Of a stretch of DNA of 64,000 bases, positions 1 to 64,000 are shown piece by piece. Position numbers and translations under genes: made by a program. Position 1 is the first letter of the stretch, and every line of letters begins with the position of its first letter. This DNA is from Anaerovorax sp. IOR16 (GTDB lineage Bacteria; Bacillota; Clostridia; Peptostreptococcales; Anaerovoracaceae): positions 1 to 64,000 of the forward strand of contig NZ_JADQTL010000012.1 of the NCBI RefSeq assembly GCF_017168145.1, in the 5' to 3' direction. Under the pieces are notes generated by a model that worked only from the letters and a program-made list of their open reading frames with translations, had not been told where the DNA came from and ran no database searches.

Positions 1-1098
1 TCCAGCTTCTTCACAGTCAAATCTTAAATAAGGAATCCTTTTATCCTCTCCAAAGTTGAAAAGTACAAGAGGTCTTATTAAATCTCTCCTGATGGTAGAA
101 GCTAAAGCTTTACAGTCCGCCACAGTGAGGTCATGTCTTACTTCATTGTGGGTCTTGCTTTGTGCATAGGAGCCACCGCCACTGTCTGAGGTTAGTGTTT
201 GACCGAGTATCGCCTTTGACATTTGCTCGTCACAGAATCTCGCTAGGGATTCATAGACATTGATTGAGGTTGTCTTTGAGCTCTCCTTGAATTCAATCTC
301 TGTATTATCTGGTATGATTCCAGCAGCATCAGTGCCAAGCATCACAAGAGCCCTCATTAAAGCTTCCTTGTCTTCCTCAGATGCTGAAGGATTATACTTC
401 CCAAGTCTTAAAGGCATCCCAAAGACTTCACAGAAGGAAACCCAGTCCTTGACATCATAGTTCTTGAACAAATACATCCAAGCCACCACTCGAAGCACAC
501 CAGCACGAGAAGGATGTCCAGAGCGTGCCTTGTATCTATGGATAATGAACTTGTTTTTAGGAAGTTCTATTCCCATTGGCTGCTCTTCAGTCATGACTTT
601 CAATGTGTCATTTTCATCCCAGAAGAACTTCTTTTGATGTCTCCACTTAATATCATCAATGACATACTTTCCGCCATCTGTACCCCATATAATTTCACTC
701 GTGGCAATTCCTTTGCCTATTGCATCCAAGAGGTCTAAGAATACATCCTCTATAGATTCAATACTCTCAATCTCTTCCTTTACAAAATCAGCAATCCTTT
801 TGTCATATTCATCATCAGAGAAGGGGATTACCTCAAAGTCAAGCCCTGTCACTGCATTTTTACGAGTTTGAAGCTGTGAGAATAGGTGAGGGTCTTTCTC
901 TTCCATTTCCTCAAAGAGCTCCATCTGTCTGAGTGCATCTCCTGAATCTGCCTCCCTGAAAATCTGTGCCAGTCTTGCAGGAGTCAATCCATTTGATGGA
1001 TAAGTGGAGTATTTGTCTTGCACCTGAACTGCTGCAACTTCTTCCATAATGGGTTTTGTGAATTTGCTTTGAATGTAGTTAAATGCTTTTTTTATCAA
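1..1098 (-). CDS. Mu gp29-like portal protein (DUF935), C-terminus outside window
   Basis: This is the first 366 codons of a portal protein, the dodecameric ring at the head vertex through which DNA is packaged. The translation contains the DUF935 stretch with a W-R-H-Q-K-K-F motif, then G-H-P-S-R-A-G and V-L-R, typical of Mu gp29-like portals. The start is TTG at 1096-1098, chosen because a strong AGGAGGTGAGG ribosome site lies just upstream and no ATG fits. It follows the large terminase by 14 bases in the same operon. The gene runs off the left edge, so its length is unknown. Confidence 0.85.
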   Translation of the reverse strand, partial: MIKKAFNYIQSKFTKPIMEEVAAVQVQDKYSTYPSNGLTPARLAQIFREADSGDALRQMELFEEMEEKDPHLFSQLQTRKNAVTGLDFEVIPFSDDEYDKRIADFVKEEIESIESIEDVFLDLLDAIGKGIATSEIIWGTDGGKYVIDDIKWRHQKKFFWDENDTLKVMTEEQPMGIELPKNKFIIHRYKARSGHPSRAGVLRVVAWMYLFKNYDVKDWVSFCEVFGMPLRLGKYNPSASEEDKEALMRALVMLGTDAAGIIPDNTEIEFKESSKTTSINVYESLARFCDEQMSKAILGQTLTSDSGGGSYAQSKTHNEVRHDLTVADCKALASTIRRDLIRPLVLFNFGEDKRIPYLRFDCEEAG

Positions 1099-1112
1099 GA
1101 ATCCTCACCTCC

Positions 1113-2879
1113 TTAATACGCTCCTTTTTTAAATCTTAAGGCTCTTGAGATAACTGACTTGTAATCTACCTTTGTGCTGCCTTTTATCTGTAGAGCTATT
1201 CTTAAAGCCATTTCAAAAGTGTCAGGAGCATCATCATTTTTGCCCATTGGGTATTCAAGCATCTGCTTGAGTAAAGTCTTATGTTTCTTGCTAAATTTAA
1301 CATATTTGTTTTTGACAAATGGCTGTGTACTTTCGATTCTTAGGTGCTTTGATTGTAAATTGTAGATTTCTTCAATAGGGAGCATTTCTCCAGCTTGACG
1401 ACTTCTTTCAGCCATTATGTCTTTGAAAAAGTGCTGGAACTGAATGGACTCAACTCCAAACTTAAAGAACCCTTTGTTAAAATCTCTTTTGAGTCTTTTC
1501 TGCATTTCAATTGAATCCTCAATGATTGCATCTGGTTTCCTTTTTTCAACGCTTGCCTCAACCACATACATATATCCAGTCTTGAGGTTCTTTGCTAGAG
1601 CTATGATGGCAGAGGTATCACTTTTCTTGTTTTTCCCTAGAGAAGGGTCATTTGCACCAATGAATATAAAGTCAGGAAGTGAAAAGTCAACGTCACTATC
1701 CTCGTAAAAATCGAACCATTCTTCGTTAAAGGTACATGAATCAGGGTCAATAGGGTCATTCTGAATCTCACTGTTAAAGGATGCTTCACCTTCAGAGATT
1801 CTTACTATCATCAAGTCGTAATATGAAAGCTTTGCCTCCCATAAAACGCTAGTACCCTCAAGCATTTCTTCCTTGTTTGCGTCAAAGAACTCCTTGGCAT
1901 CTTCCTGTCTTGCTGGATTTTCAAGGTCAGTGTATATGGTTTCCCATACATCCCAAAGGTTTTGGTTCTCAGCGAAGCTGATGACCCCTCGGTATTTTAC
2001 ACAGTGATATTCAGGATTTCTTAAAACCTTTGAAAGTAAAGAATCTGAGTGAAGTATTGTTCCTATATAGACAATATCTGTGTATGTATCCCCAGCCTTG
2101 GACACCGCTTTATAAAACCAGTTTTCCAGCTTCTTTCTTTGCTCTGGAGTGTTTACATTTTCGTCATTCTCAACATCATCAAGGACGATAAGGTCAGGTC
2201 TCCAGTTTCTGTGCCTTCTACCTCTTATCTTTTTCCCTGAGCCGATAGCTTCGACTTTGATATCTGTTGATGTGAGGATAACTCCTGTTTTCCATACTTT
2301 TTTACCTTTTAAGTTTCCAAAGTCCTCATGGATAGCCTTGTTATCTTCAAGCTCTGTTTTGATATCTGCAAGGAACCCTTCCGCTTGATCGGAGCTATCA
2401 GATAATATAATAGGGTAGTGCTTGTATTCGTAAACTATGGCATGAAGCGTGTCTTTGAATGTGAAGTTTGTTGACTTCGCATGTCCACGAGGAGCAGCTA
2501 TCCCACGTCTGCATCCTTTTTCCCTTGATATCTTTTTAGAAGATACAAAGGGATTCATGCCCTTTAAAACACCTTTAGACCATATTTCATCCAGCTCATT
2601 ATGAAACTCAGGAGATTCTCTTATGAAGTAGTGGGGGAGGTAGGCTCTTCCAAAGTATGCAAGGTCTATGGCTCCCAGTCTTTTTCTTAGTCCTTTTTCT
2701 CCTGTGAGAGAAGCTCCTTTTCGGTACTCCTTTAGCAGTTCCGCTCTAAGCTCTTTATGGTCATTTCCTTTAGTGACATATTGCTCGAATAAATTCTTTT
2801 GGTATTCTTTATCCTGTTTTATTTCAACGTCTTCGTCAGTATTTTCAAGCTGTCTTATATAATCATCTAATTTAATCAT
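1113..2879 (-). CDS. Phage terminase large subunit, Mu gp28-like
   Basis: 588 residues, the motor and nuclease that packages phage DNA into the prohead. A Walker A-like loop, PRGHAKST, lies at about residues 130-137, and a Walker B motif, DLIVLDD, at about 229-235. The C-terminal RNase H-like nuclease begins near GANDPSLGK at about residues 407-415, whose Asp is a likely metal ligand. The start overlaps the end of the small-terminase gene by 8 bases, so translation is probably coupled. The portal gene follows. Length and domain order are normal for Mu-type terminases and no lesion is visible. Confidence 0.9.
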   Translation of the reverse strand: MIKLDDYIRQLENTDEDVEIKQDKEYQKNLFEQYVTKGNDHKELRAELLKEYRKGASLTGEKGLRKRLGAIDLAYFGRAYLPHYFIRESPEFHNELDEIWSKGVLKGMNPFVSSKKISREKGCRRGIAAPRGHAKSTNFTFKDTLHAIVYEYKHYPIILSDSSDQAEGFLADIKTELEDNKAIHEDFGNLKGKKVWKTGVILTSTDIKVEAIGSGKKIRGRRHRNWRPDLIVLDDVENDENVNTPEQRKKLENWFYKAVSKAGDTYTDIVYIGTILHSDSLLSKVLRNPEYHCVKYRGVISFAENQNLWDVWETIYTDLENPARQEDAKEFFDANKEEMLEGTSVLWEAKLSYYDLMIVRISEGEASFNSEIQNDPIDPDSCTFNEEWFDFYEDSDVDFSLPDFIFIGANDPSLGKNKKSDTSAIIALAKNLKTGYMYVVEASVEKRKPDAIIEDSIEMQKRLKRDFNKGFFKFGVESIQFQHFFKDIMAERSRQAGEMLPIEEIYNLQSKHLRIESTQPFVKNKYVKFSKKHKTLLKQMLEYPMGKNDDAPDTFEMALRIALQIKGSTKVDYKSVISRALRFKKGAY

Positions 2880-3438
2880 CGCTGGTCACCTTCGTCTTTG
2901 CTTTTTCAAGTACCGCCTTAAGTTCTGTGGCAAGGCTTGGGTCTGACTTAATAAGCTTCATAAGCTCTTCTTCCATTTCTTCAAATGCAAGCTCGGCTTT
3001 TTTCTTCATATCATGTTTGATTTTTCTTTTATATGCTTCGGTTCTTGATACTGCAACAACAAGTCTTCCAACTTTATCAAGTGGCATGTTGCTAAATTCC
3101 TCTTCAGCATTTGCCATTTTTTCTATTAAACCACCCATTAACATATGTGTAGCTGCACCAGTATAATCTTCGTCTGGATTGGCTCTGATGGCTTTAACCA
3201 GTTGATTAGTTTGTTGTTGGATTTCAAGCAGTCTTTGAGTTGCCTTGTTAGTCCTTAGTGCATATCTCCCAACAGAGCTCTTGCTGATTTCTTCGCCACA
3301 TTCTTCGAAGAGCCACTCTGATATCTCCTCATAGGTGATACTGGTATCAAGGAGCATATCATCAATTTTGCTTTTGATTTCTTCAGGAAGCCTATCTATC
3401 TTGCTTGATATTCTCGTTCTCTGCCTTTCTTTTCCCAT
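2872..3438 (-). CDS. Phage small terminase-like protein, Mu gp27-like (DUF3486)
   Basis: 188 residues. The N-terminal 75 residues hold a helix-turn-helix-like stretch with the pattern LPEEIKSKIDDML then TYEEISEWL, followed by GEEISKSSVGRYA, which is characteristic of DUF3486 (Mu gp27). The C-terminal part is charged and helical. The family is thought to act as the DNA-recognition subunit of the terminase; that role is inferred from synteny with Mu gp27-gp28-gp29. Its stop overlaps the start of the large subunit. Confidence 0.8.
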   Translation of the reverse strand: MGKERQRTRISSKIDRLPEEIKSKIDDMLLDTSITYEEISEWLFEECGEEISKSSVGRYALRTNKATQRLLEIQQQTNQLVKAIRANPDEDYTGAATHMLMGGLIEKMANAEEEFSNMPLDKVGRLVVAVSRTEAYKRKIKHDMKKKAELAFEEMEEELMKLIKSDPSLATELKAVLEKAKTKVTSDD

Positions 3439-3449
3439 GTAATCATCCC

Positions 3450-3779
3450 TTACATATCAATCCCATCATCTGGCTTTATGGAAAGGACAACAAGTTTTCC
3501 TTCACTAGAAAGCTTTACCTCGACATCCTCTCTGTCCATGTCGCAAAGTCTTACAGTGTTTTTAGTTTCAATGTGTCTTACTTCTATGTAGCCTTTGCCT
3601 TCCAGATAATCGAGACTTTCATTAATCTCTACATCATCAATATTCCTTGCCTTAAGTGCTGCTTCAAGCTCATAGATTTCAAAGAACCTTGTACTAAACA
3701 CATTGGCTACAGTTCGCATGATAATGCCATTAGTTCTTTTAAAATCCGCTGCCGATACAGCTTGTATTGATTTATTCAT
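3450..3779 (-). CDS. Mu gp26-like phage protein with winged-helix character
   Basis: 109 residues, between the gp25-like and gp27-like genes, where Mu carries gp26. The sequence has a helix-rich front and a segment reading INESLDYLEGKGYIEVR, which looks like the recognition helix and wing of a small winged-helix fold. No function is established for this family to my knowledge. A ribosome site GAGAGGAGATAAAAAC precedes the ATG. It sits 11 bases from the next gene in the late operon. Confidence 0.6.
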   Translation of the reverse strand: MNKSIQAVSAADFKRTNGIIMRTVANVFSTRFFEIYELEAALKARNIDDVEINESLDYLEGKGYIEVRHIETKNTVRLCDMDREDVEVKLSSEGKLVVLSIKPDDGIDM

Positions 3780-3783
3780 GTTT

Positions 3784-4116
3784 TTATCTCCTCTCTTTCA
3801 CAAGTTGCATCAAATAATCTTGTATTTTGTCTAATTTTTTACTTATTTCTCCATACGTTCTAGCATGTTCTTGTTTAGTTATAAAATCTCTTTGCACAAG
3901 TTCCTTATGCTCTGAGAGTTCTTTGCCTACATTATCAATCTTTTCTGTGAGCTTTTCTTCTACACTTTCAAGCTTTTTCTCATTGTTACCAGTAGCCACT
4001 TCATTCCTGTTTATTTTGCCTTCAATGTCCTTAAGGGTCTTCACCAAGAAAAAACCAATTATGCCTACAACCGTTCCTGGTATTAGTCCTAAAATTACCG
4101 CATCCACATTCATCAT
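3784..4116 (-). CDS. Small membrane-anchored coiled-coil protein (DUF2730-like, Mu gp25 position)
   Basis: 110 residues. Residues 5-25 form one hydrophobic transmembrane segment, followed by a long charged heptad-like coiled coil (about 30-105). Position and architecture match Mu gp25/DUF2730 proteins, which sit between lysis and terminase genes. It may belong to the lysis apparatus, for example as a spanin-like or holin-associated factor, but that is inference. Translation could begin at either of two adjacent ATG codons. Confidence 0.55.
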   Translation of the reverse strand: MMNVDAVILGLIPGTVVGIIGFFLVKTLKDIEGKINRNEVATGNNEKKLESVEEKLTEKIDNVGKELSEHKELVQRDFITKQEHARTYGEISKKLDKIQDYLMQLVKERR

Positions 4117-4125
4117 CCCACCATC

Positions 4126-4569
4126 TTAAGCCTTGTGCTTTTCTTCTTTCATAAGTCTAACTTTGTCCTCAATAGTGCTCTTTACATAGCCCTCAAAGTC
4201 TCCAAGGCTTTCATTAAGAGCTTTCACATATTCAGGCTCAAGTGTTTTAATAATCTGGTCGTAGGCTCTGATTCCTAATTCCTGAAGCTTTTCTTTTCTG
4301 TCCCCATCTGAAATAGAAATATCTTTTCTGATGATGTCTGCTGCTGTTTGTTCGATTGCTGACACTGTTTTACTTGCCACATCATCAAGCCTGTAAAGTG
4401 CTTCAATGACAAGCTCCTTTTGTCTGTCATCTTGAATCTTTTCAGTTTCAAGCTTCAGCTTTTCAGTCAGCCTTCTAAGATAGAAGGTCGCATAAGCTCC
4501 AGCAAGTGTAATGCATGCTATCCCTATGCTTATCAATGTTTCGTTTAGCGTGCTTTGAAGTTCTTGCAT
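4126..4569 (-). CDS. Phage holin, LLH-type
   Basis: 147 residues. An N-terminal hydrophobic segment (about residues 10-31) is followed by an amphipathic helical cytoplasmic domain, the layout of LLH-family phage holins. Holins make the membrane lesion that lets the lysin reach the wall at the end of infection. A GGGGGA ribosome site precedes the ATG. The gene is the first after a clear intrinsic terminator and lies near the lysin gene, which supports a lysis role. It could instead be a different membrane protein. Confidence 0.65.
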   Translation of the reverse strand: MQELQSTLNETLISIGIACITLAGAYATFYLRRLTEKLKLETEKIQDDRQKELVIEALYRLDDVASKTVSAIEQTAADIIRKDISISDGDRKEKLQELGIRAYDQIIKTLEPEYVKALNESLGDFEGYVKSTIEDKVRLMKEEKHKA

Positions 4570-4597
4570 CTGTGCATCCCCCTTTTAATTTTTTGAA

Positions 4598-4638
4598 ATA
4601 AAAAAATACCAGCAAAGACGTTTGTCTCTACTGGTATT
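4598..4638 (-). terminator. Intrinsic terminator after mor
   Basis: Stem AATACCAG (4605-4612) pairs with CTGGTATT (4631-4638), followed on the minus strand by TTTTTTATTT. It ends the early/middle transcript after the Mor gene and separates it from the late lysis-terminase operon. Confidence 0.8.
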
Positions 4639-4683
4639 CTCTCAAATTTTACCTGAATACTCACCATGAAGCACTTCTATAAT

Positions 4684-4998
4684 TTACTTCACTGCTTGCA
4701 TTTCAAAAAGGTTTATTTGCCCTTCGCATTCTTTTGGGTTTATTATATCTCTAACCCACCGTTCGCACAAGTTATATTTTATTGCCAAATCTTTGTAATT
4801 CGCTCCGTTGAATTCTTTCCTAATCTTTTTGTCTCTAATCGGACGGATGACACTGTCAAGCTTCGGGATATACATATTGGTTCCACCAATCTCTTTGCAT
4901 AAGTTAAGAAAGTTGTCGACTCCGATAATAGAGACTACTTGCTGATAGAACTCAGGGAGCATATCAACGGTAAGTTCTTCTATCCATTTTTCATCCAT
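4684..4998 (-). CDS. Mor-family transcription activator
   Basis: 104 residues. The N-terminal two thirds matches the Mor/C dimerisation region (LPEFYQQVVSIIGVDNFLNL) and an IPKLDSVIRP strand. The C-terminal third is a helix-turn-helix with NGANYKDLAIKYNLCERWVR. Mor activates the middle promoter of Mu-type phages by bending promoter DNA and recruiting RNA polymerase. It is the last gene before a strong terminator, so it probably activates the late operon that begins at the holin. It is of normal length and intact. Confidence 0.85.
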   Translation of the reverse strand: MDEKWIEELTVDMLPEFYQQVVSIIGVDNFLNLCKEIGGTNMYIPKLDSVIRPIRDKKIRKEFNGANYKDLAIKYNLCERWVRDIINPKECEGQINLFEMQAVK

Positions 4999-5018
4999 CC
5001 GTAACCTCCCATATCCGC

Positions 5019-6191
5019 CTATTTTTTCATCATCATATCAAGTAGTTTCACGATAACTGCTGCAAACTCCGCCCAAGTAAGCTCGTCAAGTGCTTTGTGT
5101 TCCCCTGTGATTATTCCAAGCTCTTTCATCTTCTGAATGTACTTATCTCCCCAGTGTTCCTCTGTGATAGGCTCTTTGGTAATGAAATTCACAAGCTTAA
5201 CGATATCATGTCCATAGCCATCCCCAGGATAAGCCCATCCAGCTCCATTAGGATTGTTTTTGTATCCAAGCCATTCCACATATTTTGAGCTACCTCTTTT
5301 TACAAGGGAAAATCTTGGGTCAACACATTCCTGTTTCAATGGTTCTGTGGATGCATAGGCTTTAAGGTGTTGAATTTGAGCTCTCACTCCAAGTCTTGGA
5401 TTGTCAAAGCTTGCTGCCTGTCCTTTTCCGTTTCCGTTTAAGGCTCCGATTCCTGAATAATTGTTTTGCTCTGGAACTACAATCCCACCATATTTGAAGT
5501 ATCCAGTTTCTTTTAAGCTCTGAGCCCATGCCACGTCAGCTCTAACTCCTTCAAGCTCAGCTTCTTCAATGAATATCTGTGCAAGCTCTTCAGTAGAACA
5601 GCGGGGAAGAGCAGGGGACTTATTGCCTTTTAGTGCAAAAGAGACCATCTGTGCCAGCTTCGCTTCTGTCTTACCCATGATGGGTGTCAAGGTTGTATTT
5701 GATTCCTGAATAAGTTTTATGAAGTTCTGCCAGCCATTTTGTCTTGAGCGAATCACACTTGGACAATTCTTGCCAGTCCAATGATTGTGCTGCACAACCT
5801 TTCCAATAGGGATATCAAACTTCCACATGAGGTAAGTTATGAGCTCGGCTGCTAACTTCTCAGCCTTGGCTCTGTCGATATCTGAGTTCATACAAATTTC
5901 AATACCTATGCTTTTTCTGTTTCCTGTTCCGTTTCTTCCATCCCCAGCATGCCATCCATTCTCATTGGTTGGTAGGTGCTGGTATATCTTTTCATCATCA
6001 ACGGTAAAGTGCCAGCTTGCTCCTGTTGTCGGATTCTTTATATATCTGCTGTGCATATATGCATTAGCACCTTTATTGGTGTTTCCTGTGTCGTGAACCG
6101 TTATGTATTCTGGTTCCATCTTGTAGCCTGGTCTATTTCCGTTGGTACTTGGAATCAAGTCAACGATTATTTTCTTTTCTACTTCAAACAT
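5019..6191 (-). CDS. Phage lysin: amidase plus glucosaminidase domains
   Basis: 390 residues. Residues about 10-165 are a zinc-dependent N-acetylmuramoyl-L-alanine amidase of the Amidase_2 type. His residues are visible in TVHDTG and SWHFTV, and H plus C in QHNHWTGKNCP. Residues about 195-340 resemble a glucosaminidase-type domain with AWAQSLKETGYFKYGG and NYSGIGA. The last 45 residues resemble a single S-layer-homology repeat (IQKMKELGIITG), a likely wall-binding tail. Having two cleavage specificities in one lysin is notable. It is encoded just upstream of mor, away from the holin. Confidence 0.85.
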   Translation of the reverse strand: MFEVEKKIIVDLIPSTNGNRPGYKMEPEYITVHDTGNTNKGANAYMHSRYIKNPTTGASWHFTVDDEKIYQHLPTNENGWHAGDGRNGTGNRKSIGIEICMNSDIDRAKAEKLAAELITYLMWKFDIPIGKVVQHNHWTGKNCPSVIRSRQNGWQNFIKLIQESNTTLTPIMGKTEAKLAQMVSFALKGNKSPALPRCSTEELAQIFIEEAELEGVRADVAWAQSLKETGYFKYGGIVVPEQNNYSGIGALNGNGKGQAASFDNPRLGVRAQIQHLKAYASTEPLKQECVDPRFSLVKRGSSKYVEWLGYKNNPNGAGWAYPGDGYGHDIVKLVNFITKEPITEEHWGDKYIQKMKELGIITGEHKALDELTWAEFAAVIVKLLDMMMKK

Positions 6192-6193
6192 TG

Positions 6194-6271
6194 TTAATGA
6201 ACCCCTTTCATTTTCTTTTTTAAGTTTTCAATAATTTCATCACTCACATTTTTCTTTTTATTCAATTTCAT
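6194..6271 (-). CDS. 25-residue coupled small ORF
   Basis: A 25-codon frame starts at ATG 6269-6271, overlapping the stop of the upstream gene as ATGA, and has GGGGGA as ribosome site. The product is very lysine-rich (12 of 25 positions K or N). I do not recognise it. It lies 3 bases upstream of the lysin start, so it may mainly keep ribosomes loaded for lysin translation. Confidence 0.4.
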   Translation of the reverse strand: MKLNKKKNVSDEIIENLKKKMKGVH

Positions 6272-6495
6272 TCCCCCTTGTTTTTCTGAAAAGTAAACCC
6301 ATGCATCAATAAGGTTTCCTTGTCTTTTGGAAGGTCCTCATAAAGCTCTGGTTTCATGGAAAAACATCCACTTTGTATCATCTTGATAAATCTATTAGTA
6401 TTGGCTCTATTGACAGTGATACCTCTGTTTTTTAGAGCCTTTTGAATATCCTTTGTTTCTGCTGCAATCTCAATCTTAAATTTCAGTACAGCCAT
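6268..6495 (-). CDS. Unknown small phage protein
   Basis: 75 residues from the ATG at 6493-6495, chosen because the upstream ATG lies directly on the GGGGGA ribosome site. The sequence begins with MAVLKFKIEIAAETKDIQK and has a helix-turn-helix-like middle (NRGITVNRANTNRFIKMI). I do not recognise the family. It lies in the early-middle operon between gemA and the lysin. Confidence 0.55.
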   Translation of the reverse strand: MAVLKFKIEIAAETKDIQKALKNRGITVNRANTNRFIKMIQSGCFSMKPELYEDLPKDKETLLMHGFTFQKNKGE

Positions 6496-6507
6496 AATCA
6501 TCCCCCT

Positions 6508-6882
6508 TTATAGATTAATGATCGGTGCGACTACCTTCTTATAAAACTCCACAGCATTGTAAGAAGTTTCCCCACGAGCTCTGAGTTCTTCTTCAAATTT
6601 CTTATATTCCATTGCAAGCTTCATGACCTTTAAAGCTCCAATTTGTTCAGGTGTTATCTTAGTTTTAAATTCGGTACTTGGAATGATGTAGCCTAATGCC
6701 CTTGGCAAATAGAAAATATCTCCATGATTGTTCCATTCCTCAATAACTTCCTCAGCAAATTTATTGCGGTTGAGCCTTTGCTTTACTGGAGGAATGATTC
6801 CTTTTTCTCGAAGCTCCGCTCGTATTTCAGCTTGGAGCTTCTTTTCCTTCTGGGTCATTTTCTTATACTTTTTCTTTGCCAT
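6508..6882 (-). CDS. Unknown basic phage protein
   Basis: 124 residues from the ATG at 6880-6882, chosen for its good spacing from GGAGG. The first 40 residues are very basic (AKKKYKKMTQKEKKLQ), suggesting nucleic-acid contact. The remainder is predicted to be helical, with no family I recognise. The start overlaps the stop of the downstream gemA half by one base, so the two are co-translated. Confidence 0.55.
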   Translation of the reverse strand: MAKKKYKKMTQKEKKLQAEIRAELREKGIIPPVKQRLNRNKFAEEVIEEWNNHGDIFYLPRALGYIIPSTEFKTKITPEQIGALKVMKLAMEYKKFEEELRARGETSYNAVEFYKKVVAPIINL

Positions 6883-7112
6883 CACATCACCTCCGACTGC
6901 TTTTGAAGCATTTTCTTGAGGCTTTCAATGAGCTTGTGGGCTTGCCAGCCTTTGAGCCATTCAACTCTTTCAGTCTGATAATACTTTTTCATGAAACCAT
7001 TAAGGCGAGCAGGGTTATCCTTCCACCCAAGAGCTTCTTCCAGTTGCCTAATCTTCCAAATTTGCTCTTTGCTCGCCATTCCATTTCTGCTGTCGTTGTA
7101 ACTGTCTTTCAT
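6882..7112 (-). CDS. gemA: GemA/Mu gp16-like protein, C-terminal half
   Basis: 76 residues containing the second half of the GemA family (DUF1018): SKEQIWKIRQLEEALGW, then ARLNGFMKKYY, ERVEWLKGWQAHKLIESLKKM. In Mu, GemA is a regulator that affects host gene expression and DNA supercoiling. The matching first half is a separate frame directly upstream, joined by an ATGA stop-start overlap at 7109-7112. Either the protein works as two coupled polypeptides, or a one-base loss split an originally single gene. Confidence 0.75.
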   Translation of the reverse strand: MKDSYNDSRNGMASKEQIWKIRQLEEALGWKDNPARLNGFMKKYYQTERVEWLKGWQAHKLIESLKKMLQKQSEVM

Positions 7113-7282
7113 TTTCCTAGTGCAAATATTACTCTATTGAGTTCCGTTCCTGTGCAAGCTCTCATACTGTCTTTTCCTGTTTCTCGCTCCAATATGGTGT
7201 ATAGCATTTCCTTATCAAAGCCTAATTCTGAAGCAAGACCCCAGATAGTTTTTATCTGAGGTTTGCCTTTTTTAGCTGCCAT
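7109..7282 (-). CDS. gemA: GemA/Mu gp16-like protein, N-terminal half
   Basis: 57 residues with IKTIWGLASELGFDKEML, then TILERETGKDSM and ACTGTELNRVIFAL. This matches the first half of GemA-family proteins, where the same pattern precedes the SKEQxxKIRxL repeat. Start ATG 7280-7282, with AAGGGGTGATGA upstream. The stop TGA overlaps the ATG of the downstream half, which lies in the -1 frame. Confidence 0.7.
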   Translation of the reverse strand: MAAKKGKPQIKTIWGLASELGFDKEMLYTILERETGKDSMRACTGTELNRVIFALGK

Positions 7283-7296
7283 TCAGTCATCACCCC

Positions 7297-7797
7297 TTAA
7301 TCTGGAATACTTTCCTTGTTGGTCTCATAACCAAAGACATCATCCGTCTTAAGGGATGCACCGACCTTGATTAATGTTTCCATTGGCTGCTTCTTCAGTT
7401 CGTCCTTGTTGATGGTTTCTTTTACAGTGATGCAGTTTGTAAGCTTCATCATTTTAAGCTTTCTTATGGCTTCATCAACCAGCTTCTTTGGTATGCTTAA
7501 CTTTGTGCTCTTCCTGAATCCAATAGTCCCATGAGTAAATATTCTGTTTTTCTTGCCATCCATATCGTGTCTGTTTTCTTCAGCAAACTCCTGCATTTCC
7601 TTCTCAAGAACTTTGATTTTAAGCTTATGAGGCTCAATCTTGTCCTTGTATTCTTCCTTGATTTCAGCTATTTTCATGTTCATGTCGCCTTCTAGCTTTT
7701 CAATAGCGACCTCATTCTCAAGTATCTCCATCAAGTTCATGTCTACATCATCCCAAGACTTAAGCTTTGGGACACTTTCAATTCTTTTCCTTGCCAT
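7297..7797 (-). CDS. gam: Mu Gam-like host-nuclease inhibitor
   Basis: 166 residues of the Phage_Mu_Gam family. A long N-terminal coiled coil (about residues 20-75) is followed by GTIGFRKSTKLSIPKK and a C-terminal helical region, the standard Gam layout. Gam dimers bind free double-stranded DNA ends and protect them from host exonuclease such as RecBCD or AddAB; it is related to eukaryotic Ku. It lies between the transposition genes and gemA, as in Mu. It appears intact. Confidence 0.85.
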   Translation of the reverse strand: MARKRIESVPKLKSWDDVDMNLMEILENEVAIEKLEGDMNMKIAEIKEEYKDKIEPHKLKIKVLEKEMQEFAEENRHDMDGKKNRIFTHGTIGFRKSTKLSIPKKLVDEAIRKLKMMKLTNCITVKETINKDELKKQPMETLIKVGASLKTDDVFGYETNKESIPD

Positions 7798-7809
7798 GTT
7801 ATGACCTCC

Positions 7810-8058
7810 TTATGAATTTTCAATTTTTATATCTTTAATCGAACCAGCCATGACATCAACACTGATGCCATAGGATTCGTTTAGGTTATACATTGCTTCC
7901 ACTGGTAGAGCTTCAATCGCTTGTTTCCTGATATATGTTTCTTCAACAAAGTTGCAAATACGGTCTATTGTATCCTTCCTAGATTCAATTCCAGCATCAA
8001 GACTGTTTACAGCTACAGCAACGATATCTCTAAGCCCAAACTCTGAGTTATTTTTCAT
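7810..8058 (-). CDS. Unknown small phage protein between muB and gam
   Basis: 82 residues from ATG 8056-8058. This start is preferred over one 33 bases upstream because GAAGGAGG lies 8-9 bases before it. The product is mostly helical (LRDIVAVAVNSLDAGIESRK, then EETYIRKQAIEALPVEAMY). I do not recognise it. Its conserved operon position suggests a minor role in early phage development. Confidence 0.5.
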   Translation of the reverse strand: MKNNSEFGLRDIVAVAVNSLDAGIESRKDTIDRICNFVEETYIRKQAIEALPVEAMYNLNESYGISVDVMAGSIKDIKIENS

Positions 8059-8114
8059 AGGGTTAGCCTCCTTCATTTTTCGATTTGCCACTCTTTGTGC
8101 GAATTTCTGTCATC

Positions 8115-9064
8115 TTAAAGCATCATGATTGTGGTTGCACTTTTCACAATGTCTTTGGTGATTGTTCCGCCTTCAAGCTCTGCAATATCAAGGCACTTAT
8201 TCAAGACCTTAGTAAGCCATCTGATGCCACCCTTTGTGGTTCTTAGGATTAAGTTTACAATCTCCATCTTTGCTGAATCTGCAATGTTAAATTCAGATAA
8301 TATGTTCAAAAGCTCAGCTTCACTCAAGCCCTGTGTTTTATATACATAGTCAATTCTTGAATCTATCTGTCCATAGTTCTCGTTCATGCTTCTTTTTTTA
8401 AAGTGGTGCTCTACAGCAAGAGACCCAACCATGATTAATGAGTTGCCATATTCCTTGACGATATCGTGAAGGTTTCTGATGGTCTCAATCTTTTTATGTT
8501 CTTGACAGGCATTATCTGGTCTATCTCGTCAAATATAAGTATCTTTGGATTATGAATGAGGTACTCAATAAGCTCCTCGAACATTTCACTCTTGGAATTA
8601 GCTTGAAGAACAGTTCCACAAGCTCTGCCGATTGCCTTAAGGATGTCTCTTGTTGCCATAAGGCAGTTGCATCTGATATACACTACATTGCTTGAACTCT
8701 TTACAAACTGCTTAACCGTTTCGGTCTTACCTGTTCCAGCATTGCCTAAAATAACACTGAATCCATTAATACTCTCTGTAGCTTTGCACACTCCTAAGAT
8801 GTTCTTTGCATCCTTTGTCAGTATAAAATCCAAGTCCTCAACAGACTTTTTAGCTTCCGTTACTTCTTTGTGTTCTGGATGCTCTTCCTTAAGCTTTTCA
8901 ACTGCTGCCAAGAATTCATCCGATACCTTGCCACCGTCAATAAATTTACTTACTTGAGACCTGCTGTAACCAAGTCTTTTGCCTATTTCCGTTTGTGTAA
9001 CTCCGCTATCTATAAGTGAAATAATAAAAGTTTTAAGTTCATCAATTCTTAATTGTTCCATCAT
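8115..9064 (-). pseudogene. MuB-like target-DNA ATPase with a frameshift
   Basis: Two frames together encode one MuB-like AAA+ ATPase of about 316 residues. The first (8435-9064) has an N-terminal helix-turn-helix (TQTEIGKRLGYSRSQVSKFI), Walker A GNAGTGKT and Walker B ILIFDEIDQ. The second (8115-8432) gives the C-terminal lid region, RIDYVYKTQGLSEAELLNIL. Joining needs one extra A in the five-A run opposite 8491-8495, giving ..NIKKIETIRNLHDIVKEYG. MuB binds target DNA and activates MuA, so a real lesion would cripple replicative transposition. A sequencing indel cannot be excluded. Confidence 0.8.
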
Positions 9065-9072
9065 TTAACCTC

Positions 9073-9402
9073 CTATTTAGCTTGTAAGAATTCTTCGCCA
9101 AGTTTCTCAAAGAACTCAAACCCCTTATTGTTTTCTATTTCAGTATCAAACTCTTTCTTCTCTTTGCCTTTGGCTGTATGCTTATTCATCCTTACAACCT
9201 TAGCCTTATTGACTACCTCTTTGTTTCTAGGTGTCAGCATGTTGTTAAGGGTTTCCTCGTCCACATAATCTTCAAGCATGTATCTTCTAACTTCGTCCTG
9301 ACGTACCTCATAAGCCTTAATCGCTTCTTTGGTTGCTCTCTTAGCTTCAGCTTTGAGTTTGCCCCAACGTTTCATATCTTCCTCAGTTGCATTCATGGAC
9401 AT
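9073..9402 (-). CDS. Unknown charged protein between muA and muB
   Basis: 109 residues, highly charged and helical, with no recognised domain. Its ATG overlaps the muA stop codon, implying coupled translation, and it ends 9 bases before muB. Similar small charged proteins occupy this slot in Gram-positive Mu-like phages, but I cannot assign a role. Confidence 0.55.
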   Translation of the reverse strand: MSMNATEEDMKRWGKLKAEAKRATKEAIKAYEVRQDEVRRYMLEDYVDEETLNNMLTPRNKEVVNKAKVVRMNKHTAKGKEKKEFDTEIENNKGFEFFEKLGEEFLQAK

Positions 9403-10982
9403 TAGCTCTTATTTTCTGCCTTACAAGTAAGCTTTCCATCTACATAAACATAAAGTTCACCGATATTGTTAGGGTCATATCTAACTACACAGCTTTTTCC
9501 AAAGTGAGGGATAAGCTTGTCGTCCCAGTAGTAAATACCAAACTTCTTGATACCTGATGAAGAAATGGTTTTGACCTCTGCTCTTAGCATCAACATGTCC
9601 AGTTCTTCTTCAGTAGGCATGTCATGTCTTATCAAGTCAACTTCCTTCATTACTTCCATTGGTGTCTTTCCTCCAAGGGAAGAGTGAGGGGAATTGTTGT
9701 AAGATTCCATGTAGCCTTCTATGAATTTTGATACATCTAGAATGCTAAGTCCTTGAATCAAGATTTCCTTCTTGCTGATGTTGTGTGGTCTTTCCTCAAT
9801 ACTTTCACCACAGAAGCCGACTAAGTATCTGCTAAGCTCCGAGCTGAAGGTTTCAAAGAATCTCTCAATCGGTTTTGCCTTCGCATTGAAAGGAATCGCA
9901 AAGCTGGTCTTGATATCAAGTGCTTTGAATATCCCTTCGTAGCCTCTGAAGAATTCCTCTTTGGTGTCCGCATTAAGGTATCCGCTTTTGTAGTCCTTAC
10001 CATTATCCATGTAGCAAGTACCAGGCAATCCATATCTTATGATACTGCTTCTTAATGCTGCCGCTATTACCTGAGAATTACTGTTTCTAGCAATGCACCA
10101 GCCGACCATTGCTCTGGTTCTCATGTCCATCCATGCCGACATAGTGTATCTTTTAATCTTGCCATCCTCTGGTGTCCAGATAGCGAGGGTATGACCATCA
10201 CCAACCCAATACTCGTTAACCATTAAGTCATCATAAGTCCTTGTGATGCATGGCATGTATTTAGCATTGTAAGCTCTTTCACCCTCGAAGGCTAAGCACT
10301 TCTCAGGCTCTGGAATCTTCTCAATTTCCCTGTAAATCGTATCCTTAGAAACTTGAGCCCATCCCATCTTTTCAGCTTTCTTCCTGTACATCTTCACAAC
10401 ATGAGTTATCTTCGGTCTCATTGGCTGTAGGTAACAACCCCTTATAAATCGAATCGCTTCATCAGGAAGCCTTGATTCGCCTTTGTCCTTTCTAGGCTTT
10501 TTGATAAGTCCTACAAAGCCATATTCATCATAAGTTTTTCTGTATCTGTAAAGAGCTCTTTGGCTGAAGCCATATTCTTTGCAGATAGCTTTTACTCCTG
10601 ACGTTTTCTCTCCATGTCCTAAAGATATGAATTTGAGTACCGCTTCCTTTTTCTTTAAAGCTTCTTCAAGTTTTTCCTCGAAGGCTTCTCCATGTATTTC
10701 TCTTAATTCCCCCAGAGTGTACTCTTCTTCAAGATTGCCTTCATCCTTTTGGACTTCATCCTCTATAAGTTCCGCTCGCTCTTCGCCTTTAGAAAGAAGA
10801 TATTGCTTTTGTTTGTCTAAAGAGAGAGAGGAGAGGTCTATCATGTATGCCTTTTTGTTCTTCGCTCCTATGGTTTCCTTAACTTTTCCGTCAAAAGTAC
10901 CTTTTGTAATTCGTCTTTGAATTGTTCTTTCTGTTACTCCGTATAATTCAGCAACATCCGCTGTAGTCAACCAAGTTACCAT
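9402..10982 (-). CDS. Mu-type DDE transposase (MuA-like)
   Basis: 526 residues. The N-terminus is a winged helix (TTADVAELYGVTERTIQRRI). A second helix-turn-helix region follows near residues 130-165. The RNase H-like core carries DDE residues in YWVGDGH, CYMDNGKDY and RFFETFSSEL. The C-terminal beta-barrel begins near FGIYYWDDKLIPHFG. The enzyme pairs the phage ends, nicks them and joins them to target DNA for integration and replication. Ribosome site AAGGGGGATAAT precedes the ATG. It heads the early operon and looks intact, unlike its partner ATPase. Confidence 0.92.
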   Translation of the reverse strand: MVTWLTTADVAELYGVTERTIQRRITKGTFDGKVKETIGAKNKKAYMIDLSSLSLDKQKQYLLSKGEERAELIEDEVQKDEGNLEEEYTLGELREIHGEAFEEKLEEALKKKEAVLKFISLGHGEKTSGVKAICKEYGFSQRALYRYRKTYDEYGFVGLIKKPRKDKGESRLPDEAIRFIRGCYLQPMRPKITHVVKMYRKKAEKMGWAQVSKDTIYREIEKIPEPEKCLAFEGERAYNAKYMPCITRTYDDLMVNEYWVGDGHTLAIWTPEDGKIKRYTMSAWMDMRTRAMVGWCIARNSNSQVIAAALRSSIIRYGLPGTCYMDNGKDYKSGYLNADTKEEFFRGYEGIFKALDIKTSFAIPFNAKAKPIERFFETFSSELSRYLVGFCGESIEERPHNISKKEILIQGLSILDVSKFIEGYMESYNNSPHSSLGGKTPMEVMKEVDLIRHDMPTEEELDMLMLRAEVKTISSSGIKKFGIYYWDDKLIPHFGKSCVVRYDPNNIGELYVYVDGKLTCKAENKS

Positions 10983-11047
10983 ATTATCCCCCTTTATTTT
11001 TTATTTGATTTTTGGTATACTGGGGGAAAGAGTATATTTTAAAGGTT

Positions 11048-11140
11048 TTAAGAATTTAGAGTGAGTCTCTGGCAAGTGAAGCACTCTTTTTTTCTTTGTT
11101 GTGTAGCCCTTAAAATATTCTCTTTTCTTTGTTTAAGCAT
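11048..11140 (-). CDS. Possible 30-residue small ORF
   Basis: A 30-codon frame starts at ATG 11138-11140, overlapping the end of the upstream gene, with GGGGA eight bases before it. It contains one C-F-T-C pair but no full zinc-finger pattern. This is a weak candidate; the interval may simply be the leader of the transposase gene. Confidence 0.25.
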   Translation of the reverse strand: MLKQRKENILRATQQRKKECFTCQRLTLNS

Positions 11141-11480
11141 TCTTTAATTCCCCATTTTCAAGTTGTTCGTTAAGTGTGTCCAGACTAGCTTCACAAACTC
11201 CGCATTCCTTTGCTGCCAATTTGATAATCTGCTTAATAGATAATATTTCTGCTCCTTTATCAGCAATAAGCTGCTGTATGCCATTTATGAGTTCTTCTTC
11301 AAGATGCTTCTGTTGTTGCTCTAATTCATCCAAGTATCCATCAAGATACTTTATTCTCATTTCTAAAAACCTTTTGTTATTCTCAAGACTTAAGCTCTTA
11401 GAAGTTCCAAGGCTCTGCTTTGCCTCGTCATAAAACTCGTCAAGTATTTCGAGGTTTACATGTTTAACGGTCATATCCAT
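11133..11480 (-). CDS. Unknown coiled-coil early phage protein
   Basis: 115 residues with a central coiled coil (residues about 35-75, EMRIKYLDGYLDELEQQQKH) and a C-terminal helical region containing CGVCEASLDTL. No family recognised. It abuts the HTH protein gene directly (stop and start within one base), in the early operon upstream of muA, where Mu encodes ner and small accessory proteins. Confidence 0.5.
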   Translation of the reverse strand: MDMTVKHVNLEILDEFYDEAKQSLGTSKSLSLENNKRFLEMRIKYLDGYLDELEQQQKHLEEELINGIQQLIADKGAEILSIKQIIKLAAKECGVCEASLDTLNEQLENGELKNA

Positions 11481-11708
11481 CTATATCACCTCCCTCATTG
11501 GTCTGTAGTGTTTTTCATCAAGACCAAGGACTTCCATAATTTCATCCATGTATTTCTTTCCTGAACGTCTTCCCTTTAGAACATCTGTCAAATAGTTCTC
11601 ATTCATTCCAACTCTATTAGCCAGTTCCCTTTGAGTCATGTTTAATTCAACAAGTCTTTTCTTGATTTTGATACCATTAAGTGGTAGTGGTTTATTTTTG
11701 CCTTGCAT
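11481..11708 (-). CDS. Small HTH regulator, Cro/CI (Xre) family
   Basis: 75 residues that are almost wholly one Xre-type helix-turn-helix domain: IKKRLVELNMTQRELANRVGM, with recognition helix NENYLTDVLKG. Position and size fit Ner of Mu, the Cro-like protein that shuts down early and repressor transcription. A ribosome site lies just before the ATG. It could alternatively control the neighbouring accessory genes. Confidence 0.7.
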   Translation of the reverse strand: MQGKNKPLPLNGIKIKKRLVELNMTQRELANRVGMNENYLTDVLKGRRSGKKYMDEIMEVLGLDEKHYRPMREVI

Positions 11709-11723
11709 TGTAACAGCCCCTTT

Positions 11724-11879
11724 CTAGTGTTTAGAATAGCTTCTCAGCTTTCCTGATAGTTTGTGAACTATTTCAAATACCTCCTGTGAGTCCTTAACCA
11801 CAAGCCAGTTATTCGGATTCAGTTTTTTATCTTGAATCAATTCCTTTTGTCTTCTGGTTGGTTTTTTTCCATGTTTCAA
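11724..11879 (-). CDS. DUF6906-like small phage protein
   Basis: 51 residues starting at TTG 11877-11879, eight bases from a perfect AGGAGG. The sequence KHGKKPTRRQKELI then LNPNNWLVV is the typical pattern of the small DUF6906-type proteins found near regulators in Firmicute phages. No function is known to me. An alternative ATG 21 bases upstream lacks a ribosome site. It is the first gene of the leftward early block after the accessory pair. Confidence 0.55.
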   Translation of the reverse strand: MKHGKKPTRRQKELIQDKKLNPNNWLVVKDSQEVFEIVHKLSGKLRSYSKH

Positions 11880-11909
11880 GTTATCAACCTCCTTTTTCAT
11901 TTGTCCCTA

Positions 11910-11942
11910 CCTTCCTAACGGCGGTAAAATATCCTAGGAAGG
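11910..11942 (+). promoter_or_regulatory. Inverted repeat covering a ribosome site
   Basis: CCTTCCTA (11910-11917) is complementary to TAGGAAGG (11935-11942). The right arm overlaps the GGAAGGAGG ribosome site of the gene at 11954. As RNA it would hide that site; as DNA it could be an operator between the divergent genes. Confidence 0.4.
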
Positions 11943-11953
11943 AGGTGTTTGAA

Positions 11954-12211
11954 ATGTCAGATAATAAATTCCAAACTCTTTTAGACGATATACAGCAATT
12001 TAATCAAGAGCCTTCATTGCAAAATTTAGAAAATCACTCAAGAATTGTGAAGAATCCTCTTTACAAAGAACTAACAAAAAACTCAATAGATGGTTGCTAT
12101 ATTACAAATCCTATCCTAAAAGAGTTCTTAGACATTGTATCTAGTAAATTAGCTGGTCAAGTTCTAGACTTAATGTCTAAAAAACTTCATGAACGTTTAA
12201 ATTCTAATTAA
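11954..12211 (+). CDS. Unknown accessory protein, reversed orientation in prophage
   Basis: 85 residues from ATG 11954, seven bases after GGAGG. An upstream in-frame start is unlikely because it lacks a ribosome site. The product is helical (FQTLLDDIQQFNQEP, then ITNPILKEFLDIVSSKL) with no recognised domain. It is one of few genes here on the plus strand and converges on the next gene with a 15-base overlap. It looks more AT-rich than the structural phage genes, suggesting a later acquisition. Confidence 0.55.
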   Translation: MSDNKFQTLLDDIQQFNQEPSLQNLENHSRIVKNPLYKELTKNSIDGCYITNPILKEFLDIVSSKLAGQVLDLMSKKLHERLNSN

Positions 12212-12520
12212 TTCAATTATCTTTTTTTCAAGGTCAACTATTTGTTTTAATATATTTAGTTGACTTTCTTTTTCTATTATTTCATTTAGTGAAAATATTT
12301 CTTTTGAAATCTCATACTTATTAAGGGTGCTTACATTAGTTTGTTTTTGTAAAATATCTAATAATGCTTTTAGATTTTCCAGTGCTTTAAGTGGAACATC
12401 TTTTAATCCCTTGTCAAAATTACTTTGATTGTACTGATTTAATTCTTCTTGAAATTCCTTAAATACTTTTACAGTCTTCTCTAAATCGTCAATTCTTTGC
12501 TCTAACGTTTTCTTACTCAA
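12197..12520 (-). CDS. Unknown coiled-coil accessory protein
   Basis: 107 residues from a TTG start, strongly helical with coiled-coil character at both ends (TLEQRIDDLEKTVKVFKEFQ and LNILKQIVDLEKKIIELI). No domain recognised. Its 3' end overlaps the convergent gene by 15 bases, so the two transcripts are antisense to each other there. A GAAGGAGCTG ribosome site lies just upstream. A structured non-coding stretch precedes it. Confidence 0.5.
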   Translation of the reverse strand: MSKKTLEQRIDDLEKTVKVFKEFQEELNQYNQSNFDKGLKDVPLKALENLKALLDILQKQTNVSTLNKYEISKEIFSLNEIIEKESQLNILKQIVDLEKKIIELIRI

Positions 12521-12559
12521 TTTGTTTCAGCTCCTTCAATTTTTCTGCCACTCTCACCA

Positions 12560-12735
12560 ATTTTGATACAGGCTCCTACTGTCTACCGTTTCCCAACTGG
12601 GCTGGCTCTGAGTAATCGTTTTTGTTTCGGTGTCATAAGGACAGGAACACCTATTCGAGATTTAACAAGCACCAAGACAAGAAATTTCAATAGGTGCAGA
12701 GAATTGAGAATTATAAATTTTTGGTAAATCTCGCT
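12560..12735. ncRNA. Structured, relatively GC-rich non-coding segment
   Basis: No convincing gene is visible between 12521 and 12906. Within it, complementary arms occur as CACCTATT (12648-12655) with AATAGGTG (12689-12696), and CGAGATTTA (12656-12664) with TAAATCTCG (12725-12733). These pairings cross, giving a pseudoknot-like topology. Extra hairpins GGTGT/ACACC and GCACC/GGTGC compete for the same bases. The part from 12560 to 12660 is richer in G and C than its surroundings. The transcribed strand is unknown. Confidence 0.3.
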
Positions 12736-12797
12736 ATTTAATTTTAAAGAGTTGTGATAAAATTATGATGTGATTTCTTATCGTTAATATCATTATA

Positions 12798-12885
12798 AGG
12801 TCAATCTGACCTCGTGTCAATACTTTTTTAGACAATTTGACCTCATTTTAATATGTTTCGTTCCTTTTTGAGGTCAAGTTGACTT
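12798..12885. promoter_or_regulatory. Phage repressor operator cluster
   Basis: A perfect 6-3-6 dyad AGGTCA-N3-TGACCT lies at 12798-12812 and a near-perfect copy (AGGTCA-N3-TGACTT) at 12871-12885. A third half-site, TGACCTC, lies at 12838-12844. They are spaced by about 35 bases just upstream of the repressor gene, the expected layout for autoregulation and control of a divergent early promoter. Confidence 0.7.
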
Positions 12886-12906
12886 AAATAGAATAGGAGG
12901 ATTGTT

Positions 12907-13329
12907 ATGGAGAGTTTAGGAGAAAGAATTGCTTTTCTGAGAAAAGAGAAGGGTTTGAGTCAGAGAAAATTAATGGAAATATTGGAATTTAATAACTTAA
13001 GTAAATACGAAAAGAACCAAAGACAGCCTAACTATGAGATTTTAAAACGTATCGCTGATTTTTTTAACGTTTCAACAGATTGGCTCCTTGCTGGTGAAGA
13101 ATCTGCAAAGGCAGAAAAAGGTGATAGTGTATCATCAGTGTTCGGAGAACTCACAAGCGAAGAGATACGAATTCTACAACTTTTTAGACAGCTTAGCGAC
13201 AGGGATAAAATAAAAATCGAAGGAATTATGGAAGCTAAAATCGATGAAACAAAACAGGATAAAAGGGGATTGTCATCCAATTATCACAATGGAGAAGAGG
13301 CAGCAACTAGAGAGAAGAAGCATGCTTAA
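12907..13329 (+). CDS. Xre-family prophage repressor
   Basis: 140 residues. The N-terminal 65 residues are an Xre helix-turn-helix (RIAFLRKEKGLSQRKLMEIL, NNLSKYEKNQRQPNYEIL) ending in the frequent STDWLLAGE boundary. The C-terminal part is helical and lacks the Ser-Lys peptidase of LexA-like repressors, so induction is not by self-cleavage. It points toward the prophage end, as Mu c does. GGAGG precedes the ATG, and the dyad operators lie directly upstream. It probably maintains lysogeny. Confidence 0.8.
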   Translation: MESLGERIAFLRKEKGLSQRKLMEILEFNNLSKYEKNQRQPNYEILKRIADFFNVSTDWLLAGEESAKAEKGDSVSSVFGELTSEEIRILQLFRQLSDRDKIKIEGIMEAKIDETKQDKRGLSSNYHNGEEAATREKKHA

Positions 13330-13385
13330 TTTTTTTGTCGTATTTTGATACGATTTTACATCATTTTAAATAAGGAGGGTATACT

Positions 13386-13874
13386 ATGAATCAAAATAAA
13401 AAGGATGTAACTGGTCAGAAAGCTGGCTCAGTAGGATGTATGTCTGTCATCTTACTGATAATAATAATAGGTGTAGTAAGTAGTTTGATACCAAAGGGAG
13501 ATAAGGGTGCTGTAAAACTAGAACCAATACAAGCCCCTGAATATGATATTATTCGAGTAGAAGATTTGAGTTTAGGAAAATTTATAAGGATGAATTATTT
13601 GATATCTGTTAATGATTCTTATTCAGTAGAGGACTTGAAAACAATTGCTAAATCCATAGTAGAATCTGAAAAATCTAAGCAACCTACAAGCACTGTTTCC
13701 GTTGTTATTTTTTCTAATAATGACGACCCTTCTACAGGTGTTAATTCGATTGGTGATATAGAATGGGGTCCTTATGGAGAATGGGCTAAAGCTATGGACG
13801 TCGAACCAGGCGATTATTCCAAGCATGAATATACTTATAATTTTCGAAAGGAATATTTAAATAAAGAAAAATAA
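13386..13874 (+). CDS. Membrane-anchored protein, DUF4875-like
   Basis: 162 residues. One transmembrane segment at about residues 18-36 (SVILLIIIIGVVSSLI) is followed by an extracellular alpha/beta domain: a segment with YDIIRVEDLS, TIAKSIVESEKS, VVIFSNNDD and a C-terminal GDYSKHEY motif that recalls DUF4875. It follows the repressor on the same strand, so it is probably expressed in the lysogen. A superinfection-exclusion role is possible but only inferred from expression context and topology. Confidence 0.55.
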   Translation: MNQNKKDVTGQKAGSVGCMSVILLIIIIGVVSSLIPKGDKGAVKLEPIQAPEYDIIRVEDLSLGKFIRMNYLISVNDSYSVEDLKTIAKSIVESEKSKQPTSTVSVVIFSNNDDPSTGVNSIGDIEWGPYGEWAKAMDVEPGDYSKHEYTYNFRKEYLNKEK

Positions 13875-13917
13875 CACATGTCGCTTTGTCGCTTATGATA
13901 TTAGCCATATTCTATAA

Positions 13918-13925
13918 AAAGATTT
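13918..13925. repeat. Target-site duplication, left copy, IS256-type
   Basis: AAAGATTT immediately left of the element; identical to 15408-15415. Confidence 0.85.
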
Positions 13926-15407
13926 GGGACAGTTTCAAGTTTTGTGTAAACTCAAAAATCTGATATAAGATATGTGAATAGTTACTTAAGGGCAGAGTCA
14001 ATTTTGGGATTCTACCCTTGTTTGCATTATACAATGATTTTTTTGCATGTCAATAAAACTTGCCGAACAAGTTGTTTTTTAGAAGTTGAGATTTTTTAGT
14101 CTTTCCTCAAAATAAATCTCTAACTGGGAATATATCCGTCCCCAGTCCCTACGATATCCTGTCCACTTTTTTGTGATATCTATCGTTGCCAGATATAGCA
14201 TTTTTAAAAGGCTATCGTCAGAAGGAAAAATTGTCTTGCTTTTTGTTACTTTACGAAGTTGACGATTAAATCCCTCAATGGCATTTGTGGTATAAATAAG
14301 CCGCCTAACAGCTTCAGGATATTTAAAATAGGTTGCTAAAGTTGACCAATTATCATGCCAAGATTTATAGATTTTCGGATATTTTACATCCCATTTTTCT
14401 TGAAACAACTCCAATTCATTTAGGGCTAATTCTTCTGTTGGGGCAGTATAGACTCGCTTCAAATCAGCCATCAGAGCTTTCAAATCTTTGTAGGATACAA
14501 ATTTAGTGGAGTTACGGATTTGATGAATAATGCACTGCTGTATCTCTGTTTCAGGATAGACTGCTTCAATTGCTTGTGGAAATCCACTTAGTCCATCAAT
14601 ACATGTTATTAAGATATCTTTTACACCACGATTTTTTAGCCCATTCAGTATAGAAAGCCAGAATTTAGCATTTTCATTTTCACCAACATACATACCTAAA
14701 ACGTCCTTTCTACCATTCATATCAATTCCCAAAGCAATATACACAGCCTTTTTTCGTATTCTTCCTTCACTACGAACGTGGAAATGAATTGCATCCATAA
14801 AAACAACCGCATATACTTCTTCCAAAGGACGTTCCTGCCATTCCTTTACAATCGGTATAATTTTATCAGTAACTCGGCTAATCGTACTGTCAGAAATATC
14901 AATGTCATATAACTCACGCATATGGGATTCAATATCATTTGTAGTCATACCTTTTGCATACATGGAAAGTATCCTTTCTTCCATATCTTGCGTAACGGTA
15001 TTTTGATATTTCTTGATAAGCTGGGGTTCATATTCTCCATTACGGTCACGAGGAATAGCAACATTCATATCTCCATAGTTTGTATGCATGATTTTAGAAG
15101 AATATCCATTCCGACTATTGTCGGTTTCCTTATTCCGATAGTCATATTTTGAGTATCCCAGTTCGTCTTCTAATTCTCCTTCCAGAGAACCCTCCAGTAA
15201 TACAGACATCATATCACGCATAACAGAATTGACATCTGTACCATTTTTGATAGGAATATCATTCTCTTTTAAGTATTCCTGCATCATTTTTCTGATTGCT
15301 TGTTTTTGGGGTGATTCTTTTCTTCTTTTGGGCATAAATAAAACCTCCAAACTGATATATTTATCTTACATCAGTTTAGAGGTTTACACAAACTTTAGGA
15401 TACTCCC
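13926..15407 (-). mobile_element. IS256-family insertion sequence
   Basis: 1482 bp, bounded by imperfect terminal inverted repeats. Both begin GGGA, both contain a GTTTGTGTAAAC-like core about 20 bases in, and both continue to a CTGATxTAAGATA block. An 8-bp direct repeat, AAAGATTT, flanks it, the duplication size usual for IS256. One transposase gene fills it. It landed in the prophage end region and pushes the outer and inner transposase boxes 1.5 kb apart. Confidence 0.92.
14079..15335 (-). CDS. IS256-family (mutator-type) transposase
   Basis: 418 residues from ATG 15333-15335, eight bases after GGAGG; an upstream start is unlikely. The N-terminal region carries IPRDRNGEYEPQLIKKYQ. The catalytic core shows VFMDAIHFHVR and CIDGLSGFPQAI with an intervening helical domain, then CIIHQIRNS and the C-terminal TTNAIEGFNRQLRKVTKSK Glu motif. 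These are hallmarks of IS256 transposases, which move by a copy-out circular intermediate. It appears full-length, so the element may be active. Confidence 0.95.
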   Translation of the reverse strand: MPKRRKESPQKQAIRKMMQEYLKENDIPIKNGTDVNSVMRDMMSVLLEGSLEGELEDELGYSKYDYRNKETDNSRNGYSSKIMHTNYGDMNVAIPRDRNGEYEPQLIKKYQNTVTQDMEERILSMYAKGMTTNDIESHMRELYDIDISDSTISRVTDKIIPIVKEWQERPLEEVYAVVFMDAIHFHVRSEGRIRKKAVYIALGIDMNGRKDVLGMYVGENENAKFWLSILNGLKNRGVKDILITCIDGLSGFPQAIEAVYPETEIQQCIIHQIRNSTKFVSYKDLKALMADLKRVYTAPTEELALNELELFQEKWDVKYPKIYKSWHDNWSTLATYFKYPEAVRRLIYTTNAIEGFNRQLRKVTKSKTIFPSDDSLLKMLYLATIDITKKWTGYRRDWGRIYSQLEIYFEERLKNLNF

Positions 15408-15415
15408 AAAGATTT
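15408..15415. repeat. Target-site duplication, right copy, IS256-type
   Basis: AAAGATTT immediately right of the element; identical to 13918-13925. Confidence 0.85.
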
Positions 15416-15514
15416 GTGTGAAAGCCTTGAAATGGCTAGGTTTAACTCAGTTGTCGCTCTTTAAAATTATTTTATTCAATTTGTCGCTATAAAAAATATA
15501 TCTACCATTAAAAT

Positions 15515-15539
15515 GGACACCTCTTTTATTGGGGTGTCC
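15515..15539. terminator. Hairpin in prophage end, terminator-like
   Basis: GGACACC (15515-15521) pairs with GGTGTCC (15533-15539) across an 11-base loop. On the minus strand it is followed by ATTTTAAT. It may stop host transcription from entering the prophage, or end the repressor operon. Confidence 0.45.
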
Positions 15540-15782
15540 TCTTGCATGCATTTCATTATAACGCTCAATATATCAACATTGTGTCGCACCAGTGACGTTT
15601 TTGCATAGCACCGTCACCAGCATTTCGGATATCATAACCTTATCGCTGTCTTTTGATGCACTTTGTCAATTATCTTGAGAAACCTGTCCATGAATTTCTT
15701 TCCCTGTCTATCGTGGTGTATCCCTTGTCATCTCGAGGTTTCCCACCTATTTCCTCACCGTCTCGTCTGGTCTCTCTCTTTG

Positions 15783-16067
15783 TCATTTATTTTGATAATC
15801 TACAATATCTTTGTATTTTTCTTCTTCGGTAAATTTTATATCTCCTGTTAACTGTACATACGTTAAATTCTTATCTGTAGCACAAAAGCATACTCTTGGA
15901 TTTGACCGAAGTTGTGAATAAACTTCTTTATCTTCTGATGTATAAAAGAATATTCCTTCGTCAGTTTTAAACCCATATTCAAATGGTCTTACATAAGGCT
16001 GTTCTTCAGCAGACGTTGCCAAACTACCATATTTATTATTTTCTAAAAAGTTAAAGATTTCTTCCAT
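15783..16067 (-). pseudogene. Pyridoxamine 5'-phosphate oxidase-like flavoprotein, truncated by prophage
   Basis: 94 codons remain. The sequence matches the N-terminal two thirds of small split-barrel FMN-binding proteins of the pyridoxamine phosphate oxidase family (NNKYGSLATSAEEQPYVRPF, then YTSEDKEVYSQLRSNPRVCF, TYVQLTGDIKF). These are usually 125-140 residues. The reading frame ends in a TGA supplied by the terminal TGACA of the prophage, five codons after a natural family-like helix begins. The C-terminal part should lie at the other prophage end. A good AAGGAG ribosome site and leader remain. Confidence 0.75.
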
Positions 16068-16174
16068 TATTTACAAACTCCTTTTTTTTTACTATTTTAT
16101 AATTTGAATTGACGCATTTTATTTCATATTAATCATCAAAAAATATTTACTATACATTTTCCCTTTAAGCTTTT

Positions 16175-16609
16175 TTATAAAAAGTATTTAATACTTACCG
16201 CAAAATCTTCCTCAATAGAAATTAAATCCTTACAAATTTTCTTTGATTTTTCATCTGCTGCAACATACTGGTTAAGATATCTATTAAGAGATTTTACACC
16301 CATATTGCAGCCATCCGTAATTAGATCTGCTATTGTCTTGTCACTTTCATCCATCATCATTTTCATATTAGTTTTAACCCATGACATACCCTTAGCAATA
16401 GGGGTTGGCTCTTTATCTTCCTCATCCTGTTGCATCAACAAATTATGAATTTCATTTCCTAGGTTAGTGTGTTTATCTTTAAATTCAATAAGCATTTCCT
16501 TAAACTTTTGTTCTTGTACTTGATTCAATATTTCATCAATAGATGATACTGCCATTTTTGTACCTGCATCACATTCTTTTAAAAGTTCAATTGTATCATT
16601 TAATTGCAT
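16175..16609 (-). CDS. Four-helix-bundle protein, DUF2383/ferritin-like
   Basis: 144 residues from ATG 16607-16609, placed seven bases after GGAGG; an upstream start 18 bases away would lie before the ribosome site. The sequence is all-helical: LNDTIELLKECDAGTKMAVS, EMLIEFKDKHTNLGNEIH, then DGCNMGVKSLNRYLNQYV and a final LISIEEDFAVSIK helix. This resembles PA2169/DUF2383-type proteins, which often respond to stress. Metal-ligand residues are not convincing, so ferritin function is not claimed. Confidence 0.55.
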   Translation of the reverse strand: MQLNDTIELLKECDAGTKMAVSSIDEILNQVQEQKFKEMLIEFKDKHTNLGNEIHNLLMQQDEEDKEPTPIAKGMSWVKTNMKMMMDESDKTIADLITDGCNMGVKSLNRYLNQYVAADEKSKKICKDLISIEEDFAVSIKYFL

Positions 16610-16677
16610 TTTATTACCTCCATACATTCTTTATGCTTGTTCCTTTATTATCGTTTATTATGCAATTTTTATACTAT

Positions 16678-16740
16678 CTAACGGTGGCTTTGGACAAGCC
16701 CACCAATTCCAGCTCCTATAATAATTACTTTTTTTTTCAT
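16678..16740 (-). pseudogene. Remnant of an FAD/NAD-binding oxidoreductase N-terminus
   Basis: A 20-codon frame, starting with MKKKVIIIGAGIGGL after an AGGGAAATT ribosome site, encodes an intact dinucleotide-binding GxGxxG loop of the phytoene-desaturase or amine-oxidase type. It then hits a stop. The rest of the enzyme (normally over 400 residues) is absent, so this is a deletion remnant. The surrounding 16610-16915 interval holds no other gene that I can see. Confidence 0.6.
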
Positions 16741-16915
16741 AATTTCCCTCGTAATTGTAATCTTCTATCACTCTTAGATGATTTTAATTTATCTTAAACA
16801 ATCTGATTCTATCCATTCTTTTTTAACTAATTCATTGTTCTTTATACTTTCACTAAAATATGTATTGCAGAATACTATATTATAATAATATCTAATAAAA
16901 TTTAGAGGTGATAAT

Positions 16916-17557
16916 ATGAATTATAATCAAAACCATGGAATACACCATATGGAGCAAATTTCTCTAGGTTATTTGCGTGTCCTGCATGCCGTTCCAGATG
17001 CGCCTAATGTAGACGTATATGCTAATGATAAGTTAATTATACAAAATCTTCCCTATGGTCAATATACAAAATATATGCCTTTGCCTGAAGGAACTTATAA
17101 AATCTGTCTTTGTGCAACTGGGACTAAAGATTGTTCCTTTTGCGCAAATATGTTAACCATTACTAATACTGATATATTTACAGTGGCTGCCGTTGGAACG
17201 TTAAGTAATATAGGTTTTCTTGCAATTCCTGATGCTAATGTGTCTACCTCTCCTAGCAAAGCAATGGTTCGTTTCAATCACCTATCTCCTAATGCGCCTG
17301 CAGTAGACATTACATTACCAGATGGAACTATTTTATTTAGTAATGTTTCCTTTAAAAATTTAACGCCATATATCCCAGTACCTGCATCAAATTACACCCT
17401 GCAAGTTAGATTAGCAGGCACCCCTACAGTGGTTCTTACTGTACCAAATATTAATTTATACCCAAATCAGTTTTATACAGTATATGCCATAGGGCTAGTA
17501 GGTCAAAGCCCCGAACTGGAAGCTCTCCTTGTATTAGATGGCAACGTCATGATGTAA
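16916..17557 (+). CDS. DUF4397-type tandem beta-sandwich protein
   Basis: 213 residues containing two copies of one domain: LRVLHAVPDAPNVDVYANDK at about residues 20-39 and VRFNHLSPNAPAVDITLPDG at about 118-137, each followed by LPYGQYTKYMPLPEGTY or LTPYIPVPASNY. This pattern defines DUF4397, found in cell-surface and spore-associated proteins. No signal peptide is visible, so it may be cytoplasmic or a spore coat component. It has its own GAGGTG ribosome site, stands alone and lies near spoVA genes. Function unknown. Confidence 0.75.
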   Translation: MNYNQNHGIHHMEQISLGYLRVLHAVPDAPNVDVYANDKLIIQNLPYGQYTKYMPLPEGTYKICLCATGTKDCSFCANMLTITNTDIFTVAAVGTLSNIGFLAIPDANVSTSPSKAMVRFNHLSPNAPAVDITLPDGTILFSNVSFKNLTPYIPVPASNYTLQVRLAGTPTVVLTVPNINLYPNQFYTVYAIGLVGQSPELEALLVLDGNVMM

Positions 17558-17683
17558 TATTTGCCTTTTCATTATGTTCTTAAGAAATACGACGTTTCTT
17601 AAACATTATAAAATATGGAAAAAATATAAGAAATCCCATATTACATTTTACATTTTTTCAAATTTAGAAAATAGCATGACTTT

Positions 17684-17726
17684 ATAAAAAATAACCTGCA
17701 GGCTTGTCTTTTGAACTACCTGCAGG
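17684..17726 (-). terminator. Terminator of the spoVA operon
   Basis: Two copies of the self-complementary CCTGCAGG (17695-17702 and 17719-17726) pair to form an eight-base stem, followed on the minus strand by TTATTTTTT. Confidence 0.7.
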
Positions 17727-17732
17727 CTTCTG

Positions 17733-18089
17733 TTATCTTATGGATTTTGGAGAAAAAATGATAGCAATTAAATAGCCAAAACAAATGGCTGCAGCGACTC
17801 CTGCCGCAGTTGCTACAATACCTCCCGTCAGTGCCCCCATTATACCTCCAGTTCTTGCAGCCTCAATCGCTCCTTTCGCTAATGCATAACCAAATCCCGG
17901 TAATGGAACGGTAGCTCCGCTTTTTCCGAAATCAACAATTGGCTGATACCATCCAAGACCCGTAAGAATCGCCCCACTGACAACAAAAATAACTAAAATT
18001 CTCGGCGCTGTGAGTTTTGTTGTATCCATTAATACTTGTCCAATCACACATAATATTCCACCTGTAATAAAAACATTAAAATATTCCAT
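17733..18089 (-). CDS. spoVAE: Stage V sporulation protein AE
   Basis: 118 residues, an integral membrane protein with about four hydrophobic helices and the family pattern GGILCVIGQVLMDTTKLT and PGFGYALAKGAIEAARTGG. With SpoVAC and SpoVAD it forms the inner spore membrane channel that moves dipicolinic acid into the developing spore and out at germination. It is last in the spoVAC-AD-AE operon, 12 bases after spoVAD, ending at a clear terminator. Length is normal. Confidence 0.92.
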   Translation of the reverse strand: MEYFNVFITGGILCVIGQVLMDTTKLTAPRILVIFVVSGAILTGLGWYQPIVDFGKSGATVPLPGFGYALAKGAIEAARTGGIMGALTGGIVATAAGVAAAICFGYLIAIIFSPKSIR

Positions 18090-18101
18090 TTTCCCCTCCT
18101 G

Positions 18102-19148
18102 CTATTTCCCTTCAACGGCAACGGCATGAGCAATACCAGGAATCGATTCTCCTTGTTGAGAGCTGATAGTAGAAAGTAAAGCACCAGTTGAAATTAATAA
18201 TGCTTTTCGAATCTTTCCCTGACGCATTTCCTTAAAAATATGACCAGAAAAGATAGATGCAGAACATCCACAACCACTTCCGCCACTATGCGCATCCTGC
18301 TCCTTCTCATACATCATCGCGCCACAATCATCATAAACCGTACTGACATCAATATTTTCTTTCAACAATAAATCTTTTACAATTTTTTTACCAACCATTC
18401 CCAAATCACCACTTAAAATAACATCATAATAGGATGGCTCTCTTCCTGTATCTTTTAAATGCTGCATAATCGTATCTACCGTAGCCGGAGCCATCGCTGC
18501 CCCCATTTGATTGACATCCTTAATCCCTGCATCGACGATTTTCCCAACGGTTGCATGTGTTACAACCAAATTCTTTGCAGGTTCCCCTGCTATCATCTGT
18601 TGACTTCTTATCTGATTTGAAAGAATCATACTACCTGCTCCAGTTACTGTCCACTGTGCAGAAGGCGGTCTCTGATTCCCATGTTCTAAGGGCATACGAA
18701 ACTGACGCTCTGCTGTACAATAATGACTGGAGGCTGCTGCAATAATATTTTGTGCATAGCCTCCATCTATTAAAACAGCCCCTAAAATAAGGGATTCTGT
18801 CATCGTGGAACAAGCACCATAAAGTCCAAGAAAAGGAATTTGTAAATCTCTCGCCATAAAAGAAGATGACATTAATTGATTGATTAAATCACCGCTTAAT
18901 ATTGCATCGATTTGTTCCTTTGTTTTACCGGCATTTTCAAGTGCTAAAAGAATGGCTTTTTTAAGGATTTTGCTTTCTGATTTTTCCCATGTTTTTTCTC
19001 CATAGCTGTCATCCTTTAATATTACATCAAACCATTTTTTCATCGGACCTTGTCCTTCTTTTTTTCCAACTACTGCTGCAGCACCAATTATATTTGGTTC
19101 ATTATGAAAGACAAAGGTCTGCTTTCCAATTCTATTAATTTGCATCAT
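18102..19148 (-). CDS. spoVAD: Stage V sporulation protein AD
   Basis: 348 residues with a thiolase-like fold and no obvious transmembrane helix. The sequence shows FLGLYGACSTMTESLILG (residue Cys about 113), AERQFRMPLEHGNQRPPSAQ and HSGGSGCGCSASI, all typical of SpoVAD. It binds dipicolinic acid and sits on the outer face of the inner spore membrane. It lies between spoVAC and spoVAE. It is intact and expected to be expressed in the forespore. Confidence 0.95.
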   Translation of the reverse strand: MMQINRIGKQTFVFHNEPNIIGAAAVVGKKEGQGPMKKWFDVILKDDSYGEKTWEKSESKILKKAILLALENAGKTKEQIDAILSGDLINQLMSSSFMARDLQIPFLGLYGACSTMTESLILGAVLIDGGYAQNIIAAASSHYCTAERQFRMPLEHGNQRPPSAQWTVTGAGSMILSNQIRSQQMIAGEPAKNLVVTHATVGKIVDAGIKDVNQMGAAMAPATVDTIMQHLKDTGREPSYYDVILSGDLGMVGKKIVKDLLLKENIDVSTVYDDCGAMMYEKEQDAHSGGSGCGCSASIFSGHIFKEMRQGKIRKALLISTGALLSTISSQQGESIPGIAHAVAVEGK

Positions 19149-19163
19149 TCCTTTTCCTTTCTA

Positions 19164-19640
19164 TTATAAATTCATCATATAATAAATAAATCCAATCACG
19201 ACAGAAGCAGAAATTCCACAAACCAGCACTGGTCCTGCAAGGCTAAACAATTTGGCTCCTACTCCAAGCACGATTCCTTCTTTTTTATATTCAATAGCAG
19301 GTGCAACCATTGAATTTGCAAAGCCTGTAATTGGTACAATTGAACCAGCTCCCGCAAATTTTCCAATAGTATCATATACACCTAATCCAGTTAAAAGCTG
19401 TGCACTACAAACCAAAAATACAATAACAAATGTTCCAGAGTCTTTTTCGGAGTAACCACGATTCATTAAAAGTGTCTGTACATAAAACGCTATGATACAT
19501 ATAAGTCCTCCCACGAAAAATGCTTTCAATGAGTTCATAAAATATTTCGGTTTAGGAGTAAACTGCTTTACATAATTTTCATATTCCTTCGCTTGGCGTT
19601 TCTTTATTTCTTTTTTTTGTTTTTCTTTTTTATTCTCCAA
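19164..19640 (-). CDS. spoVAC: Stage V sporulation protein AC
   Basis: 158 residues from TTG 19638-19640, chosen because AAGGAGTG lies about nine bases before it; a longer frame to 19697 lacks a ribosome site. A basic N-terminus of about 40 residues is followed by four hydrophobic helices with NSLKAFFVGGLICIIAF and FAGAGSIVPITGFANSM. SpoVAC is the mechanosensitive subunit of the dipicolinate channel. The leader contains a GTATG ... GGAAAGAAT arrangement loosely like a forespore sigma-F/G promoter. Confidence 0.92.
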   Translation of the reverse strand: MENKKEKQKKEIKKRQAKEYENYVKQFTPKPKYFMNSLKAFFVGGLICIIAFYVQTLLMNRGYSEKDSGTFVIVFLVCSAQLLTGLGVYDTIGKFAGAGSIVPITGFANSMVAPAIEYKKEGIVLGVGAKLFSLAGPVLVCGISASVVIGFIYYMMNL

Positions 19641-19752
19641 TTTAAAAAACACTCCTTCCTTTCTGTTTATTCTTTCCTTTAAAGAAAAAATAAACATACA
19701 TTTTTAAAAATAAATTTTTCCAATTTTATGTACGATTGTGTCATGCTTTTTA

Positions 19753-19781
19753 TTGAAAATGAGTTCATTCTATGAAATAAT
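19753..19781 (+). promoter_or_regulatory. Possible sigma-A promoter for ptb-buk
   Basis: TTGAAA (19753-19758), 17-base spacer, AATAAT (19776-19781), 31 bases before the ptb start codon at 19813. Confidence 0.4.
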
Positions 19782-19812
19782 AAGAATATATTTCTTTGAA
19801 AGGAGTTTTTTT

Positions 19813-20746
19813 ATGTATAATCGATATTCAGAAATTCGTGATGCTTTAAAAAATGGTGATAGAGTAAAGATTGCAGTTGCAGCTGCAGAAGATAAGGAAG
19901 TTCTGGAAACAATCAAACAAGCCTATGATCACCGCATTGCTGAAGCCATTTTAGTAGGTGATGCAGAAAAATAAAAGCAATCAAGAATCAAATCGGATTT
20001 TCCCAAGAGGTAGAAATTATCGATGCAAAAGATGAAAAAGAAGCTGCCCTTTCTGCAACGAAATGTGTACATGACGGTAAAGCCAACATACTCATGAAAG
20101 GACTCGTAAACAGCAGTATTTTTCTTAAAGCTGTTTTAAACGAAGAAGTTGGCTTAAGAACCGGCAAACTTCTATCACATTTGGCCGTTTTAGAAATTCC
20201 AGGATGTGAAAAATTATCTTATTTTACAGATGGAGGCATGAATACAGCCCCGGATTTAGAAGCAAAAAAACAAATTTTAACCAATGGAATTGAAGCGCTT
20301 CATGCACTGGGAACCCCATGTCCAAACGTTGCTCTTTTAACAGCAAATGAATAGTAAATCCCAAAATGCCTGCAACCGTAGATGCCGCGAAACTAGTAGA
20401 GCTTTCGCAGGCAGGAAAGCTTCCGAAAGCTGTAGTTGAAGGGCCAATTGCACTAGACGTCGCTCTTTCAACAGAAGCTGCACATCACAAAAAAATTAAA
20501 AGTGAAGTTTCTGGAGATGTTGATTTATTTCTGACTCCAAATATCGAAGCAGGAAATATGATTACCAAAGCACTTATGTACTACTGCGGAGCAAAAATGG
20601 CCGGAGTGATTCTAGGTGCAACAAATCCAATTGTTATGACTTCTCGTGCAGAAAATGCAGAGGGAAAATTAAACTCTTTGGCACTTGCATGTATCATGCA
20701 AAAAAATAAGAAGGAGACGAAAACAGAATGGGATATAAAATTTTAA
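19813..20746 (+). pseudogene. ptb: Phosphate butyryltransferase, frameshifted
   Basis: Three frames together give a normal-length (about 311-residue) phosphotransbutyrylase: IRDALKNGDRVKIAVAAAED, then ANILMKGLVNSS and LLSHLAVLEIPG, then VEGPIALDVALSTEAAHHKK and GDVDLFLTPNIEAGNM. The frames join if one A is restored at about 19970 (GAAAAATAA) and one at about 20351 (GAATAGTAA). The enzyme would convert butyryl-CoA and phosphate to butyryl phosphate. As sequenced, the product ends after 53 residues. It overlaps the buk start by 19 bases. Confidence 0.85.
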
Positions 20747-21799
20747 CCATTAATCCTGGGTCAACCTCCACAAAAGTAGCACTTTTTGAAGATGAAACCT
20801 GTTTATTGTGGAGTCCCTTAATCATTCTGCCAATGATTTGGCTGATTTTGATGAAATTCCAGATCAACTTGATTTTCGCACTCAAATTGTTTTAGACATG
20901 ATGAAAAAAAATGACGTAAAACTAAATGAACTAAATGCAGTCGTCGGCAGAGGAGGTTTGCTTCCATATGTACATGCCGGCGGTTATCTCGTAATGAGAC
21001 GATGAAAAAGCGTATCATTGAAGGTCCTATTTCCGAGCATGCATCAAACCTAGGTGCCATCATTGCGGAAGCAATTGCTGCGCCATTAAATATACCTGCC
21101 TATATCTATGATTGTGTTGGATCCGATGAATTTAAAGATATCGCTCGTATAACTGGTGTACCTGATATAAAAGAGAAAGTCTTTGTCACGTTTTAAATCA
21201 AAAAGCAATCGGACGTAAAGTTGCAGAAAAATATGATAAAAAGTATAATGATGAATTAAATTTAGTTGTTGCACACCTTGGCGGCGGTTTTTCAATTGGG
21301 GCACATGAAAATGGACATTGTCGATTGTGTCCGTGACGACGCCGGTGCCTTTTCACCGGAACGTTCCGGCAGTGTTCCACTTTATGTTATTGATATGTGT
21401 TATTCCGGTAAATATACGAAACGTGAAATGACTCGTAAAATTCGTGGCATGGGAGGTCTTCAAGCACTTTTAAATACAAAGGATTGTCGAGAAGTTGAAA
21501 AAATGATTGCAGACGGTAATGAATATGCAGAATTGGTCTACCATGCAATGGCCTATCAAGCAGCAAAAAGCATTGGAGAAATGTCAACAGTTTTAGAAGG
21601 TAACATTGACTATATCATACTTACCGGTGGTGCAGCCTATTCTAAGCTTTTAACTGGTTTGATTGCAAAGCGAGTGGAATTCATCGCTCCAGTTGAAATT
21701 GTTCCAGGAGAGGACGAAATGGAATCTCTTGCTCTTGGTGCACTCCGTATCTTAAAAGGGGAAGAAAAAGCATCGAATTATATTGAACCAGAAGAATAA
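20728..21799 (+). pseudogene. buk: Butyrate kinase, multiply frameshifted
   Basis: Fragments in several frames assemble into a 358-residue butyrate kinase: ILTINPGSTSTKVALFEDE, VVGRGGLLPYVHAGGYLV, GPISEHASNLGAIIAE, VVAHLGGGFSIGAHENG, AFSPERSGSVPLYVID and ILTGGAAYSKLLTGLIAKR. Four deletion-type lesions are needed to explain the shifts: near 20790-20800 (one base), 20993 (one A), 21185 (one T) and 21318 (two bases). With these restored the length becomes exactly 359 codons. The substrate-level phosphorylation route to butyrate is therefore disabled unless the sequence is faulty. Confidence 0.88.
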
Positions 21800-21822
21800 A
21801 ACATTATATTTTTTTAAAAACA

Positions 21823-21849
21823 AAAACAGAGCGCAAAGCGCTCTGTTTT
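21823..21849. terminator. Bidirectional terminator between buk and etfA
   Basis: A perfect 12-base stem, AAAACAGAGCGC (21823-21834) with GCGCTCTGTTTT (21838-21849) and a three-base loop, with A/T tracts on both sides, serves the convergent genes. Confidence 0.9.
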
Positions 21850-21872
21850 ATTATTAGATTTAAAATCCAATC

Positions 21873-23153
21873 TTATTTCTGAGAAGCTTCGAATAATGCT
21901 TCTGCATTATCCCACTCTTCAATAATCTGAGGAATTACCTTGTAAAGGTCTCCTACGATACCATAGTCAGCAACACTGAAAATTGGAGCATCTGGATCCT
22001 TGTTGATTGCAACAATGATGTCAGAAGACTGCATACCAGCTAAATGCTGAATAGCTCCGGAAATACCGCAAGCAAAGTAAATTCTAGGCTTTACAGTAGT
22101 ACCAGTCTGTCCTACCTGGTGAGAATGATCAATCCAACCATTATCTACACAAGCACGGGAAGAACCAACGACTCCGTCAACCTTATCAGCAAACTTCTTA
22201 ATTAGTTCAAAACCTTCTGGAGCGCCAAGACCACGTCCGCCGGAGCAGATGATTTCAGCATCGGTTAAGGATACTCTTTCTTTTGCTTCCTTAACAATAT
22301 TGATAATCTTTGTTCTGATATCGGAATCAGCAACCTTAACATCAACCTTTACTAACTCACCAGTAGCCTGAGGATTTCTTTCTCTCTTAGACATTACGCC
22401 AGGTCTTACAGTAGACATCTGAGGTCTTGTCTTAGGGCAGATGATTGTAGCCATCAAGTTACCACCAAATGCAGGACGAGTCTGCTTTAATCCAGTATCA
22501 GGATCGTTAGCATCCAAAGAGGATGTATCTAAAGTAGTATTCTTGTTGCAGTAGTCAATGTAGCTGGAAACCTTAACATCAAGCTTTGTACAGTCAGCAG
22601 TCAAACCAGTGTTTAATCTAGCTGCTACACGTGGAGCTAAGTCTCTACCGATGTGAGTTGCACCGTAGATAACGATTTCCGGCTTGTATTCATTGATTGC
22701 GTCAACGATTACTTTTGTATAACCATCTGTTGTGAAGTTTTCTAGCTTTTCATCTTCTAACAGATAAACTTTGTCAGCACCATATTCATAGCATTCTTTT
22801 GCTAAGTGATCGATTTTGTTACCAACTAAAACTGCACAAACCTGAGTATCATCGCTGATTTCTCTGGAAAGTCTGTGGCCTTCTCCAAGTAATTCACGAG
22901 CAACGCCCATCAATTCGCCATGTCTTTGCTCAGCGTATACCCAAATATGCTTATAAGCAGATAAATCTACTACATCTTCGTCTACAGTCTTTTCAATTGC
23001 CTTGAACGGACATGCACTAATACAAGCGCCGCATGCTGTACATTTTTCGTTAATGACAGCAATCTTTCCATCCATATCAATTGCTTGGAACGGACATGCT
23101 TTGATACACATTTTGCATCCTCTGCAAAGGTCCTTTAAAACTTTAATTGCCAT
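21873..23153 (-). CDS. etfA: Electron-transfer flavoprotein alpha subunit with N-terminal ferredoxin domain
   Basis: 426 residues, about 90 longer than a plain EtfA. Residues 1-60 hold two [4Fe-4S] motifs (Cys 10, 13, 16, 20 and 38, 41, 44, 48). The EtfA N-terminal domain follows, then the FAD-binding domain with [40 protein letters not shown] and [18 protein letters not shown]. It pairs with EtfB and an acyl-CoA dehydrogenase. The extra clusters are known in caffeyl-CoA reductase and lactate dehydrogenase Etfs. Here they may pass electrons to or from ferredoxin. Confidence 0.93.
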
Positions 23154-23175
23154 TTTATTTTTCCTCCTTCTTTAA

Positions 23176-23976
23176 TTAGATAACATGCTTTGCTTTCAAG
23201 TTAGTTAAAAGCACTTTTGCCTGTTCTTTTTCGCCATCGGCTTCGATCATCATACCCTTGCCCTTTGGAGCTGGTGTGAAGGAACGGTATACGTTTGTTG
23301 GGGATGCTTCAAGACCTACAGTAGTCAAATCTACTTCGATATCCTTTGCATTCCAAACCTTGATGTCTGCATCTGCGCCGCAAGCATCTACGATACCGCC
23401 AATTGACATGTATCTAGGAGAGTTTAATTCTTTAATTGCAGTTAACATACAAGGAGTCTGGATTTCGATTTCTTCGTATCCATCTTCCAACTGTCTCTTA
23501 ACTTTGATGTCCTTTAAATTCTTTGCAATTTCAAACTCAGTTACATAAGTAACCTGAGGTAAATCTAATTTTTCAGCAATCTGTGGTCCTACCTGAGCAG
23601 TATCTCCGTCGATTGCCTGACGACCAGCAAAAATCATATCGAAAGGACCCATCTTTGCAATGGTAGCAGATAATACATTGGAAGTAGCCCAAGTATCAGA
23701 ACCACCTACTGCTCTGTCACTAATTAAAACACCTTCATCAGCACCCATTGCTAAACATTCGATTAGCATGTCTTTTGCCTGTGGAGGTCCCATTGTTACT
23801 ACGGATACAGTAACATCTGGATTGTTATCCTTAATTTTTAAAGCTTCTTCCAATGCATTTGCATCATCTGGATTTAAAATGCTTGGAACGCCGTCTCTAA
23901 TGATAGTTTTCTTAACCGGGTCGATTCTTACTTCACTCGTATCCGGAACTTGCTTTGCGCAAACAATAATTCTCAT
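23176..23976 (-). CDS. etfB: Electron-transfer flavoprotein beta subunit
   Basis: 266 residues of the adenine-nucleotide alpha hydrolase-like fold, beginning MRIIVCAKQVPDTSEVRIDP and containing MGPPQAKDMLIECLAMGADEG, FAGRQAIDGDTAQVGPQ and a C-terminal QAKVLLTNLKAKHVI. In bifurcating complexes this subunit holds the second FAD and takes NADH. It lies between the acyl-CoA dehydrogenase and etfA in one operon. Intact and of normal length. Confidence 0.95.
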   Translation of the reverse strand: MRIIVCAKQVPDTSEVRIDPVKKTIIRDGVPSILNPDDANALEEALKIKDNNPDVTVSVVTMGPPQAKDMLIECLAMGADEGVLISDRAVGGSDTWATSNVLSATIAKMGPFDMIFAGRQAIDGDTAQVGPQIAEKLDLPQVTYVTEFEIAKNLKDIKVKRQLEDGYEEIEIQTPCMLTAIKELNSPRYMSIGGIVDACGADADIKVWNAKDIEVDLTTVGLEASPTNVYRSFTPAPKGKGMMIEADGEKEQAKVLLTNLKAKHVI

Positions 23977-24001
23977 TCTAAATATCCTCCCTCTGATTTA
24001 T

Positions 24002-25144
24002 TTACTTAAAGACTTCGCCAGCGATTACCATCTTCTGTACTTCGGAAGTACCTTCATAGATTTCAGTAATCTTAGCGTCTCTCATCATACGTTCTACTGG
24101 ATAATCCTTGGTATATCCATAACCACCGTGGAACTGTACACACTTTGTTGTTACATACATAGCAGTTTCTGCAGCATATAACTTAGCCATAGCAGCAGCA
24201 GAACTGTACTTTAAGTGCTTGTCTTTCATGTTAGCTGCCTTATAAATCAGAAGTCTAGAAGCTTCGATTCTTGTCTTCATTTCAGCCATTTCGAACTGAA
24301 GTGCCTGCATCTTGGAAAGGCTCTTTCCAAACTGCTTTCTAGCCTTCATATATTCAACAGTTACATCAAATGCTCCCTGTGCAATACCAAGAGCCTGGGA
24401 AGCGATACCAATACGTCCGCCATCCAGAGTAGCCATTGCAATTTTGAAACCGTCACCAATTTCACCAAGTAAGTTTTCCTTTGGAACGATGCAATCTTCA
24501 AAGATTAATTCTGTTGTAGAAGAAGCACAGATACCCATCTTGTCTTCTGTTTTACCGATAGAGAATCCTTTGAATCCTTTTTCTACGATAAATGCAGAAA
24601 TACCGCCTCTAGTTCCCTTAGACTTATCAGTCATAGCCATTACGATAAATGTATCAGCAAATCCACCATTTGTAATGAATACTTTACTTCCGTTTAATAA
24701 CCAGTGGTCGCCCATGTCAACCGCTTTTGTCTGCTGTCCAGCAGCGTCAGTACCAGCGTTTGGTTCAGTTAAACCAAATGCACCAAGAGTTTCACCCTTA
24801 GAAAGAGGTACTAAATACTTTTGTTTTTGTTCTTCTGTACCATAGTTCCAGATTGGCCATCCGCAAAGAGAAGTGTGAGCGGAGCAAACAACGCCTGTAG
24901 AAGCGCACACTCTAGAAAGCTCTTCAACTGTGATTGCATAAGCGATGTGATCACTTCCTGCACCACCGTATTCTTTCGGGAATGGTACTCCCAGCATGCC
25001 GTAGTCAGCCATCTTTTTTACTGTTTCTACAGGGAATCTATGCTCTGCATCGATTTCAGCAGCGAGTGGTTCCACTTCATTAACAGCAAACTCTCTTACC
25101 ATTTTTCTTACAAACTCTTGTTCTTTCGTTAATTGAAAGTTCAT
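24002..25144 (-). CDS. Short-chain acyl-CoA dehydrogenase, probably butyryl-CoA dehydrogenase
   Basis: 380 residues. FAD-binding motifs include FGLTEPNAGTDAAG and WLLNGSKVFITNGG; the catalytic base is the Glu of IYEGTSEVQK (about residue 368). The C-terminus contains CVQFHGGYGYTKDYPVERMMRDA. Sequence and length fit Bcd, which reduces crotonyl-CoA to butyryl-CoA. It is first in an operon with etfB and ferredoxin-type etfA, so the reduction may be coupled to ferredoxin by flavin-based electron bifurcation. Acryloyl-CoA or caffeyl-CoA reductase are less likely alternatives. A GGAGG site precedes the ATG. Confidence 0.9.
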   Translation of the reverse strand: MNFQLTKEQEFVRKMVREFAVNEVEPLAAEIDAEHRFPVETVKKMADYGMLGVPFPKEYGGAGSDHIAYAITVEELSRVCASTGVVCSAHTSLCGWPIWNYGTEEQKQKYLVPLSKGETLGAFGLTEPNAGTDAAGQQTKAVDMGDHWLLNGSKVFITNGGFADTFIVMAMTDKSKGTRGGISAFIVEKGFKGFSIGKTEDKMGICASSTTELIFEDCIVPKENLLGEIGDGFKIAMATLDGGRIGIASQALGIAQGAFDVTVEYMKARKQFGKSLSKMQALQFEMAEMKTRIEASRLLIYKAANMKDKHLKYSSAAAMAKLYAAETAMYVTTKCVQFHGGYGYTKDYPVERMMRDAKITEIYEGTSEVQKMVIAGEVFK

Positions 25145-25343
25145 GTCTATGCCTCCTTATTATTATTTAACAGGTCCACCTTTTTGCAGGTTTATATGCT
25201 GTTTCATCTATTTGTTACATAATTAACAGCGTACAATACTAGTAAACTACATTTCTCATCAATTTGCAACTCTTTGTTGTATTTTTGTCAATATTTTTAT
25301 AAAAATCTTTTGCTACTTTTGATAAAATGCCGTCGATATTTGC

Positions 25344-26078
25344 CTAAAACTCCATTTCTTTCCGTAGAAAAGCAAGCACTCTCTTCTCAATACGAGAAAC
25401 TTGAACCTGTGAAATTCCAAGCCTTGTTGCAATTTGCTGTTGTGTCATATCTTTAAAATAACGTAATATTACAACCTGCCGTTCCTGCTCGGCCAAATGA
25501 CAAATTATACCTTTTAATTGGATCATATTCACTTGTTTTTCTTCTACATCGCGATAATTATCCGAACATTCTTGCTGGCAACGGTCCGGATCATCCAGAC
25601 TTTCTAATTTTGTCATCGCATCCATAGCTTCCATAAGTGAAAGAATTTGTTCCGTGTCCATCTCCATTTTTTCTGCCAATTCGCTTACCTTGGGGTATCG
25701 GCCGCTTTTTTGGCAAAATTCTTCTTGAATTCTTTTCATGCGCTTAATATCAAGCTTTACTTGTCGTCCTATTTTAATCCGACCATCATCACGCAAGTAA
25801 CGTTTGATTTCACCCAGTATCATAGGGACTGCATACGTGGAAAACATGACACCATAACTCGCATCAAAGCGATCCACAGCCTTCAGCAGACCAATGTATC
25901 CCAGCTGGAGCAAATCATCCAATTCATAACCTGATCCTATAAACTTCAATGCTATGCTCTTTACAAGTCCCGTATTTTGATAAATAAGATCTTCTTTTGC
26001 ATCTTCCTCACCACGTTGGGCCCGCGCAATCAATTCATATGTATCTTCTTTGCAGGAATAAGCATTCTCGGCACTCAT
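25344..26078 (-). CDS. sigF: Sporulation sigma factor F
   Basis: 244 residues. Region 2 is GLVKSIALKFIGSGYELDDLLQ with GYIGLLKAVDRFD and FSTYAVPMILGEIKRYLRD. Region 3 follows, then region 4 with VVILRYFKDMTQQQIATRLG and the helix-turn-helix ISQVQVSRIEKRVL. It directs early forespore transcription. The ATG overlaps the spoIIAB stop (ATGA). It is held inactive by SpoIIAB, encoded next door. Intact. Confidence 0.97.
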   Translation of the reverse strand: MSAENAYSCKEDTYELIARAQRGEEDAKEDLIYQNTGLVKSIALKFIGSGYELDDLLQLGYIGLLKAVDRFDASYGVMFSTYAVPMILGEIKRYLRDDGRIKIGRQVKLDIKRMKRIQEEFCQKSGRYPKVSELAEKMEMDTEQILSLMEAMDAMTKLESLDDPDRCQQECSDNYRDVEEKQVNMIQLKGIICHLAEQERQVVILRYFKDMTQQQIATRLGISQVQVSRIEKRVLAFLRKEMEF

Positions 26079-26512
26079 ACCAATAAGTCCAATTGTTTAA
26101 TCATCGTCACCTTCGTCCCCTCTCCCGGCTTTGATGTTATTTCCAAACGGTCGGTAAAGCTCTCCATTACCGTAAAGCCCATACCGGATCGTTCTTCCCC
26201 AGCTTTCGATGTATAAAGTGGCTCCTTTGCTTTTTCAATATCTCCTATCCCAATTCCTTCATCCGAAACAATCATAACTATCTTACGATCCTCCGTACTT
26301 TTTACCTCAACGGTAACAATACCATTTTGTGCTTCGTCATATGCATGAATAATGGCATTACTAACCGCTTCTGAAATTGCCGTTTTAATTTCCGTTAATT
26401 CCTCAACCGTAGGATCTAATTGCGCTGCAAAAGCGGCTACTGCCGTACGAGAAAAGGCTTCATTTTCCGAATGGCTAGGAAATTGTATTTTAATTTCATT
26501 CTTATATTTCAT
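26075..26512 (-). CDS. spoIIAB: Anti-sigma-F factor, serine kinase
   Basis: 145 residues with a GHKL ATPase fold. The N-box is EIKTAISEAVSNAIIHAYDE and the G-box includes VSDEGIGIGDIEKA and RSGMGFTVMESF. It binds and inhibits SigF and phosphorylates SpoIIAA. Middle gene of the spoIIA operon, coupled to sigF by an overlap. Normal length. Confidence 0.97.
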   Translation of the reverse strand: MKYKNEIKIQFPSHSENEAFSRTAVAAFAAQLDPTVEELTEIKTAISEAVSNAIIHAYDEAQNGIVTVEVKSTEDRKIVMIVSDEGIGIGDIEKAKEPLYTSKAGEERSGMGFTVMESFTDRLEITSKPGEGTKVTMIKQLDLLV

Positions 26513-26529
26513 CCGTCCGTCACTCCCTT

Positions 26530-26889
26530 CTACTCTTCATGAGACCATGTTTCACTACAAATTTTCATTGCTTGTTCTACTGTGTCACAATAGGGTGCAA
26601 TGGTAAAAATGCCCGACATTTCCAATATACGCTTTGCATAATCATTACATTCTGAAACTATAACAATTCCACCCATTTCTTTCATTTTGTTATATCGACC
26701 CATAACCACACCAATACCTGCGCTATCCATAAAGCTGACACCCTGAAAAGAAAAAATGAGATTCTTTCTTTCTGAGGTGCCAATCGTCTGATCAATCTTT
26801 TCTCTGACTTCCGCTGCAGAATGATGATCGAGTTCTCCTTCTAATCGAACAATCAAGCTGTTTTTCGTTATTTCTGATGTTATTTTCAT
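26530..26889 (-). CDS. spoIIAA: Anti-sigma-F factor antagonist
   Basis: 119 residues of the STAS fold, with the phosphorylatable serine in VSFMDSAGIGVVMGRYNKM (Ser about 57). Unphosphorylated SpoIIAA frees SigF from SpoIIAB, linking septation to forespore gene expression. First gene of the operon, with a strong GGGAGGGGG ribosome site. The C-terminal extension (IFTIAPYCDTVEQAMKICSE) is typical of clostridial versions. Confidence 0.96.
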   Translation of the reverse strand: MKITSEITKNSLIVRLEGELDHHSAAEVREKIDQTIGTSERKNLIFSFQGVSFMDSAGIGVVMGRYNKMKEMGGIVIVSECNDYAKRILEMSGIFTIAPYCDTVEQAMKICSETWSHEE

Positions 26890-26911
26890 AAAAAAACCCC
26901 CTCCCTTCTAG

Positions 26912-26942
26912 ATTATACCGCTGATTTTTCAGCTTGTCCTTA
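26912..26942 (-). promoter_or_regulatory. Sigma-H-like promoter of the spoIIA operon
   Basis: On the minus strand TAAGGACAAG is followed after 11 bases by GCGGTATAAT. This is close to the sigma-H pattern (AGGA-W-W then G-A-A-T) that drives spoIIA in related bacteria. It begins transcription about 15-20 bases before the ribosome site. Confidence 0.45.
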
Positions 26943-26977
26943 AGAGAAAAAGGGGGTTGCTTTGTATTTTTGTCGAA

Positions 26978-29068
26978 TTAATGCGGAAAGTACAATCGAA
27001 AGTTTACATATTGTCCCGTATCTACCATAATAATGTATGCCGTATAATAGCAATCCTTCTTTTGTGAGTAAAGATTTGCTGCCTTAATACGCCCCTTCTT
27101 AAGAAAAGCTTCTACCATAGGCTTTGTCAAAGGCTTCTTTCTTTCTTCAAAGAAACGCTCTTTTTTCCAAATAACAAAATTGCAATCTCTTCCTGCTTCA
27201 CAATAGTAGTTTGTTCTTCCTTCATAGATATTTTTTCCACATCGCGGACATTTACCGATGATTTCACGACCTTTTTCATCTACTTTTGATTGATATGCAC
27301 TGATTAATCCTTCCACAAATGATTCAATCTCGGAAAGAAATACCTCCGCCTGTAAATCACCTTTATAAATCCATTCTAGTTTTTGTTCCCATTCTGCAGT
27401 AAGTTGTGCACTTTTTACTTTTTCCGGAACTGCCTCTACCAAGCGATACGCTTTTTCTGTCGGGATTAGATTCTTTCCTTTTCTTTCAATAAATTGTGTT
27501 TTTATTATTTTTTCAATAATTCCTGCTCTGGTAGCCGGAGTACCAAGACCTGCACCAGATACTTCTTTCTTTAAATCTTCGTCCTCTAAAGTCTTCATTG
27601 CATTTTCCATTGCAGAAAGAAGGGTATCTTCCGTATAAGGCTTTGGAGGACTTGTCTTGTTTTCCTTAGAAGTAATCTTCACGTTAGGTATACAGTCACC
27701 TTCCGATAATTGAGGAAAAATTTGATCTTCCTTTTCCGTTTTCTTCTTTTTCTTTTTTGTTCTTTCTTGTAAAGTTTCCGTTAATTGTTTATGTATTTGT
27801 TTAAACCCATTTTCTGTGATTTGTCGTCCAGATGCTTTAAATTCTTCTCCTTCTATGGATAGAACAATTTCCGTTCTAATGTACTCATGCGATAAATATA
27901 CCGATTCCAGCAAACGATAAACAATTAAAAGAAAAATACTGCCCTCCTCCGGTGTCAATTTTACCTTAACTGCGGATGCTTCTATTGTTGGCAAAATTGC
28001 ATGATGGTCAGTTACTTTTTTATCATTAATTAATCGTTCCAAATCTGGATTCACATTATGATATGCAGATTTGGTTTCTTCCTTCAAATAAGTAGCCTGC
28101 AAAATTCCTTTTACAATTTGCTGCATTGTTTCTTTCATATCAGAAGTTAAATAGCGGCTATCTGTTCTCGGATAAGTCACCAATTTTTTTTCATAAAGAT
28201 TTTGAGTAAAGTCCAATGTTTTTTGTGCCGAAAAACCAAGTAATTTATTCGCATCTCTCTGCAGTGTCGTTAAATCATATAATGCCGGTGGATTTTCCTT
28301 CATGGGTGACTGCTTCATTGAGGTCACAAACGCATCTTTCCCATTGCATTTTTCTATAATACGCTTACTCTCATTCTCTGTTTCAACCCGATTTGTTGCA
28401 GAAAAATCCTTACAATCTGCGGTTAATATGTAATAGGGCTTTGCATCAAATTGATCAATGGCTCTTTGACGTTCTACCATAAGATTTATGGTAGGAGTCT
28501 GTACCCTTCCTACATTCAAATTGGTATAAGAAAGACAGCCAAAAAGTCTTGAAAAATTAATACCAACAAGCCAATCAGCTTGCATTCTTGCCAAAGCTGC
28601 TTGATATAAGCGATCATATTGTATCCCTGCTTTTAGTTTTGCAAATCCCTCTTTTATGGCTTTCGTTTCCATAGAACTGATCCAAAGTCTCTGGAATGGT
28701 TTCGTACATTCTGCTTGATGATAAACGAGACGAAAGATCAATTCTCCTTCTCTTCCAGCATCCGTTGCACAAATAATTTCTGTTACATCCTCACGATCCA
28801 TTAAATTTTTAATAATGGCAAATTGACTTCTGGTGCCTTCTGTTACTTTATACTGCCATTTTTTCGGAATAATCGGCAAATCAAAGATATTCCATTTCTG
28901 ATATGCTGCATTATACGCTTCCGGCATTACGGTTTCAACCAAATGCCCAACACACCACGAAACCAAATAATCTCCTCCTGAAAAAAAACCATTTTCCTTC
29001 TTAGAGGCCCCAATGACTCCTGCAATTTCTTTTGCCACGCTGGGCTTTTCCGCGATTACAAGCTTCAA
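26978..29068 (-). CDS. topB: DNA topoisomerase III
   Basis: 696 residues, type IA. The N-terminal TOPRIM domain has MKLVIAEKPSVAKEIAGVIG and CATDAGREGEL (residues 100-110). The catalytic Tyr is Y299 in LVTYPRTDSRYL. NVGRVQTPT lies at about 185-192. A C-terminal zinc ribbon-like segment, CPRCGKNIYEGRTNYYCEAG, lies near residues 613-632. The enzyme decatenates replication and recombination intermediates. It is monocistronic here, between the spoIIA operon and thiI. Normal length. Confidence 0.95.
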   Translation of the reverse strand: MKLVIAEKPSVAKEIAGVIGASKKENGFFSGGDYLVSWCVGHLVETVMPEAYNAAYQKWNIFDLPIIPKKWQYKVTEGTRSQFAIIKNLMDREDVTEIICATDAGREGELIFRLVYHQAECTKPFQRLWISSMETKAIKEGFAKLKAGIQYDRLYQAALARMQADWLVGINFSRLFGCLSYTNLNVGRVQTPTINLMVERQRAIDQFDAKPYYILTADCKDFSATNRVETENESKRIIEKCNGKDAFVTSMKQSPMKENPPALYDLTTLQRDANKLLGFSAQKTLDFTQNLYEKKLVTYPRTDSRYLTSDMKETMQQIVKGILQATYLKEETKSAYHNVNPDLERLINDKKVTDHHAILPTIEASAVKVKLTPEEGSIFLLIVYRLLESVYLSHEYIRTEIVLSIEGEEFKASGRQITENGFKQIHKQLTETLQERTKKKKKKTEKEDQIFPQLSEGDCIPNVKITSKENKTSPPKPYTEDTLLSAMENAMKTLEDEDLKKEVSGAGLGTPATRAGIIEKIIKTQFIERKGKNLIPTEKAYRLVEAVPEKVKSAQLTAEWEQKLEWIYKGDLQAEVFLSEIESFVEGLISAYQSKVDEKGREIIGKCPRCGKNIYEGRTNYYCEAGRDCNFVIWKKERFFEERKKPLTKPMVEAFLKKGRIKAANLYSQKKDCYYTAYIIMVDTGQYVNFRLYFPH

Positions 29069-29096
29069 TAATCTTTGCTCCTTTTCTTTCAGCGAT

Positions 29097-30308
29097 CTAC
29101 TCTTCTCCGTAAATCATGACCGTTTCTTTACTCTCCAATGCTGCCTTGATTAATTGTTCCACATCCAAATGGCTTTCTGATTCCAAAATTTTATCCAGCT
29201 TTGGTTTTGTCGCAGGATGCTTTGGCAAAAATACCGTACAGCAATCCTCATATGGCAAAATTGAAGTTTCATAGGTACCAATCTGCTTGGCAATATCCAT
29301 AATATCTACTTTATCCATAGCAATTAAAGGACGCATTACCGGCATCTGAACGGATGCATCCGTCACAACCAGAGCTTCAGCAGTCTGACTTGCAACTTGA
29401 CCAATGTTTTCTCCCGTTATTAACATTAAACATCCGGTTTCCTTTGCAACATCCTCAGCCAAACGCATCATAAAACGTCGTACTAAAATTGTAATTTCTT
29501 CTTCCGGACAGTGTTGTACGATTTCTTCCTGAATTGGTAATAAATTGATACTATGAATTCGAATTCTTCCACAGTATCCGGCCACAATGCGAGCTAAATC
29601 TTGAACCTTATCCCATGCCCTTTCACTGGTATATGGATAAGAATGAAAATGTATAGCTTCAATCATCATACCTCTCTTAGCCATCATAAATGCAGCCACC
29701 GGACTATCGATTCCGCCGGAAAGCAATACTAATCCCTTTCCATTGGTTCCCAGAGGGAGACCTCCGAAACCGGAAACCTTTTGTTCAAAGACGTATGCCT
29801 TTTCTCTTCTTACCGAAACAAATAATTTACAATCTGGATTGTGAACATCTACCTTTAAAACCTTGCACCCAATTAAAATCTTTGCTCCAATAATTCGACC
29901 GATTTGCGGAGATTCTATTGGGAAAGCCTTATTTGCTCTTTTTGCATCCACCTTAAATGTTTGAACTCCCTTTTCTTCGATGAGTCCAAGCATATAAGAA
30001 ACAGCAGCCTGTCCAATCTTATCTAAGACTTCTTCTGCATCTCCCTCAGAAATATCAATTTCGACAGCAGGACTAATCGAAGCCACACCAAACACTCTGG
30101 ATATTTCTCTTGTAACAATATCTTTGTTTAAATCAATCGGAGTCTTTACAAAGATAAGGCCTTCCTCTCTCCGTACTTCGATGTTCTGAAATTTTTTCAT
30201 TACTTTTCGAATTCGATCAACCAACATTCGTTCAAAGTAAGGTTTGTTCATTCCCTTTAACGCAACTTCTCCACAGCGTACAATATACGTATTTCTTTCT
30301 TCTGACAT
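29097..30308 (-). CDS. thiI: tRNA 4-thiouridine synthase ThiI (short form)
   Basis: 403 residues: an N-terminal ferredoxin-like domain and THUMP (residues about 1-165), then the PP-loop ATPase with LVLLSGGIDSPVAAFMMAKRG at about 193-213, CPEEEITILVRRFMMRLAE and the C-terminal YEDCCTVFLPKHP. It lacks the rhodanese domain of enterobacterial ThiI, as in most Firmicutes. It thiolates U8 of tRNAs using sulfur from the cysteine desulfurase encoded just upstream, 11 bases away. Confidence 0.95.
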   Translation of the reverse strand: MSEERNTYIVRCGEVALKGMNKPYFERMLVDRIRKVMKKFQNIEVRREEGLIFVKTPIDLNKDIVTREISRVFGVASISPAVEIDISEGDAEEVLDKIGQAAVSYMLGLIEEKGVQTFKVDAKRANKAFPIESPQIGRIIGAKILIGCKVLKVDVHNPDCKLFVSVRREKAYVFEQKVSGFGGLPLGTNGKGLVLLSGGIDSPVAAFMMAKRGMMIEAIHFHSYPYTSERAWDKVQDLARIVAGYCGRIRIHSINLLPIQEEIVQHCPEEEITILVRRFMMRLAEDVAKETGCLMLITGENIGQVASQTAEALVVTDASVQMPVMRPLIAMDKVDIMDIAKQIGTYETSILPYEDCCTVFLPKHPATKPKLDKILESESHLDVEQLIKAALESKETVMIYGEE

Positions 30309-30319
30309 GACTCCTCCTA

Positions 30320-31486
30320 TTATCTTCGGTTTCTTCCAAGTGCACCACGTAGCTTGCGCATCGTTTCCACCGCTTTTTTTATTTCTTCCAATACATAGTC
30401 CATTTGTTCAATTGTATTATCTTCGCTAAAACTAAATCGAACAGCACCTTCCATTGCCTCATCTGACAAACCCACTGCCCTTAAAACATGACTGCCCTTC
30501 TTTTTTGAAGAACAAGCGGATCCGGTTGAAACATAAATTTCCTTTTGCTCTAACGAATGCAATAGTACTTCAGCCCGACATCCCAAAAAACTAATATTTA
30601 AAATATACGGACTACAGCCATCACCTTCGGGGCTATTAATTCGAATGTTTGGTATTGCCTCTTTGATTCCCTCAAGTAAATGATTTCGAATTTGCATTAC
30701 ATGAGTTCTTTTCCTTTCGAAATCATCAAGCGATATCTGTGATGCACTACCAAGACCGACAATCGCAGGCACATTTTCTGTACCTGAACGAAAACCCTTC
30801 TCTTGTCCACCTCCATAAACAAACGGCGGAATGTGTATCTCGCGATTTACATACAACGCACCAATTCCTTTCGGCCCATGAATCTTATGACCGCTTAAAG
30901 AAAGTAAATCAATAAAGCTACTGTCTAAATTTAGTCTTTCTTTACCAAAGGATTGAACAGCATCTGTATGAAATAAGGTGTTTTCTCGTTTCAAAGTACC
31001 AATTTCGGAAATTGGCTGTATTGTTCCCAACTCATTATTTACATGCATAATGGTAACCAAAATGGTTTCCTCATTCATTTCATCTGCCAATTGTTCTAGA
31101 TTGAGTTTTCCATTTTGATCAACACCAATATAAACAACATGAAATCCTTCTTTTTGCTCTAAATAACGACACGCCTCTAAAACAGCCGGATGCTCAATTT
31201 TTGAGGTGATTATCTTTTTCCCTTTTCGTTTTCTAGCCTGAGCTGCACCAAAGATTGCCGTATTATCACTTTCAGTTCCGCCAGAAGTAAAATAAATCTC
31301 TTCTTCTTTTACATGCAAAACATTTGCAACAGCTTTTCTTGCAGCTTTCATTTCTTTTTCTGCCGCAATACCCAGGCGATGCAGAGACGATGGATTTCCA
31401 AAACAATTTTTCATACAGTCTGCCATGGTTTCGGTTACTTTATCATATGGCTTTGTTGTAGCACTGTTATCTAAATATACAAACAT
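30320..31486 (-). CDS. Cysteine desulfurase (NifS/IscS family)
   Basis: 388 residues from ATG 31484-31486, seven bases after AAAGG; a GTG five codons earlier is less likely. The PLP-binding Lys lies in SLSGHKIHGPKG and the active-site Cys in STGSACSSKKKG, with the class II pattern of a short loop plus extra residues. FVYLDNSATTKPYD opens the protein. It supplies persulfide sulfur, here most likely to ThiI because the two genes form an operon. NifZ/IscS nomenclature is avoided because specificity cannot be read from sequence. Confidence 0.94.
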   Translation of the reverse strand: MFVYLDNSATTKPYDKVTETMADCMKNCFGNPSSLHRLGIAAEKEMKAARKAVANVLHVKEEEIYFTSGGTESDNTAIFGAAQARKRKGKKIITSKIEHPAVLEACRYLEQKEGFHVVYIGVDQNGKLNLEQLADEMNEETILVTIMHVNNELGTIQPISEIGTLKRENTLFHTDAVQSFGKERLNLDSSFIDLLSLSGHKIHGPKGIGALYVNREIHIPPFVYGGGQEKGFRSGTENVPAIVGLGSASQISLDDFERKRTHVMQIRNHLLEGIKEAIPNIRINSPEGDGCSPYILNISFLGCRAEVLLHSLEQKEIYVSTGSACSSKKKGSHVLRAVGLSDEAMEGAVRFSFSEDNTIEQMDYVLEEIKKAVETMRKLRGALGRNRR

Positions 31487-31561
31487 TTCTATACCTTTCA
31501 CTTCGGATTTTTCTATTTATTATACCCCGTTTTTTATTGAAACTGCAAGTGAGATGAAAAA

Positions 31562-31590
31562 TTGACATTGCATTTTATTTCAATTAAAAT
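31562..31590 (+). promoter_or_regulatory. Sigma-A promoter of the sigma-54 activator gene
   Basis: TTGACA (31562-31567), 17-base spacer and TAAAAT (31585-31590), about 95 bases before the start codon. It is an almost consensus promoter, so the activator is probably made constitutively. Confidence 0.7.
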
Positions 31591-31685
31591 GAAGGTAGAA
31601 TTTAGAAACGTCAATCAAGCTGAAAAAGGTATGCGATAAAAGGGTCGCAGAATTCGTTTTTTCAATTGACGGTGAGAGGAATACC

Positions 31686-33068
31686 ATGATTGAAAAAAGC
31701 AGTTTTAGGGAAATGAATGAAGGCATTTTGCTCGATTTAATTCTTAATGCCACGAATGAAGCGATTGTAGTCATAAATAAAGAAGGCATCATAGAAATGC
31801 TTAGTGACTCATACGCTGAATTTCTAAAAGTAAAAAAAGATGAAGCGATCGGAAAGCACGTGTGTGATGTAATTGAAAATACAAGATTGCACATTGTTTT
31901 AAAAACACGAAAACCTGAAATTGCACAAATGCAGCACATTAACGGGCAAAATATGATTGCTACACGTGTACCGATTATCAAAGATGGTGAAGTAATCGGT
32001 GTTTTTGGGAGAGTTTTATTTAAAAACCTAAAAGAACTTCATGGGTTATATTCGAGAATCTATGAAATAGAACAAGAACTTTATCTATACAAAAATAAAT
32101 TTGGTAAAATCAATGCTGCCAAATACACCGTTAATGATTTAATCGGAAACGGTGAGACAATGACTGCCCTAAAAGAAACAATTATTAAAATTGCAAAAAA
32201 TAATTCCAATGTTTTAATTTTTGGAGAAAGTGGAACCGGAAAAGAACTCTTTGCTCATGCCATTCATAATGCAAGCAAACGAAGTCAACAACCATTAATT
32301 TGTCTTAATTGCGCTTCGATTCCTGAGAATCTTTTAGAGTCCGAACTCTTTGGATATGAAGAAGGATCCTTTACCGGCGCAAAAAAAGGCGGACGTTCCG
32401 GTCTCTTTCAGGCTGCACATAGAGGAACTTTATTTTTAGATGAAATCGGTGACCTTCCAATGCAGATGCAAGTTAAACTGCTTCGTGTTCTTCAGGATAA
32501 AGAAATTCAAAAAATCGGCTCTCACGTAAAAGAAAAGATTGATGTACGCATCCTTGCCGCAACAAATAAAAATCTCTATGAAATGATTGAACAAGAACAA
32601 TTCCGATCCGATTTATTTTATCGATTGAATGTTATAAGCATAACTATCCCACCATTACGTGAACGAAGAGAAGATATCCCTCTTTTAGTCAATGCTTTAA
32701 TTGAAAAACTTTCACAAAAAGAAGGGGTCCTAGTACAAGGTATTTCCAGTCGTGCGATGGAATACTTAAAACGTTATGACTGGCCGGGTAATGTTCGTGA
32801 GCTTGAAAATATATTAGAACGTGCCATTAACTTTATTGATGATGATCTTATAATAAAAACAAAACATCTTCATAATAAATTAACAGGAATTCCATGTGAT
32901 GAAATCAGTAAAACGCTCAAAAGTATTTTAGAAGAAACAGAACGCTTGACCATTGTGAATGCCATGATGCAAAACAATGGTAAAAAAGCAGTTGTTGCAA
33001 AAAAACTCGGAATTAGTCGCACCAGTCTCTATGAAAAATTAGAAAAGTATAATATTAATTTTGAATAA
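31686..33068 (+). CDS. Sigma-54-dependent transcription activator (PAS-AAA-Fis)
   Basis: 460 residues. A PAS domain (about 15-120, ILNATNEAIVVINKEGIIEM) is followed by an AAA+ domain with Walker A GESGTGKE (about 178-185), the sigma-54 contact loop GSFTGA, Walker B TLFLDEIGDLP and the arginine-finger region LFYRLNVISITIPPLRERR. The C-terminal Fis-type HTH reads NNGKKAVVAKKLGISRTSLY. It lies just before palindromic sites and a -24/-12 promoter, so it very likely activates the 3-hydroxybutyrate operon. The PAS domain may sense a pathway metabolite. Confidence 0.93.
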   Translation: MIEKSSFREMNEGILLDLILNATNEAIVVINKEGIIEMLSDSYAEFLKVKKDEAIGKHVCDVIENTRLHIVLKTRKPEIAQMQHINGQNMIATRVPIIKDGEVIGVFGRVLFKNLKELHGLYSRIYEIEQELYLYKNKFGKINAAKYTVNDLIGNGETMTALKETIIKIAKNNSNVLIFGESGTGKELFAHAIHNASKRSQQPLICLNCASIPENLLESELFGYEEGSFTGAKKGGRSGLFQAAHRGTLFLDEIGDLPMQMQVKLLRVLQDKEIQKIGSHVKEKIDVRILAATNKNLYEMIEQEQFRSDLFYRLNVISITIPPLRERREDIPLLVNALIEKLSQKEGVLVQGISSRAMEYLKRYDWPGNVRELENILERAINFIDDDLIIKTKHLHNKLTGIPCDEISKTLKSILEETERLTIVNAMMQNNGKKAVVAKKLGISRTSLYEKLEKYNINFE

Positions 33069-33094
33069 TAAAATATTGTATATTTAAAAATTAT

Positions 33095-33184
33095 CCGGAA
33101 TTCCGTACGCTGTTTTGTTGATTATGTACGGAATTCCTTACACCTATCCTTCCATATTTTTCAATTTGTACGGAAATGTTTACA
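33095..33184. promoter_or_regulatory. Upstream activator sites for the sigma-54 regulator
   Basis: Three related sites lie 107-196 bases upstream of the -24 element: CCGGAATTCCGTACG (33095-33109), TGTACGGAATTCCTTACA (33125-33142, a TGTA-N10-TACA palindrome) and TGTACGGAAATGTTTACA (33167-33184). Spacing is typical for enhancer binding. Confidence 0.75.
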
Positions 33185-33241
33185 AAATAACAACTGTTTT
33201 CACAGATCCCCTATTAAATAATAATTTCTTAGAATTATAAA

Positions 33242-33280
33242 AAAGTCAAACCCTTTGCAATTACTGGGTTTGGCTTTTTT
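33242..33280 (+). terminator. Terminator of the activator gene
   Basis: AGTCAAACCC pairs with GGGTTTGGCT and is followed by TTTTTT. It lies between the activator sites and the -24/-12 promoter. Confidence 0.75.
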
Positions 33281-33290
33281 ACGTTAAATA

Positions 33291-33306
33291 TGGCATGTTC
33301 TTTGCA
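33291..33306 (+). promoter_or_regulatory. Sigma-54 (-24/-12) promoter
   Basis: TGGCATG-N4-TTTGCA matches the consensus TGGCACG-N4-TTGCW apart from one base. The next gene starts 70 bases downstream. Confidence 0.85.
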
Positions 33307-33376
33307 GTAGTATAATTGCGTAAGGCCTTACACAGTTTTCTTATTATGAGTAAAGAAAAAAAGGAGTGTATGTGAT

Positions 33377-34138
33377 ATGTTAAACAAAAAAGTAGCTATT
33401 GTTACAGGTGCTGCAAGTGGAATTGGATTTTCTGTAGCAGAAATGTTATCCCAATCTGGAGTTAGTGTTGTCATGGCAGATGTCAACGAGGAAAAGCTAA
33501 AGGAGTCGGCTGATAAATTTAACCAACTCTATTATGCCGCCGATCTTAGTAAACGAGAATCCTGCAAAGCATTGGTTGATTTTACCCTGGAAAAATATGG
33601 GAAAGTTGATATTTTAGTCAATGTTGCAGGTATTCAAACCGTTTCTCCAATTGAAGAATTCCCGGAAGACAAATGGGATTTTATGATTTCACTTATGCTA
33701 ACAGCGCCATTCTTACTAACAAAGTATGTATGGCCATCTATGAAAGAGCAGAATTGGGGTCGTATCATTAATTTGAATTCAATTCACGGTTTGGTTGCTT
33801 CCGAATTCAAGTCGGCTTACGTCTCTGCAAAGCATGGCTTGACCGGTTTGACAAAAACAGCTGCTTTAGAAGGCGGTGCTTGTGGAATTACTGTTAACTC
33901 CATTTGTCCGGCTTATGTGCGTACCCCTTTAGTTGACAACCAAATTGCTGCGCAAGCAGAAAATCATGGAATTTCAAAAGAAGAAGTTGTCAGCAAAATT
34001 ATGCTTCAAAAAGCAGCAGTCAAAACACTTCTTGAACCATCAACGGTTGCAGAAGTTGTAAAATTCCTCTGCTCTGATGCAGGAAACAATATTACTGGCT
34101 CCGCATTAACCATCGATGGTGGTTGGACAGCTGGTTGA
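33377..34138 (+). CDS. 3-hydroxybutyrate dehydrogenase (short-chain dehydrogenase)
   Basis: 253 residues. The NAD-binding loop is GAASGIGFS (11-19), with NVAGIQ at 82-87. The catalytic set is S135, Y148 and K152 in YVSAKHG. The segment SIHGLVASEFKSAYVSAKHG is typical of D-3-hydroxybutyrate dehydrogenases, which oxidise 3-hydroxybutyrate to acetoacetate with NAD. First gene of the sigma-54 operon. Another 3-hydroxyacid substrate is possible, but permease and CoA-transferase neighbours favour this one. Confidence 0.88.
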   Translation: MLNKKVAIVTGAASGIGFSVAEMLSQSGVSVVMADVNEEKLKESADKFNQLYYAADLSKRESCKALVDFTLEKYGKVDILVNVAGIQTVSPIEEFPEDKWDFMISLMLTAPFLLTKYVWPSMKEQNWGRIINLNSIHGLVASEFKSAYVSAKHGLTGLTKTAALEGGACGITVNSICPAYVRTPLVDNQIAAQAENHGISKEEVVSKIMLQKAAVKTLLEPSTVAEVVKFLCSDAGNNITGSALTIDGGWTAG

Positions 34139-34209
34139 TTCCCCCTGCAATGAAACAAATTCACCAAAGTTAAAACAAATTTCATTGAGTTATTTAAGGA
34201 GGCGTATGT

Positions 34210-35601
34210 ATGATAGGTGTTATTGGTATTATTATTTCTCTTTTCTTATTAATGTACCTCGCATATAGAGGTTGGTCTGTAATCTTAATTGCCCCTGTAT
34301 TAGCGTGCTTAGCTGCTTCATTTGCTTTATTTGATGGCGGAAGTTTCCATCTTTTAGCTACGTATACAGAAAAATTTATGCCGGCTTTAGCAGGCTATAT
34401 TAAAGCATATTTCCCTATGTTCTTACTTGGTGCTGTATTTGGCAAAGTAATGGACGTTTCCGGTTCTGCTAACGCAATCGCAGAATTCATTACAACAAAA
34501 ATTGGAAAAGGAAAAGAAATCTGGGCAGTCGTTTTATCTTGCGCAGTTATTACTTACGGTGGTGTTTCCCTATTTGTTGCTGCATTTGCAATCTATCCAA
34601 TCGGTGCTGCGTTATTCAGAGAAGCTGATATTCCAAAAAGAATTCTTCCTCCTGCTATTGCGCTCGGTGCCTTCACCTTTACAATGACAGCAATCCCAGG
34701 AACACCTCAAATCCAAAATGCAATTCCAATGTCTTACTTTGGAACAGATGCATTTGCTGCACCTATACTAGGTATTGTTGCTGCTTGCATTATGCTTTTC
34801 GGCGGTATGTTCTGGTTAACTCGTGTTGAGAAAAAAGCGAAGGCTGCCGGCGAAGGTTATGGAGATCATAAAAATGAAAATCTTCAGGTAATGGATGCTG
34901 CACATTTACCTTCCTTTACAACTTCTATCCTTCCAATTGTAGTTGTTATTGTAGCAAATTTTGTTTTCTCCAAGTGGGTATTACCTAGTATGGATTCTAC
35001 TTATCTTGAAACAGACTATGCAACTACTTTTAAAGCCGTATCTGGAACTTGGAGTTTGATTCTGGCTTTAGTTTTAGGCATTGCTCTTGTTATTGTATTT
35101 AACTATAAACGTTTTGATAAAGGTGTTGTTGAGTGTCTAAAAGACGGTGTTCAAGGTTCTTTCTTAGCCGTTATGAATACCGCTTCTGAGGTAGGTTACG
35201 GTAACGTAATTAAAACGTTAGCCGGATTCAGCTTAGTTGCTGCCGGTATGTTAAGTATTTCAGATAATCCATTGGTTGGCGAAGCTATTTCTTCCTCCGT
35301 ACTTGCCGGTATTACTGGATCTGCTTCCGGTGGTTTAAGTATCGCTTTGGCAACATTCTCAGAACAGTTTATTGAAAAAGCATCTGCAATTGGTATCAGT
35401 CCGGAAGTTCTTCACCGTGTCGCTTCCGTTGCATGCGGCGGACTTGATACACTTCCTCATAATGGTGCAGTAATTACACTATTAAACGTAACTGGTATGA
35501 CTCACAAAGAATGCTATGCAAACATTGGTATGTGTACTGTAGTTATTCCTGCAATCTCCTGTGTTGCTATTATCATTCTTGGCTCTATGGGTATTGTTTA
35601 A
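34210..35601 (+). CDS. GntP-family permease, probably for 3-hydroxybutyrate
   Basis: 463 residues with about 12-14 hydrophobic helices. Family motifs include GAVFGKVMDVSGSANAIAEF and TASGGLSIALATFSEQF-like residues around 370-385. GntP transporters take up gluconate or other hydroxy acids by proton symport. The operon setting (3-hydroxybutyrate dehydrogenase before, CoA-transferase after) suggests D-3-hydroxybutyrate. A GGAGG site precedes the ATG. Confidence 0.85.
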   Translation: MIGVIGIIISLFLLMYLAYRGWSVILIAPVLACLAASFALFDGGSFHLLATYTEKFMPALAGYIKAYFPMFLLGAVFGKVMDVSGSANAIAEFITTKIGKGKEIWAVVLSCAVITYGGVSLFVAAFAIYPIGAALFREADIPKRILPPAIALGAFTFTMTAIPGTPQIQNAIPMSYFGTDAFAAPILGIVAACIMLFGGMFWLTRVEKKAKAAGEGYGDHKNENLQVMDAAHLPSFTTSILPIVVVIVANFVFSKWVLPSMDSTYLETDYATTFKAVSGTWSLILALVLGIALVIVFNYKRFDKGVVECLKDGVQGSFLAVMNTASEVGYGNVIKTLAGFSLVAAGMLSISDNPLVGEAISSSVLAGITGSASGGLSIALATFSEQFIEKASAIGISPEVLHRVASVACGGLDTLPHNGAVITLLNVTGMTHKECYANIGMCTVVIPAISCVAIIILGSMGIV

Positions 35602-35619
35602 AAGAAAAGAGGTATTTTC

Positions 35620-36288
35620 ATGAAACAAAAGATCACAACTGCTTCCCAAGCCGTTGATGCCATTCAAGATGGTGCCGTCATTATGATAGGCGGTTTTCTC
35701 GGAACGGGAACACCAGAAAATTTAATTGATGCCTTGGTAAAAAAAGGTGTGAAAAATTTGACCATAATCGGGAACGACGGCGGTCTCCCCGGACGTGGAA
35801 TCTGCAAGCTGCTTGAAGCAAATATGGTAAAAAAATTAATTGCTTCTCACGTTGGAATGACGAAGATCGTTGCAGAACAAAAAAATGCGGGAACGCTTGA
35901 ATTAGAATTAGTGCCGCAAGGTTCTCTTGCAGAAAAAATACGTGCAGGCGGATTTGGTCTTGGAGGAATATTAACTCCGACCGGAGTTGGTACCATGGTT
36001 GCAGATGGTAAAGAAACGTTAACCGTAAATGGCGTTGACTATCTATTGGAACTTCCATTGAAAGCAGATTTTGCATTAATTCGTGCATTTAAATGCGACG
36101 AATTTGGAAATAGTATTTATACAAAGACAACAAGGAACTTTAATCCTTTGATGGCATCTGCAGCAGAGCACGTCATTATAGGAACTGAGGAAATTGTAAA
36201 GACTGGTGACATTGATCCTGACGATGTGGTGACACCTGGAATCTTTGTTGATTACATTGTAGGAGGTGAAAAACCATGGCAGATATAA
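35620..36288 (+). CDS. CoA-transferase subunit A, acetoacetate-type
   Basis: 222 residues. It opens with [22 protein letters not shown] and contains the oxyanion glycine loop [17 protein letters not shown] and [15 protein letters not shown]. It is subunit A of a succinyl/acetyl-CoA:acetoacetate or butyrate CoA-transferase. It overlaps the start of subunit B by 13 bases. Acetoacetate made by the dehydrogenase is the most likely acceptor. Confidence 0.9.
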
Positions 36289-36929
36289 AAGAACGCATTG
36301 CAAAAAGAGTTGCTAAAGAAATTAAAGATGGCTATGTTCTTAACTTAGGAATCGGACTTCCAACGCTAGTTGCAAACTATCTTCCAGAAGGTGTTGATGT
36401 AACGGTACACTCCGAAAATGGATTTCTTGGTCTTGGTCCTGCACCGGATGCTGGAGAAGAGGATACTTATTTAGTTAATGCCGGAGGACAATATGTTACA
36501 ATTTTACCGGGTGGCATGTTTTTCGATAGTGCAACATCCTTTGGTATCATTCGAGGCAAGCACGTAGATGCTTCTATTCTTGGTGCTTTAGAAGTTGATG
36601 AAAAAGGCAATCTTGCAAACTGGATTGTTCCCGGAAAAATGGTGCCAGGCATGGGCGGTGCAATGGATCTTGTAGTTGGTGCAAAAAGAGTAATTATTGC
36701 GATGACACATACCGCAAAAGGATCTCCTAAAATACTCAAAAAATGTACCTTACCATTAACTGCAGTTGGTGTTGTTAACGAAATCGTAACTGAAATGGGT
36801 GTAATAGAAGTTACATCAGAAGGACTTGTATTAACCGAACTTCACCCTGATTATACCATTGAGCAGGTTCAAGCAGCAACAGAAGCAGAATTAATCATCA
36901 GCCCAAATCTAAAAGCAATGGAAGATTAG
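36276..36929 (+). CDS. CoA-transferase subunit B, acetoacetate-type
   Basis: 217 residues with the catalytic Glu at position 47 in [12 protein letters not shown], then [38 protein letters not shown] and [16 protein letters not shown]. The Glu forms the covalent enzyme-CoA thioester. With subunit A it activates acetoacetate using acetyl-CoA or butyryl-CoA, avoiding the ATP cost of a ligase. Specificity cannot be fixed from sequence. Confidence 0.92.
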
Positions 36930-36953
36930 TGAAGATCGATCAAGGAGGAAAAC

Positions 36954-37889
36954 ATGCGAGAAATTAAAAATATTATGATTGCAGGTGCCGGAACCATGGG
37001 GTCTTCTATGGGAGAAACCTTTGCAAAATATGGATATGATGTCGTTCTTTACGACATCTTCCCACAAGCATTAGAAAAAGCAAAGAATTTGATTGCTTTA
37101 AATCAACAAACAGAAGTTTCCGAAGGAATTGTAACACAAGAAGAATCCGACAAGCTTTTATCCAGAATCCAATATTCATCGGATGTCAATTGTTTCAGTA
37201 ATGCTGACTTTGTTGTTGAAGCAATCCTTGAAAAACTGGATATAAAACATAAATTCTGGGAAGAAGTCTCTTCAATTGTTCCAGAGGATGCTGTTCTATG
37301 TAGCAATACCTCTGGCCTAAGCATTACAAAAATTGCTGAGGTAGTAAAAAATCCTGAAAGATTTGCTGGTATGCACTGGATCAATCCTCCACATATCATT
37401 CCACTGATTGAAGTTATTAAAGGTGAAAAAACAACGGAAGAAAATGCGAAGGTTGTTTATGACCTAGCAATTAAAGTTGAAAAGAAACCGGTAATCGTAA
37501 AAGACGCTCCTGGATTTGTATTAAATCGAATTCAATTTGCTATTATGAGAGAATGTCTTCACATTGCAGAGCAAGGAATTGCTTCCACTGAAGGTATTGA
37601 TGATGTTATGAAATATGGCCTGGGACTTCGTTATGCTTGCCTGGGACCATTCCAAGTAGCTGATTTAGGTGGTCTTGATATCTTCCATAACATTTCATCT
37701 TATCTGTTTGCAGACCTATGCAATGCAGATGATAGTTTTGGATTGCTGAAAGAATGTTTTGATAACAACCATTATGGTGTTAAAAACGGTGCAGGTTTTT
37801 ATGACTACTCCGAGGGTAAAGACGAAGAAGCTATCAAATATCGCGATATGATGTTTACAAAGCTATCAAAATGCTTATATGATAAGTAA
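36954..37889 (+). CDS. 3-hydroxyacyl-CoA dehydrogenase
   Basis: 311 residues. Rossmann loop GAGTMGSSMGE (11-21), SNTSGLSITKIAEVVKNPERF, catalytic His in AGMHWINPPHIIPLIEVI, and a C-terminal domain with APGFVLNRIQFAIMRECLHI. It interconverts acetoacetyl-CoA and 3-hydroxybutyryl-CoA. The protein is about 30 residues longer than classic Hbd and the HWINPPHIIPL signature differs from the usual HFFNPVPVM, so it belongs to a side branch. Last gene of the operon, followed by a terminator. Confidence 0.87.
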   Translation: MREIKNIMIAGAGTMGSSMGETFAKYGYDVVLYDIFPQALEKAKNLIALNQQTEVSEGIVTQEESDKLLSRIQYSSDVNCFSNADFVVEAILEKLDIKHKFWEEVSSIVPEDAVLCSNTSGLSITKIAEVVKNPERFAGMHWINPPHIIPLIEVIKGEKTTEENAKVVYDLAIKVEKKPVIVKDAPGFVLNRIQFAIMRECLHIAEQGIASTEGIDDVMKYGLGLRYACLGPFQVADLGGLDIFHNISSYLFADLCNADDSFGLLKECFDNNHYGVKNGAGFYDYSEGKDEEAIKYRDMMFTKLSKCLYDK

Positions 37890-37918
37890 TCTATAAAAAA
37901 GTTAAAGTAAACTAAACC

Positions 37919-37951
37919 AAAAAACCGCAAACAATCGTTTGCGGTTTTTTA
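37919..37951 (+). terminator. Terminator of the 3-hydroxybutyrate operon
   Basis: AAACCGCAAAC (37922-37932) pairs with GTTTGCGGTTT (37937-37947), followed by TTT. Confidence 0.88.
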
Positions 37952-38034
37952 TAGATTCAATTAAAATACGTACCTTCCCTCACCCTCCACTTTCTGTTAT
38001 ATACTATAAAAATCTATCATTATTTCCTAGTATA

Positions 38035-38064
38035 TAAAAAAAACCCACTGTGCAAGCAGTGGGC
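38035..38064 (-). terminator. Terminator of rny
   Basis: CCCACTG (38044-38050) pairs with CAGTGGG (38057-38063), and on the minus strand is followed by TTTTTTTTAT. Confidence 0.85.
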
Positions 38065-38085
38065 TTTATTTTCATTATTAATCAA

Positions 38086-39654
38086 TTATTTCGCGTAATC
38101 AATTGCTCTGGTTTCCCTAATAACATTTACTTTGATTTGTCCAGGGTATTCCAATTCACTTTCAATCTTTTTACTAATTTCTCTAGCTAAGAACACAATC
38201 GAATCATCTGACATCTCATCCGGCTTTGCAATAATACGAATCTCACGTCCAGCTTGAATCGCAAAGGATTTGTCTACACCAGGTGTGGTGTTCGCAATCT
38301 CCTCTAATTTTTGCAATCGTTTGATGTATGTATCGAGTGTTTCTCTTCTTGCACCTGGTCTTGCAGCAGAAAGCGCATCCGCTGCTGCAATCAAGATGGC
38401 TTCCATACTCTTAGGTTCATAGTCCCCATGATGTGCAGCCATACCATTAATAACAGCTTCAGATTCTTTATACTTCTTCAACAAATCGATACCGATATCT
38501 ACATGCGTTCCTTCTACTTCATGATCAACCGCTTTACCGATGTCGTGAAGTAATCCAGCACGCTTTGCTAATTTCACATCCATTCCAAGTTCACCAGCCA
38601 TCAATCCAGCTAAGTGTGCAACTTCAATCGAATGCTTCAATACATTTTGTCCATAACTTGTGCGATATTTTAAGCGGCCTAAAAGCTTAATCAATTCCGG
38701 ATGCAAATTGTGAATTCCAACTGCAAAGGTTGCGGCTTCGCCTTCTTCCTTTATAATATTATTGACTTCACGTTCTGCTTTCTCAACCATTTCCTCAATT
38801 CTTGCAGGATGTATGCGGCCATCTACAATCAGTTTTTCTAAAGACAAACGAGCGATTTCACGTCTGACAGGATCAAAACCGGAAAGGATGACTGCTTCCG
38901 GAGTATCATCGATAATTAAATCAATTCCGGTAAGAGTTTCAATGGCACGAATATTTCGACCTTCTCTACCGATAATTCTTCCTTTCATTTCATCATTTGG
39001 AAGTGGTACAACAGAAACTGTTGTTTCTGCCACATGATCTGCAGCACATCTTTGGATGGCTCCAGTAATGACTTCCTTGGCTCTCTTTTCGCCTTCTTCC
39101 TTAGCCTTAGACTCGATGTCTTTAATTAAAAGAGATGCCTCATAACGAACTTCCTTTTCAACATTAGATAATAGCAATTGCTTTGCTTCATCCACTGTAT
39201 AACCAGAAATTCGCTCTAATTCTTCAATCTGCTTAGTAATAAAGCTGTCCAATTCATGTTCTTTGTCTATTAATATTTGCTCTTTGCGTGTAATGCTTTC
39301 TTCTTTTTTCTCAATATTTTCGACCTTGCGATCGATGGATTCTTCTTTTTGAATTAGTCTTTTTTCGGATCTTTGGATCTCTGCTCTTCTCTCTCGAACC
39401 TCACGCTCCACTTCGCTTCTCATACGATGAGCTTCTTCTTTTGCTTCCAACGCAATTTCCTTTTTAATGGTTTCAGATTTGTTTTCCGCATCGAGGATCA
39501 TATTCCTTGCTTTTTGTTCGGCACTGCCAATGGCTCGCTCACCAACATTTTTTCTGAATATATATCCAACTAAAAGTCCGAAAGCTAAGGCGAGTATTCC
39601 AATTATCACAACAATAATTGGGTTAATAATCATGCACCTCATCTTTCCGCGCAT
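38086..39654 (-). CDS. rny: Ribonuclease Y
   Basis: 522 residues at most; the start may be the ATG at 39631-39633, giving 515. An N-terminal transmembrane helix ([21 protein letters not shown]) is followed by a long coiled coil (about 35-205), a KH domain with [20 protein letters not shown] and an HD domain containing [19 protein letters not shown] and [17 protein letters not shown]. This membrane-bound endonuclease starts mRNA decay. It is monocistronic and intact. Confidence 0.95.
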
Positions 39655-39820
39655 TACTTTTCATTTAAAAACACACTGCGCCAATGCATTTTTTTTCATT
39701 ACTTATTTTACTAAATATTCCGCATTACATAATTAAATATTGATATAATCACACTATATATATTATAATGTTTTGTATACGAATGTCAAGAAAATGTCAA
39801 GAAAACGAGGGTTTTAATCC

Positions 39821-40930
39821 ATGAACTATTTTATAAATCTACTTAAAAATATTGATAAGACACTGCTGATTATTCCGTTCTTTTTTGCAGCAATCAGCGT
39901 TACAATGATAGGAAGCACTGCTTATGCAGACCACTTTATCTTTAGCAGAGATATGCAAATACAATTAATTGCCTATCTGCTTGGTATCTTTGCAATTGGA
40001 GTTATACTATTTTTTGACTATAGCATATTTAAAAAATTCGAAAAAATATTCTATATTGCTTCCATTGTGCTATTACTTTGTGTATATATTCCCGGGCTGG
40101 GAAGTTCTCAAAAAGGAGCTAGAGGATGGCTTGACTTTGGGCCTATCAATGTACAGCCTGCCGAACTTGTAAAAATAAGTTTCATTCTTATGTTTGCACA
40201 TTTTTTGTGTCGCCATAAAGAAGAATTATTTTCATTTAAAGGACTGGTTCGGTGTGGAATGTATGCAGCTCCCTTCTTATTCCTTATTTTGATACAGCCT
40301 GATCTTGGAAATGTATTGGTTTTTTGTGTGATTGCAGCAATTATGATCTTTTCTGCCGGAGTCGAGGGGAAACTCTATGCAAAAGTATTAGGCGGCGTTG
40401 CTGCTTCCATGCCGATTGCTTATTTCCTTATGAAGGAACATCAAAAAATCAGAATTGATGCATTTTTAAATCCATCAGATTTATCACTTCCGGGAAATTA
40501 TCAAGTATGGCAATCAAAAATTGCCATTGGTTCTGGTGGTTTTTTAGGAAAAGGATTGTTTCAAGGAACACAAAAGGAATTAAAATTTTTACCCGTCCAA
40601 AAATCAGATTTTATCTTTTCAGTAATCGTTGAAGAACTTGGAATGCTTGGAGGAGGTTTTGTAATTGCACTTTATACGTTGTTCCTTTATCGTATTATGC
40701 GAATTATTGACAATGCCAAGGATTTATATGGCGCCCTTATTGTAACCGGAATTTTTGCAATGTTTACCTTTCAAATCTTTGAAAACATCGGAATGACAAT
40801 GGGGCTTATGCCGGTTACAGGTATTACACTTCCTTTTATCAGCTATGGAGGCAGCTCTATTGTAACTAACATGGTTGCGCTTGGACTCGTTCTAAATGTT
40901 GGAATGCGAAGTAAACTGATTAATTTTTAA
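39821..40930 (+). CDS. RodA/FtsW/SpoVE-family peptidoglycan polymerase
   Basis: 369 residues with ten predicted transmembrane helices. Family motifs include GARGWLDFGPINVQPAEL-like residues near 98-116, PDLGNVLVF and a C-terminal MGLMPVTGITLPFISYGGSS. SEDS proteins polymerise glycan strands with a class B penicillin-binding protein. RodA is the most likely identity, because a PBP2 gene lies in the same window at 61034, though not adjacent. FtsW or SpoVE cannot be excluded from sequence alone. Confidence 0.9.
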   Translation: MNYFINLLKNIDKTLLIIPFFFAAISVTMIGSTAYADHFIFSRDMQIQLIAYLLGIFAIGVILFFDYSIFKKFEKIFYIASIVLLLCVYIPGLGSSQKGARGWLDFGPINVQPAELVKISFILMFAHFLCRHKEELFSFKGLVRCGMYAAPFLFLILIQPDLGNVLVFCVIAAIMIFSAGVEGKLYAKVLGGVAASMPIAYFLMKEHQKIRIDAFLNPSDLSLPGNYQVWQSKIAIGSGGFLGKGLFQGTQKELKFLPVQKSDFIFSVIVEELGMLGGGFVIALYTLFLYRIMRIIDNAKDLYGALIVTGIFAMFTFQIFENIGMTMGLMPVTGITLPFISYGGSSIVTNMVALGLVLNVGMRSKLINF

Positions 40931-40983
40931 CATAATTCCCTTAATTAATTTTAAGGAATCCTTGTTTAAACCATTACGTAAAA

Positions 40984-41012
40984 AAACGCCAACCATAAAG
41001 TGGTTGGCGTTT
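40984..41012. repeat. 29-bp terminator hairpin, left copy (target duplication)
   Basis: A near-perfect inverted repeat (arms AAACGCCAACC and GGTTGGCGTTT) identical to 42601-42629. It keeps the A-run on its left but has lost the T-run on its right. Confidence 0.9.
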
Positions 41013-42600
41013 CAGACTGTAGACAAGGATATCTCTATCTTTGCCTACAGTTTTTTTTACATAATGTAATACATTTTATTGTATTTATGGTAAAATATAT
41101 GTATAAATACATGGAGGTATTTGCTTTATGATGGGTAAGAAAGATTTATTAGGTCGTGATCAATTTCAAATGGTAACCTTGAATTCTCTTGTTCCACAAG
41201 ATCATATTATTCGTAAGATAGATACTGCGATTAATCTCTCTTTCATTTATGACCTTGTAAAAGATTTGTATTCTGATGTGGGAAAAGAAAGCATCGACCC
41301 TGTCGTCTTAATTAAAATTACCCTCATTCAATATACCTTTGGTATTCGATCCATGAGGCAGACCATTAAAGAAATTCAAACGAATGTAGCTTATCGATGG
41401 TATCTTGGTTATAGTTTAGAGGAAGAAATTCCTCACTTTTCTACCTTTGGTAAAAACTACTCTCGTCGGTTTCAAAATACTGACTTATTCGAACAAATCT
41501 TTCAAAGAGTCATTGCTGAAATTATGGAATATGAATTCATTAATTCAGAAAGCATTTTCATTGACGGTACACATATTAAAGCAAGTGCAAATAACCATAA
41601 CAGTGAAAAAGAAACCGTTTTGGAATCCGTTAAATACTATGAAAAAGAACTAATGAAAGAAATTAACGAAGATCGCATTGAACGAGGAAAACAAGCTTGT
41701 AAAAAAAAACGGAAGCCAAAGAAAAGACAAAAGTAATCAAGAAAAGTACCGTAGATCCGGATTGCGGTGTATTTCATAAAGGAAAGCATAAGGTAGTATT
41801 TGCTTATGCTGCAAATGTAGCTTGCGATCGAAACAATTACATACTTGCTTTTCATACAAATCCAGGAAATGTACATGACTCAGTTGCATTCCCAAAGATT
41901 TATGAAAAAGTAAAAAGATATAAAGGTGTAAAAAATATTGTAATGGATTCCGGATATAAAACACCTGCAATTGCTAGAGAAATACTCAAAGATAAACGAA
42001 TTCCTATCCTACCATACAAACGACCTATGACAAAAAATGGTTATTTTAAAAAACACGAATATGCTTATGATGAATACTATGATTGCTTTGTATGCCCAGA
42101 AAACCAAGTGTTAAACTATACTACAACAAATAGAGAAGGGTATCGGGAATATAAGAGTAAAGGAGAAATTTGCAAGAGTTGCCCTTCCTTATCAGAATGC
42201 ACAGCAAGTAAGGACCATGTAAAAGTAGTCACACGTCATATATGGGAAAACTACATAGAGCAATGTGAGGACATTCGTCATACTCCAAAGTATCGAGATC
42301 TTTACAAACTACGGAGTCAAACCATTGAGCGAGTCTTTGCAGATGCAAAAGAAAAACATAATATGCGTTATACACAATATCGAGGGATTCAGAAGATAGA
42401 AATGGAACTGAATCTTCTTTTTGCGTCCATGAATCTAAAAAAACTAGCAACATGGATTCATAAATCTGAAAGAAGGAATCAAATGGCATAGAGATATCCT
42501 TTTATTTTTTCTTTTTTTAAAAGCTTTATAGAAAAAATAGAAAATACCTTGCAGAAATTATAAGAATATAAATTTAGCAAGGTATTTTGTCTACAGTCTG
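41013..42600 (+). mobile_element. IS1182-type insertion sequence in a terminator
   Basis: 1588 bp. The two ends share the inverted repeat CAGACTGTAGACAA. Inside them a second inverted pair, AAGGATATCTCTAT, brackets the transposase gene. The element is flanked by two exact copies of a 29-bp hairpin. IS1182 relatives are, as I recall, reported to make variable-length, palindromic target duplications, which fits. Confidence 0.88.
41128..42491 (+). pseudogene. IS1182-type transposase in two frames
   Basis: Frame one (41128-41736) gives the N-terminal domain, MVTLNSLVPQDHIIRKID, with YRWYLGYSLEEEIPHFSTF and FIDGTHIKASANN. Frame two supplies DPDCGVFHKGKHKVVFAYAA, VMDSGYKTPAIARE and the C-terminal Glu-containing RSQTIERVFADAKEKHNMRY. 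They join by a -1 shift within a nine-A run at about 41702-41710. The run could allow programmed slippage, or the gene could have lost one A. DDE residues are otherwise present. Confidence 0.85.
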
Positions 42601-42629
42601 AAACGCCAACCATAAAGTGGTTGGCGTTT
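42601..42629. repeat. 29-bp terminator hairpin, right copy (target duplication)
   Basis: Identical to 40984-41012. It keeps the T-run on its right but lacks one on its left. The ancestral single copy probably served the convergent rodA-like gene and pduT. Confidence 0.9.
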
Positions 42630-42643
42630 TTATGTATTTAGTA

Positions 42644-43192
42644 CTATAAAATGCTCTTCATTAAATCCTTATGCGGTGAAGAAATCACACTATAACTTGT
42701 AATCTCTCCCGTTTCTTTTAATTCATTCAAGCAAGAATTGACAGCAGAATTTACTGAAGATATCTCACCTGTAAATATCAGAAAACCTTTTCCGCCAAGA
42801 CCTCTTGCTATTCTGACTTCGATTAACTGAACATTGGAAGCTTTTGCCGCAATATCTCCAGCTTTCACAGCCGTTAATGCGGATATCGTCTCAATAATAC
42901 CAAGTGCGGAAATAGTTGCTACTTCCGAAGTTCCTAAAATTGCAGCAGGCAATGATTCACTTACATTATTTATAATATGATTACCCACTAAAAAGATATC
43001 TGCTTTAAGAATCCCTGCATTCATCGAACTTTTTACAGCACCAACATTACCGGATATGATAATTACATACTTTCCAGGACAAATCGGTGTAGCCAACAGC
43101 AAATCAACATGCGCAGCCTTAAGCATTTCGTCAGCCGTTTCTATACCTACGGGAATGCTTTTTAATTCCAATAATCCTAATGATTGTCCCAT
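42644..43192 (-). CDS. pduT: BMC trimer shell protein PduT-like
   Basis: 182 residues with two BMC domains in tandem (SLGLLELKSIPVGIETADEM and ALGIIETISALTAVKAGDIA). The Cys at position 38 in ICPGKY matches the Cys that binds a pore [4Fe-4S] cluster in PduT. It is thought to pass electrons across the shell, and its neighbour PduS is the natural partner. Last gene of the operon. Intact. Confidence 0.9.
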   Translation of the reverse strand: MGQSLGLLELKSIPVGIETADEMLKAAHVDLLLATPICPGKYVIIISGNVGAVKSSMNAGILKADIFLVGNHIINNVSESLPAAILGTSEVATISALGIIETISALTAVKAGDIAAKASNVQLIEVRIARGLGGKGFLIFTGEISSVNSAVNSCLNELKETGEITSYSVISSPHKDLMKSIL

Positions 43193-43216
43193 GGGCCACC
43201 TCTACTTTCATAATAT

Positions 43217-44089
43217 TTAAACGAATACGATTGTAATGACAAATAATAAAATCATAATTGTTGTTGCAGGAGGGTCAATGTGTGTATCACAATGACTATT
43301 AAAGGTTTTTGCAATAAAATCACCAATAACAGAGCCTAGAATTCCAAAAATAATTCCCATAACCGGATTTCCGGACCATACGGCAGCACAAGCTGCAGGA
43401 TATGCAATATGATGAGTTGCAGGACATGCAAAGCCTGTCTGAGTAAAGATTAAAGAGGTTGCTGCAATACCAAAGCAAACAACCGGAAAGGCACCCATAA
43501 CAGTTTCATCGACACCTGTATTAACCATTTGCTGTGCAATAAAAGAAATCGTTACTCCAATTCCCAATCCAAGTACAACATTACAGAAAAAACCTTTTCC
43601 TCCAGTATAAAACTCTCTTTTTCCTTCTCCCTCATATTTTCCTATAATTCCGCTTGTTCCAAACATCAAACGTGTTACAACTGCAAGAATTACAACGGTA
43701 GTTCCCGGTAAATCCGATGGAAAATTGACTGCTGCCAAAAGTTGAAAAATAATCATACCTATCAGACCAAAGATACCACCTACAATCAAAGTCATAGGAT
43801 CCCCGGTTCCATATAAAGAAGACAGGATATCGGTTCCACTCTTTAATTGCTTTGTTTTATATGCATAGCCCGCTGCAGCAACTCCTCCCGCAAACGCAAC
43901 ATGAGGTCCCAAATATGCACCAAATGCTACATATCCAACTGTTAAATCAGCTGCTCCAGCCAATGTAGCAGTTCCTCCTGCTATCGCAATTATACCTGTT
44001 AAAATAAATGCCGGAAGTGCACCGATATATGCACCAATTACTCCTCCGCCAAAAGCTGCTATAACCAGTAACCATTGTAAATTATCCAT
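43217..44089 (-). CDS. Unknown integral membrane protein of the BMC operon
   Basis: 290 residues, with about nine to ten hydrophobic helices rich in Gly and Ala (FGGGVIGAYIGALPAFIL and later FGILGSVIGDFIAK). Distinct motifs are GSGDPMTL-like (YGTGDPMTLIVGG), TQTGFACPATHHIAYPAA and a C-terminal HCDTHIDPPATTI. I do not recognise a named family, and it is not the PduF aquaporin type. Lying between pduS and pduT in the operon, it may import the diol substrate or a metal or ion, but this is inference. Confidence 0.6.
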   Translation of the reverse strand: MDNLQWLLVIAAFGGGVIGAYIGALPAFILTGIIAIAGGTATLAGAADLTVGYVAFGAYLGPHVAFAGGVAAAGYAYKTKQLKSGTDILSSLYGTGDPMTLIVGGIFGLIGMIIFQLLAAVNFPSDLPGTTVVILAVVTRLMFGTSGIIGKYEGEGKREFYTGGKGFFCNVVLGLGIGVTISFIAQQMVNTGVDETVMGAFPVVCFGIAATSLIFTQTGFACPATHHIAYPAACAAVWSGNPVMGIIFGILGSVIGDFIAKTFNSHCDTHIDPPATTIMILLFVITIVFV

Positions 44090-44122
44090 AAGCTGTTCCT
44101 TCCTTCTCTCAAATTTATTTCA

Positions 44123-45448
44123 CTACATTTGAATTCTAATATTTTCGGATGTTACCGATATAACCGTACCGGAAATACTAGCATGGATATTACTTCCTAA
44201 CTTTCCTTCAGAAATCTTTGCAATTAAATCACCTTTATTTACGGTGTCGCCTTCCTTTATAACTGGATCAGATGTAGCACCAACATGCTGTCTTAAAGGA
44301 AGTGTTACCTTGTTAAAAGTCTTTTCTGAAACAATCATAGGTGCAGGCTTATCATATTTGGTTAGCCCTAGTTTCGAAATCAGTTTATTTACAGGATATT
44401 TTTTATACTCTCGAAACATTGCTGCTTTATCAGGCTGTAAATTCAGATTATTTCGTATACCTTGATTTAATAATTCATTCTTGAGAATTGCATTCATTTT
44501 CCAAGGTTGCAAATTTTGTATGCAAGCATATTCACATAAACGACATCCACAACACAAAAAAGCATTTATCGCATTTGTGTTTGAGTCACATACGTTTCCG
44601 TAACTCGGAATTCGTATCAATTTATGCGGTTCAATTCTATGGCCCAACAAACCTCTCGGACATACTTCTGTACAAAGACTACAATGCATACAAGCGGTTT
44701 TGGCTTCTCTCATCATACTAGAAACATCCTTTGTTAAACTGGTTATCAAAGAATGGTTTTCAGGCAATACAATCAATCCTTTTACCGTCTTTGTAATCAC
44801 ATCCTCGGTAGAAATTAATTTCCCCATCATCGGACCGCCATTAATGACCTTATAGTCATTTACTGTTGCTCCTCCAGCTAAATCAATTGCTTCTTTTACC
44901 GTAATTCCCAACGGTACTTTTACAGTTATTTGATTTGATACCTCACCGGTAACCGTTAAATATTTCTCTGTTACAGGCATTTTATCTATGTATGCTTTAT
45001 AAACATTAAGAGCAGTCTCAACATTTAATACGATTACACCAACGTTTAATGGCAATCCACCTTCAGGTACAATTCTTTTTGTCACTTCATATACAATGAC
45101 TTGCTCGTCACCGGCAGGATAGAAGTTATCCAAAAAATGAAGTTTGCATTTTGGATAATTATTTATATGTTTATAGAAAGCCTCTTCCGCATCATGATAT
45201 TTTCTTTTCAATGCAATGTAACCAGCTCTTGCTCCAACATGATCGACAATCAGCTGCAATGCTTGCAGAATCTTGTTTGCTTCATAAGCCATTAACTGTT
45301 GATCCACTCTTAAAAGAGGCTCGCATTCTGCTCCGTTTATAATGACATATTCGGCTTTTGCATTGTATTTTACATGACTGGGAAATCCAGCACCTCCTGC
45401 ACCTACTATACCTGCTTGTTCTACTAAAGCTGTTAAACTTTTTTCCAT
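44123..45448 (-). CDS. pduS: Cobalamin reductase PduS-like (RnfC-type)
   Basis: 441 residues. The RnfC/NQR-like N-terminus binds flavin and NADH (GIVGAGGAGFPSHVK, YVIINGAECEPLL). Two [4Fe-4S] motifs follow: CMHCSLCTEVCPRG at about 254-267 and CCGCRLCEYAC at about 298-308. A SLBB and a biotinyl-like domain close the protein. It reduces cob(III)alamin to cob(I)alamin for PduO inside the compartment. Its position between pduP and pduT supports that role. Confidence 0.92.
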   Translation of the reverse strand: MEKSLTALVEQAGIVGAGGAGFPSHVKYNAKAEYVIINGAECEPLLRVDQQLMAYEANKILQALQLIVDHVGARAGYIALKRKYHDAEEAFYKHINNYPKCKLHFLDNFYPAGDEQVIVYEVTKRIVPEGGLPLNVGVIVLNVETALNVYKAYIDKMPVTEKYLTVTGEVSNQITVKVPLGITVKEAIDLAGGATVNDYKVINGGPMMGKLISTEDVITKTVKGLIVLPENHSLITSLTKDVSSMMREAKTACMHCSLCTEVCPRGLLGHRIEPHKLIRIPSYGNVCDSNTNAINAFLCCGCRLCEYACIQNLQPWKMNAILKNELLNQGIRNNLNLQPDKAAMFREYKKYPVNKLISKLGLTKYDKPAPMIVSEKTFNKVTLPLRQHVGATSDPVIKEGDTVNKGDLIAKISEGKLGSNIHASISGTVISVTSENIRIQM

Positions 45449-45461
45449 GCTACCACCTCAT

Positions 45462-46868
45462 TTACCGTACATCCAATCCACCAACAAGGACACATCTTCT
45501 CTTTCTTGCGAAAGATTTTGCAGATGTAAGACCTTCACCGGTTGGACCTGCAATAGTAAATGTGGTATAGCCCTCTCCACCAACTCCAATGCCGGCATAA
45601 GACGGCCCATTCTTGACAAAGATAGTGGTTTGAATCAGTTTCGCCATCTTCGTCAGTTTATCGACATTCTTTGAATGCATAATTGCAGTATGTCTATTCC
45701 CGTGCTCTACTTCAATTGCAAGATCGATAGCCTCATCAACATCCTTCACACGTACAATTGGCAGAATCGGCATCATTAATTCCGTTTGTACAAAGGGATG
45801 TTGAATAGAAGTTTCCATTATTATTACTTTTATTTCCGACCCAACTTCAATTCCAACCTCTGAAAGAATATGCTTTGCACTTTTGCCAACGAAACTTGTT
45901 TTTGGTCCACCCTTTTCATTGATAACCAACTCTTCTAATTTCCTTATTACAGTTGAATCTTTTACTTCATAGGCACCTGATTTTTTCATATTAAAGATCA
46001 GATAATCGGCTATAGAATCAACTGCGAGTACTTCCTTTTCCGCAATACAAGGAAGATTGTTATCAAAGCTGCATCCTTTTACAATATCGTCTGCTGCTTT
46101 TTCAATGTCAGCGGTCTCATCTACTACAACCGGCGGATTACCAGCACCAGCACCGATGGCTTTTTTTCCGCTTGACAATACCGTTTTTACAATAGCTGGA
46201 CCACCCGTAGCAACAAGCATTCTAACTTTAGGATTTTCCATCATTAAGTTCGTATTTTCGATTGATGGCTCTTTTACTGTAACAATTAAATTTTTTGGAG
46301 CACCCGCTTTTTCTAACCCTTTATTAATCAATTTAATCAATGTTAAAGATACATTTTTTGCTCTTGGATGTGGACTAAATACTACAGAATTTCCTGCTGC
46401 AAGCATTCCGATTGAATTACAAATAATCGTTTCAGTTGGATTTGTTGTCGGTGCAATCGCACCGATTACTCCAAACGGTGAATACTCGACAATCGTCAAT
46501 CCATCATCTCCTGTCATCGCTTCCGTAGTTAAATCTTCAATTCCCGGAGATTTTTTAGCTGCCAATGTATTCTTAACTAGTTTATGTTCATACATTCCCA
46601 TGCCGGTCTCTTCCACGGTCATCTGAGAAATCAATTCTAAATTTTCTTTTTTAAGTACTACATTACGAATGACTTCTACATAATTTGCTCTATCAGACAT
46701 TTTGCAGTTCAAATACTTTTTTTGAGCAATTGCAGCAGCTTCCACAGCATCACTCATATTTTCAAAAATTCCATAACAATAGTCATCATTTCGTATCGAG
46801 TCATTTTCACCTACACTATCGATTACTTTTTTAACTAATTCCTCTACCATTTTTACGTCTATATTCAT
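45462..46868 (-). CDS. pduP: CoA-acylating propionaldehyde dehydrogenase
   Basis: 468 residues. The N-terminal helix VKMVEELVKKVIDSV resembles an encapsulation peptide. The aldehyde dehydrogenase core has PFGVIGAIAPTTNPTET and the catalytic Cys274 in NNLPCIAEKEV. It oxidises propionaldehyde to propionyl-CoA with NAD inside the BMC. It overlaps the preceding gene closely (two-base gap). Intact and of normal length. Confidence 0.94.
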   Translation of the reverse strand: MNIDVKMVEELVKKVIDSVGENDSIRNDDYCYGIFENMSDAVEAAAIAQKKYLNCKMSDRANYVEVIRNVVLKKENLELISQMTVEETGMGMYEHKLVKNTLAAKKSPGIEDLTTEAMTGDDGLTIVEYSPFGVIGAIAPTTNPTETIICNSIGMLAAGNSVVFSPHPRAKNVSLTLIKLINKGLEKAGAPKNLIVTVKEPSIENTNLMMENPKVRMLVATGGPAIVKTVLSSGKKAIGAGAGNPPVVVDETADIEKAADDIVKGCSFDNNLPCIAEKEVLAVDSIADYLIFNMKKSGAYEVKDSTVIRKLEELVINEKGGPKTSFVGKSAKHILSEVGIEVGSEIKVIIMETSIQHPFVQTELMMPILPIVRVKDVDEAIDLAIEVEHGNRHTAIMHSKNVDKLTKMAKLIQTTIFVKNGPSYAGIGVGGEGYTTFTIAGPTGEGLTSAKSFARKRRCVLVGGLDVR

Positions 46869-46869
46869 A

Positions 46870-47880
46870 CTAACCTCCTAAGACTTGATTTAAAGCAAAT
46901 TGTGCAATTGCGGTATCTTCTTGTGCACTGCCACCACTGACACCGATAGCGCCTACCACCTTCTCATCTATAATGCATGGAACTCCTCCTCCAAACGTAA
47001 TAATTTTTCCACAATCAAGATTTTGAAGTCCATAGAATTCCGAACCTGGCAATACCAAATCCGCCAATTCGTTGGTAGGCATTTTTAATGCGTTTGCCGT
47101 ATATGCCTTATTTACTGAAACCTGAATGCTGACTAAAAGAGACTCTTCCATCCTGTGAAGTAAGATTAAATTACCTCCCGAATCAACTGCCGAAAACACA
47201 ATTGGCACATTCTTCTCTTTCGCTTTTTCCTCTGCATACTGCGCCATCCGTTTTATCGTTTGCAGATTGTAAGCTTTATTTTCTTTGGTATCCTTTATAA
47301 TTCCAGCTTTCTTCATAGTCTCTCTTACTAGCTTTTCAACCTTCACTCTCATTTCTGCTTCTTTTGCATAAGTTTCTTCAAGCCTTGCCAATGCATAGAT
47401 TGCATCTGATAATCGATTCACATACTGAATCAAAACTTCTCTGATTTTTTCTTCACGTGCAGCAGTAATAATCACTCTTTCACTTCTTCGTATGATTGTT
47501 CTTGCAACATGCATTGTCGCTGATGCACTATTGATTCCGGGAACTACAAATTGCGTCTGTTTTCCAGTCTTCTCCGTACATGTATCAACAATGTTTTCTA
47601 AATCAGCTACATCATTTGCAGTAATTTTAGATTTTAAAAGATTTATCCCCTTTTCATCACTAGCTAATTCTGCACCAAGTATAAAGAGCTTCTTTTGTAT
47701 GCAATTGATACATTCCTTTATGTAAGAGTGTTCTGTTAATGAATAAGCAAATCCCAACATAGAATTTGCTTCATCAATCGTTCCGTAGCATCTTACCCTT
47801 GAGCTATCCTTCGAAACTCTTGACCCACCAACCAGGCCGGTTTGACCTTTATCACCCATTTTTGTATATAAGTTTGCCAA
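46870..47880 (-). CDS. pduO: ATP:cob(I)alamin adenosyltransferase PduO, two-domain
   Basis: 336 residues. Residues 1-190 form the adenosyltransferase domain (KMGDKGQTGLVGGSRVSK, RCYGTIDEANSMLG, ARTIIRRSERVI), and 200-336 the PduO C-terminal/GlcG-like domain (KMAQYAEEKAKEKN, VSVNKAYTANALKM). It makes adenosylcobalamin, the cofactor of the diol dehydratase. It lies between pduN and pduP. Confidence 0.94.
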   Translation of the reverse strand: MANLYTKMGDKGQTGLVGGSRVSKDSSRVRCYGTIDEANSMLGFAYSLTEHSYIKECINCIQKKLFILGAELASDEKGINLLKSKITANDVADLENIVDTCTEKTGKQTQFVVPGINSASATMHVARTIIRRSERVIITAAREEKIREVLIQYVNRLSDAIYALARLEETYAKEAEMRVKVEKLVRETMKKAGIIKDTKENKAYNLQTIKRMAQYAEEKAKEKNVPIVFSAVDSGGNLILLHRMEESLLVSIQVSVNKAYTANALKMPTNELADLVLPGSEFYGLQNLDCGKIITFGGGVPCIIDEKVVGAIGVSGGSAQEDTAIAQFALNQVLGG

Positions 47881-47891
47881 TACATCACATC

Positions 47892-48170
47892 CTATATATT
47901 TAATTCTACAGAATCTACAATACCTACAATGGTCGCGTCTACCGGTGATTTGGGATTTCCAAGGGCATACTTAGCGGAACTTCCCATTGAAATAATAACG
48001 ATTTCACCAGTACCGGCTCCTACGGTATCGACTGCGATTTCGGTTCTGCCGACTACCTCCATTTCGTCTGATAATTTTTTTATAAGCAACATCTTGTTTC
48101 CTACCAAATTATCATCCTTTCGTGTCGAAACAACCGTTCCGACTACTTTTGCTAAATACATATTAACCAC
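47892..48170 (-). CDS. pduN: BMC vertex protein PduN (EutN/CcmL family)
   Basis: 92 residues: MYLAKVVGTVVSTRKDDNLVGNK at the start and VDTVGAGTGEIVIISMGSSA in the middle are the family signatures. Pentamers of this protein cap the icosahedral vertices of the shell. It is intact. Confidence 0.93.
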   Translation of the reverse strand: MVNMYLAKVVGTVVSTRKDDNLVGNKMLLIKKLSDEMEVVGRTEIAVDTVGAGTGEIVIISMGSSAKYALGNPKSPVDATIVGIVDSVELNI

Positions 48171-48174
48171 CTAT

Positions 48175-48981
48175 TCATTCTCTAATTAACTGTATCTTAT
48201 TTTTTTTAGCTGTATCTTCTGCCAATTTGGTTACAAGTGCATTTTTGCCTATGATTATTTTGGGGAATGCAGAATTAATTAAAATATCTGAGTTTCCAAT
48301 CACTTTATTAGAAAGCACTGTATACTCTGCTTCTTTACCGCTTGCAGTATTTTCAACCAATTCCTTGTTTGTTGGCTTTTCTTGAAGTACTTTCCTTACA
48401 GTACTATCATACAAATGATCCACAGTCGTTAGATAGGCTCCATAAGAGGCTATTTTTTTCATATTATCTCTTAACTGTACTTTTAATGTTTCGGTCATTC
48501 TGTAGCCATTTTTAATATTTTCGTTATTATCCGGACAGCATCCGTCTATCGCAATAATTACTTTTTTACTTTTCATCAATGCATTTGATATAAACCTAGA
48601 AGCAGGGCTATCTGCAATGCCACAGGCTATTTTTGCCGCTGTGTTTCTAGTCATTGTCGGAACGATTACCGTTTCAAACTCCTTCACAAGGAGTTCGGGC
48701 ATTCCACAACGATCATCATCAATGAAAATCGGATGCAATCTTTGTTCAATTCTCGTGAAATCTAAAAGAAACTTGGCACTGTCTGATAGAAAAACATGGA
48801 AGGTGAATCCTTTTTCTCTCAACTTAGATAAATGATTCAAAGCTTCATCAAAATTCATAGGTGAGCCCGTAAAAACAACCAGCGCTTTTTTATTCCGATT
48901 CGATATTTTTTCTATTACTCTTTCAGCTATGTATGCAACAAGAACCTCTTCAATTATTTTTTCTAAATTTTCTTTTGACAT
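48175..48981 (-). CDS. BMC-associated flavoprotein, unknown function
   Basis: 268 residues. The N-terminal helix MSKENLEKIIEEVLVAY is amphipathic and like an encapsulation peptide. The remainder looks like a flavoprotein of the phosphopantothenoylcysteine-decarboxylase fold (ALVVFTGSPMNFDEALNHL; SDSAKFLLDF; VIVPTMTRNTAAKIACGIAD), with a two-Cys segment, DGCCPDNN. Its substrate is unknown. It occupies the slot between eutJ and pduN, as in Listeria-type pdu operons as I recall. It may support cobalamin reduction or reactivation. Confidence 0.65.
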   Translation of the reverse strand: MSKENLEKIIEEVLVAYIAERVIEKISNRNKKALVVFTGSPMNFDEALNHLSKLREKGFTFHVFLSDSAKFLLDFTRIEQRLHPIFIDDDRCGMPELLVKEFETVIVPTMTRNTAAKIACGIADSPASRFISNALMKSKKVIIAIDGCCPDNNENIKNGYRMTETLKVQLRDNMKKIASYGAYLTTVDHLYDSTVRKVLQEKPTNKELVENTASGKEAEYTVLSNKVIGNSDILINSAFPKIIIGKNALVTKLAEDTAKKNKIQLIRE

Positions 48982-48992
48982 AATACCACCAT

Positions 48993-49820
48993 CTAAATGA
49001 TACTATTCATTGCTATTCCGAGTGGCGTAACCAATAAAGGTTCTATGGGTTTTACTGTCGGAATACCAATGAATTTCTCAAATACCTTTTCAAAATCGCT
49101 GAAGCAACAAGCACCGCCAACCACATAAATTTGCTTTACATCAAACCCATCGATATAGTTTTTAATGATGGATGCCATTTTTTCAACGACCGGCTTCACA
49201 ACCGGAAAAATATCTTTTTCCTGAAAATGATCCTTTTTCAAAGATTCGGCTTCTTCAATGGTACTTTTGTTGAATCCAGCAAGTACAAGAGTCATATGCG
49301 TTCCCCCGGTTGCTTCATCATTTGTATAAATGACTTTACCATCTTTCAGTATACTGATTCCGGTTGTCCCACCTCCCACATCAACTACTGCACCATCCTT
49401 TAATCCAATGACAGTAGCTGCTGCGGTAGGTTCATCAATGATATTTGTTACTTGAAAGCCTGCAGCCTCTACGACGTTTGCAATCACCTTCACATTACCA
49501 TCGATTATCCCCGGTGGGATCGCTGTAGCCGCTGTTTGCAAAGTGACACCCAGCATTTGTTCAACCTGGCACTTTAAAATTTCAACAGCTTTACAAGCTC
49601 CAATATAATCAACAACAATACCATCTCTTACGACTGTGGAATTATGCATTGCCCCCGCAATGGGTCTATTCTGTTCGTCTACAACAGATAACACGATATT
49701 TGCTGTACCTAAATCAACACCACACTTTAATTTTCCTACATAGGGATTAAAGGTTTTATTACGAACAACCCTCGCAAATTCATCTAATAATTCATTGCAT
49801 TTTGTTAAATCAAATTCCAC
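48993..49820 (-). CDS. eutJ: EutJ-like actin/Hsp70-type chaperone
   Basis: 275 residues of the actin-like ATPase fold: CGVDLGTANIVLSVVDEQ (phosphate 1), VVDVGGGTTGISILKDG (phosphate 2) and QIYVVGGACCFSDFEKVF. EutJ is thought to help assemble or refold BMC cargo. Found in many Firmicute pdu operons. Intact. Confidence 0.88.
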   Translation of the reverse strand: MEFDLTKCNELLDEFARVVRNKTFNPYVGKLKCGVDLGTANIVLSVVDEQNRPIAGAMHNSTVVRDGIVVDYIGACKAVEILKCQVEQMLGVTLQTAATAIPPGIIDGNVKVIANVVEAAGFQVTNIIDEPTAAATVIGLKDGAVVDVGGGTTGISILKDGKVIYTNDEATGGTHMTLVLAGFNKSTIEEAESLKKDHFQEKDIFPVVKPVVEKMASIIKNYIDGFDVKQIYVVGGACCFSDFEKVFEKFIGIPTVKPIEPLLVTPLGIAMNSII

Positions 49821-49828
49821 AGTATCAC

Positions 49829-50479
49829 CTATTTTATAATCCTAACATTTTCATTATTTTTTACATTAACGGCATTGGCTTCATCCATATCAAGATGCAT
49901 TTCCAAAGCATCTTGATCGGAAACTCTGAGAAGAACATTTTTTAAAATGGCTCCTCTCTCCGTTCCAATCTCAACGTCAACAAAATCTCTGTCTTTTAAT
50001 CCAAGCTTTGATGCAACACTAGGAGGCATATGTATGTGCCTAGATGCTACAATCGTCCCTTGGGATTTTATAATTCCACCCTTCGGGCCAATGATCTCAA
50101 TACCGGGTGTACCCTCTAACTTACCGGATTCTCTTACCGGTGCTTTCACACCAAGAGCATAAGTATCACTCAATGATAGTTCTACCTGAGTTTGTGCCCT
50201 TAAAGGTCCTAAAACTCTAACTTTTTCAAATTGGCCTTTAGGACCTATCAAAGTCACTATCTCTTCAGCTGCGAACTGTCCCGGCTGCCTCAATTCTTTT
50301 ATTTTAGTAAGCTGTGAGCCTTTCCCGAACAGAATATCCATATCGCTCCTACAGAGATGTACATGTCGATTGGATACTCCTACGGGAATCGTTATGCTCT
50401 TGTTAGAGAGTGCCTCAATGACCAATTTTGTAACTACCCTTACTAATTCTTCTTCATTGGTTATATTCAAGGTACTCAT
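49829..50479 (-). CDS. pduL: Phosphate propanoyltransferase PduL
   Basis: 216 residues from ATG 50477-50479, six bases after GGAG; a TTG four codons earlier lies on the ribosome site. The N-terminal segment is encapsulation-like. The two zinc-binding PduL domains show VGVSNRHVHLCRSD and IVASRHIHMPPSVA. It converts propionyl-CoA and phosphate to propionyl phosphate and recycles CoA inside the compartment. Its partner kinase PduW is absent from this window. Confidence 0.94.
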   Translation of the reverse strand: MSTLNITNEEELVRVVTKLVIEALSNKSITIPVGVSNRHVHLCRSDMDILFGKGSQLTKIKELRQPGQFAAEEIVTLIGPKGQFEKVRVLGPLRAQTQVELSLSDTYALGVKAPVRESGKLEGTPGIEIIGPKGGIIKSQGTIVASRHIHMPPSVASKLGLKDRDFVDVEIGTERGAILKNVLLRVSDQDALEMHLDMDEANAVNVKNNENVRIIK

Positions 50480-50495
50480 GATTGACTCCAATTAC

Positions 50496-50771
50496 TTAAA
50501 GTGCCTTCGGAAGAAGGTTTTCAACATCTGTATGAGGTCTTGGAATAACGTGCTGAGATACGATTTCTCCAACTTTAGCAGCTGCACATGCGCCAGCATC
50601 AACGGCTGCCTTAACAGCTCCGACATCTCCTCGAACCATAACAGTAACCAATCCAGAACCGATCTTTTCATATCCAATTAACTTAACGTTAGCAGACTTT
50701 GTCATAGCATCTGCTGCTTCAATCGCACCTACTAAACCTTTTGTTTCAATCATTCCTAATGCTTCGTTCAT
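50496..50771 (-). CDS. pduJ: BMC hexamer shell protein PduJ/PduA-like
   Basis: 91 residues of one BMC domain: [40 protein letters not shown] and VISRPH-like end ([15 protein letters not shown]). It forms the hexagonal facet tiles with a central pore for substrates. This is the only short hexamer gene here; a separate pduA is missing. Confidence 0.93.
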
Positions 50772-50829
50772 AATAAAATCCTCCTATTAAACATTTTTTT
50801 ATTTAACAAATAAACTATTAGATTAAATT

Positions 50830-51447
50830 TTATTTAGTCACTTTTGTCCCACTTTTCTTGGTGGTCTTTTTTTGTGAGCTCTTTGGTTTTGTTTCTGATT
50901 TTTTATTCTCTTCTTTATTCGAAAGTTTCCTTTCCGGATTTTTTTGTTCTGCAATTATTTCTTTCGAATCCTCATTCTCTAAAATTTTATTGGAATTTGT
51001 TTCCTTATTTCCCAACAAATTTCCATTGGAATCAGTTAAATTCTCTAGCTGGCTGACTTCAGAATCGCTTAGAATCTCTGATTTAGCTTGAGAAGCTTGA
51101 ATTTCAGCCGGCTTATCCAAAGAGACAGTTTCTTTCTTGTGAAGAACAGGAGCAAGATGATAACCAACCGTCTGACGATTTCGTATCATAGATTCAAGAC
51201 CATCGGATGGTCTGGCAATCACTTTTACTCCAGCTACTCTTCCAACCGTTAACGCAGCTGCACTGGCTGCTTCTATAGCTGCCTTTACAGCACCGACATC
51301 GCCTTCTACCTTAATTACAGTTCTTCCAGAGCCTTTCACCAATTCATACCCTACTAATGTAACATTGGCAGATTTTACTGCTGCATCAGCTGCTGTAATA
51401 GCCGCTGTTAAACCGATCGCTTCAATTAAACCAAGGCTTTTCAGCAT
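50830..51447 (-). CDS. pduK: BMC hexamer shell protein PduK-like with long tail
   Basis: 205 residues: a BMC domain (1-90; KSLGLIEAIGLTAAITAADA, GAVKAAIEAASAAALTVG) followed by a 115-residue low-complexity extension rich in Lys, Ser, Glu and Thr, ending QKKTTKKSGTKVTK. PduK normally carries a C-terminal extension, but this one has no Cys and is strongly charged. The tail may lie in the lumen or cytosol as a linker. Intact frame. Confidence 0.85.
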   Translation of the reverse strand: MLKSLGLIEAIGLTAAITAADAAVKSANVTLVGYELVKGSGRTVIKVEGDVGAVKAAIEAASAAALTVGRVAGVKVIARPSDGLESMIRNRQTVGYHLAPVLHKKETVSLDKPAEIQASQAKSEILSDSEVSQLENLTDSNGNLLGNKETNSNKILENEDSKEIIAEQKNPERKLSNKEENKKSETKPKSSQKKTTKKSGTKVTK

Positions 51448-51483
51448 TACAAACTCACCTCCTCATACAAACCTGCAGTTTAC

Positions 51484-51846
51484 TTATTCATGAAATATAT
51501 TAAATGGCATTCTTTTTACTAATCGAGCGCTGTTTTGTCCGATTGCTCTAATCTTCTCAATACCTTCGTGTGTTGAAACATTGAATAAGGGTGAATCTTC
51601 TCTTAATTTTTCATAGTGTAAAGCCACATATCCATCTGATACTCCTATTCCAACTCCAAGTCTTGATTGTTGACAAGCATCGTATGCCATTTTGACATGA
51701 TTACTGCATTCCCCTACCAGTATTACTTCATAAGGAATTCCTTCCTCTTCAATGCCGTAGCATATCTGATTAAGGATATCTCCACCACCAAAATCCTTAT
51801 TTGCATGAATAATAATTGTCGGTTTTGACTCTTCATTTAACAACAT
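51484..51846 (-). CDS. pduH: Diol dehydratase reactivase small subunit
   Basis: 120 residues, the small subunit of the dehydratase-reactivating factor. It reads KPTIIIHANKDFGGGDIL, GIEEEGIPYEVILVGECSNH and GVSDGYVALHYEKLREDSP. It works with PduG to expel damaged cobalamin from the dehydratase. It follows pduG with a 2-base gap. Confidence 0.92.
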   Translation of the reverse strand: MLLNEESKPTIIIHANKDFGGGDILNQICYGIEEEGIPYEVILVGECSNHVKMAYDACQQSRLGVGIGVSDGYVALHYEKLREDSPLFNVSTHEGIEKIRAIGQNSARLVKRMPFNIFHE

Positions 51847-51848
51847 AA

Positions 51849-53678
51849 TTAACCATCTTTCTCTACTACAGACAAAACCAAGCCTGTAGCAACTGCATTC
51901 CTTGGTCCTTCAACACCTCTGATATTTGCTCGCCCTGAAACAACTCTGTATTGTGCAAGAGCATTGGTTACAAGCTGAGGTATTTCAAAATCCAAAGCAG
52001 AACCTCCAACCAGAACTACAAATTGGATGTCTCTTACATTACTTGTAGGACTAACTTTTCTGAGTGCTCTGATTGCATTCGTCACAAAAACCTTTTCCTT
52101 TGCAGTCTTTCTTATTAATTTAATTTTTTCTATGGAGTAATCTCCTTCAAGCGGTATCATTTCACCATCTTTTAAAATTACGACCTTAGCAAATGCATTT
52201 GCATCTAAAGGTTTTTCGAAAAATTCCACTGTTCCATTCTCATGTCTGATATGAAATAAGCTTTCGACTTTTGCAAGAGGATACTTTTTTATATCCTCAG
52301 CCATATTAAAGTCCTTTAATCCCAACTCCGACTGAATCAACATGGTTACCATATTACCGGCTCCTGCTAAATGAATGGATTTGATTGCTCCACTTGGAGT
52401 AATAATAGAAGCATCGGTTGATCCCGCTCCCATATCCAATATTGCAAGTGGCTTGTTCGTTCCTGGAGTTGTAAGAGCACCTAGAATCGCCATATCCGCC
52501 TCAACGCCCCCTACCTGAACAGGAACCTTTATTTTTTCTGTAAGTTCAGTCGCAATGAGCTCCATCTGCAGCTTATTTGCTTTTACCATCGCTGCGATTC
52601 CTACAGCGCTTTCTTGGGAAAATTCGTTTGCTAAGCCACCTTGTACTTTTTGAGGCGTATAAGTATCAACAGCAAGCAAATCACGGATTTTTATTTCCTT
52701 TGGATGCTGTCCAGTTAATTTTGACATAACCTGACGTACTCTTTCGAGCATACCACCCGCATTTGTCCCTGGTTCACCTTTTACGTCCTCAATATCTAAG
52801 GCTGCATTTACCGAATCCATAATTTTTTCAGAGCCTTCATCCACATTCACTTTGAATGATTTTGAACTACTCATGATTTCTATAGCTCCAGCCGGAATTT
52901 TCTTTTCCTTTATATCGCCCTTAGGTGTTTTAATAACTACAGCAGATCGATTACCAATCAAAGCCCTCGCTATCGGTACTACTTGTTTTGTTTCCTCAGA
53001 GCTTAAACCAAACATCGTTGCTATTCCATATGGGTTTGATAAAACTTCCACAACACCGCCTACACCGGCGACTTCAACTGCACATAGCATTCCAAGTGGA
53101 ACTTTATCAATGAGTTCAACCTCATCAACAATAGGTAATTTTTTCTTTAATCTATTGTTGATTAAGACTCCGTCGTCTTTTTTAGCAATAGCAGCTGTAA
53201 TATTTTTCTTCTCAGACAATTTGTTTATTGCTTCTGCAGCAATTTCAAAATCTACAGAAGTCGGAATCACAACTATATAGTTTTTATCTTCTTCTACGTT
53301 GTCTAAATCGGTTAGCAATATCGTCTCACCAACTCCTACACCAATCCCTCCGGGTGTTCCGGGATTATGACCAATCATAGTTGATTCTGTAATAATCGTT
53401 TCTGTAATGGTTTCCATGGCTACATCTCCGATGACCGGAGCTGCTTCATTGACCCTAATTTCATCCAGATCATCCAAACTCAATCCCGATTGTTCCAAGG
53501 CTTTTGTAAGTGATTTAAACAATCCACTAATATTAGCTGAGGTTCCTTTTATTCCGGTTGTAGAAACAATACTACTACCAAGAAATTCAACTTTATTATT
53601 CATAATTTTTCCAATCGCTGTTTCTGTAGTAGCATTTCCTATATCTATGCCCGCAATAATTTTCATAAGGCCCTCCAT
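51849..53678 (-). CDS. pduG: Diol dehydratase reactivase large subunit
   Basis: 609 residues with an actin-like ATPase fold: IIAGIDIGNATTETAIGKI at the N-terminus, DMGAGSTDASIITPSGA (about 411-427) and VVLVGGSALDFEIPQLV. It uses ATP to swap damaged cofactor for new adenosylcobalamin. Intact, with normal length for the family. Confidence 0.95.
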   Translation of the reverse strand: MEGLMKIIAGIDIGNATTETAIGKIMNNKVEFLGSSIVSTTGIKGTSANISGLFKSLTKALEQSGLSLDDLDEIRVNEAAPVIGDVAMETITETIITESTMIGHNPGTPGGIGVGVGETILLTDLDNVEEDKNYIVVIPTSVDFEIAAEAINKLSEKKNITAAIAKKDDGVLINNRLKKKLPIVDEVELIDKVPLGMLCAVEVAGVGGVVEVLSNPYGIATMFGLSSEETKQVVPIARALIGNRSAVVIKTPKGDIKEKKIPAGAIEIMSSSKSFKVNVDEGSEKIMDSVNAALDIEDVKGEPGTNAGGMLERVRQVMSKLTGQHPKEIKIRDLLAVDTYTPQKVQGGLANEFSQESAVGIAAMVKANKLQMELIATELTEKIKVPVQVGGVEADMAILGALTTPGTNKPLAILDMGAGSTDASIITPSGAIKSIHLAGAGNMVTMLIQSELGLKDFNMAEDIKKYPLAKVESLFHIRHENGTVEFFEKPLDANAFAKVVILKDGEMIPLEGDYSIEKIKLIRKTAKEKVFVTNAIRALRKVSPTSNVRDIQFVVLVGGSALDFEIPQLVTNALAQYRVVSGRANIRGVEGPRNAVATGLVLSVVEKDG

Positions 53679-53692
53679 CCATCTAATACTAA

Positions 53693-54205
53693 TTAATCTC
53701 TTCTTAATCTACCTCTTTTGCTATATACTTCTGCTGCTTCTTTAACAAATGTTGCATTAATGGAACAGCCATAAGTTTTTTCTAATTCCTCTGCGATCTC
53801 ATAAAGCTCTTCCTTAGTTGAGCGATAAGGTCTGAGTGCATTGTATATTTCAAGAAGTCTATCATCAGGTACCGCAATCAGTTCGGCAGCTCTTCTAAGA
53901 TTAGCGGCAAGAGCATCTCTGTCTACAGATTCTGCAACCTGAGCTTGTAGTTCTAATGTCTCAGGTGAAATTCTCATATCTTCCGCTGTCAATTGACCAT
54001 CTAATACTTGCTGAAGAGTCATATCGGAAAGTTTTTTCCCTGTCGGTGTAAAAATATTATCTGCCATTTTATCTCCCAATGGATAATTATCAGCAGTAAT
54101 CTTTTGCAGTTTGCAATTATCATCTTTGGTTGTGATTGATGAATTACCTGACATAGCTTTCATAACTTCTTCTACTATTTGTTTCATCAATAGTTCCTGA
54201 TTCAT
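53693..54205 (-). CDS. pduE: Diol dehydratase small subunit
   Basis: 170 residues. The N-terminus MNQELLMKQIVEEVMKAM is an encapsulation-like helix. The conserved core includes DNYPLGDKMADNIFTPTGKK and AAELIAVPDDRLLEIYNALRP. It is part of the alpha2-beta2-gamma2 B12-dependent dehydratase. It ends 14 bases before pduG. Confidence 0.94.
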   Translation of the reverse strand: MNQELLMKQIVEEVMKAMSGNSSITTKDDNCKLQKITADNYPLGDKMADNIFTPTGKKLSDMTLQQVLDGQLTAEDMRISPETLELQAQVAESVDRDALAANLRRAAELIAVPDDRLLEIYNALRPYRSTKEELYEIAEELEKTYGCSINATFVKEAAEVYSKRGRLRRD

Positions 54206-54216
54206 GTTTCACCCTC

Positions 54217-54885
54217 CTATTTGAAATCTACTTTTAGCAATTGTGGCTTTTTATTCATATCGACGTGTTCCGTTTCTTTGATATGAAGAAGCGCAGCTAT
54301 TGCTTGATATTTCGGTCTTGCCATTTGGTCATTTTTAACAGGAACCGGTGCAGGAGACTCACCCTTTGCATATTTTGCTGCATTTTTTCCTATTTTTCTG
54401 TATGTATCAAGATCAATAAGTGGTGCCTGCGAGAAAAGTTCAAGATTGGCAAGTGGGAACAAATCCTTCTGATGAATGACAGTTGTACCCTTTGACTGAA
54501 TGCCTATGCCGATTCCGGAACCACTAATCTTTGCAGAATCATGCGCAACAAACGATACATCAGATGTTCTGTAAACTTTTACAACTCTATATTTCACGCC
54601 TTCCTCTTCAATCCCTGCAATAATTTCCTTAATAACCTTATCATGCGGGATACCAGTAATCGTCTTTGTTTGATGTACTCCAAAAGCTGCGGCGACACCA
54701 ATTACGACCTCATTTGGCAATGTTCCTTTTTCAACATCCCCTACTTCAGTAACTACTAGTTTACTATCTGGGTTTGCAGCTTCTGATATCGACGTCATAC
54801 TTTCTTTCTTTGGTATAGAATCTAAATTCATTTCCTTTAAGACATCTTCAATGATATTTTTTAATATTTTTTCATCAAGTGCCAT
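54217..54885 (-). CDS. pduD: Diol dehydratase medium subunit
   Basis: 222 residues. The N-terminus [20 protein letters not shown] is the expected encapsulation helix, and the core contains [21 protein letters not shown] and [20 protein letters not shown]. It contacts the cobalamin with PduC. Intact. Confidence 0.95.
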
Positions 54886-54896
54886 ACTTCCACCTC

Positions 54897-56564
54897 CTAT
54901 TTCACATCTTCAGGACTAACAGCATTATGAATACTCTTAATCTGTTCCCATCTATCTTCACTAATTTGATATCCGGTCTGTGGACCACGATAATTATTAG
55001 GATAGTTTACAGCACTAATTACATGGAAATTTTCATCAACTATTGCAGATGTATGTAAATAGTCACCGGCAATTCTCTGTTTGAGCATCTTAAATATACT
55101 ATCCGCAACATCCGGGAATCCTGCTTTGTTCAATGCCTTAACAAAATCTACTCCAGTAATCTTCTTCGCCATCATTTCTTCAATAGCCTTAATATCTGCT
55201 GCCTGATCTCTATCCGGCATATCTTGGCTTCCATGAGCATAAGTCGCACATTCCACTTCTTCATCCGTAACTTCAGGTAGCCCAAGTTCTCTAAACAATC
55301 CCTGCATTACTCTTGCAGCTTTATTTCTTGCAGCTACAACAGTTTCTTCATCAACTGGCTGAAGTCCACCATCAATTTTTAAATCTCTTTGAATGATATT
55401 CCAATCATCATAATCTTCAGCATCCCAGTTTGAACCGGCAAACATATTATCATAATTTGGAGTCGAGCTATAACCGGAACAAATAAAGTCAGTGCCCGGA
55501 ACCATCTGCATTAAGGAACGTGCACATCTTCTTAAATCGGAATGTGTAAAGGTCTGGTCATTTGATGAAGCACATTCAAGGTCAAGAGCCATAGCAATTA
55601 AATTTTCTGCTAAAATTGCTCTGATTCCACCCGGAACACCGCCAGGTACACCAACGCAGCTTACAGAACCATTCTGAATGCCTTGAACACCTGCACCTTT
55701 TGTGACATACAAACAACGCGCCTCCAAATAAAGCATCGACTTACCTTCTGCATATCCCATTTGCACTTCTGAACCGGTACCAGATGTAAAACGCATCTTA
55801 AGACCTCTGGATGCATAACAGGACGCTAAAAATGTCTTTGAATACGGAGTATCATCTCCATCCATAAACACCGGTTCTGTACCATAAACAGATACCGTTT
55901 CTGCATAGGTAGTAAATCCTCTCATACCCATAATTAACTCAGTCGCTTCTTCTACCGCACATTGAGTAAGAATTCCGGGTCTACCAACTTGCGAACCAAT
56001 AAATATACCCATGGCATTAAATGGAGCAAGTCTTGCTACACCAACAGTAGTCTCTTGTTCATCAAATCCTCTTAATGCAGCTTCCGCAGCATCCGCAGCA
56101 ATCTGAACAAAAGAATCTTTTACATTTGTTACATGACACTGGTTGCTTGGAATTAATCTGGCTCTCATTTTTGTAACTGCCATCATCATTTCCAAGACAT
56201 TCATCTTGCCGACAACCTCAACTATTTTTGCAGGAGTCATGGATAGTGTTAAGTCTAAAATCTCTTTTCTTGGAACATTAATGTCACACATTTTCCTTGC
56301 AATTTCTAAAGAATCCATAGACATTACTTTTTCAGCATTTTCAACCTTAATCGCATAATCAGCAATATAAGTATCAAGCATATCGAATTCTGCTCTTGCT
56401 TTTCCATCTAATTCAACAATCTTTCCGTCTTTTATTTTAATACTCGGTTTTGGGTCGAAAGGACTGTTCATTGCAATCAAACCTACTTCCGGCCATTCGG
56501 TAACAAAACCATCTTGGTTCACCGGTCTGTTTGCTAATACTTCAAAACGTTTTGATTTTTTCAT
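54897..56564 (-). CDS. pduC: B12-dependent diol/glycerol dehydratase large subunit
   Basis: 555 residues of the TIM-barrel catalytic subunit. Residues equivalent to His143, Glu170, Glu221 and Asp335 of the Klebsiella oxytoca enzyme appear as H144 (NQCHVTN), E171 (DEQETTVG), E222 (YAETVSVYG) and D336 ([11 protein letters not shown]); S302 and Q337 near the substrate are also present. It dehydrates 1,2-propanediol or glycerol to an aldehyde by a radical route. Glycerol cannot be ruled out as substrate. Confidence 0.96.
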
Positions 56565-56584
56565 CCTCTTGCTCCTTTCCAGAT

Positions 56585-57388
56585 TTATAGTATGTAAGGT
56601 GTTGTTGTTGAATTAATAGGACTGCCATCCAAAGCACCAAGTAACTGCTTACCAACATCTCTTGCTGCCACAATTGCTTGCTTAACAGCACCAGAATCAC
56701 CAGAGAATGCCAAAATAACTTCGTTTGAATAGCTTGTTCCGCCATTTGCCGGACTGGAATATGCAAGTACATCAACCGTTGCAGCTTTTACTGCTGTATC
56801 TGCAAGTACTACGCCGATTGCCGCTGGTGCACCTACAGTAATACCAAATGATTTACCAATTGGTGCTCCAAATGCTTTATTTAAAGCAAAGCTTGCTCTC
56901 GCTGTATATTGAAACTCAAGATGACCTGCCGGAGTTCCGTATACATCACCAAACGTTCTATCTAAATCTTTTAAGCATACTTCAACGGCTCTTCGCACAT
57001 CGGATACGTCTTCTGCCCCAAAAATAATTAAGGAACCATGCCCTGCACCGCCTTCAGTATCTCTTGGCAATTCAATCGATAGGATGTCACTATTTGTAGC
57101 CTTTACCGCTTCATCTGCAGCAAAAATCTGAGGGCCTGCTCCGGTTCTTCCACCTACAATACCGATTGATCGATATTTTTTGTCAATACCCATCTTTTCA
57201 TGAATTTGGTGGTCTACGTTTGCAATTACTAACCCAATTGTATTTCCGGCAGCGGTACCAACAAATTCGGTTAGTCCGCAACTACCAACTGCACAAGATT
57301 GTGAAGCAGGTTGCTCTTTTGTTTGTTCGTTGCTGTCAACCTTCTTCATCACTTCTTCCAGAATTTTGCTCATTAATTCATCTTTCAT
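56585..57388 (-). CDS. pduB: BMC trimer shell protein PduB
   Basis: 267 residues: an N-terminal helix MKDELMSKILEEVMKKVDS, then two BMC domains (FVGTAAGNTIGLVIANVDHQ; FGAPIGKSFGITVGAPAAIG). It forms trimeric shell tiles with a larger pore and its N-terminus is thought to tether cargo. First gene of the pdu operon, with GGAGG before the ATG. pduA is not found upstream. Confidence 0.94.
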   Translation of the reverse strand: MKDELMSKILEEVMKKVDSNEQTKEQPASQSCAVGSCGLTEFVGTAAGNTIGLVIANVDHQIHEKMGIDKKYRSIGIVGGRTGAGPQIFAADEAVKATNSDILSIELPRDTEGGAGHGSLIIFGAEDVSDVRRAVEVCLKDLDRTFGDVYGTPAGHLEFQYTARASFALNKAFGAPIGKSFGITVGAPAAIGVVLADTAVKAATVDVLAYSSPANGGTSYSNEVILAFSGDSGAVKQAIVAARDVGKQLLGALDGSPINSTTTPYIL

Positions 57389-57426
57389 CTAAAATACCTC
57401 CATATTAGATTCACATTAGATTTTTT

Positions 57427-57445
57427 ATTCAATGATTCATTGAAT
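57427..57445. promoter_or_regulatory. 19-bp perfect palindrome in pdu leader
   Basis: ATTCAATGATTCATTGAAT, 39 bases upstream of pduB. It is followed by an A-rich stretch rather than a T-run on the transcribed strand, so an operator or RNA hairpin is more likely than a terminator. The rest of 57446-57705 holds no gene and no visible B12 riboswitch. Confidence 0.45.
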
Positions 57446-57705
57446 ATCTTTTTAAGTTTGCTGGTAATGGAACCTCCTTTTTCTGAATTTTTGTAAAATA
57501 GTTTTTATGCTTGGTATTATATAAAAGCAAAATAAAAAGTACGATGGATTTTCTTGGTGATATAATGCATTAAATTGCTGAAAAGAAATCCTATTTTATA
57601 GAGAAATTTTTTAACATGCACTTATTAGTGATGTGTTTTTTTGTTCTTTAAGGAAAAAATATTTCATTCGATAAACTTAGAATTAAATTTTTATATGAAG
57701 AAAAC

Positions 57706-57750
57706 AATAAAAAATCCGCTTACAGTGCAATTTTTCACTATAAGCGGATA
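57706..57750 (-). terminator. Terminator of the pdu regulator genes
   Basis: ATCCGCTTA (57714-57722) pairs with TAAGCGGAT (57741-57749), with partial continuation CAGTG/CACTA, followed on the minus strand by TTTTTTATT. Confidence 0.85.
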
Positions 57751-57773
57751 GAATTTTATTAAATGATTTAATT

Positions 57774-58826
57774 TTAATTTATCTTTAAATACTTATCTCG
57801 ATATTCAGAAGGAGTAAATCCTACATTCTTTTTAAATGCCTTACTGAAATAATTGGTTTCATTATAAGATAATTCATATGCAATATTAATAATTGGCATC
57901 TCCGTATAACGTAGCATTTCTTTTGCCAGTTCAATCTTACTGTTTGTAATATATGTAATAAAGTTATTCTTCGTTACCTTCTTAAATAATTTACTAAAGT
58001 AACAAGAACTCATATTTACATAATCTGCGGCTTCTTCCAAAGTAATTCCAAATTTAATATTTCGATCAATATAGTTTAAAACCTTAGTGATTTCATCAGA
58101 ATAATAGTAATCTTTATCTAGTTCATCAAACATTTGCGTAAGCATATCTGTAACTAATAAATAGGAATTATACCGTAAACCATATTTCTCAAACTTTAGT
58201 TTCACTTCTTTTGTTATGGTTTTAAAAATGTCTATATTATCTAAATTATACTCTTCTGCAATTTCTGTAATTCCTTGAAGATATCCTACTACCATTTCAC
58301 ATCTTTGATTGGTATCCAACTCTTCATTATATACATCATTTAAAAATGATTTCGCATAAATAATACATTTTTTATAAAGATGTTCTCTTATTCCAGATTT
58401 CAGCTGTTTTAATGACTCTTCAATCTTAGAAAATGCAAAATCCGTATTTAATAATTCGTTCTTTTCAATATATGGTTTCGCAATGGATAATAATAAATCT
58501 GGGCTGAATGGCTTTAGCAAATAGCCATCGGCTTTTAATTTCAAAACGGCATGAGCTACTTCTTTTTCACTCTTTGACGTAGTTAAAATTACAGAGGCAT
58601 TTGGATTTTTCTGCTTTGTAAATTTAACAAGATTCATTAGATTCAGACCCGAATTGGAAAGATTAGAAATAAGCAAATCGATAACACTTACATCTAATAA
58701 TTTATATGCCTCTTCACTATTCTCTGCCTCAAAAATATTATTTACATTATCGAAATGATGTTTTAAAACATCTTTTGTAACATATCTTTCAATTTTATCA
58801 TTATCTACAATAAGCACATTACACAT
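57774..58826 (-). CDS. AraC-type regulator with degenerate receiver domain
   Basis: 350 residues. Residues 1-115 align with a receiver domain, but the phospho-acceptor Asp is replaced by Asn (N55 in DLLISNLSNSG). The acidic pair is D8-N9 rather than two acids; the Thr of VILTTSK and Lys of LLKPFSP remain. A helical linker (115-240) is followed by an AraC/XylS DNA-binding domain (255-348) with GITLEEAADYVNMSSCYFSK and PIINIAYELSYNETNYFSKAF. Probably the activator of the pdu operon 386 bases downstream. Confidence 0.87.
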   Translation of the reverse strand: MCNVLIVDNDKIERYVTKDVLKHHFDNVNNIFEAENSEEAYKLLDVSVIDLLISNLSNSGLNLMNLVKFTKQKNPNASVILTTSKSEKEVAHAVLKLKADGYLLKPFSPDLLLSIAKPYIEKNELLNTDFAFSKIEESLKQLKSGIREHLYKKCIIYAKSFLNDVYNEELDTNQRCEMVVGYLQGITEIAEEYNLDNIDIFKTITKEVKLKFEKYGLRYNSYLLVTDMLTQMFDELDKDYYYSDEITKVLNYIDRNIKFGITLEEAADYVNMSSCYFSKLFKKVTKNNFITYITNSKIELAKEMLRYTEMPIINIAYELSYNETNYFSKAFKKNVGFTPSEYRDKYLKIN

Positions 58827-58865
58827 TTTTTTTCCTCCAAAAGTTTAATTCGTAAACTCAATTTA

Positions 58866-60104
58866 CTATATACTATTGATAGGTAATCTTAAATTCACCA
58901 TAGTGCCTACTTCATCGGTTAACTTTTTAATCATTAATTTATATTTCTTACCAAATAACCCCACCAAACACTTATTAATTTTGTATAATTCAAAACGATC
59001 CATTTCCAAATTCATTATGGAATCTTCATTCATTATATTTTCAATAGTATCTACCGGTATTCCAATACCGTTATCTTCAATCGAAACAATTATATCATTT
59101 TCTTTTTGAACACAATTTATTTTTATTTCTCCACCTTGTTTTTTTGGCTCTATTGCAAACTCTATCGCATATGCAACAATTGGTTGAATAATCATAAGCG
59201 GGCAGCTTACATTATAAAACTGCTCGTCTACATTTATTTTAAATTTTAATCTGTTTTCTAACCGTATACTCTGTAATTTCAAATAATTTTCTACATAAGT
59301 AATTTCATCTCCTAAAGTACTTATTTGATTATTAATGTTCTCTGCGGTATATCGAAGCATATTAGCCAATATATAAATTGAATTCTCTGTTCTTTTTGCA
59401 TTTTCTAAATAAGCTAATCTTGATATCACGCTTAAAATAGAAAAAAGGGAAGAATACTTTAAACCGAAGGAAGAGAGAAATTTGGTTTCCTTTATTCTTT
59501 TTTCTAAATCAAGTCTGATTCTTTTCTCTTCTAAAACTTCAAGCTGCTTTAATTCTAATTCATCTTGAACGCATTGAAGATTGCCTTTTTCCATTAAATT
59601 CTGCATATATTCAAACATTAAATTTACTACTGCTTTGATTCTGTTTAACGAAATCTTATTGACGCTGTTATACGCCTCAACAATTTCGGGTAAATCCTCC
59701 CAATTAGTTTTTCTCTCAATTACCTTTTCTAACTGAAGAGAATCCTCAAGATTTTCATAATTTGTACTGATTTGGCCACCCATGATTGCGCCATAATAAT
59801 TATCTTCATAAATTAATGGTACTGCAAAATCAATCAGTCCTGCATGGCAAATATAAATATGTGGTTTACCTGTTATTGCTGCATGCAATCCTCCATGTGC
59901 ATCACATTGGTAGCATAAATCTTTAAAATTTGGATTTTTTCTGCCTCTTGCGCAAAACTCAGTAAATCCACTTTGTTTTGTTACTGGTTTTCCTTTATAA
60001 TCAACTGTAATAAATGCCATTCCCACTGATTCAGCAAAATTATCTTGTATATTTTGTAGCTCTTCCGTATCAATAATATCGTGAATAGATCTAATCGTGT
60101 CCAT
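58866..60104 (-). CDS. PocR-domain sensor with degenerate LytS/YesM-type kinase
   Basis: 412 residues. Residues about 12-165 form a PocR-type sensory domain with Cys 51, 64, 67 and 86 (FCARGRKNPNF, LCYQCDAHGG, IYICHAG). A coiled coil (180-208) leads to a LytS/YesM-like region whose phospho-His motif NPHFLFN is replaced by KYSSLFS (216-222), and whose N-box ENA is replaced by AYA (QPIVAYAIEFAI, 307-318). A DNGIGIP glycine box (344-350) survives. It probably senses propanediol and signals without phosphotransfer. It is transcribed with the AraC gene, 39 bases apart. Confidence 0.85.
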   Translation of the reverse strand: MDTIRSIHDIIDTEELQNIQDNFAESVGMAFITVDYKGKPVTKQSGFTEFCARGRKNPNFKDLCYQCDAHGGLHAAITGKPHIYICHAGLIDFAVPLIYEDNYYGAIMGGQISTNYENLEDSLQLEKVIERKTNWEDLPEIVEAYNSVNKISLNRIKAVVNLMFEYMQNLMEKGNLQCVQDELELKQLEVLEEKRIRLDLEKRIKETKFLSSFGLKYSSLFSILSVISRLAYLENAKRTENSIYILANMLRYTAENINNQISTLGDEITYVENYLKLQSIRLENRLKFKINVDEQFYNVSCPLMIIQPIVAYAIEFAIEPKKQGGEIKINCVQKENDIIVSIEDNGIGIPVDTIENIMNEDSIMNLEMDRFELYKINKCLVGLFGKKYKLMIKKLTDEVGTMVNLRLPINSI

Positions 60105-60240
60105 ATTTCACCTCTCTTCACTTTTATCTTTTGTGAATAATTTGATTTTTCACTTAATTATATATTATAACAAAAAAATACTATCCTACAATGTATAAAA
60201 ACTTCCGTAAAGAGTAATTTTTTGTCCTATCTGAGAATTT

Positions 60241-60294
60241 ACTAAAAATGCCCAGTATACTAGAATCTATGATAGTACACTGGGCATTTTTAGT
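60241..60294. terminator. Bidirectional terminator after minD
   Basis: A long stem from 60241 (ACTAAAAATGCCCAGT) pairs with the segment ending 60294 (ACTGGGCATTTTTAGT). It ends minD transcription on the minus strand. Confidence 0.85.
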
Positions 60295-60299
60295 AAATT

Positions 60300-61019
60300 T
60301 TATCGTAAAATACGATCTACAATATGATTAAAATTGTCAGAAACGTATGTACCTTTCTTATAAACAATCGGGACTCCATTGTTTGCCGCAATGTGAATGT
60401 TTTCATCATATTGAATGACTCCAGCCATCTCCATTCGCAAAACTTCTGACATTTCTTCTAAGCTAGGAAAACTACCCTGTCCAAAGAGATCAGCCTTTAC
60501 CTTATTAACTACATATTTTCTCTTTGAAATTCCATAGTCGGTTAATATCCGATCTACCATATCGGCGTCACGAAGCGATGCATATTCTGGTATGGCAACA
60601 ATCACAGCACGATCTGCTCCCGCAGCTGCAAGTTCCAAACCACGTCCAATTCCCGTAGGTGCGTCCACAATGATATAATCAAACATTGATTTTAATTTCT
60701 CATAAAGAGATTCTACTTGAGCGATTTCCAAACTTGCTGTTTCTTTCCCTTGCGCTGCTGACATGAGATAGAGCTCTGGAAAGCGCCGATCCCTTATCAA
60801 GGCTTGCTTTAACCGACATACTCCAAATAATACATCTGCAACATCATATACAACACGACTTTCCATGCCTAAGCAGAGATCAAGATTTCGTAAGCCCATA
60901 TTCATATCCAAAAGCAACACTTTTGCATCTCGCTGTGCTAGAACAGCTCCCATATTCGCTGCAAAAACAGTTTTGCCTACGCCTCCTTTTCCTGAGGCGA
61001 TTACTATGACTTCCTTCAT
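60300..61019 (-). CDS. minD: Septum-site ATPase MinD
   Basis: 239 residues. Deviant Walker A SGKGGVGKTVFAANMG at the N-terminus, LLLDMNMGLRNLDLCLG, and YIIVDAPTGIGRGLELAAAG. MinD localises the division inhibitor. The canonical C-terminal membrane helix is short (NHIVDRILR), so membrane binding may be weak. No minC or minE is adjacent; the gene follows mrdA by 14 bases and is closed by a terminator. A ParA/MinD-type paralogue is an alternative. Confidence 0.88.
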   Translation of the reverse strand: MKEVIVIASGKGGVGKTVFAANMGAVLAQRDAKVLLLDMNMGLRNLDLCLGMESRVVYDVADVLFGVCRLKQALIRDRRFPELYLMSAAQGKETASLEIAQVESLYEKLKSMFDYIIVDAPTGIGRGLELAAAGADRAVIVAIPEYASLRDADMVDRILTDYGISKRKYVVNKVKADLFGQGSFPSLEEMSEVLRMEMAGVIQYDENIHIAANNGVPIVYKKGTYVSDNFNHIVDRILR

Positions 61020-61033
61020 ATTCTCTTTACTCC

Positions 61034-63790
61034 TTACTGTGTTATCGTGGTGCTTAAATCATAATCTGTATAAGCTTGATCCAACCCCATATACTGTGCA
61101 ATGATTTCCCTTGCTATCGGTGCAGCATATCCACCGGATCCACCTTGAAAAAGTAAAACAGAAATAGCAATCTGTGGTTCTTCAATCGGAGCGAGGCACA
61201 CAAACCAGGCAAAATTATCATAATCAGCTTTGTATGCATCAATTTTAGCAGCAGTAACTTTCCCGTTGCTCAGAAGCATAACTGCTTGGCGTACAGCAGA
61301 ATTTTTCGTTTGGTACACCTCAGGATATTCCTCCATAAGACTATACATTTTTTCTTCTACATCACTCCATCGCAATCGACTGTCAATACGAGAAAGATAT
61401 TTTTTTACATATTCGACTTCATCCGGAGGATTAATTTTACCGCCTCTTTCTGCAGTACCAGTCTTTGCCGCAACAGTTACAGGAAAGTTTCCAAAAACAC
61501 CTCTTGCACTTCCTTTTGAACCAGAGGCCACTCGATGCATTCCTTCTATGAGATCATCAAAAATAGAATCATCCGTAATGTTCATTTTCGTTCCGGGTAC
61601 TTTTTCAAGTGCTCCTTTTCCTTCAACACCTTTTACAACACTTACTTGATTCAGTACACCTTTATTTGCAAGCGTTGCAATATAATTTGCCATTTGAAGA
61701 GGTGTATATGCATTTTCACCTTGCCCAATGGAAATATTCAATTCGTCCCCAGTTGTGAAGGCAGCCATATTATAATAAGAGAATTTACATAAATCAGCAA
61801 CCGTATCCTGCATATCTTCTTTTAATCCTACGTTTTTCATTCTTTTTAAGGTTTCTGAATAACTTGGATTTTCTTCTGTCCAGCTTACAATCTGATCAAT
61901 ATAACTATTTAGCTTTTCTTTATTTGCAATCGTTTCTTTTGTAAAATACAATTCTGCACGACTAAATAATACATTTCGTAATGCGCTCTTTGTATTCTTC
62001 ATTTTACCTTCTGCAGTAGGTACAGGTGCCACAGTTTCCGCAATTTCAATACCGGTCGGCAATCCCAAACCATATTGCTGTGCATACTCCATTATTTTTT
62101 CGATGCCCATGCTGCGATCCAGCCCAAGTGATATACCTTTTGAATAGTCTTTATTTGATACTAAATCGTAAAAATAATAGTTGCAAGAAACCTCAATCGC
62201 CTCATATAAATTAACAAGTCCATGGTTTCTTTTATATCGATTCCATAAGAGACAGCCATAGGTACGCCGTCCTAATTTAACGTATCCACCGTCGCGAAGC
62301 TTTCTTTGCGGATCCAGACCACTTTCCAATGCCGCCGTTGCGGTGACAAGCTTAAACGTAGAGCCAGGCTGTACCGCGGTTCTTGCTGCAACGTTAAAAA
62401 GAGGCACTGGTGAAAGAGGATCACGCAAATTCTTTCCTTGCAATGATTGCCAGTCTTCTTTTGTAATTCCTGTTGCAAATAAATTGGGATTAAAATCAGG
62501 ATAACTTGCCATTGCAAGAACATCTCCTGTTTTTACATCCAATGCAACTACCGCTCCAACATTTGCGTTTGAATACGCAGTTCCATATTTATAATTTCCC
62601 CATTTACTTTGAAAAGAGCCGCCTTTTTGAATGGCCAACAGCGCCTGTTCCAAAGCATCTTCTGCGGTTTTTTGAAGTTCTAGATCTAAAGTAAGATAAA
62701 CATCTTTTCCCTTTTCTGTTTTTGTATCACTAATAATACGGGTTTGTTCTCCATATGCATTTACTTCTACACTTTTTATTCCATCTCTGCCCTTTAAAAT
62801 CTCTTCATATTTCTTTTCAATGCCATCCTTGCCAACCATATCACTGACGCTATAACCTTTTTCCATATAGCTTTCTTTTTCGCTTTCCGATATTTGACCT
62901 AAATATCCAAGAATGTGCGCCGCAGTATTATCGTTTGGATAATAACGAACAGATTCTGCTACAACATCAACTCCCAGCAAATCAGAGCTACGTTCTTCAA
63001 TCGTAATAATAGTGCGGTCCGACACATCTTTCGCAATCGTCGCCGGAATATAGCGCCGATATCCTTGTGCCGCCAACTCATTTCTTACCATCAAAATTTT
63101 TCTAGCCTGTGAATCCGGTAAGGAAGGATCAATTTGACATTGTTCACGTAAAGATAAAAAAGCATCTTTTGCAGACAAATCATGATCCAAATAATAACGA
63201 TCTAAAAAACTATTTAATTCAAGCGTTTCTAAAAACTCCATATTCTTTACAGAAATTGGAGGATAAATGTTATATACCGTCTGAAGCTGTGATTGTGCCT
63301 CATATTTATCCATACCCTCATCAATATTATTTCTTCGTCGTATTTCATTGAACGACTGCTCTGCAGTAAAAGTTGCCGGCATTCCCTGCGCAGCCAACCA
63401 ATCTTGAATGGTTCGATTAAAGGTATAATAGAATCCGCCATTTCCATCCATAACAATTGGGAAGTTATCTCGATATAAGTCTCCATTTTCTTCTAAAATC
63501 CCAATTAATTGCAAAGCTTCTCGATTAATTTCCTCATCACTTAACTCTCCGGCACTAAAATGGACCGTAAAGCTAGGTTTATTTCCAGCTAACACCCTGC
63601 CATATCGGTCATAAATTTGACCACGAGGTGCAACCGTATAAAGCTTCTTAACGCTTATATTTCTCGCAGTCTCTGACCAATCACTGCCCTGTACCACTGT
63701 GAGAAAAAAAAGACGTGCCATAAGCATACTCATTAGTATGCAAGTGGCCAGTAATATTTGATTGTTTCTTGATTTGATCCAATGATTCAT
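61034..63790 (-). CDS. mrdA: Penicillin-binding protein 2 (class B, elongation)
   Basis: 918 residues, longer than typical PBP2 but normal for clostridia. A transmembrane anchor (about residues 12-32) precedes the dimerisation domain (APRGQIYDRYGRVLAGNKPS). The transpeptidase motifs are SxxK in GSTFKLVTA (Ser about 477), SCN in VSCNYYFYD (about 535) and KTG in AAKTGTAERGG (about 776). It cross-links peptidoglycan for cell elongation with RodA. It lies between mreD and minD in a shape cluster. Confidence 0.94.
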   Translation of the reverse strand: MNHWIKSRNNQILLATCILMSMLMARLFFLTVVQGSDWSETARNISVKKLYTVAPRGQIYDRYGRVLAGNKPSFTVHFSAGELSDEEINREALQLIGILEENGDLYRDNFPIVMDGNGGFYYTFNRTIQDWLAAQGMPATFTAEQSFNEIRRRNNIDEGMDKYEAQSQLQTVYNIYPPISVKNMEFLETLELNSFLDRYYLDHDLSAKDAFLSLREQCQIDPSLPDSQARKILMVRNELAAQGYRRYIPATIAKDVSDRTIITIEERSSDLLGVDVVAESVRYYPNDNTAAHILGYLGQISESEKESYMEKGYSVSDMVGKDGIEKKYEEILKGRDGIKSVEVNAYGEQTRIISDTKTEKGKDVYLTLDLELQKTAEDALEQALLAIQKGGSFQSKWGNYKYGTAYSNANVGAVVALDVKTGDVLAMASYPDFNPNLFATGITKEDWQSLQGKNLRDPLSPVPLFNVAARTAVQPGSTFKLVTATAALESGLDPQRKLRDGGYVKLGRRTYGCLLWNRYKRNHGLVNLYEAIEVSCNYYFYDLVSNKDYSKGISLGLDRSMGIEKIMEYAQQYGLGLPTGIEIAETVAPVPTAEGKMKNTKSALRNVLFSRAELYFTKETIANKEKLNSYIDQIVSWTEENPSYSETLKRMKNVGLKEDMQDTVADLCKFSYYNMAAFTTGDELNISIGQGENAYTPLQMANYIATLANKGVLNQVSVVKGVEGKGALEKVPGTKMNITDDSIFDDLIEGMHRVASGSKGSARGVFGNFPVTVAAKTGTAERGGKINPPDEVEYVKKYLSRIDSRLRWSDVEEKMYSLMEEYPEVYQTKNSAVRQAVMLLSNGKVTAAKIDAYKADYDNFAWFVCLAPIEEPQIAISVLLFQGGSGGYAAPIAREIIAQYMGLDQAYTDYDLSTTITQ

Positions 63791-63802
63791 AGAAAATCCC
63801 CG

Positions 63803-64000
63803 TTAAACATACCGATCTTTTGGATTTTTTTCCAATCTTTTACCAATGATTAAATAATAAGAAATCGTAAAGATACTATTGTAAATTATAGAAATCGGCA
63901 ATGTCTTTGCCATAAACAGAAAATGATAATGTCCTTTAAATATAAAAAAAACAGCCCAATATATCAAATGAAAACTTAATGTACTGCTTATGGTTACAAA
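63803..64000 (-). CDS. mreD: Rod-shape protein MreD, C-terminal part
   Basis: 65 codons before the stop at 63803 are visible, with the rest beyond the right edge. The segment is hydrophobic, with FHLIYWAVFFIFKG and TISYYLIIGKRLEKNPKDR, typical of the last helices of MreD. Position directly upstream of mrdA supports the call. MreD is a small integral membrane protein of the elongation complex. Confidence 0.75.
   Translation of the reverse strand, partial: FVTISSTLSFHLIYWAVFFIFKGHYHFLFMAKTLPISIIYNSIFTISYYLIIGKRLEKNPKDRYV

Follow-up and report, generated by a model that had tools for sequence, protein, structure and literature searches.

A PocR-type sensor and regulator pair at a pdu microcompartment locus that lacks phosphotransfer residues in both partners

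In Anaerovorax sp. IOR16, the sensor and the regulator encoded immediately upstream of an operon for a pdu microcompartment have both lost the residues through which phosphate passes from kinase to regulator. Sequence comparison indicates that purifying selection maintains the PocR domain and dimerisation helices of the sensor, as well as the receiver fold, Thr-Tyr-Lys residues and DNA-binding domain of the regulator. Since phosphate passing has been lost in both partners yet selection has been maintained, signalling by direct contact is probable, and we give roughly even credence to the reading that a two-component system has here become a phosphorylation-free switch: a ligand of the PocR domain would act through a pseudo-kinase dimer on a pseudo-receiver by contact. 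The window referred to below is the whole 64,000-nucleotide stretch that was analysed, in which the genes are arranged as follows.

42644..57388, minus strand: pdu microcompartment operon, downstream of the sensor/regulator pair, from family matches
57774..58826, minus strand: regulator ORF, 350 aa, intact; receiver without Asp and AraC-type DNA-binding domain
58866..60104, minus strand: sensor ORF, 412 aa, intact; PocR domain, DHp-like dimerisation helices and ATPase-like domain

By family matches the operon contains pduB, the large, medium and small subunits of a diol dehydratase, the reactivase pduG, a small reactivase-like protein, shell proteins, pduL-, eutJ-, pduO-, pduP- and pduS/rnfC-like genes, and a pduT-like shell protein. 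Its position and the literature on relatives suggest that the pair controls this operon. With a PocR domain on a His_kinase/HATPase_c protein (Pfam), and a response regulator and a pdu microcompartment operon adjoining, the locus has the make-up of a PDU1D-type unit. PDU1D loci have been reported to carry a two-component system with a PocR-domain kinase, and a similar system serves 1,3-propanediol synthesis in Clostridium butyricum (Axen et al., 2014; PMC4207490). Work on Acetobacterium woodii showed a 25-fold response of the pduA promoter to 1,2-propanediol; the regulator, after treatment with acetyl phosphate, bound DNA both upstream of pduA and upstream of the kinase gene (PMC7593272). In these systems, as in the window, the kinase and regulator genes lie directly before the pdu operon (PMC4207490; PMC7593272). 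In the accessible text of both papers they are treated as ordinary phosphotransfer systems, whereas the window pair lacks the His, the N-box, the G2 box, the acid pair and the Asp; the A. woodii system is set apart here by its description rather than by an alignment of named proteins.

Lost chemistry and retained folds in the two partners

The sensor scores above the Pfam cut-offs for PocR (PF10114, about 155.9-157.5 bits), His_kinase (42.4 bits) and HATPase_c (31.6 bits), and its kinase part is of the LytS/YesM type. Its relevant features are these.

59583..60080, minus strand: PocR ligand-sensing domain (residues 9-174, PF10114)
59439..59459, minus strand: lost phospho-acceptor motif (residues 216-222), KYSSLFS for NPHFLFN, Ser218 replacing His; from alignments
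59154..59186, minus strand: lost N-box (residues 307-317), QPIVAYAIEFA, Tyr312 replacing Asn; from alignments
59055..59078, minus strand: kept G1 box EDNGIGIP (residues 343-350); from an alignment
58962..59003, minus strand: lost G2 box MDRFELYKINKCLV (residues 368-381); from alignments, coordinates counted by hand from residue numbers

A preliminary description of this DNA had read the sensor as devoid of the phospho-His and of the N-box Asn, and alignment with a canonical homologue bears out both readings. To these losses we add that of the G2 box, where DRFELYKINKCL stands against the canonical TGIGINNVDKRL. A working LytS/YesM kinase carries a His in an NPHFLFN-like motif, together with an N-box Asn and a G2 box for ATP; here Ser218, Tyr312 and DRFELYKINKCL take their places, and G1 (EDNGIG) alone is retained. 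A substitute phospho-acceptor in a neighbouring segment was looked for and ruled out: the only His residues of the sensor are 8, 70, 74, 82 and 87, and because all five precede the kinase part, no neighbouring His can serve. The sensing domain is well preserved: 15 PocR positions reach at least 95% conservation among 57 His-bearing sensors, and 12 of these carry the identical residue in every one of the 11 degenerate sensors compared.

The regulator likewise exceeds the Pfam cut-offs, for Response_reg (PF00072, 55.6 bits) and HTH_18 (70.6 bits), and the features of its receiver are listed below.

58797..58805, minus strand: altered acid pair Asp8-Asn9-Asp10; from alignments
58662..58664, minus strand: Asn55 replacing the phospho-acceptor Asp; from alignments
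58512..58580, minus strand: stretch holding Thr83, Tyr102 and Lys105, switch residues that are kept; from an alignment

Here too the earlier reading, of N55 for the phosphorylated Asp and D-N for the acid pair, agrees with the alignments. A phosphorylated response regulator has the Asp and the acid pair; with Asn55 and Asn9, the window's protein is instead an aspartate-less (pseudo-) receiver, with the fold and the family match and no Asp. Thr83, Tyr102 and Lys105 are retained in all six degenerate receivers of the pdu clade described below. The canonical pair used for reference (L006/L127, identical in sequence to L062, whose title is Candidatus Petromonas tenebris) is 42% identical to the window pair in the sensor and 36% in the regulator.

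AlphaFold2 models indicate that the kinase fold is retained in the sensor (mean pLDDT 84, pTM 0.48) and that the receiver fold of the regulator is normal (mean pLDDT 88, pTM 0.45); because both pTM values are low, the arrangement of the domains is not predicted. In fold searches, the best solved match of the sensor model was the GanS kinase domain, and the regulator gave many receivers tied at the top Z, many of the rows covering residues 1-129 only.

Distribution and order of the losses

An initial scan of genome contigs with the window sensor alone as query found no relative, and plasmid records held distant relatives only (best 32.4% identity). Searches covered three sets of genomes: of the 393 from the order, 81 had a match at E 1e-40; of the 349 from the family, 18 had one at 1e-50; and of the 391 from the class, 23 had one at 1e-60. 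A further 64 loci came from a collection of named species. From among the genome matches listed, 68 regions were fetched, and 6 more later. The 88 matches of at least 150 bits reduced to 79 distinct sensors, 76 of them with an adjoining regulator. Seventeen of the 79 sensors have no His, a share that gives no prevalence because resemblance to the window sensor was the criterion for picking the pairs. At 64 of the 79 sensor loci the fetched stretch includes diol dehydratase or shell genes; the other 15 are without them, several on short contigs.

Whether both substitutions recur together in other PocR pairs, as the preliminary description had proposed to ask, could be answered by alignment: they do in all four genomes found of the two nearest genera. 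These doubly dead pairs belong to two species of the window's genus and to two genomes of another genus (G290 and G406), and each has lost the His, the second acid and the Asp. In two further genera of the family (G439 and G458), the His and the second acid are lost and the Asp is retained. G444 retains both His and Asp; its match carries one stop, yet a 380-aa frame is open in L216. The six degenerate pdu pairs form one clade (SH-aLRT 100), within which the four lacking Asp form a subclade (99), and the canonical pairs L147, L152 and L153 (fork support 85 and 82) and L216 adjoin the degenerate clade in the tree. Because pairs without His but with Asp exist and the neighbouring pairs are canonical, His was probably lost before Asp in the window's family.

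PF06580 has 13 matches in the window genome (G000) and in G001, G290 and G406, and the four pdu-type sensors are the ones without His. All nine others keep it, eight as PHF and one as AHF, and they include a second PocR sensor of G290; a genome-wide habit of His loss is thereby ruled out in these four genomes. In the window genome, three of four matches have His, and such LytS/YesM-type kinases encoded elsewhere could in principle act on the system; alternatively, Asn55 might deamidate to Asp, a change reported at this position for a receiver (PMC4395418). We consider residual phosphochemistry of either kind improbable, given that the second acid is gone too (Asn9), that the adjoining kinase part is without His, N-box Asn and G2, and that Asn55 is retained in four species.

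Co-occurrence of the losses was followed across 77 pairs, a set that leaves out three sensors without an adjoining regulator (L156, which is His-less, L236 and L217) and five whose regulators are truncated, gappy or dissimilar (L143, L162, L231, L232 and L240), and that adds L253-L258. Asp is absent from 9 of 20 His-less pairs and from none of 57 His-bearing ones. The receiver quintet (acid pair, Asp, Thr/Ser and Lys) is broken in 17 of the 20 as against 2 of the 57; the His-less pairs in which it is intact are L237, L164 and L165. Fisher tests give p values of 1e-6 (Asp) and 4e-12 (quintet), which ignore kinship and are not to be taken at face value. Parsimony over the 77 pairs counts six changes of His and two of Asp; the trees are quick ones, and the G2 columns excluded from the 77-pair tree were shifted by two residues. 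On a 72-row tree with one row only from the second clade described next, His and the quintet yielded four independent contrasts, on average 2.7 going the same way and 0.0 the other way, which is not significant; for His and Asp the figures were 0.3 and 0.0.

The pair at L238 is doubly degenerate and adjoins a glycyl-radical-enzyme operon, and for this reason its family was searched. Among 40 genomes, 36 gave some match at E 1e-25, for the most part with 23-27% identity; the sequences inspected were the best five matches and L257 and L258, both canonical. All of the best five, L238 included, are without His, Asp and the G1 Asp, so that the two losses coincide again in five genomes of another family and beside another kind of microcompartment operon. 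The position of the Asp is held by Glu in three and by Asn in two. All five sensors match PocR (132-147 bits), but only one of the five regulators reaches the Pfam receiver cut-off. Each pair faces an oppositely oriented operon that has shell genes as well as homologues of the glycyl-radical enzyme and activase of L238. The best score of the L238 enzyme is for (2S)-3-sulfopropanediol dehydratase, at 959 bits just below the cut-off of 1000. In AU tests, a common group of the six pdu-clade pairs with the five of the second clade was not rejected (p 0.302), and holding the four doubly dead pdu pairs and the five together met a borderline rejection (p 0.0398), for a grouping chosen after seeing the tree and with long branches present. 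On these two values, separate losses of Asp in the two clades are favoured, though not proven, the result being borderline.

The G1 box also bears on how the sensor might act. Its Asp344 is kept in all six degenerate sensors of the pdu clade, so that some nucleotide binding may remain there, and the sensor might then be a nucleotide- or ligand-gated sequestering protein that holds the regulator off DNA until the diol frees it. This amounts to contact signalling with a negative sign, and the retained folds and constraint speak for it just as they do for the contact switch. Because the G1 Asp is lost in all five second-clade sensors, nucleotide binding is no general need, and we regard sequestration as rather unlikely.

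Constraint and candidate control sites

By NG86 between the window and its congener L126 (84-85% identity), dN/dS was 0.07 for the whole sensor gene and 0.05 for the regulator, values that are only rough because dS exceeds 1. Equally rough for the same reason are the values by domain in this comparison, namely 0.07 (PocR), 0.03 (DHp) and 0.05 (CA domain) in the sensor and 0.06 (receiver) and 0.02 (HTH) in the regulator, with the linkers less constrained (0.16 and 0.07). Canonical pairs with a computable ratio fall between 0.03 and 0.20 for the whole sensor or regulator; in most comparisons other than that with L126, dS was saturated and gave no ratio. Catalytic motifs have been lost in both partners, as would be expected of decaying, functionless remnants. 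Arguing against pseudogene decay are the low ratios (0.07 and 0.05, rough), the conservation of promoter blocks, and reading frames that remain open in four species from two genera; we strongly disfavour decay and hold it to be very improbable.

Conservation among the four doubly dead pairs varies along the proteins. The CA domain stands at 0.62, against 0.52-0.63 in canonical sets, and DHp helix 1 at 0.75, below two of the three canonical sets (0.72, 0.95 and 1.00). For the coiled coil that joins PocR to DHp the value is 0.47, below the 0.60-0.93 of three canonical sets, which is somewhat against a rigid relay. In the receiver, beta4-alpha5 is the most conserved part (0.77), a trend also present in one canonical set.

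Around the promoters the following elements were found.

57541..57562, minus strand: candidate operator, block TATCACCAAGAAAATCCATCGT, which overlaps the pduB promoter at its -35; kept in four species of two genera
57714..57749, minus strand: terminator-like hairpin with T-run in the gap between regulator and pduB; from a hairpin scan
60209..60227, minus strand: candidate operator, block GGACAAAAAATTACTCTTT, upstream of the sensor promoter; kept in the same four species

Read by eye, the pduB promoter has a -10 TATAAT at 57516-57521 and a poor -35, and the sensor promoter a -35 TTGTAG at 60186-60191 and a -10 TATAAT at 60164-60169. Terminator-like hairpins occur at two sites in the region, counting both strands, against 0.9 expected from shuffles, and an Rfam scan of the window gave no match. 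A single operator common to the sensor and pdu promoters was considered and set aside as weak on matrix scans. With a matrix from the four sensor promoters, the pdu site of the window comes fourth (tied) in 64 kb at 10.2 bits, the pdu sites of L126 and L213 rank fifth, and that of L128 lies outside its top eight. The pduB block tops its own four loci by construction, because the matrix was built from them, and in L214, L215, L127 and L147 that matrix found no site above 12.1 bits.

The conserved block upstream of the sensor gene would also suit a regulator locked active (or inactive) by its pocket changes and governed by its amount only, with the sensor titrating it or acting elsewhere. Expression-level control is among the mechanisms proposed for pseudo-receivers (PMC12632262), and the Glu at the Asp position in three of the five second-clade receivers could mimic phosphate. 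The sensor, however, is constrained like the regulator (0.07 and 0.05, rough) and retains its PocR signature, and because of this we take sensing still to matter and judge control by level alone unlikely.

A possible contact relay and its relation to known systems

In the phosphorylation-free switch that we prefer, a small alcohol, most likely 1,2-propanediol, would bind PocR, and the coiled coil that follows PocR would pass the change on to the pseudo-kinase dimer. Direct contact of this dimer with the pseudo-receiver would resemble the docking of kinase and regulator that precedes phosphotransfer, and it would set whether the regulator activates the pdu promoter, either helping it or holding it back until the ligand is present. 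The preliminary description had taken the matched loss to suggest signalling by direct protein contact or ligand-induced conformational change; the matched loss has proved recurrent, and contact between sensor and regulator, which we infer from the sequences, appears the best remaining option. Tentatively, and short of even confidence, we extend the proposal to PocR systems of microcompartment operons in general, which may have become phosphate-free, ligand-gated contact relays at least twice, losing His and then Asp. One such change would have taken place in the window's family, at pdu loci. The other would belong to a second family and its glycyl-radical-enzyme loci, perhaps serving sulfopropanediol; there G1 and most recognition of the receiver by Pfam are gone as well.

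Each partner has counterparts elsewhere. Asn accounts for 16% of the substitutions in aspartate-less receivers, RitR (Asn53) being an example (PMC4395418). A 2025 review puts the His as missing in 0.9% (HisKA) and 0.3% (HisKA_3) and the Asp in 2.0% of receivers, and still calls the switching mechanisms of bacterial pseudo-receivers a mystery (PMC12632262). Like RitR-like pseudo-receivers, the window regulator has a receiver fold with Asn for Asp (PMC4395418; PMC12632262). Those reviewed respond to redox, to ligands or to covalent changes, or are run by other partners, and in the accessible part of the review none has its own adjoining His-less kinase (PMC12632262). The sensor would fit the concept of pseudo-histidine kinases, with a kinase fold and without the phosphotransfer steps (Collins and Childers, cited in PMC12632262); unlike in that concept, its partner regulator is also dead. 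The one-component PocR of Salmonella (NCBIfam TransRegPocR) reportedly couples PocR sensing to AraC-type output for pdu without phosphate (in part from PMC7593272). That regulator joins PocR and the AraC-type output in one chain, whereas the window has two separate ORFs, with relic kinase and receiver domains between the sensing and output domains, and TransRegPocR matches the window proteins partially (108.7 and 85.3 bits, cut-off 500).

The earlier suggestion of an undescribed control of pdu genes therefore stands in part. The class of PocR two-component systems at PDU loci has been known since 2014 (PMC4207490); what is new, as far as searches show, is the double loss and the stepwise order in which it came about. 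The literature searched, a scope outside which most subscription papers fall, yielded no report of a His-less kinase matched with an Asp-less regulator.

A doubly dead pair that is nonetheless under selection at a pdu locus is unusual and open to experiment. Canonical, kinase-dead and doubly dead pairs form a natural series with comparable operons and a likely known inducer, and this series offers a direct test of whether contact between kinase and regulator alone carries the signal, as well as of the sequence of steps by which phosphotransfer disappears. At microcompartment loci, the label "two-component system" can mask regulators that work without phosphate.

Features in and around the pdu operon

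Several further features of the window lie within the pdu operon or close to the operon and its sensor gene.

41128-42491, strand opposite to the pdu operon: transposase split into two ORFs, with DUF772 and DDE_Tnp_1_6 domains
43217-44089, within the pdu operon: membrane-like protein of 290 aa
60210-60300, in the gap separating the sensor gene from the minD-like gene: long hairpin with a trailing T-run, recognized by eye

The split transposase sits at the end of the operon. The 290-aa protein had no match in Pfam or NCBIfam at the cut-offs used, and homologues of it are present at other loci of the pdu kind. The hairpin persists in the congener (L126) despite different stem letters. In L214 and L215, the two species of the window's family whose pairs are His-less but Asp-bearing, visual inspection placed a gene for a small hydrophobic protein (start MKPRI) directly 3' of the regulator and ahead of the pdu genes.

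Other degenerate PocR sensors

The phospho-acceptor His is absent from the PocR sensors of L150, L151, L228, L239, L229, L163, L164, L165, L237, and L156, where it is replaced by Asn, Glu, Asp, Tyr, Phe, or Cys. The L156 sensor has no adjacent regulator; the regulators adjoining the other nine retain the receiver Asp, and together these make up a set of partly dead pairs. Degeneration is further advanced than in the window's clade in a second clade of PocR-sensor/receiver pairs (L238, L253, L254, L255, and L256), which face glycyl-radical-enzyme microcompartment operons and are oriented opposite to them. By sequence, the L238 enzyme is closest to sulfopropanediol dehydratase.

Additional PocR proteins in the genome

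Anaerovorax sp. IOR16 encodes two more PocR proteins, G000:C12:110630 (L002) and G000:C10:547419 (L003), both of which, by eye, are one-chain regulators with a C-terminal AraC-like HTH. A methyltransferase-like gene adjoins L003, and therefore these single-chain regulators may serve corrinoid methyl metabolism.
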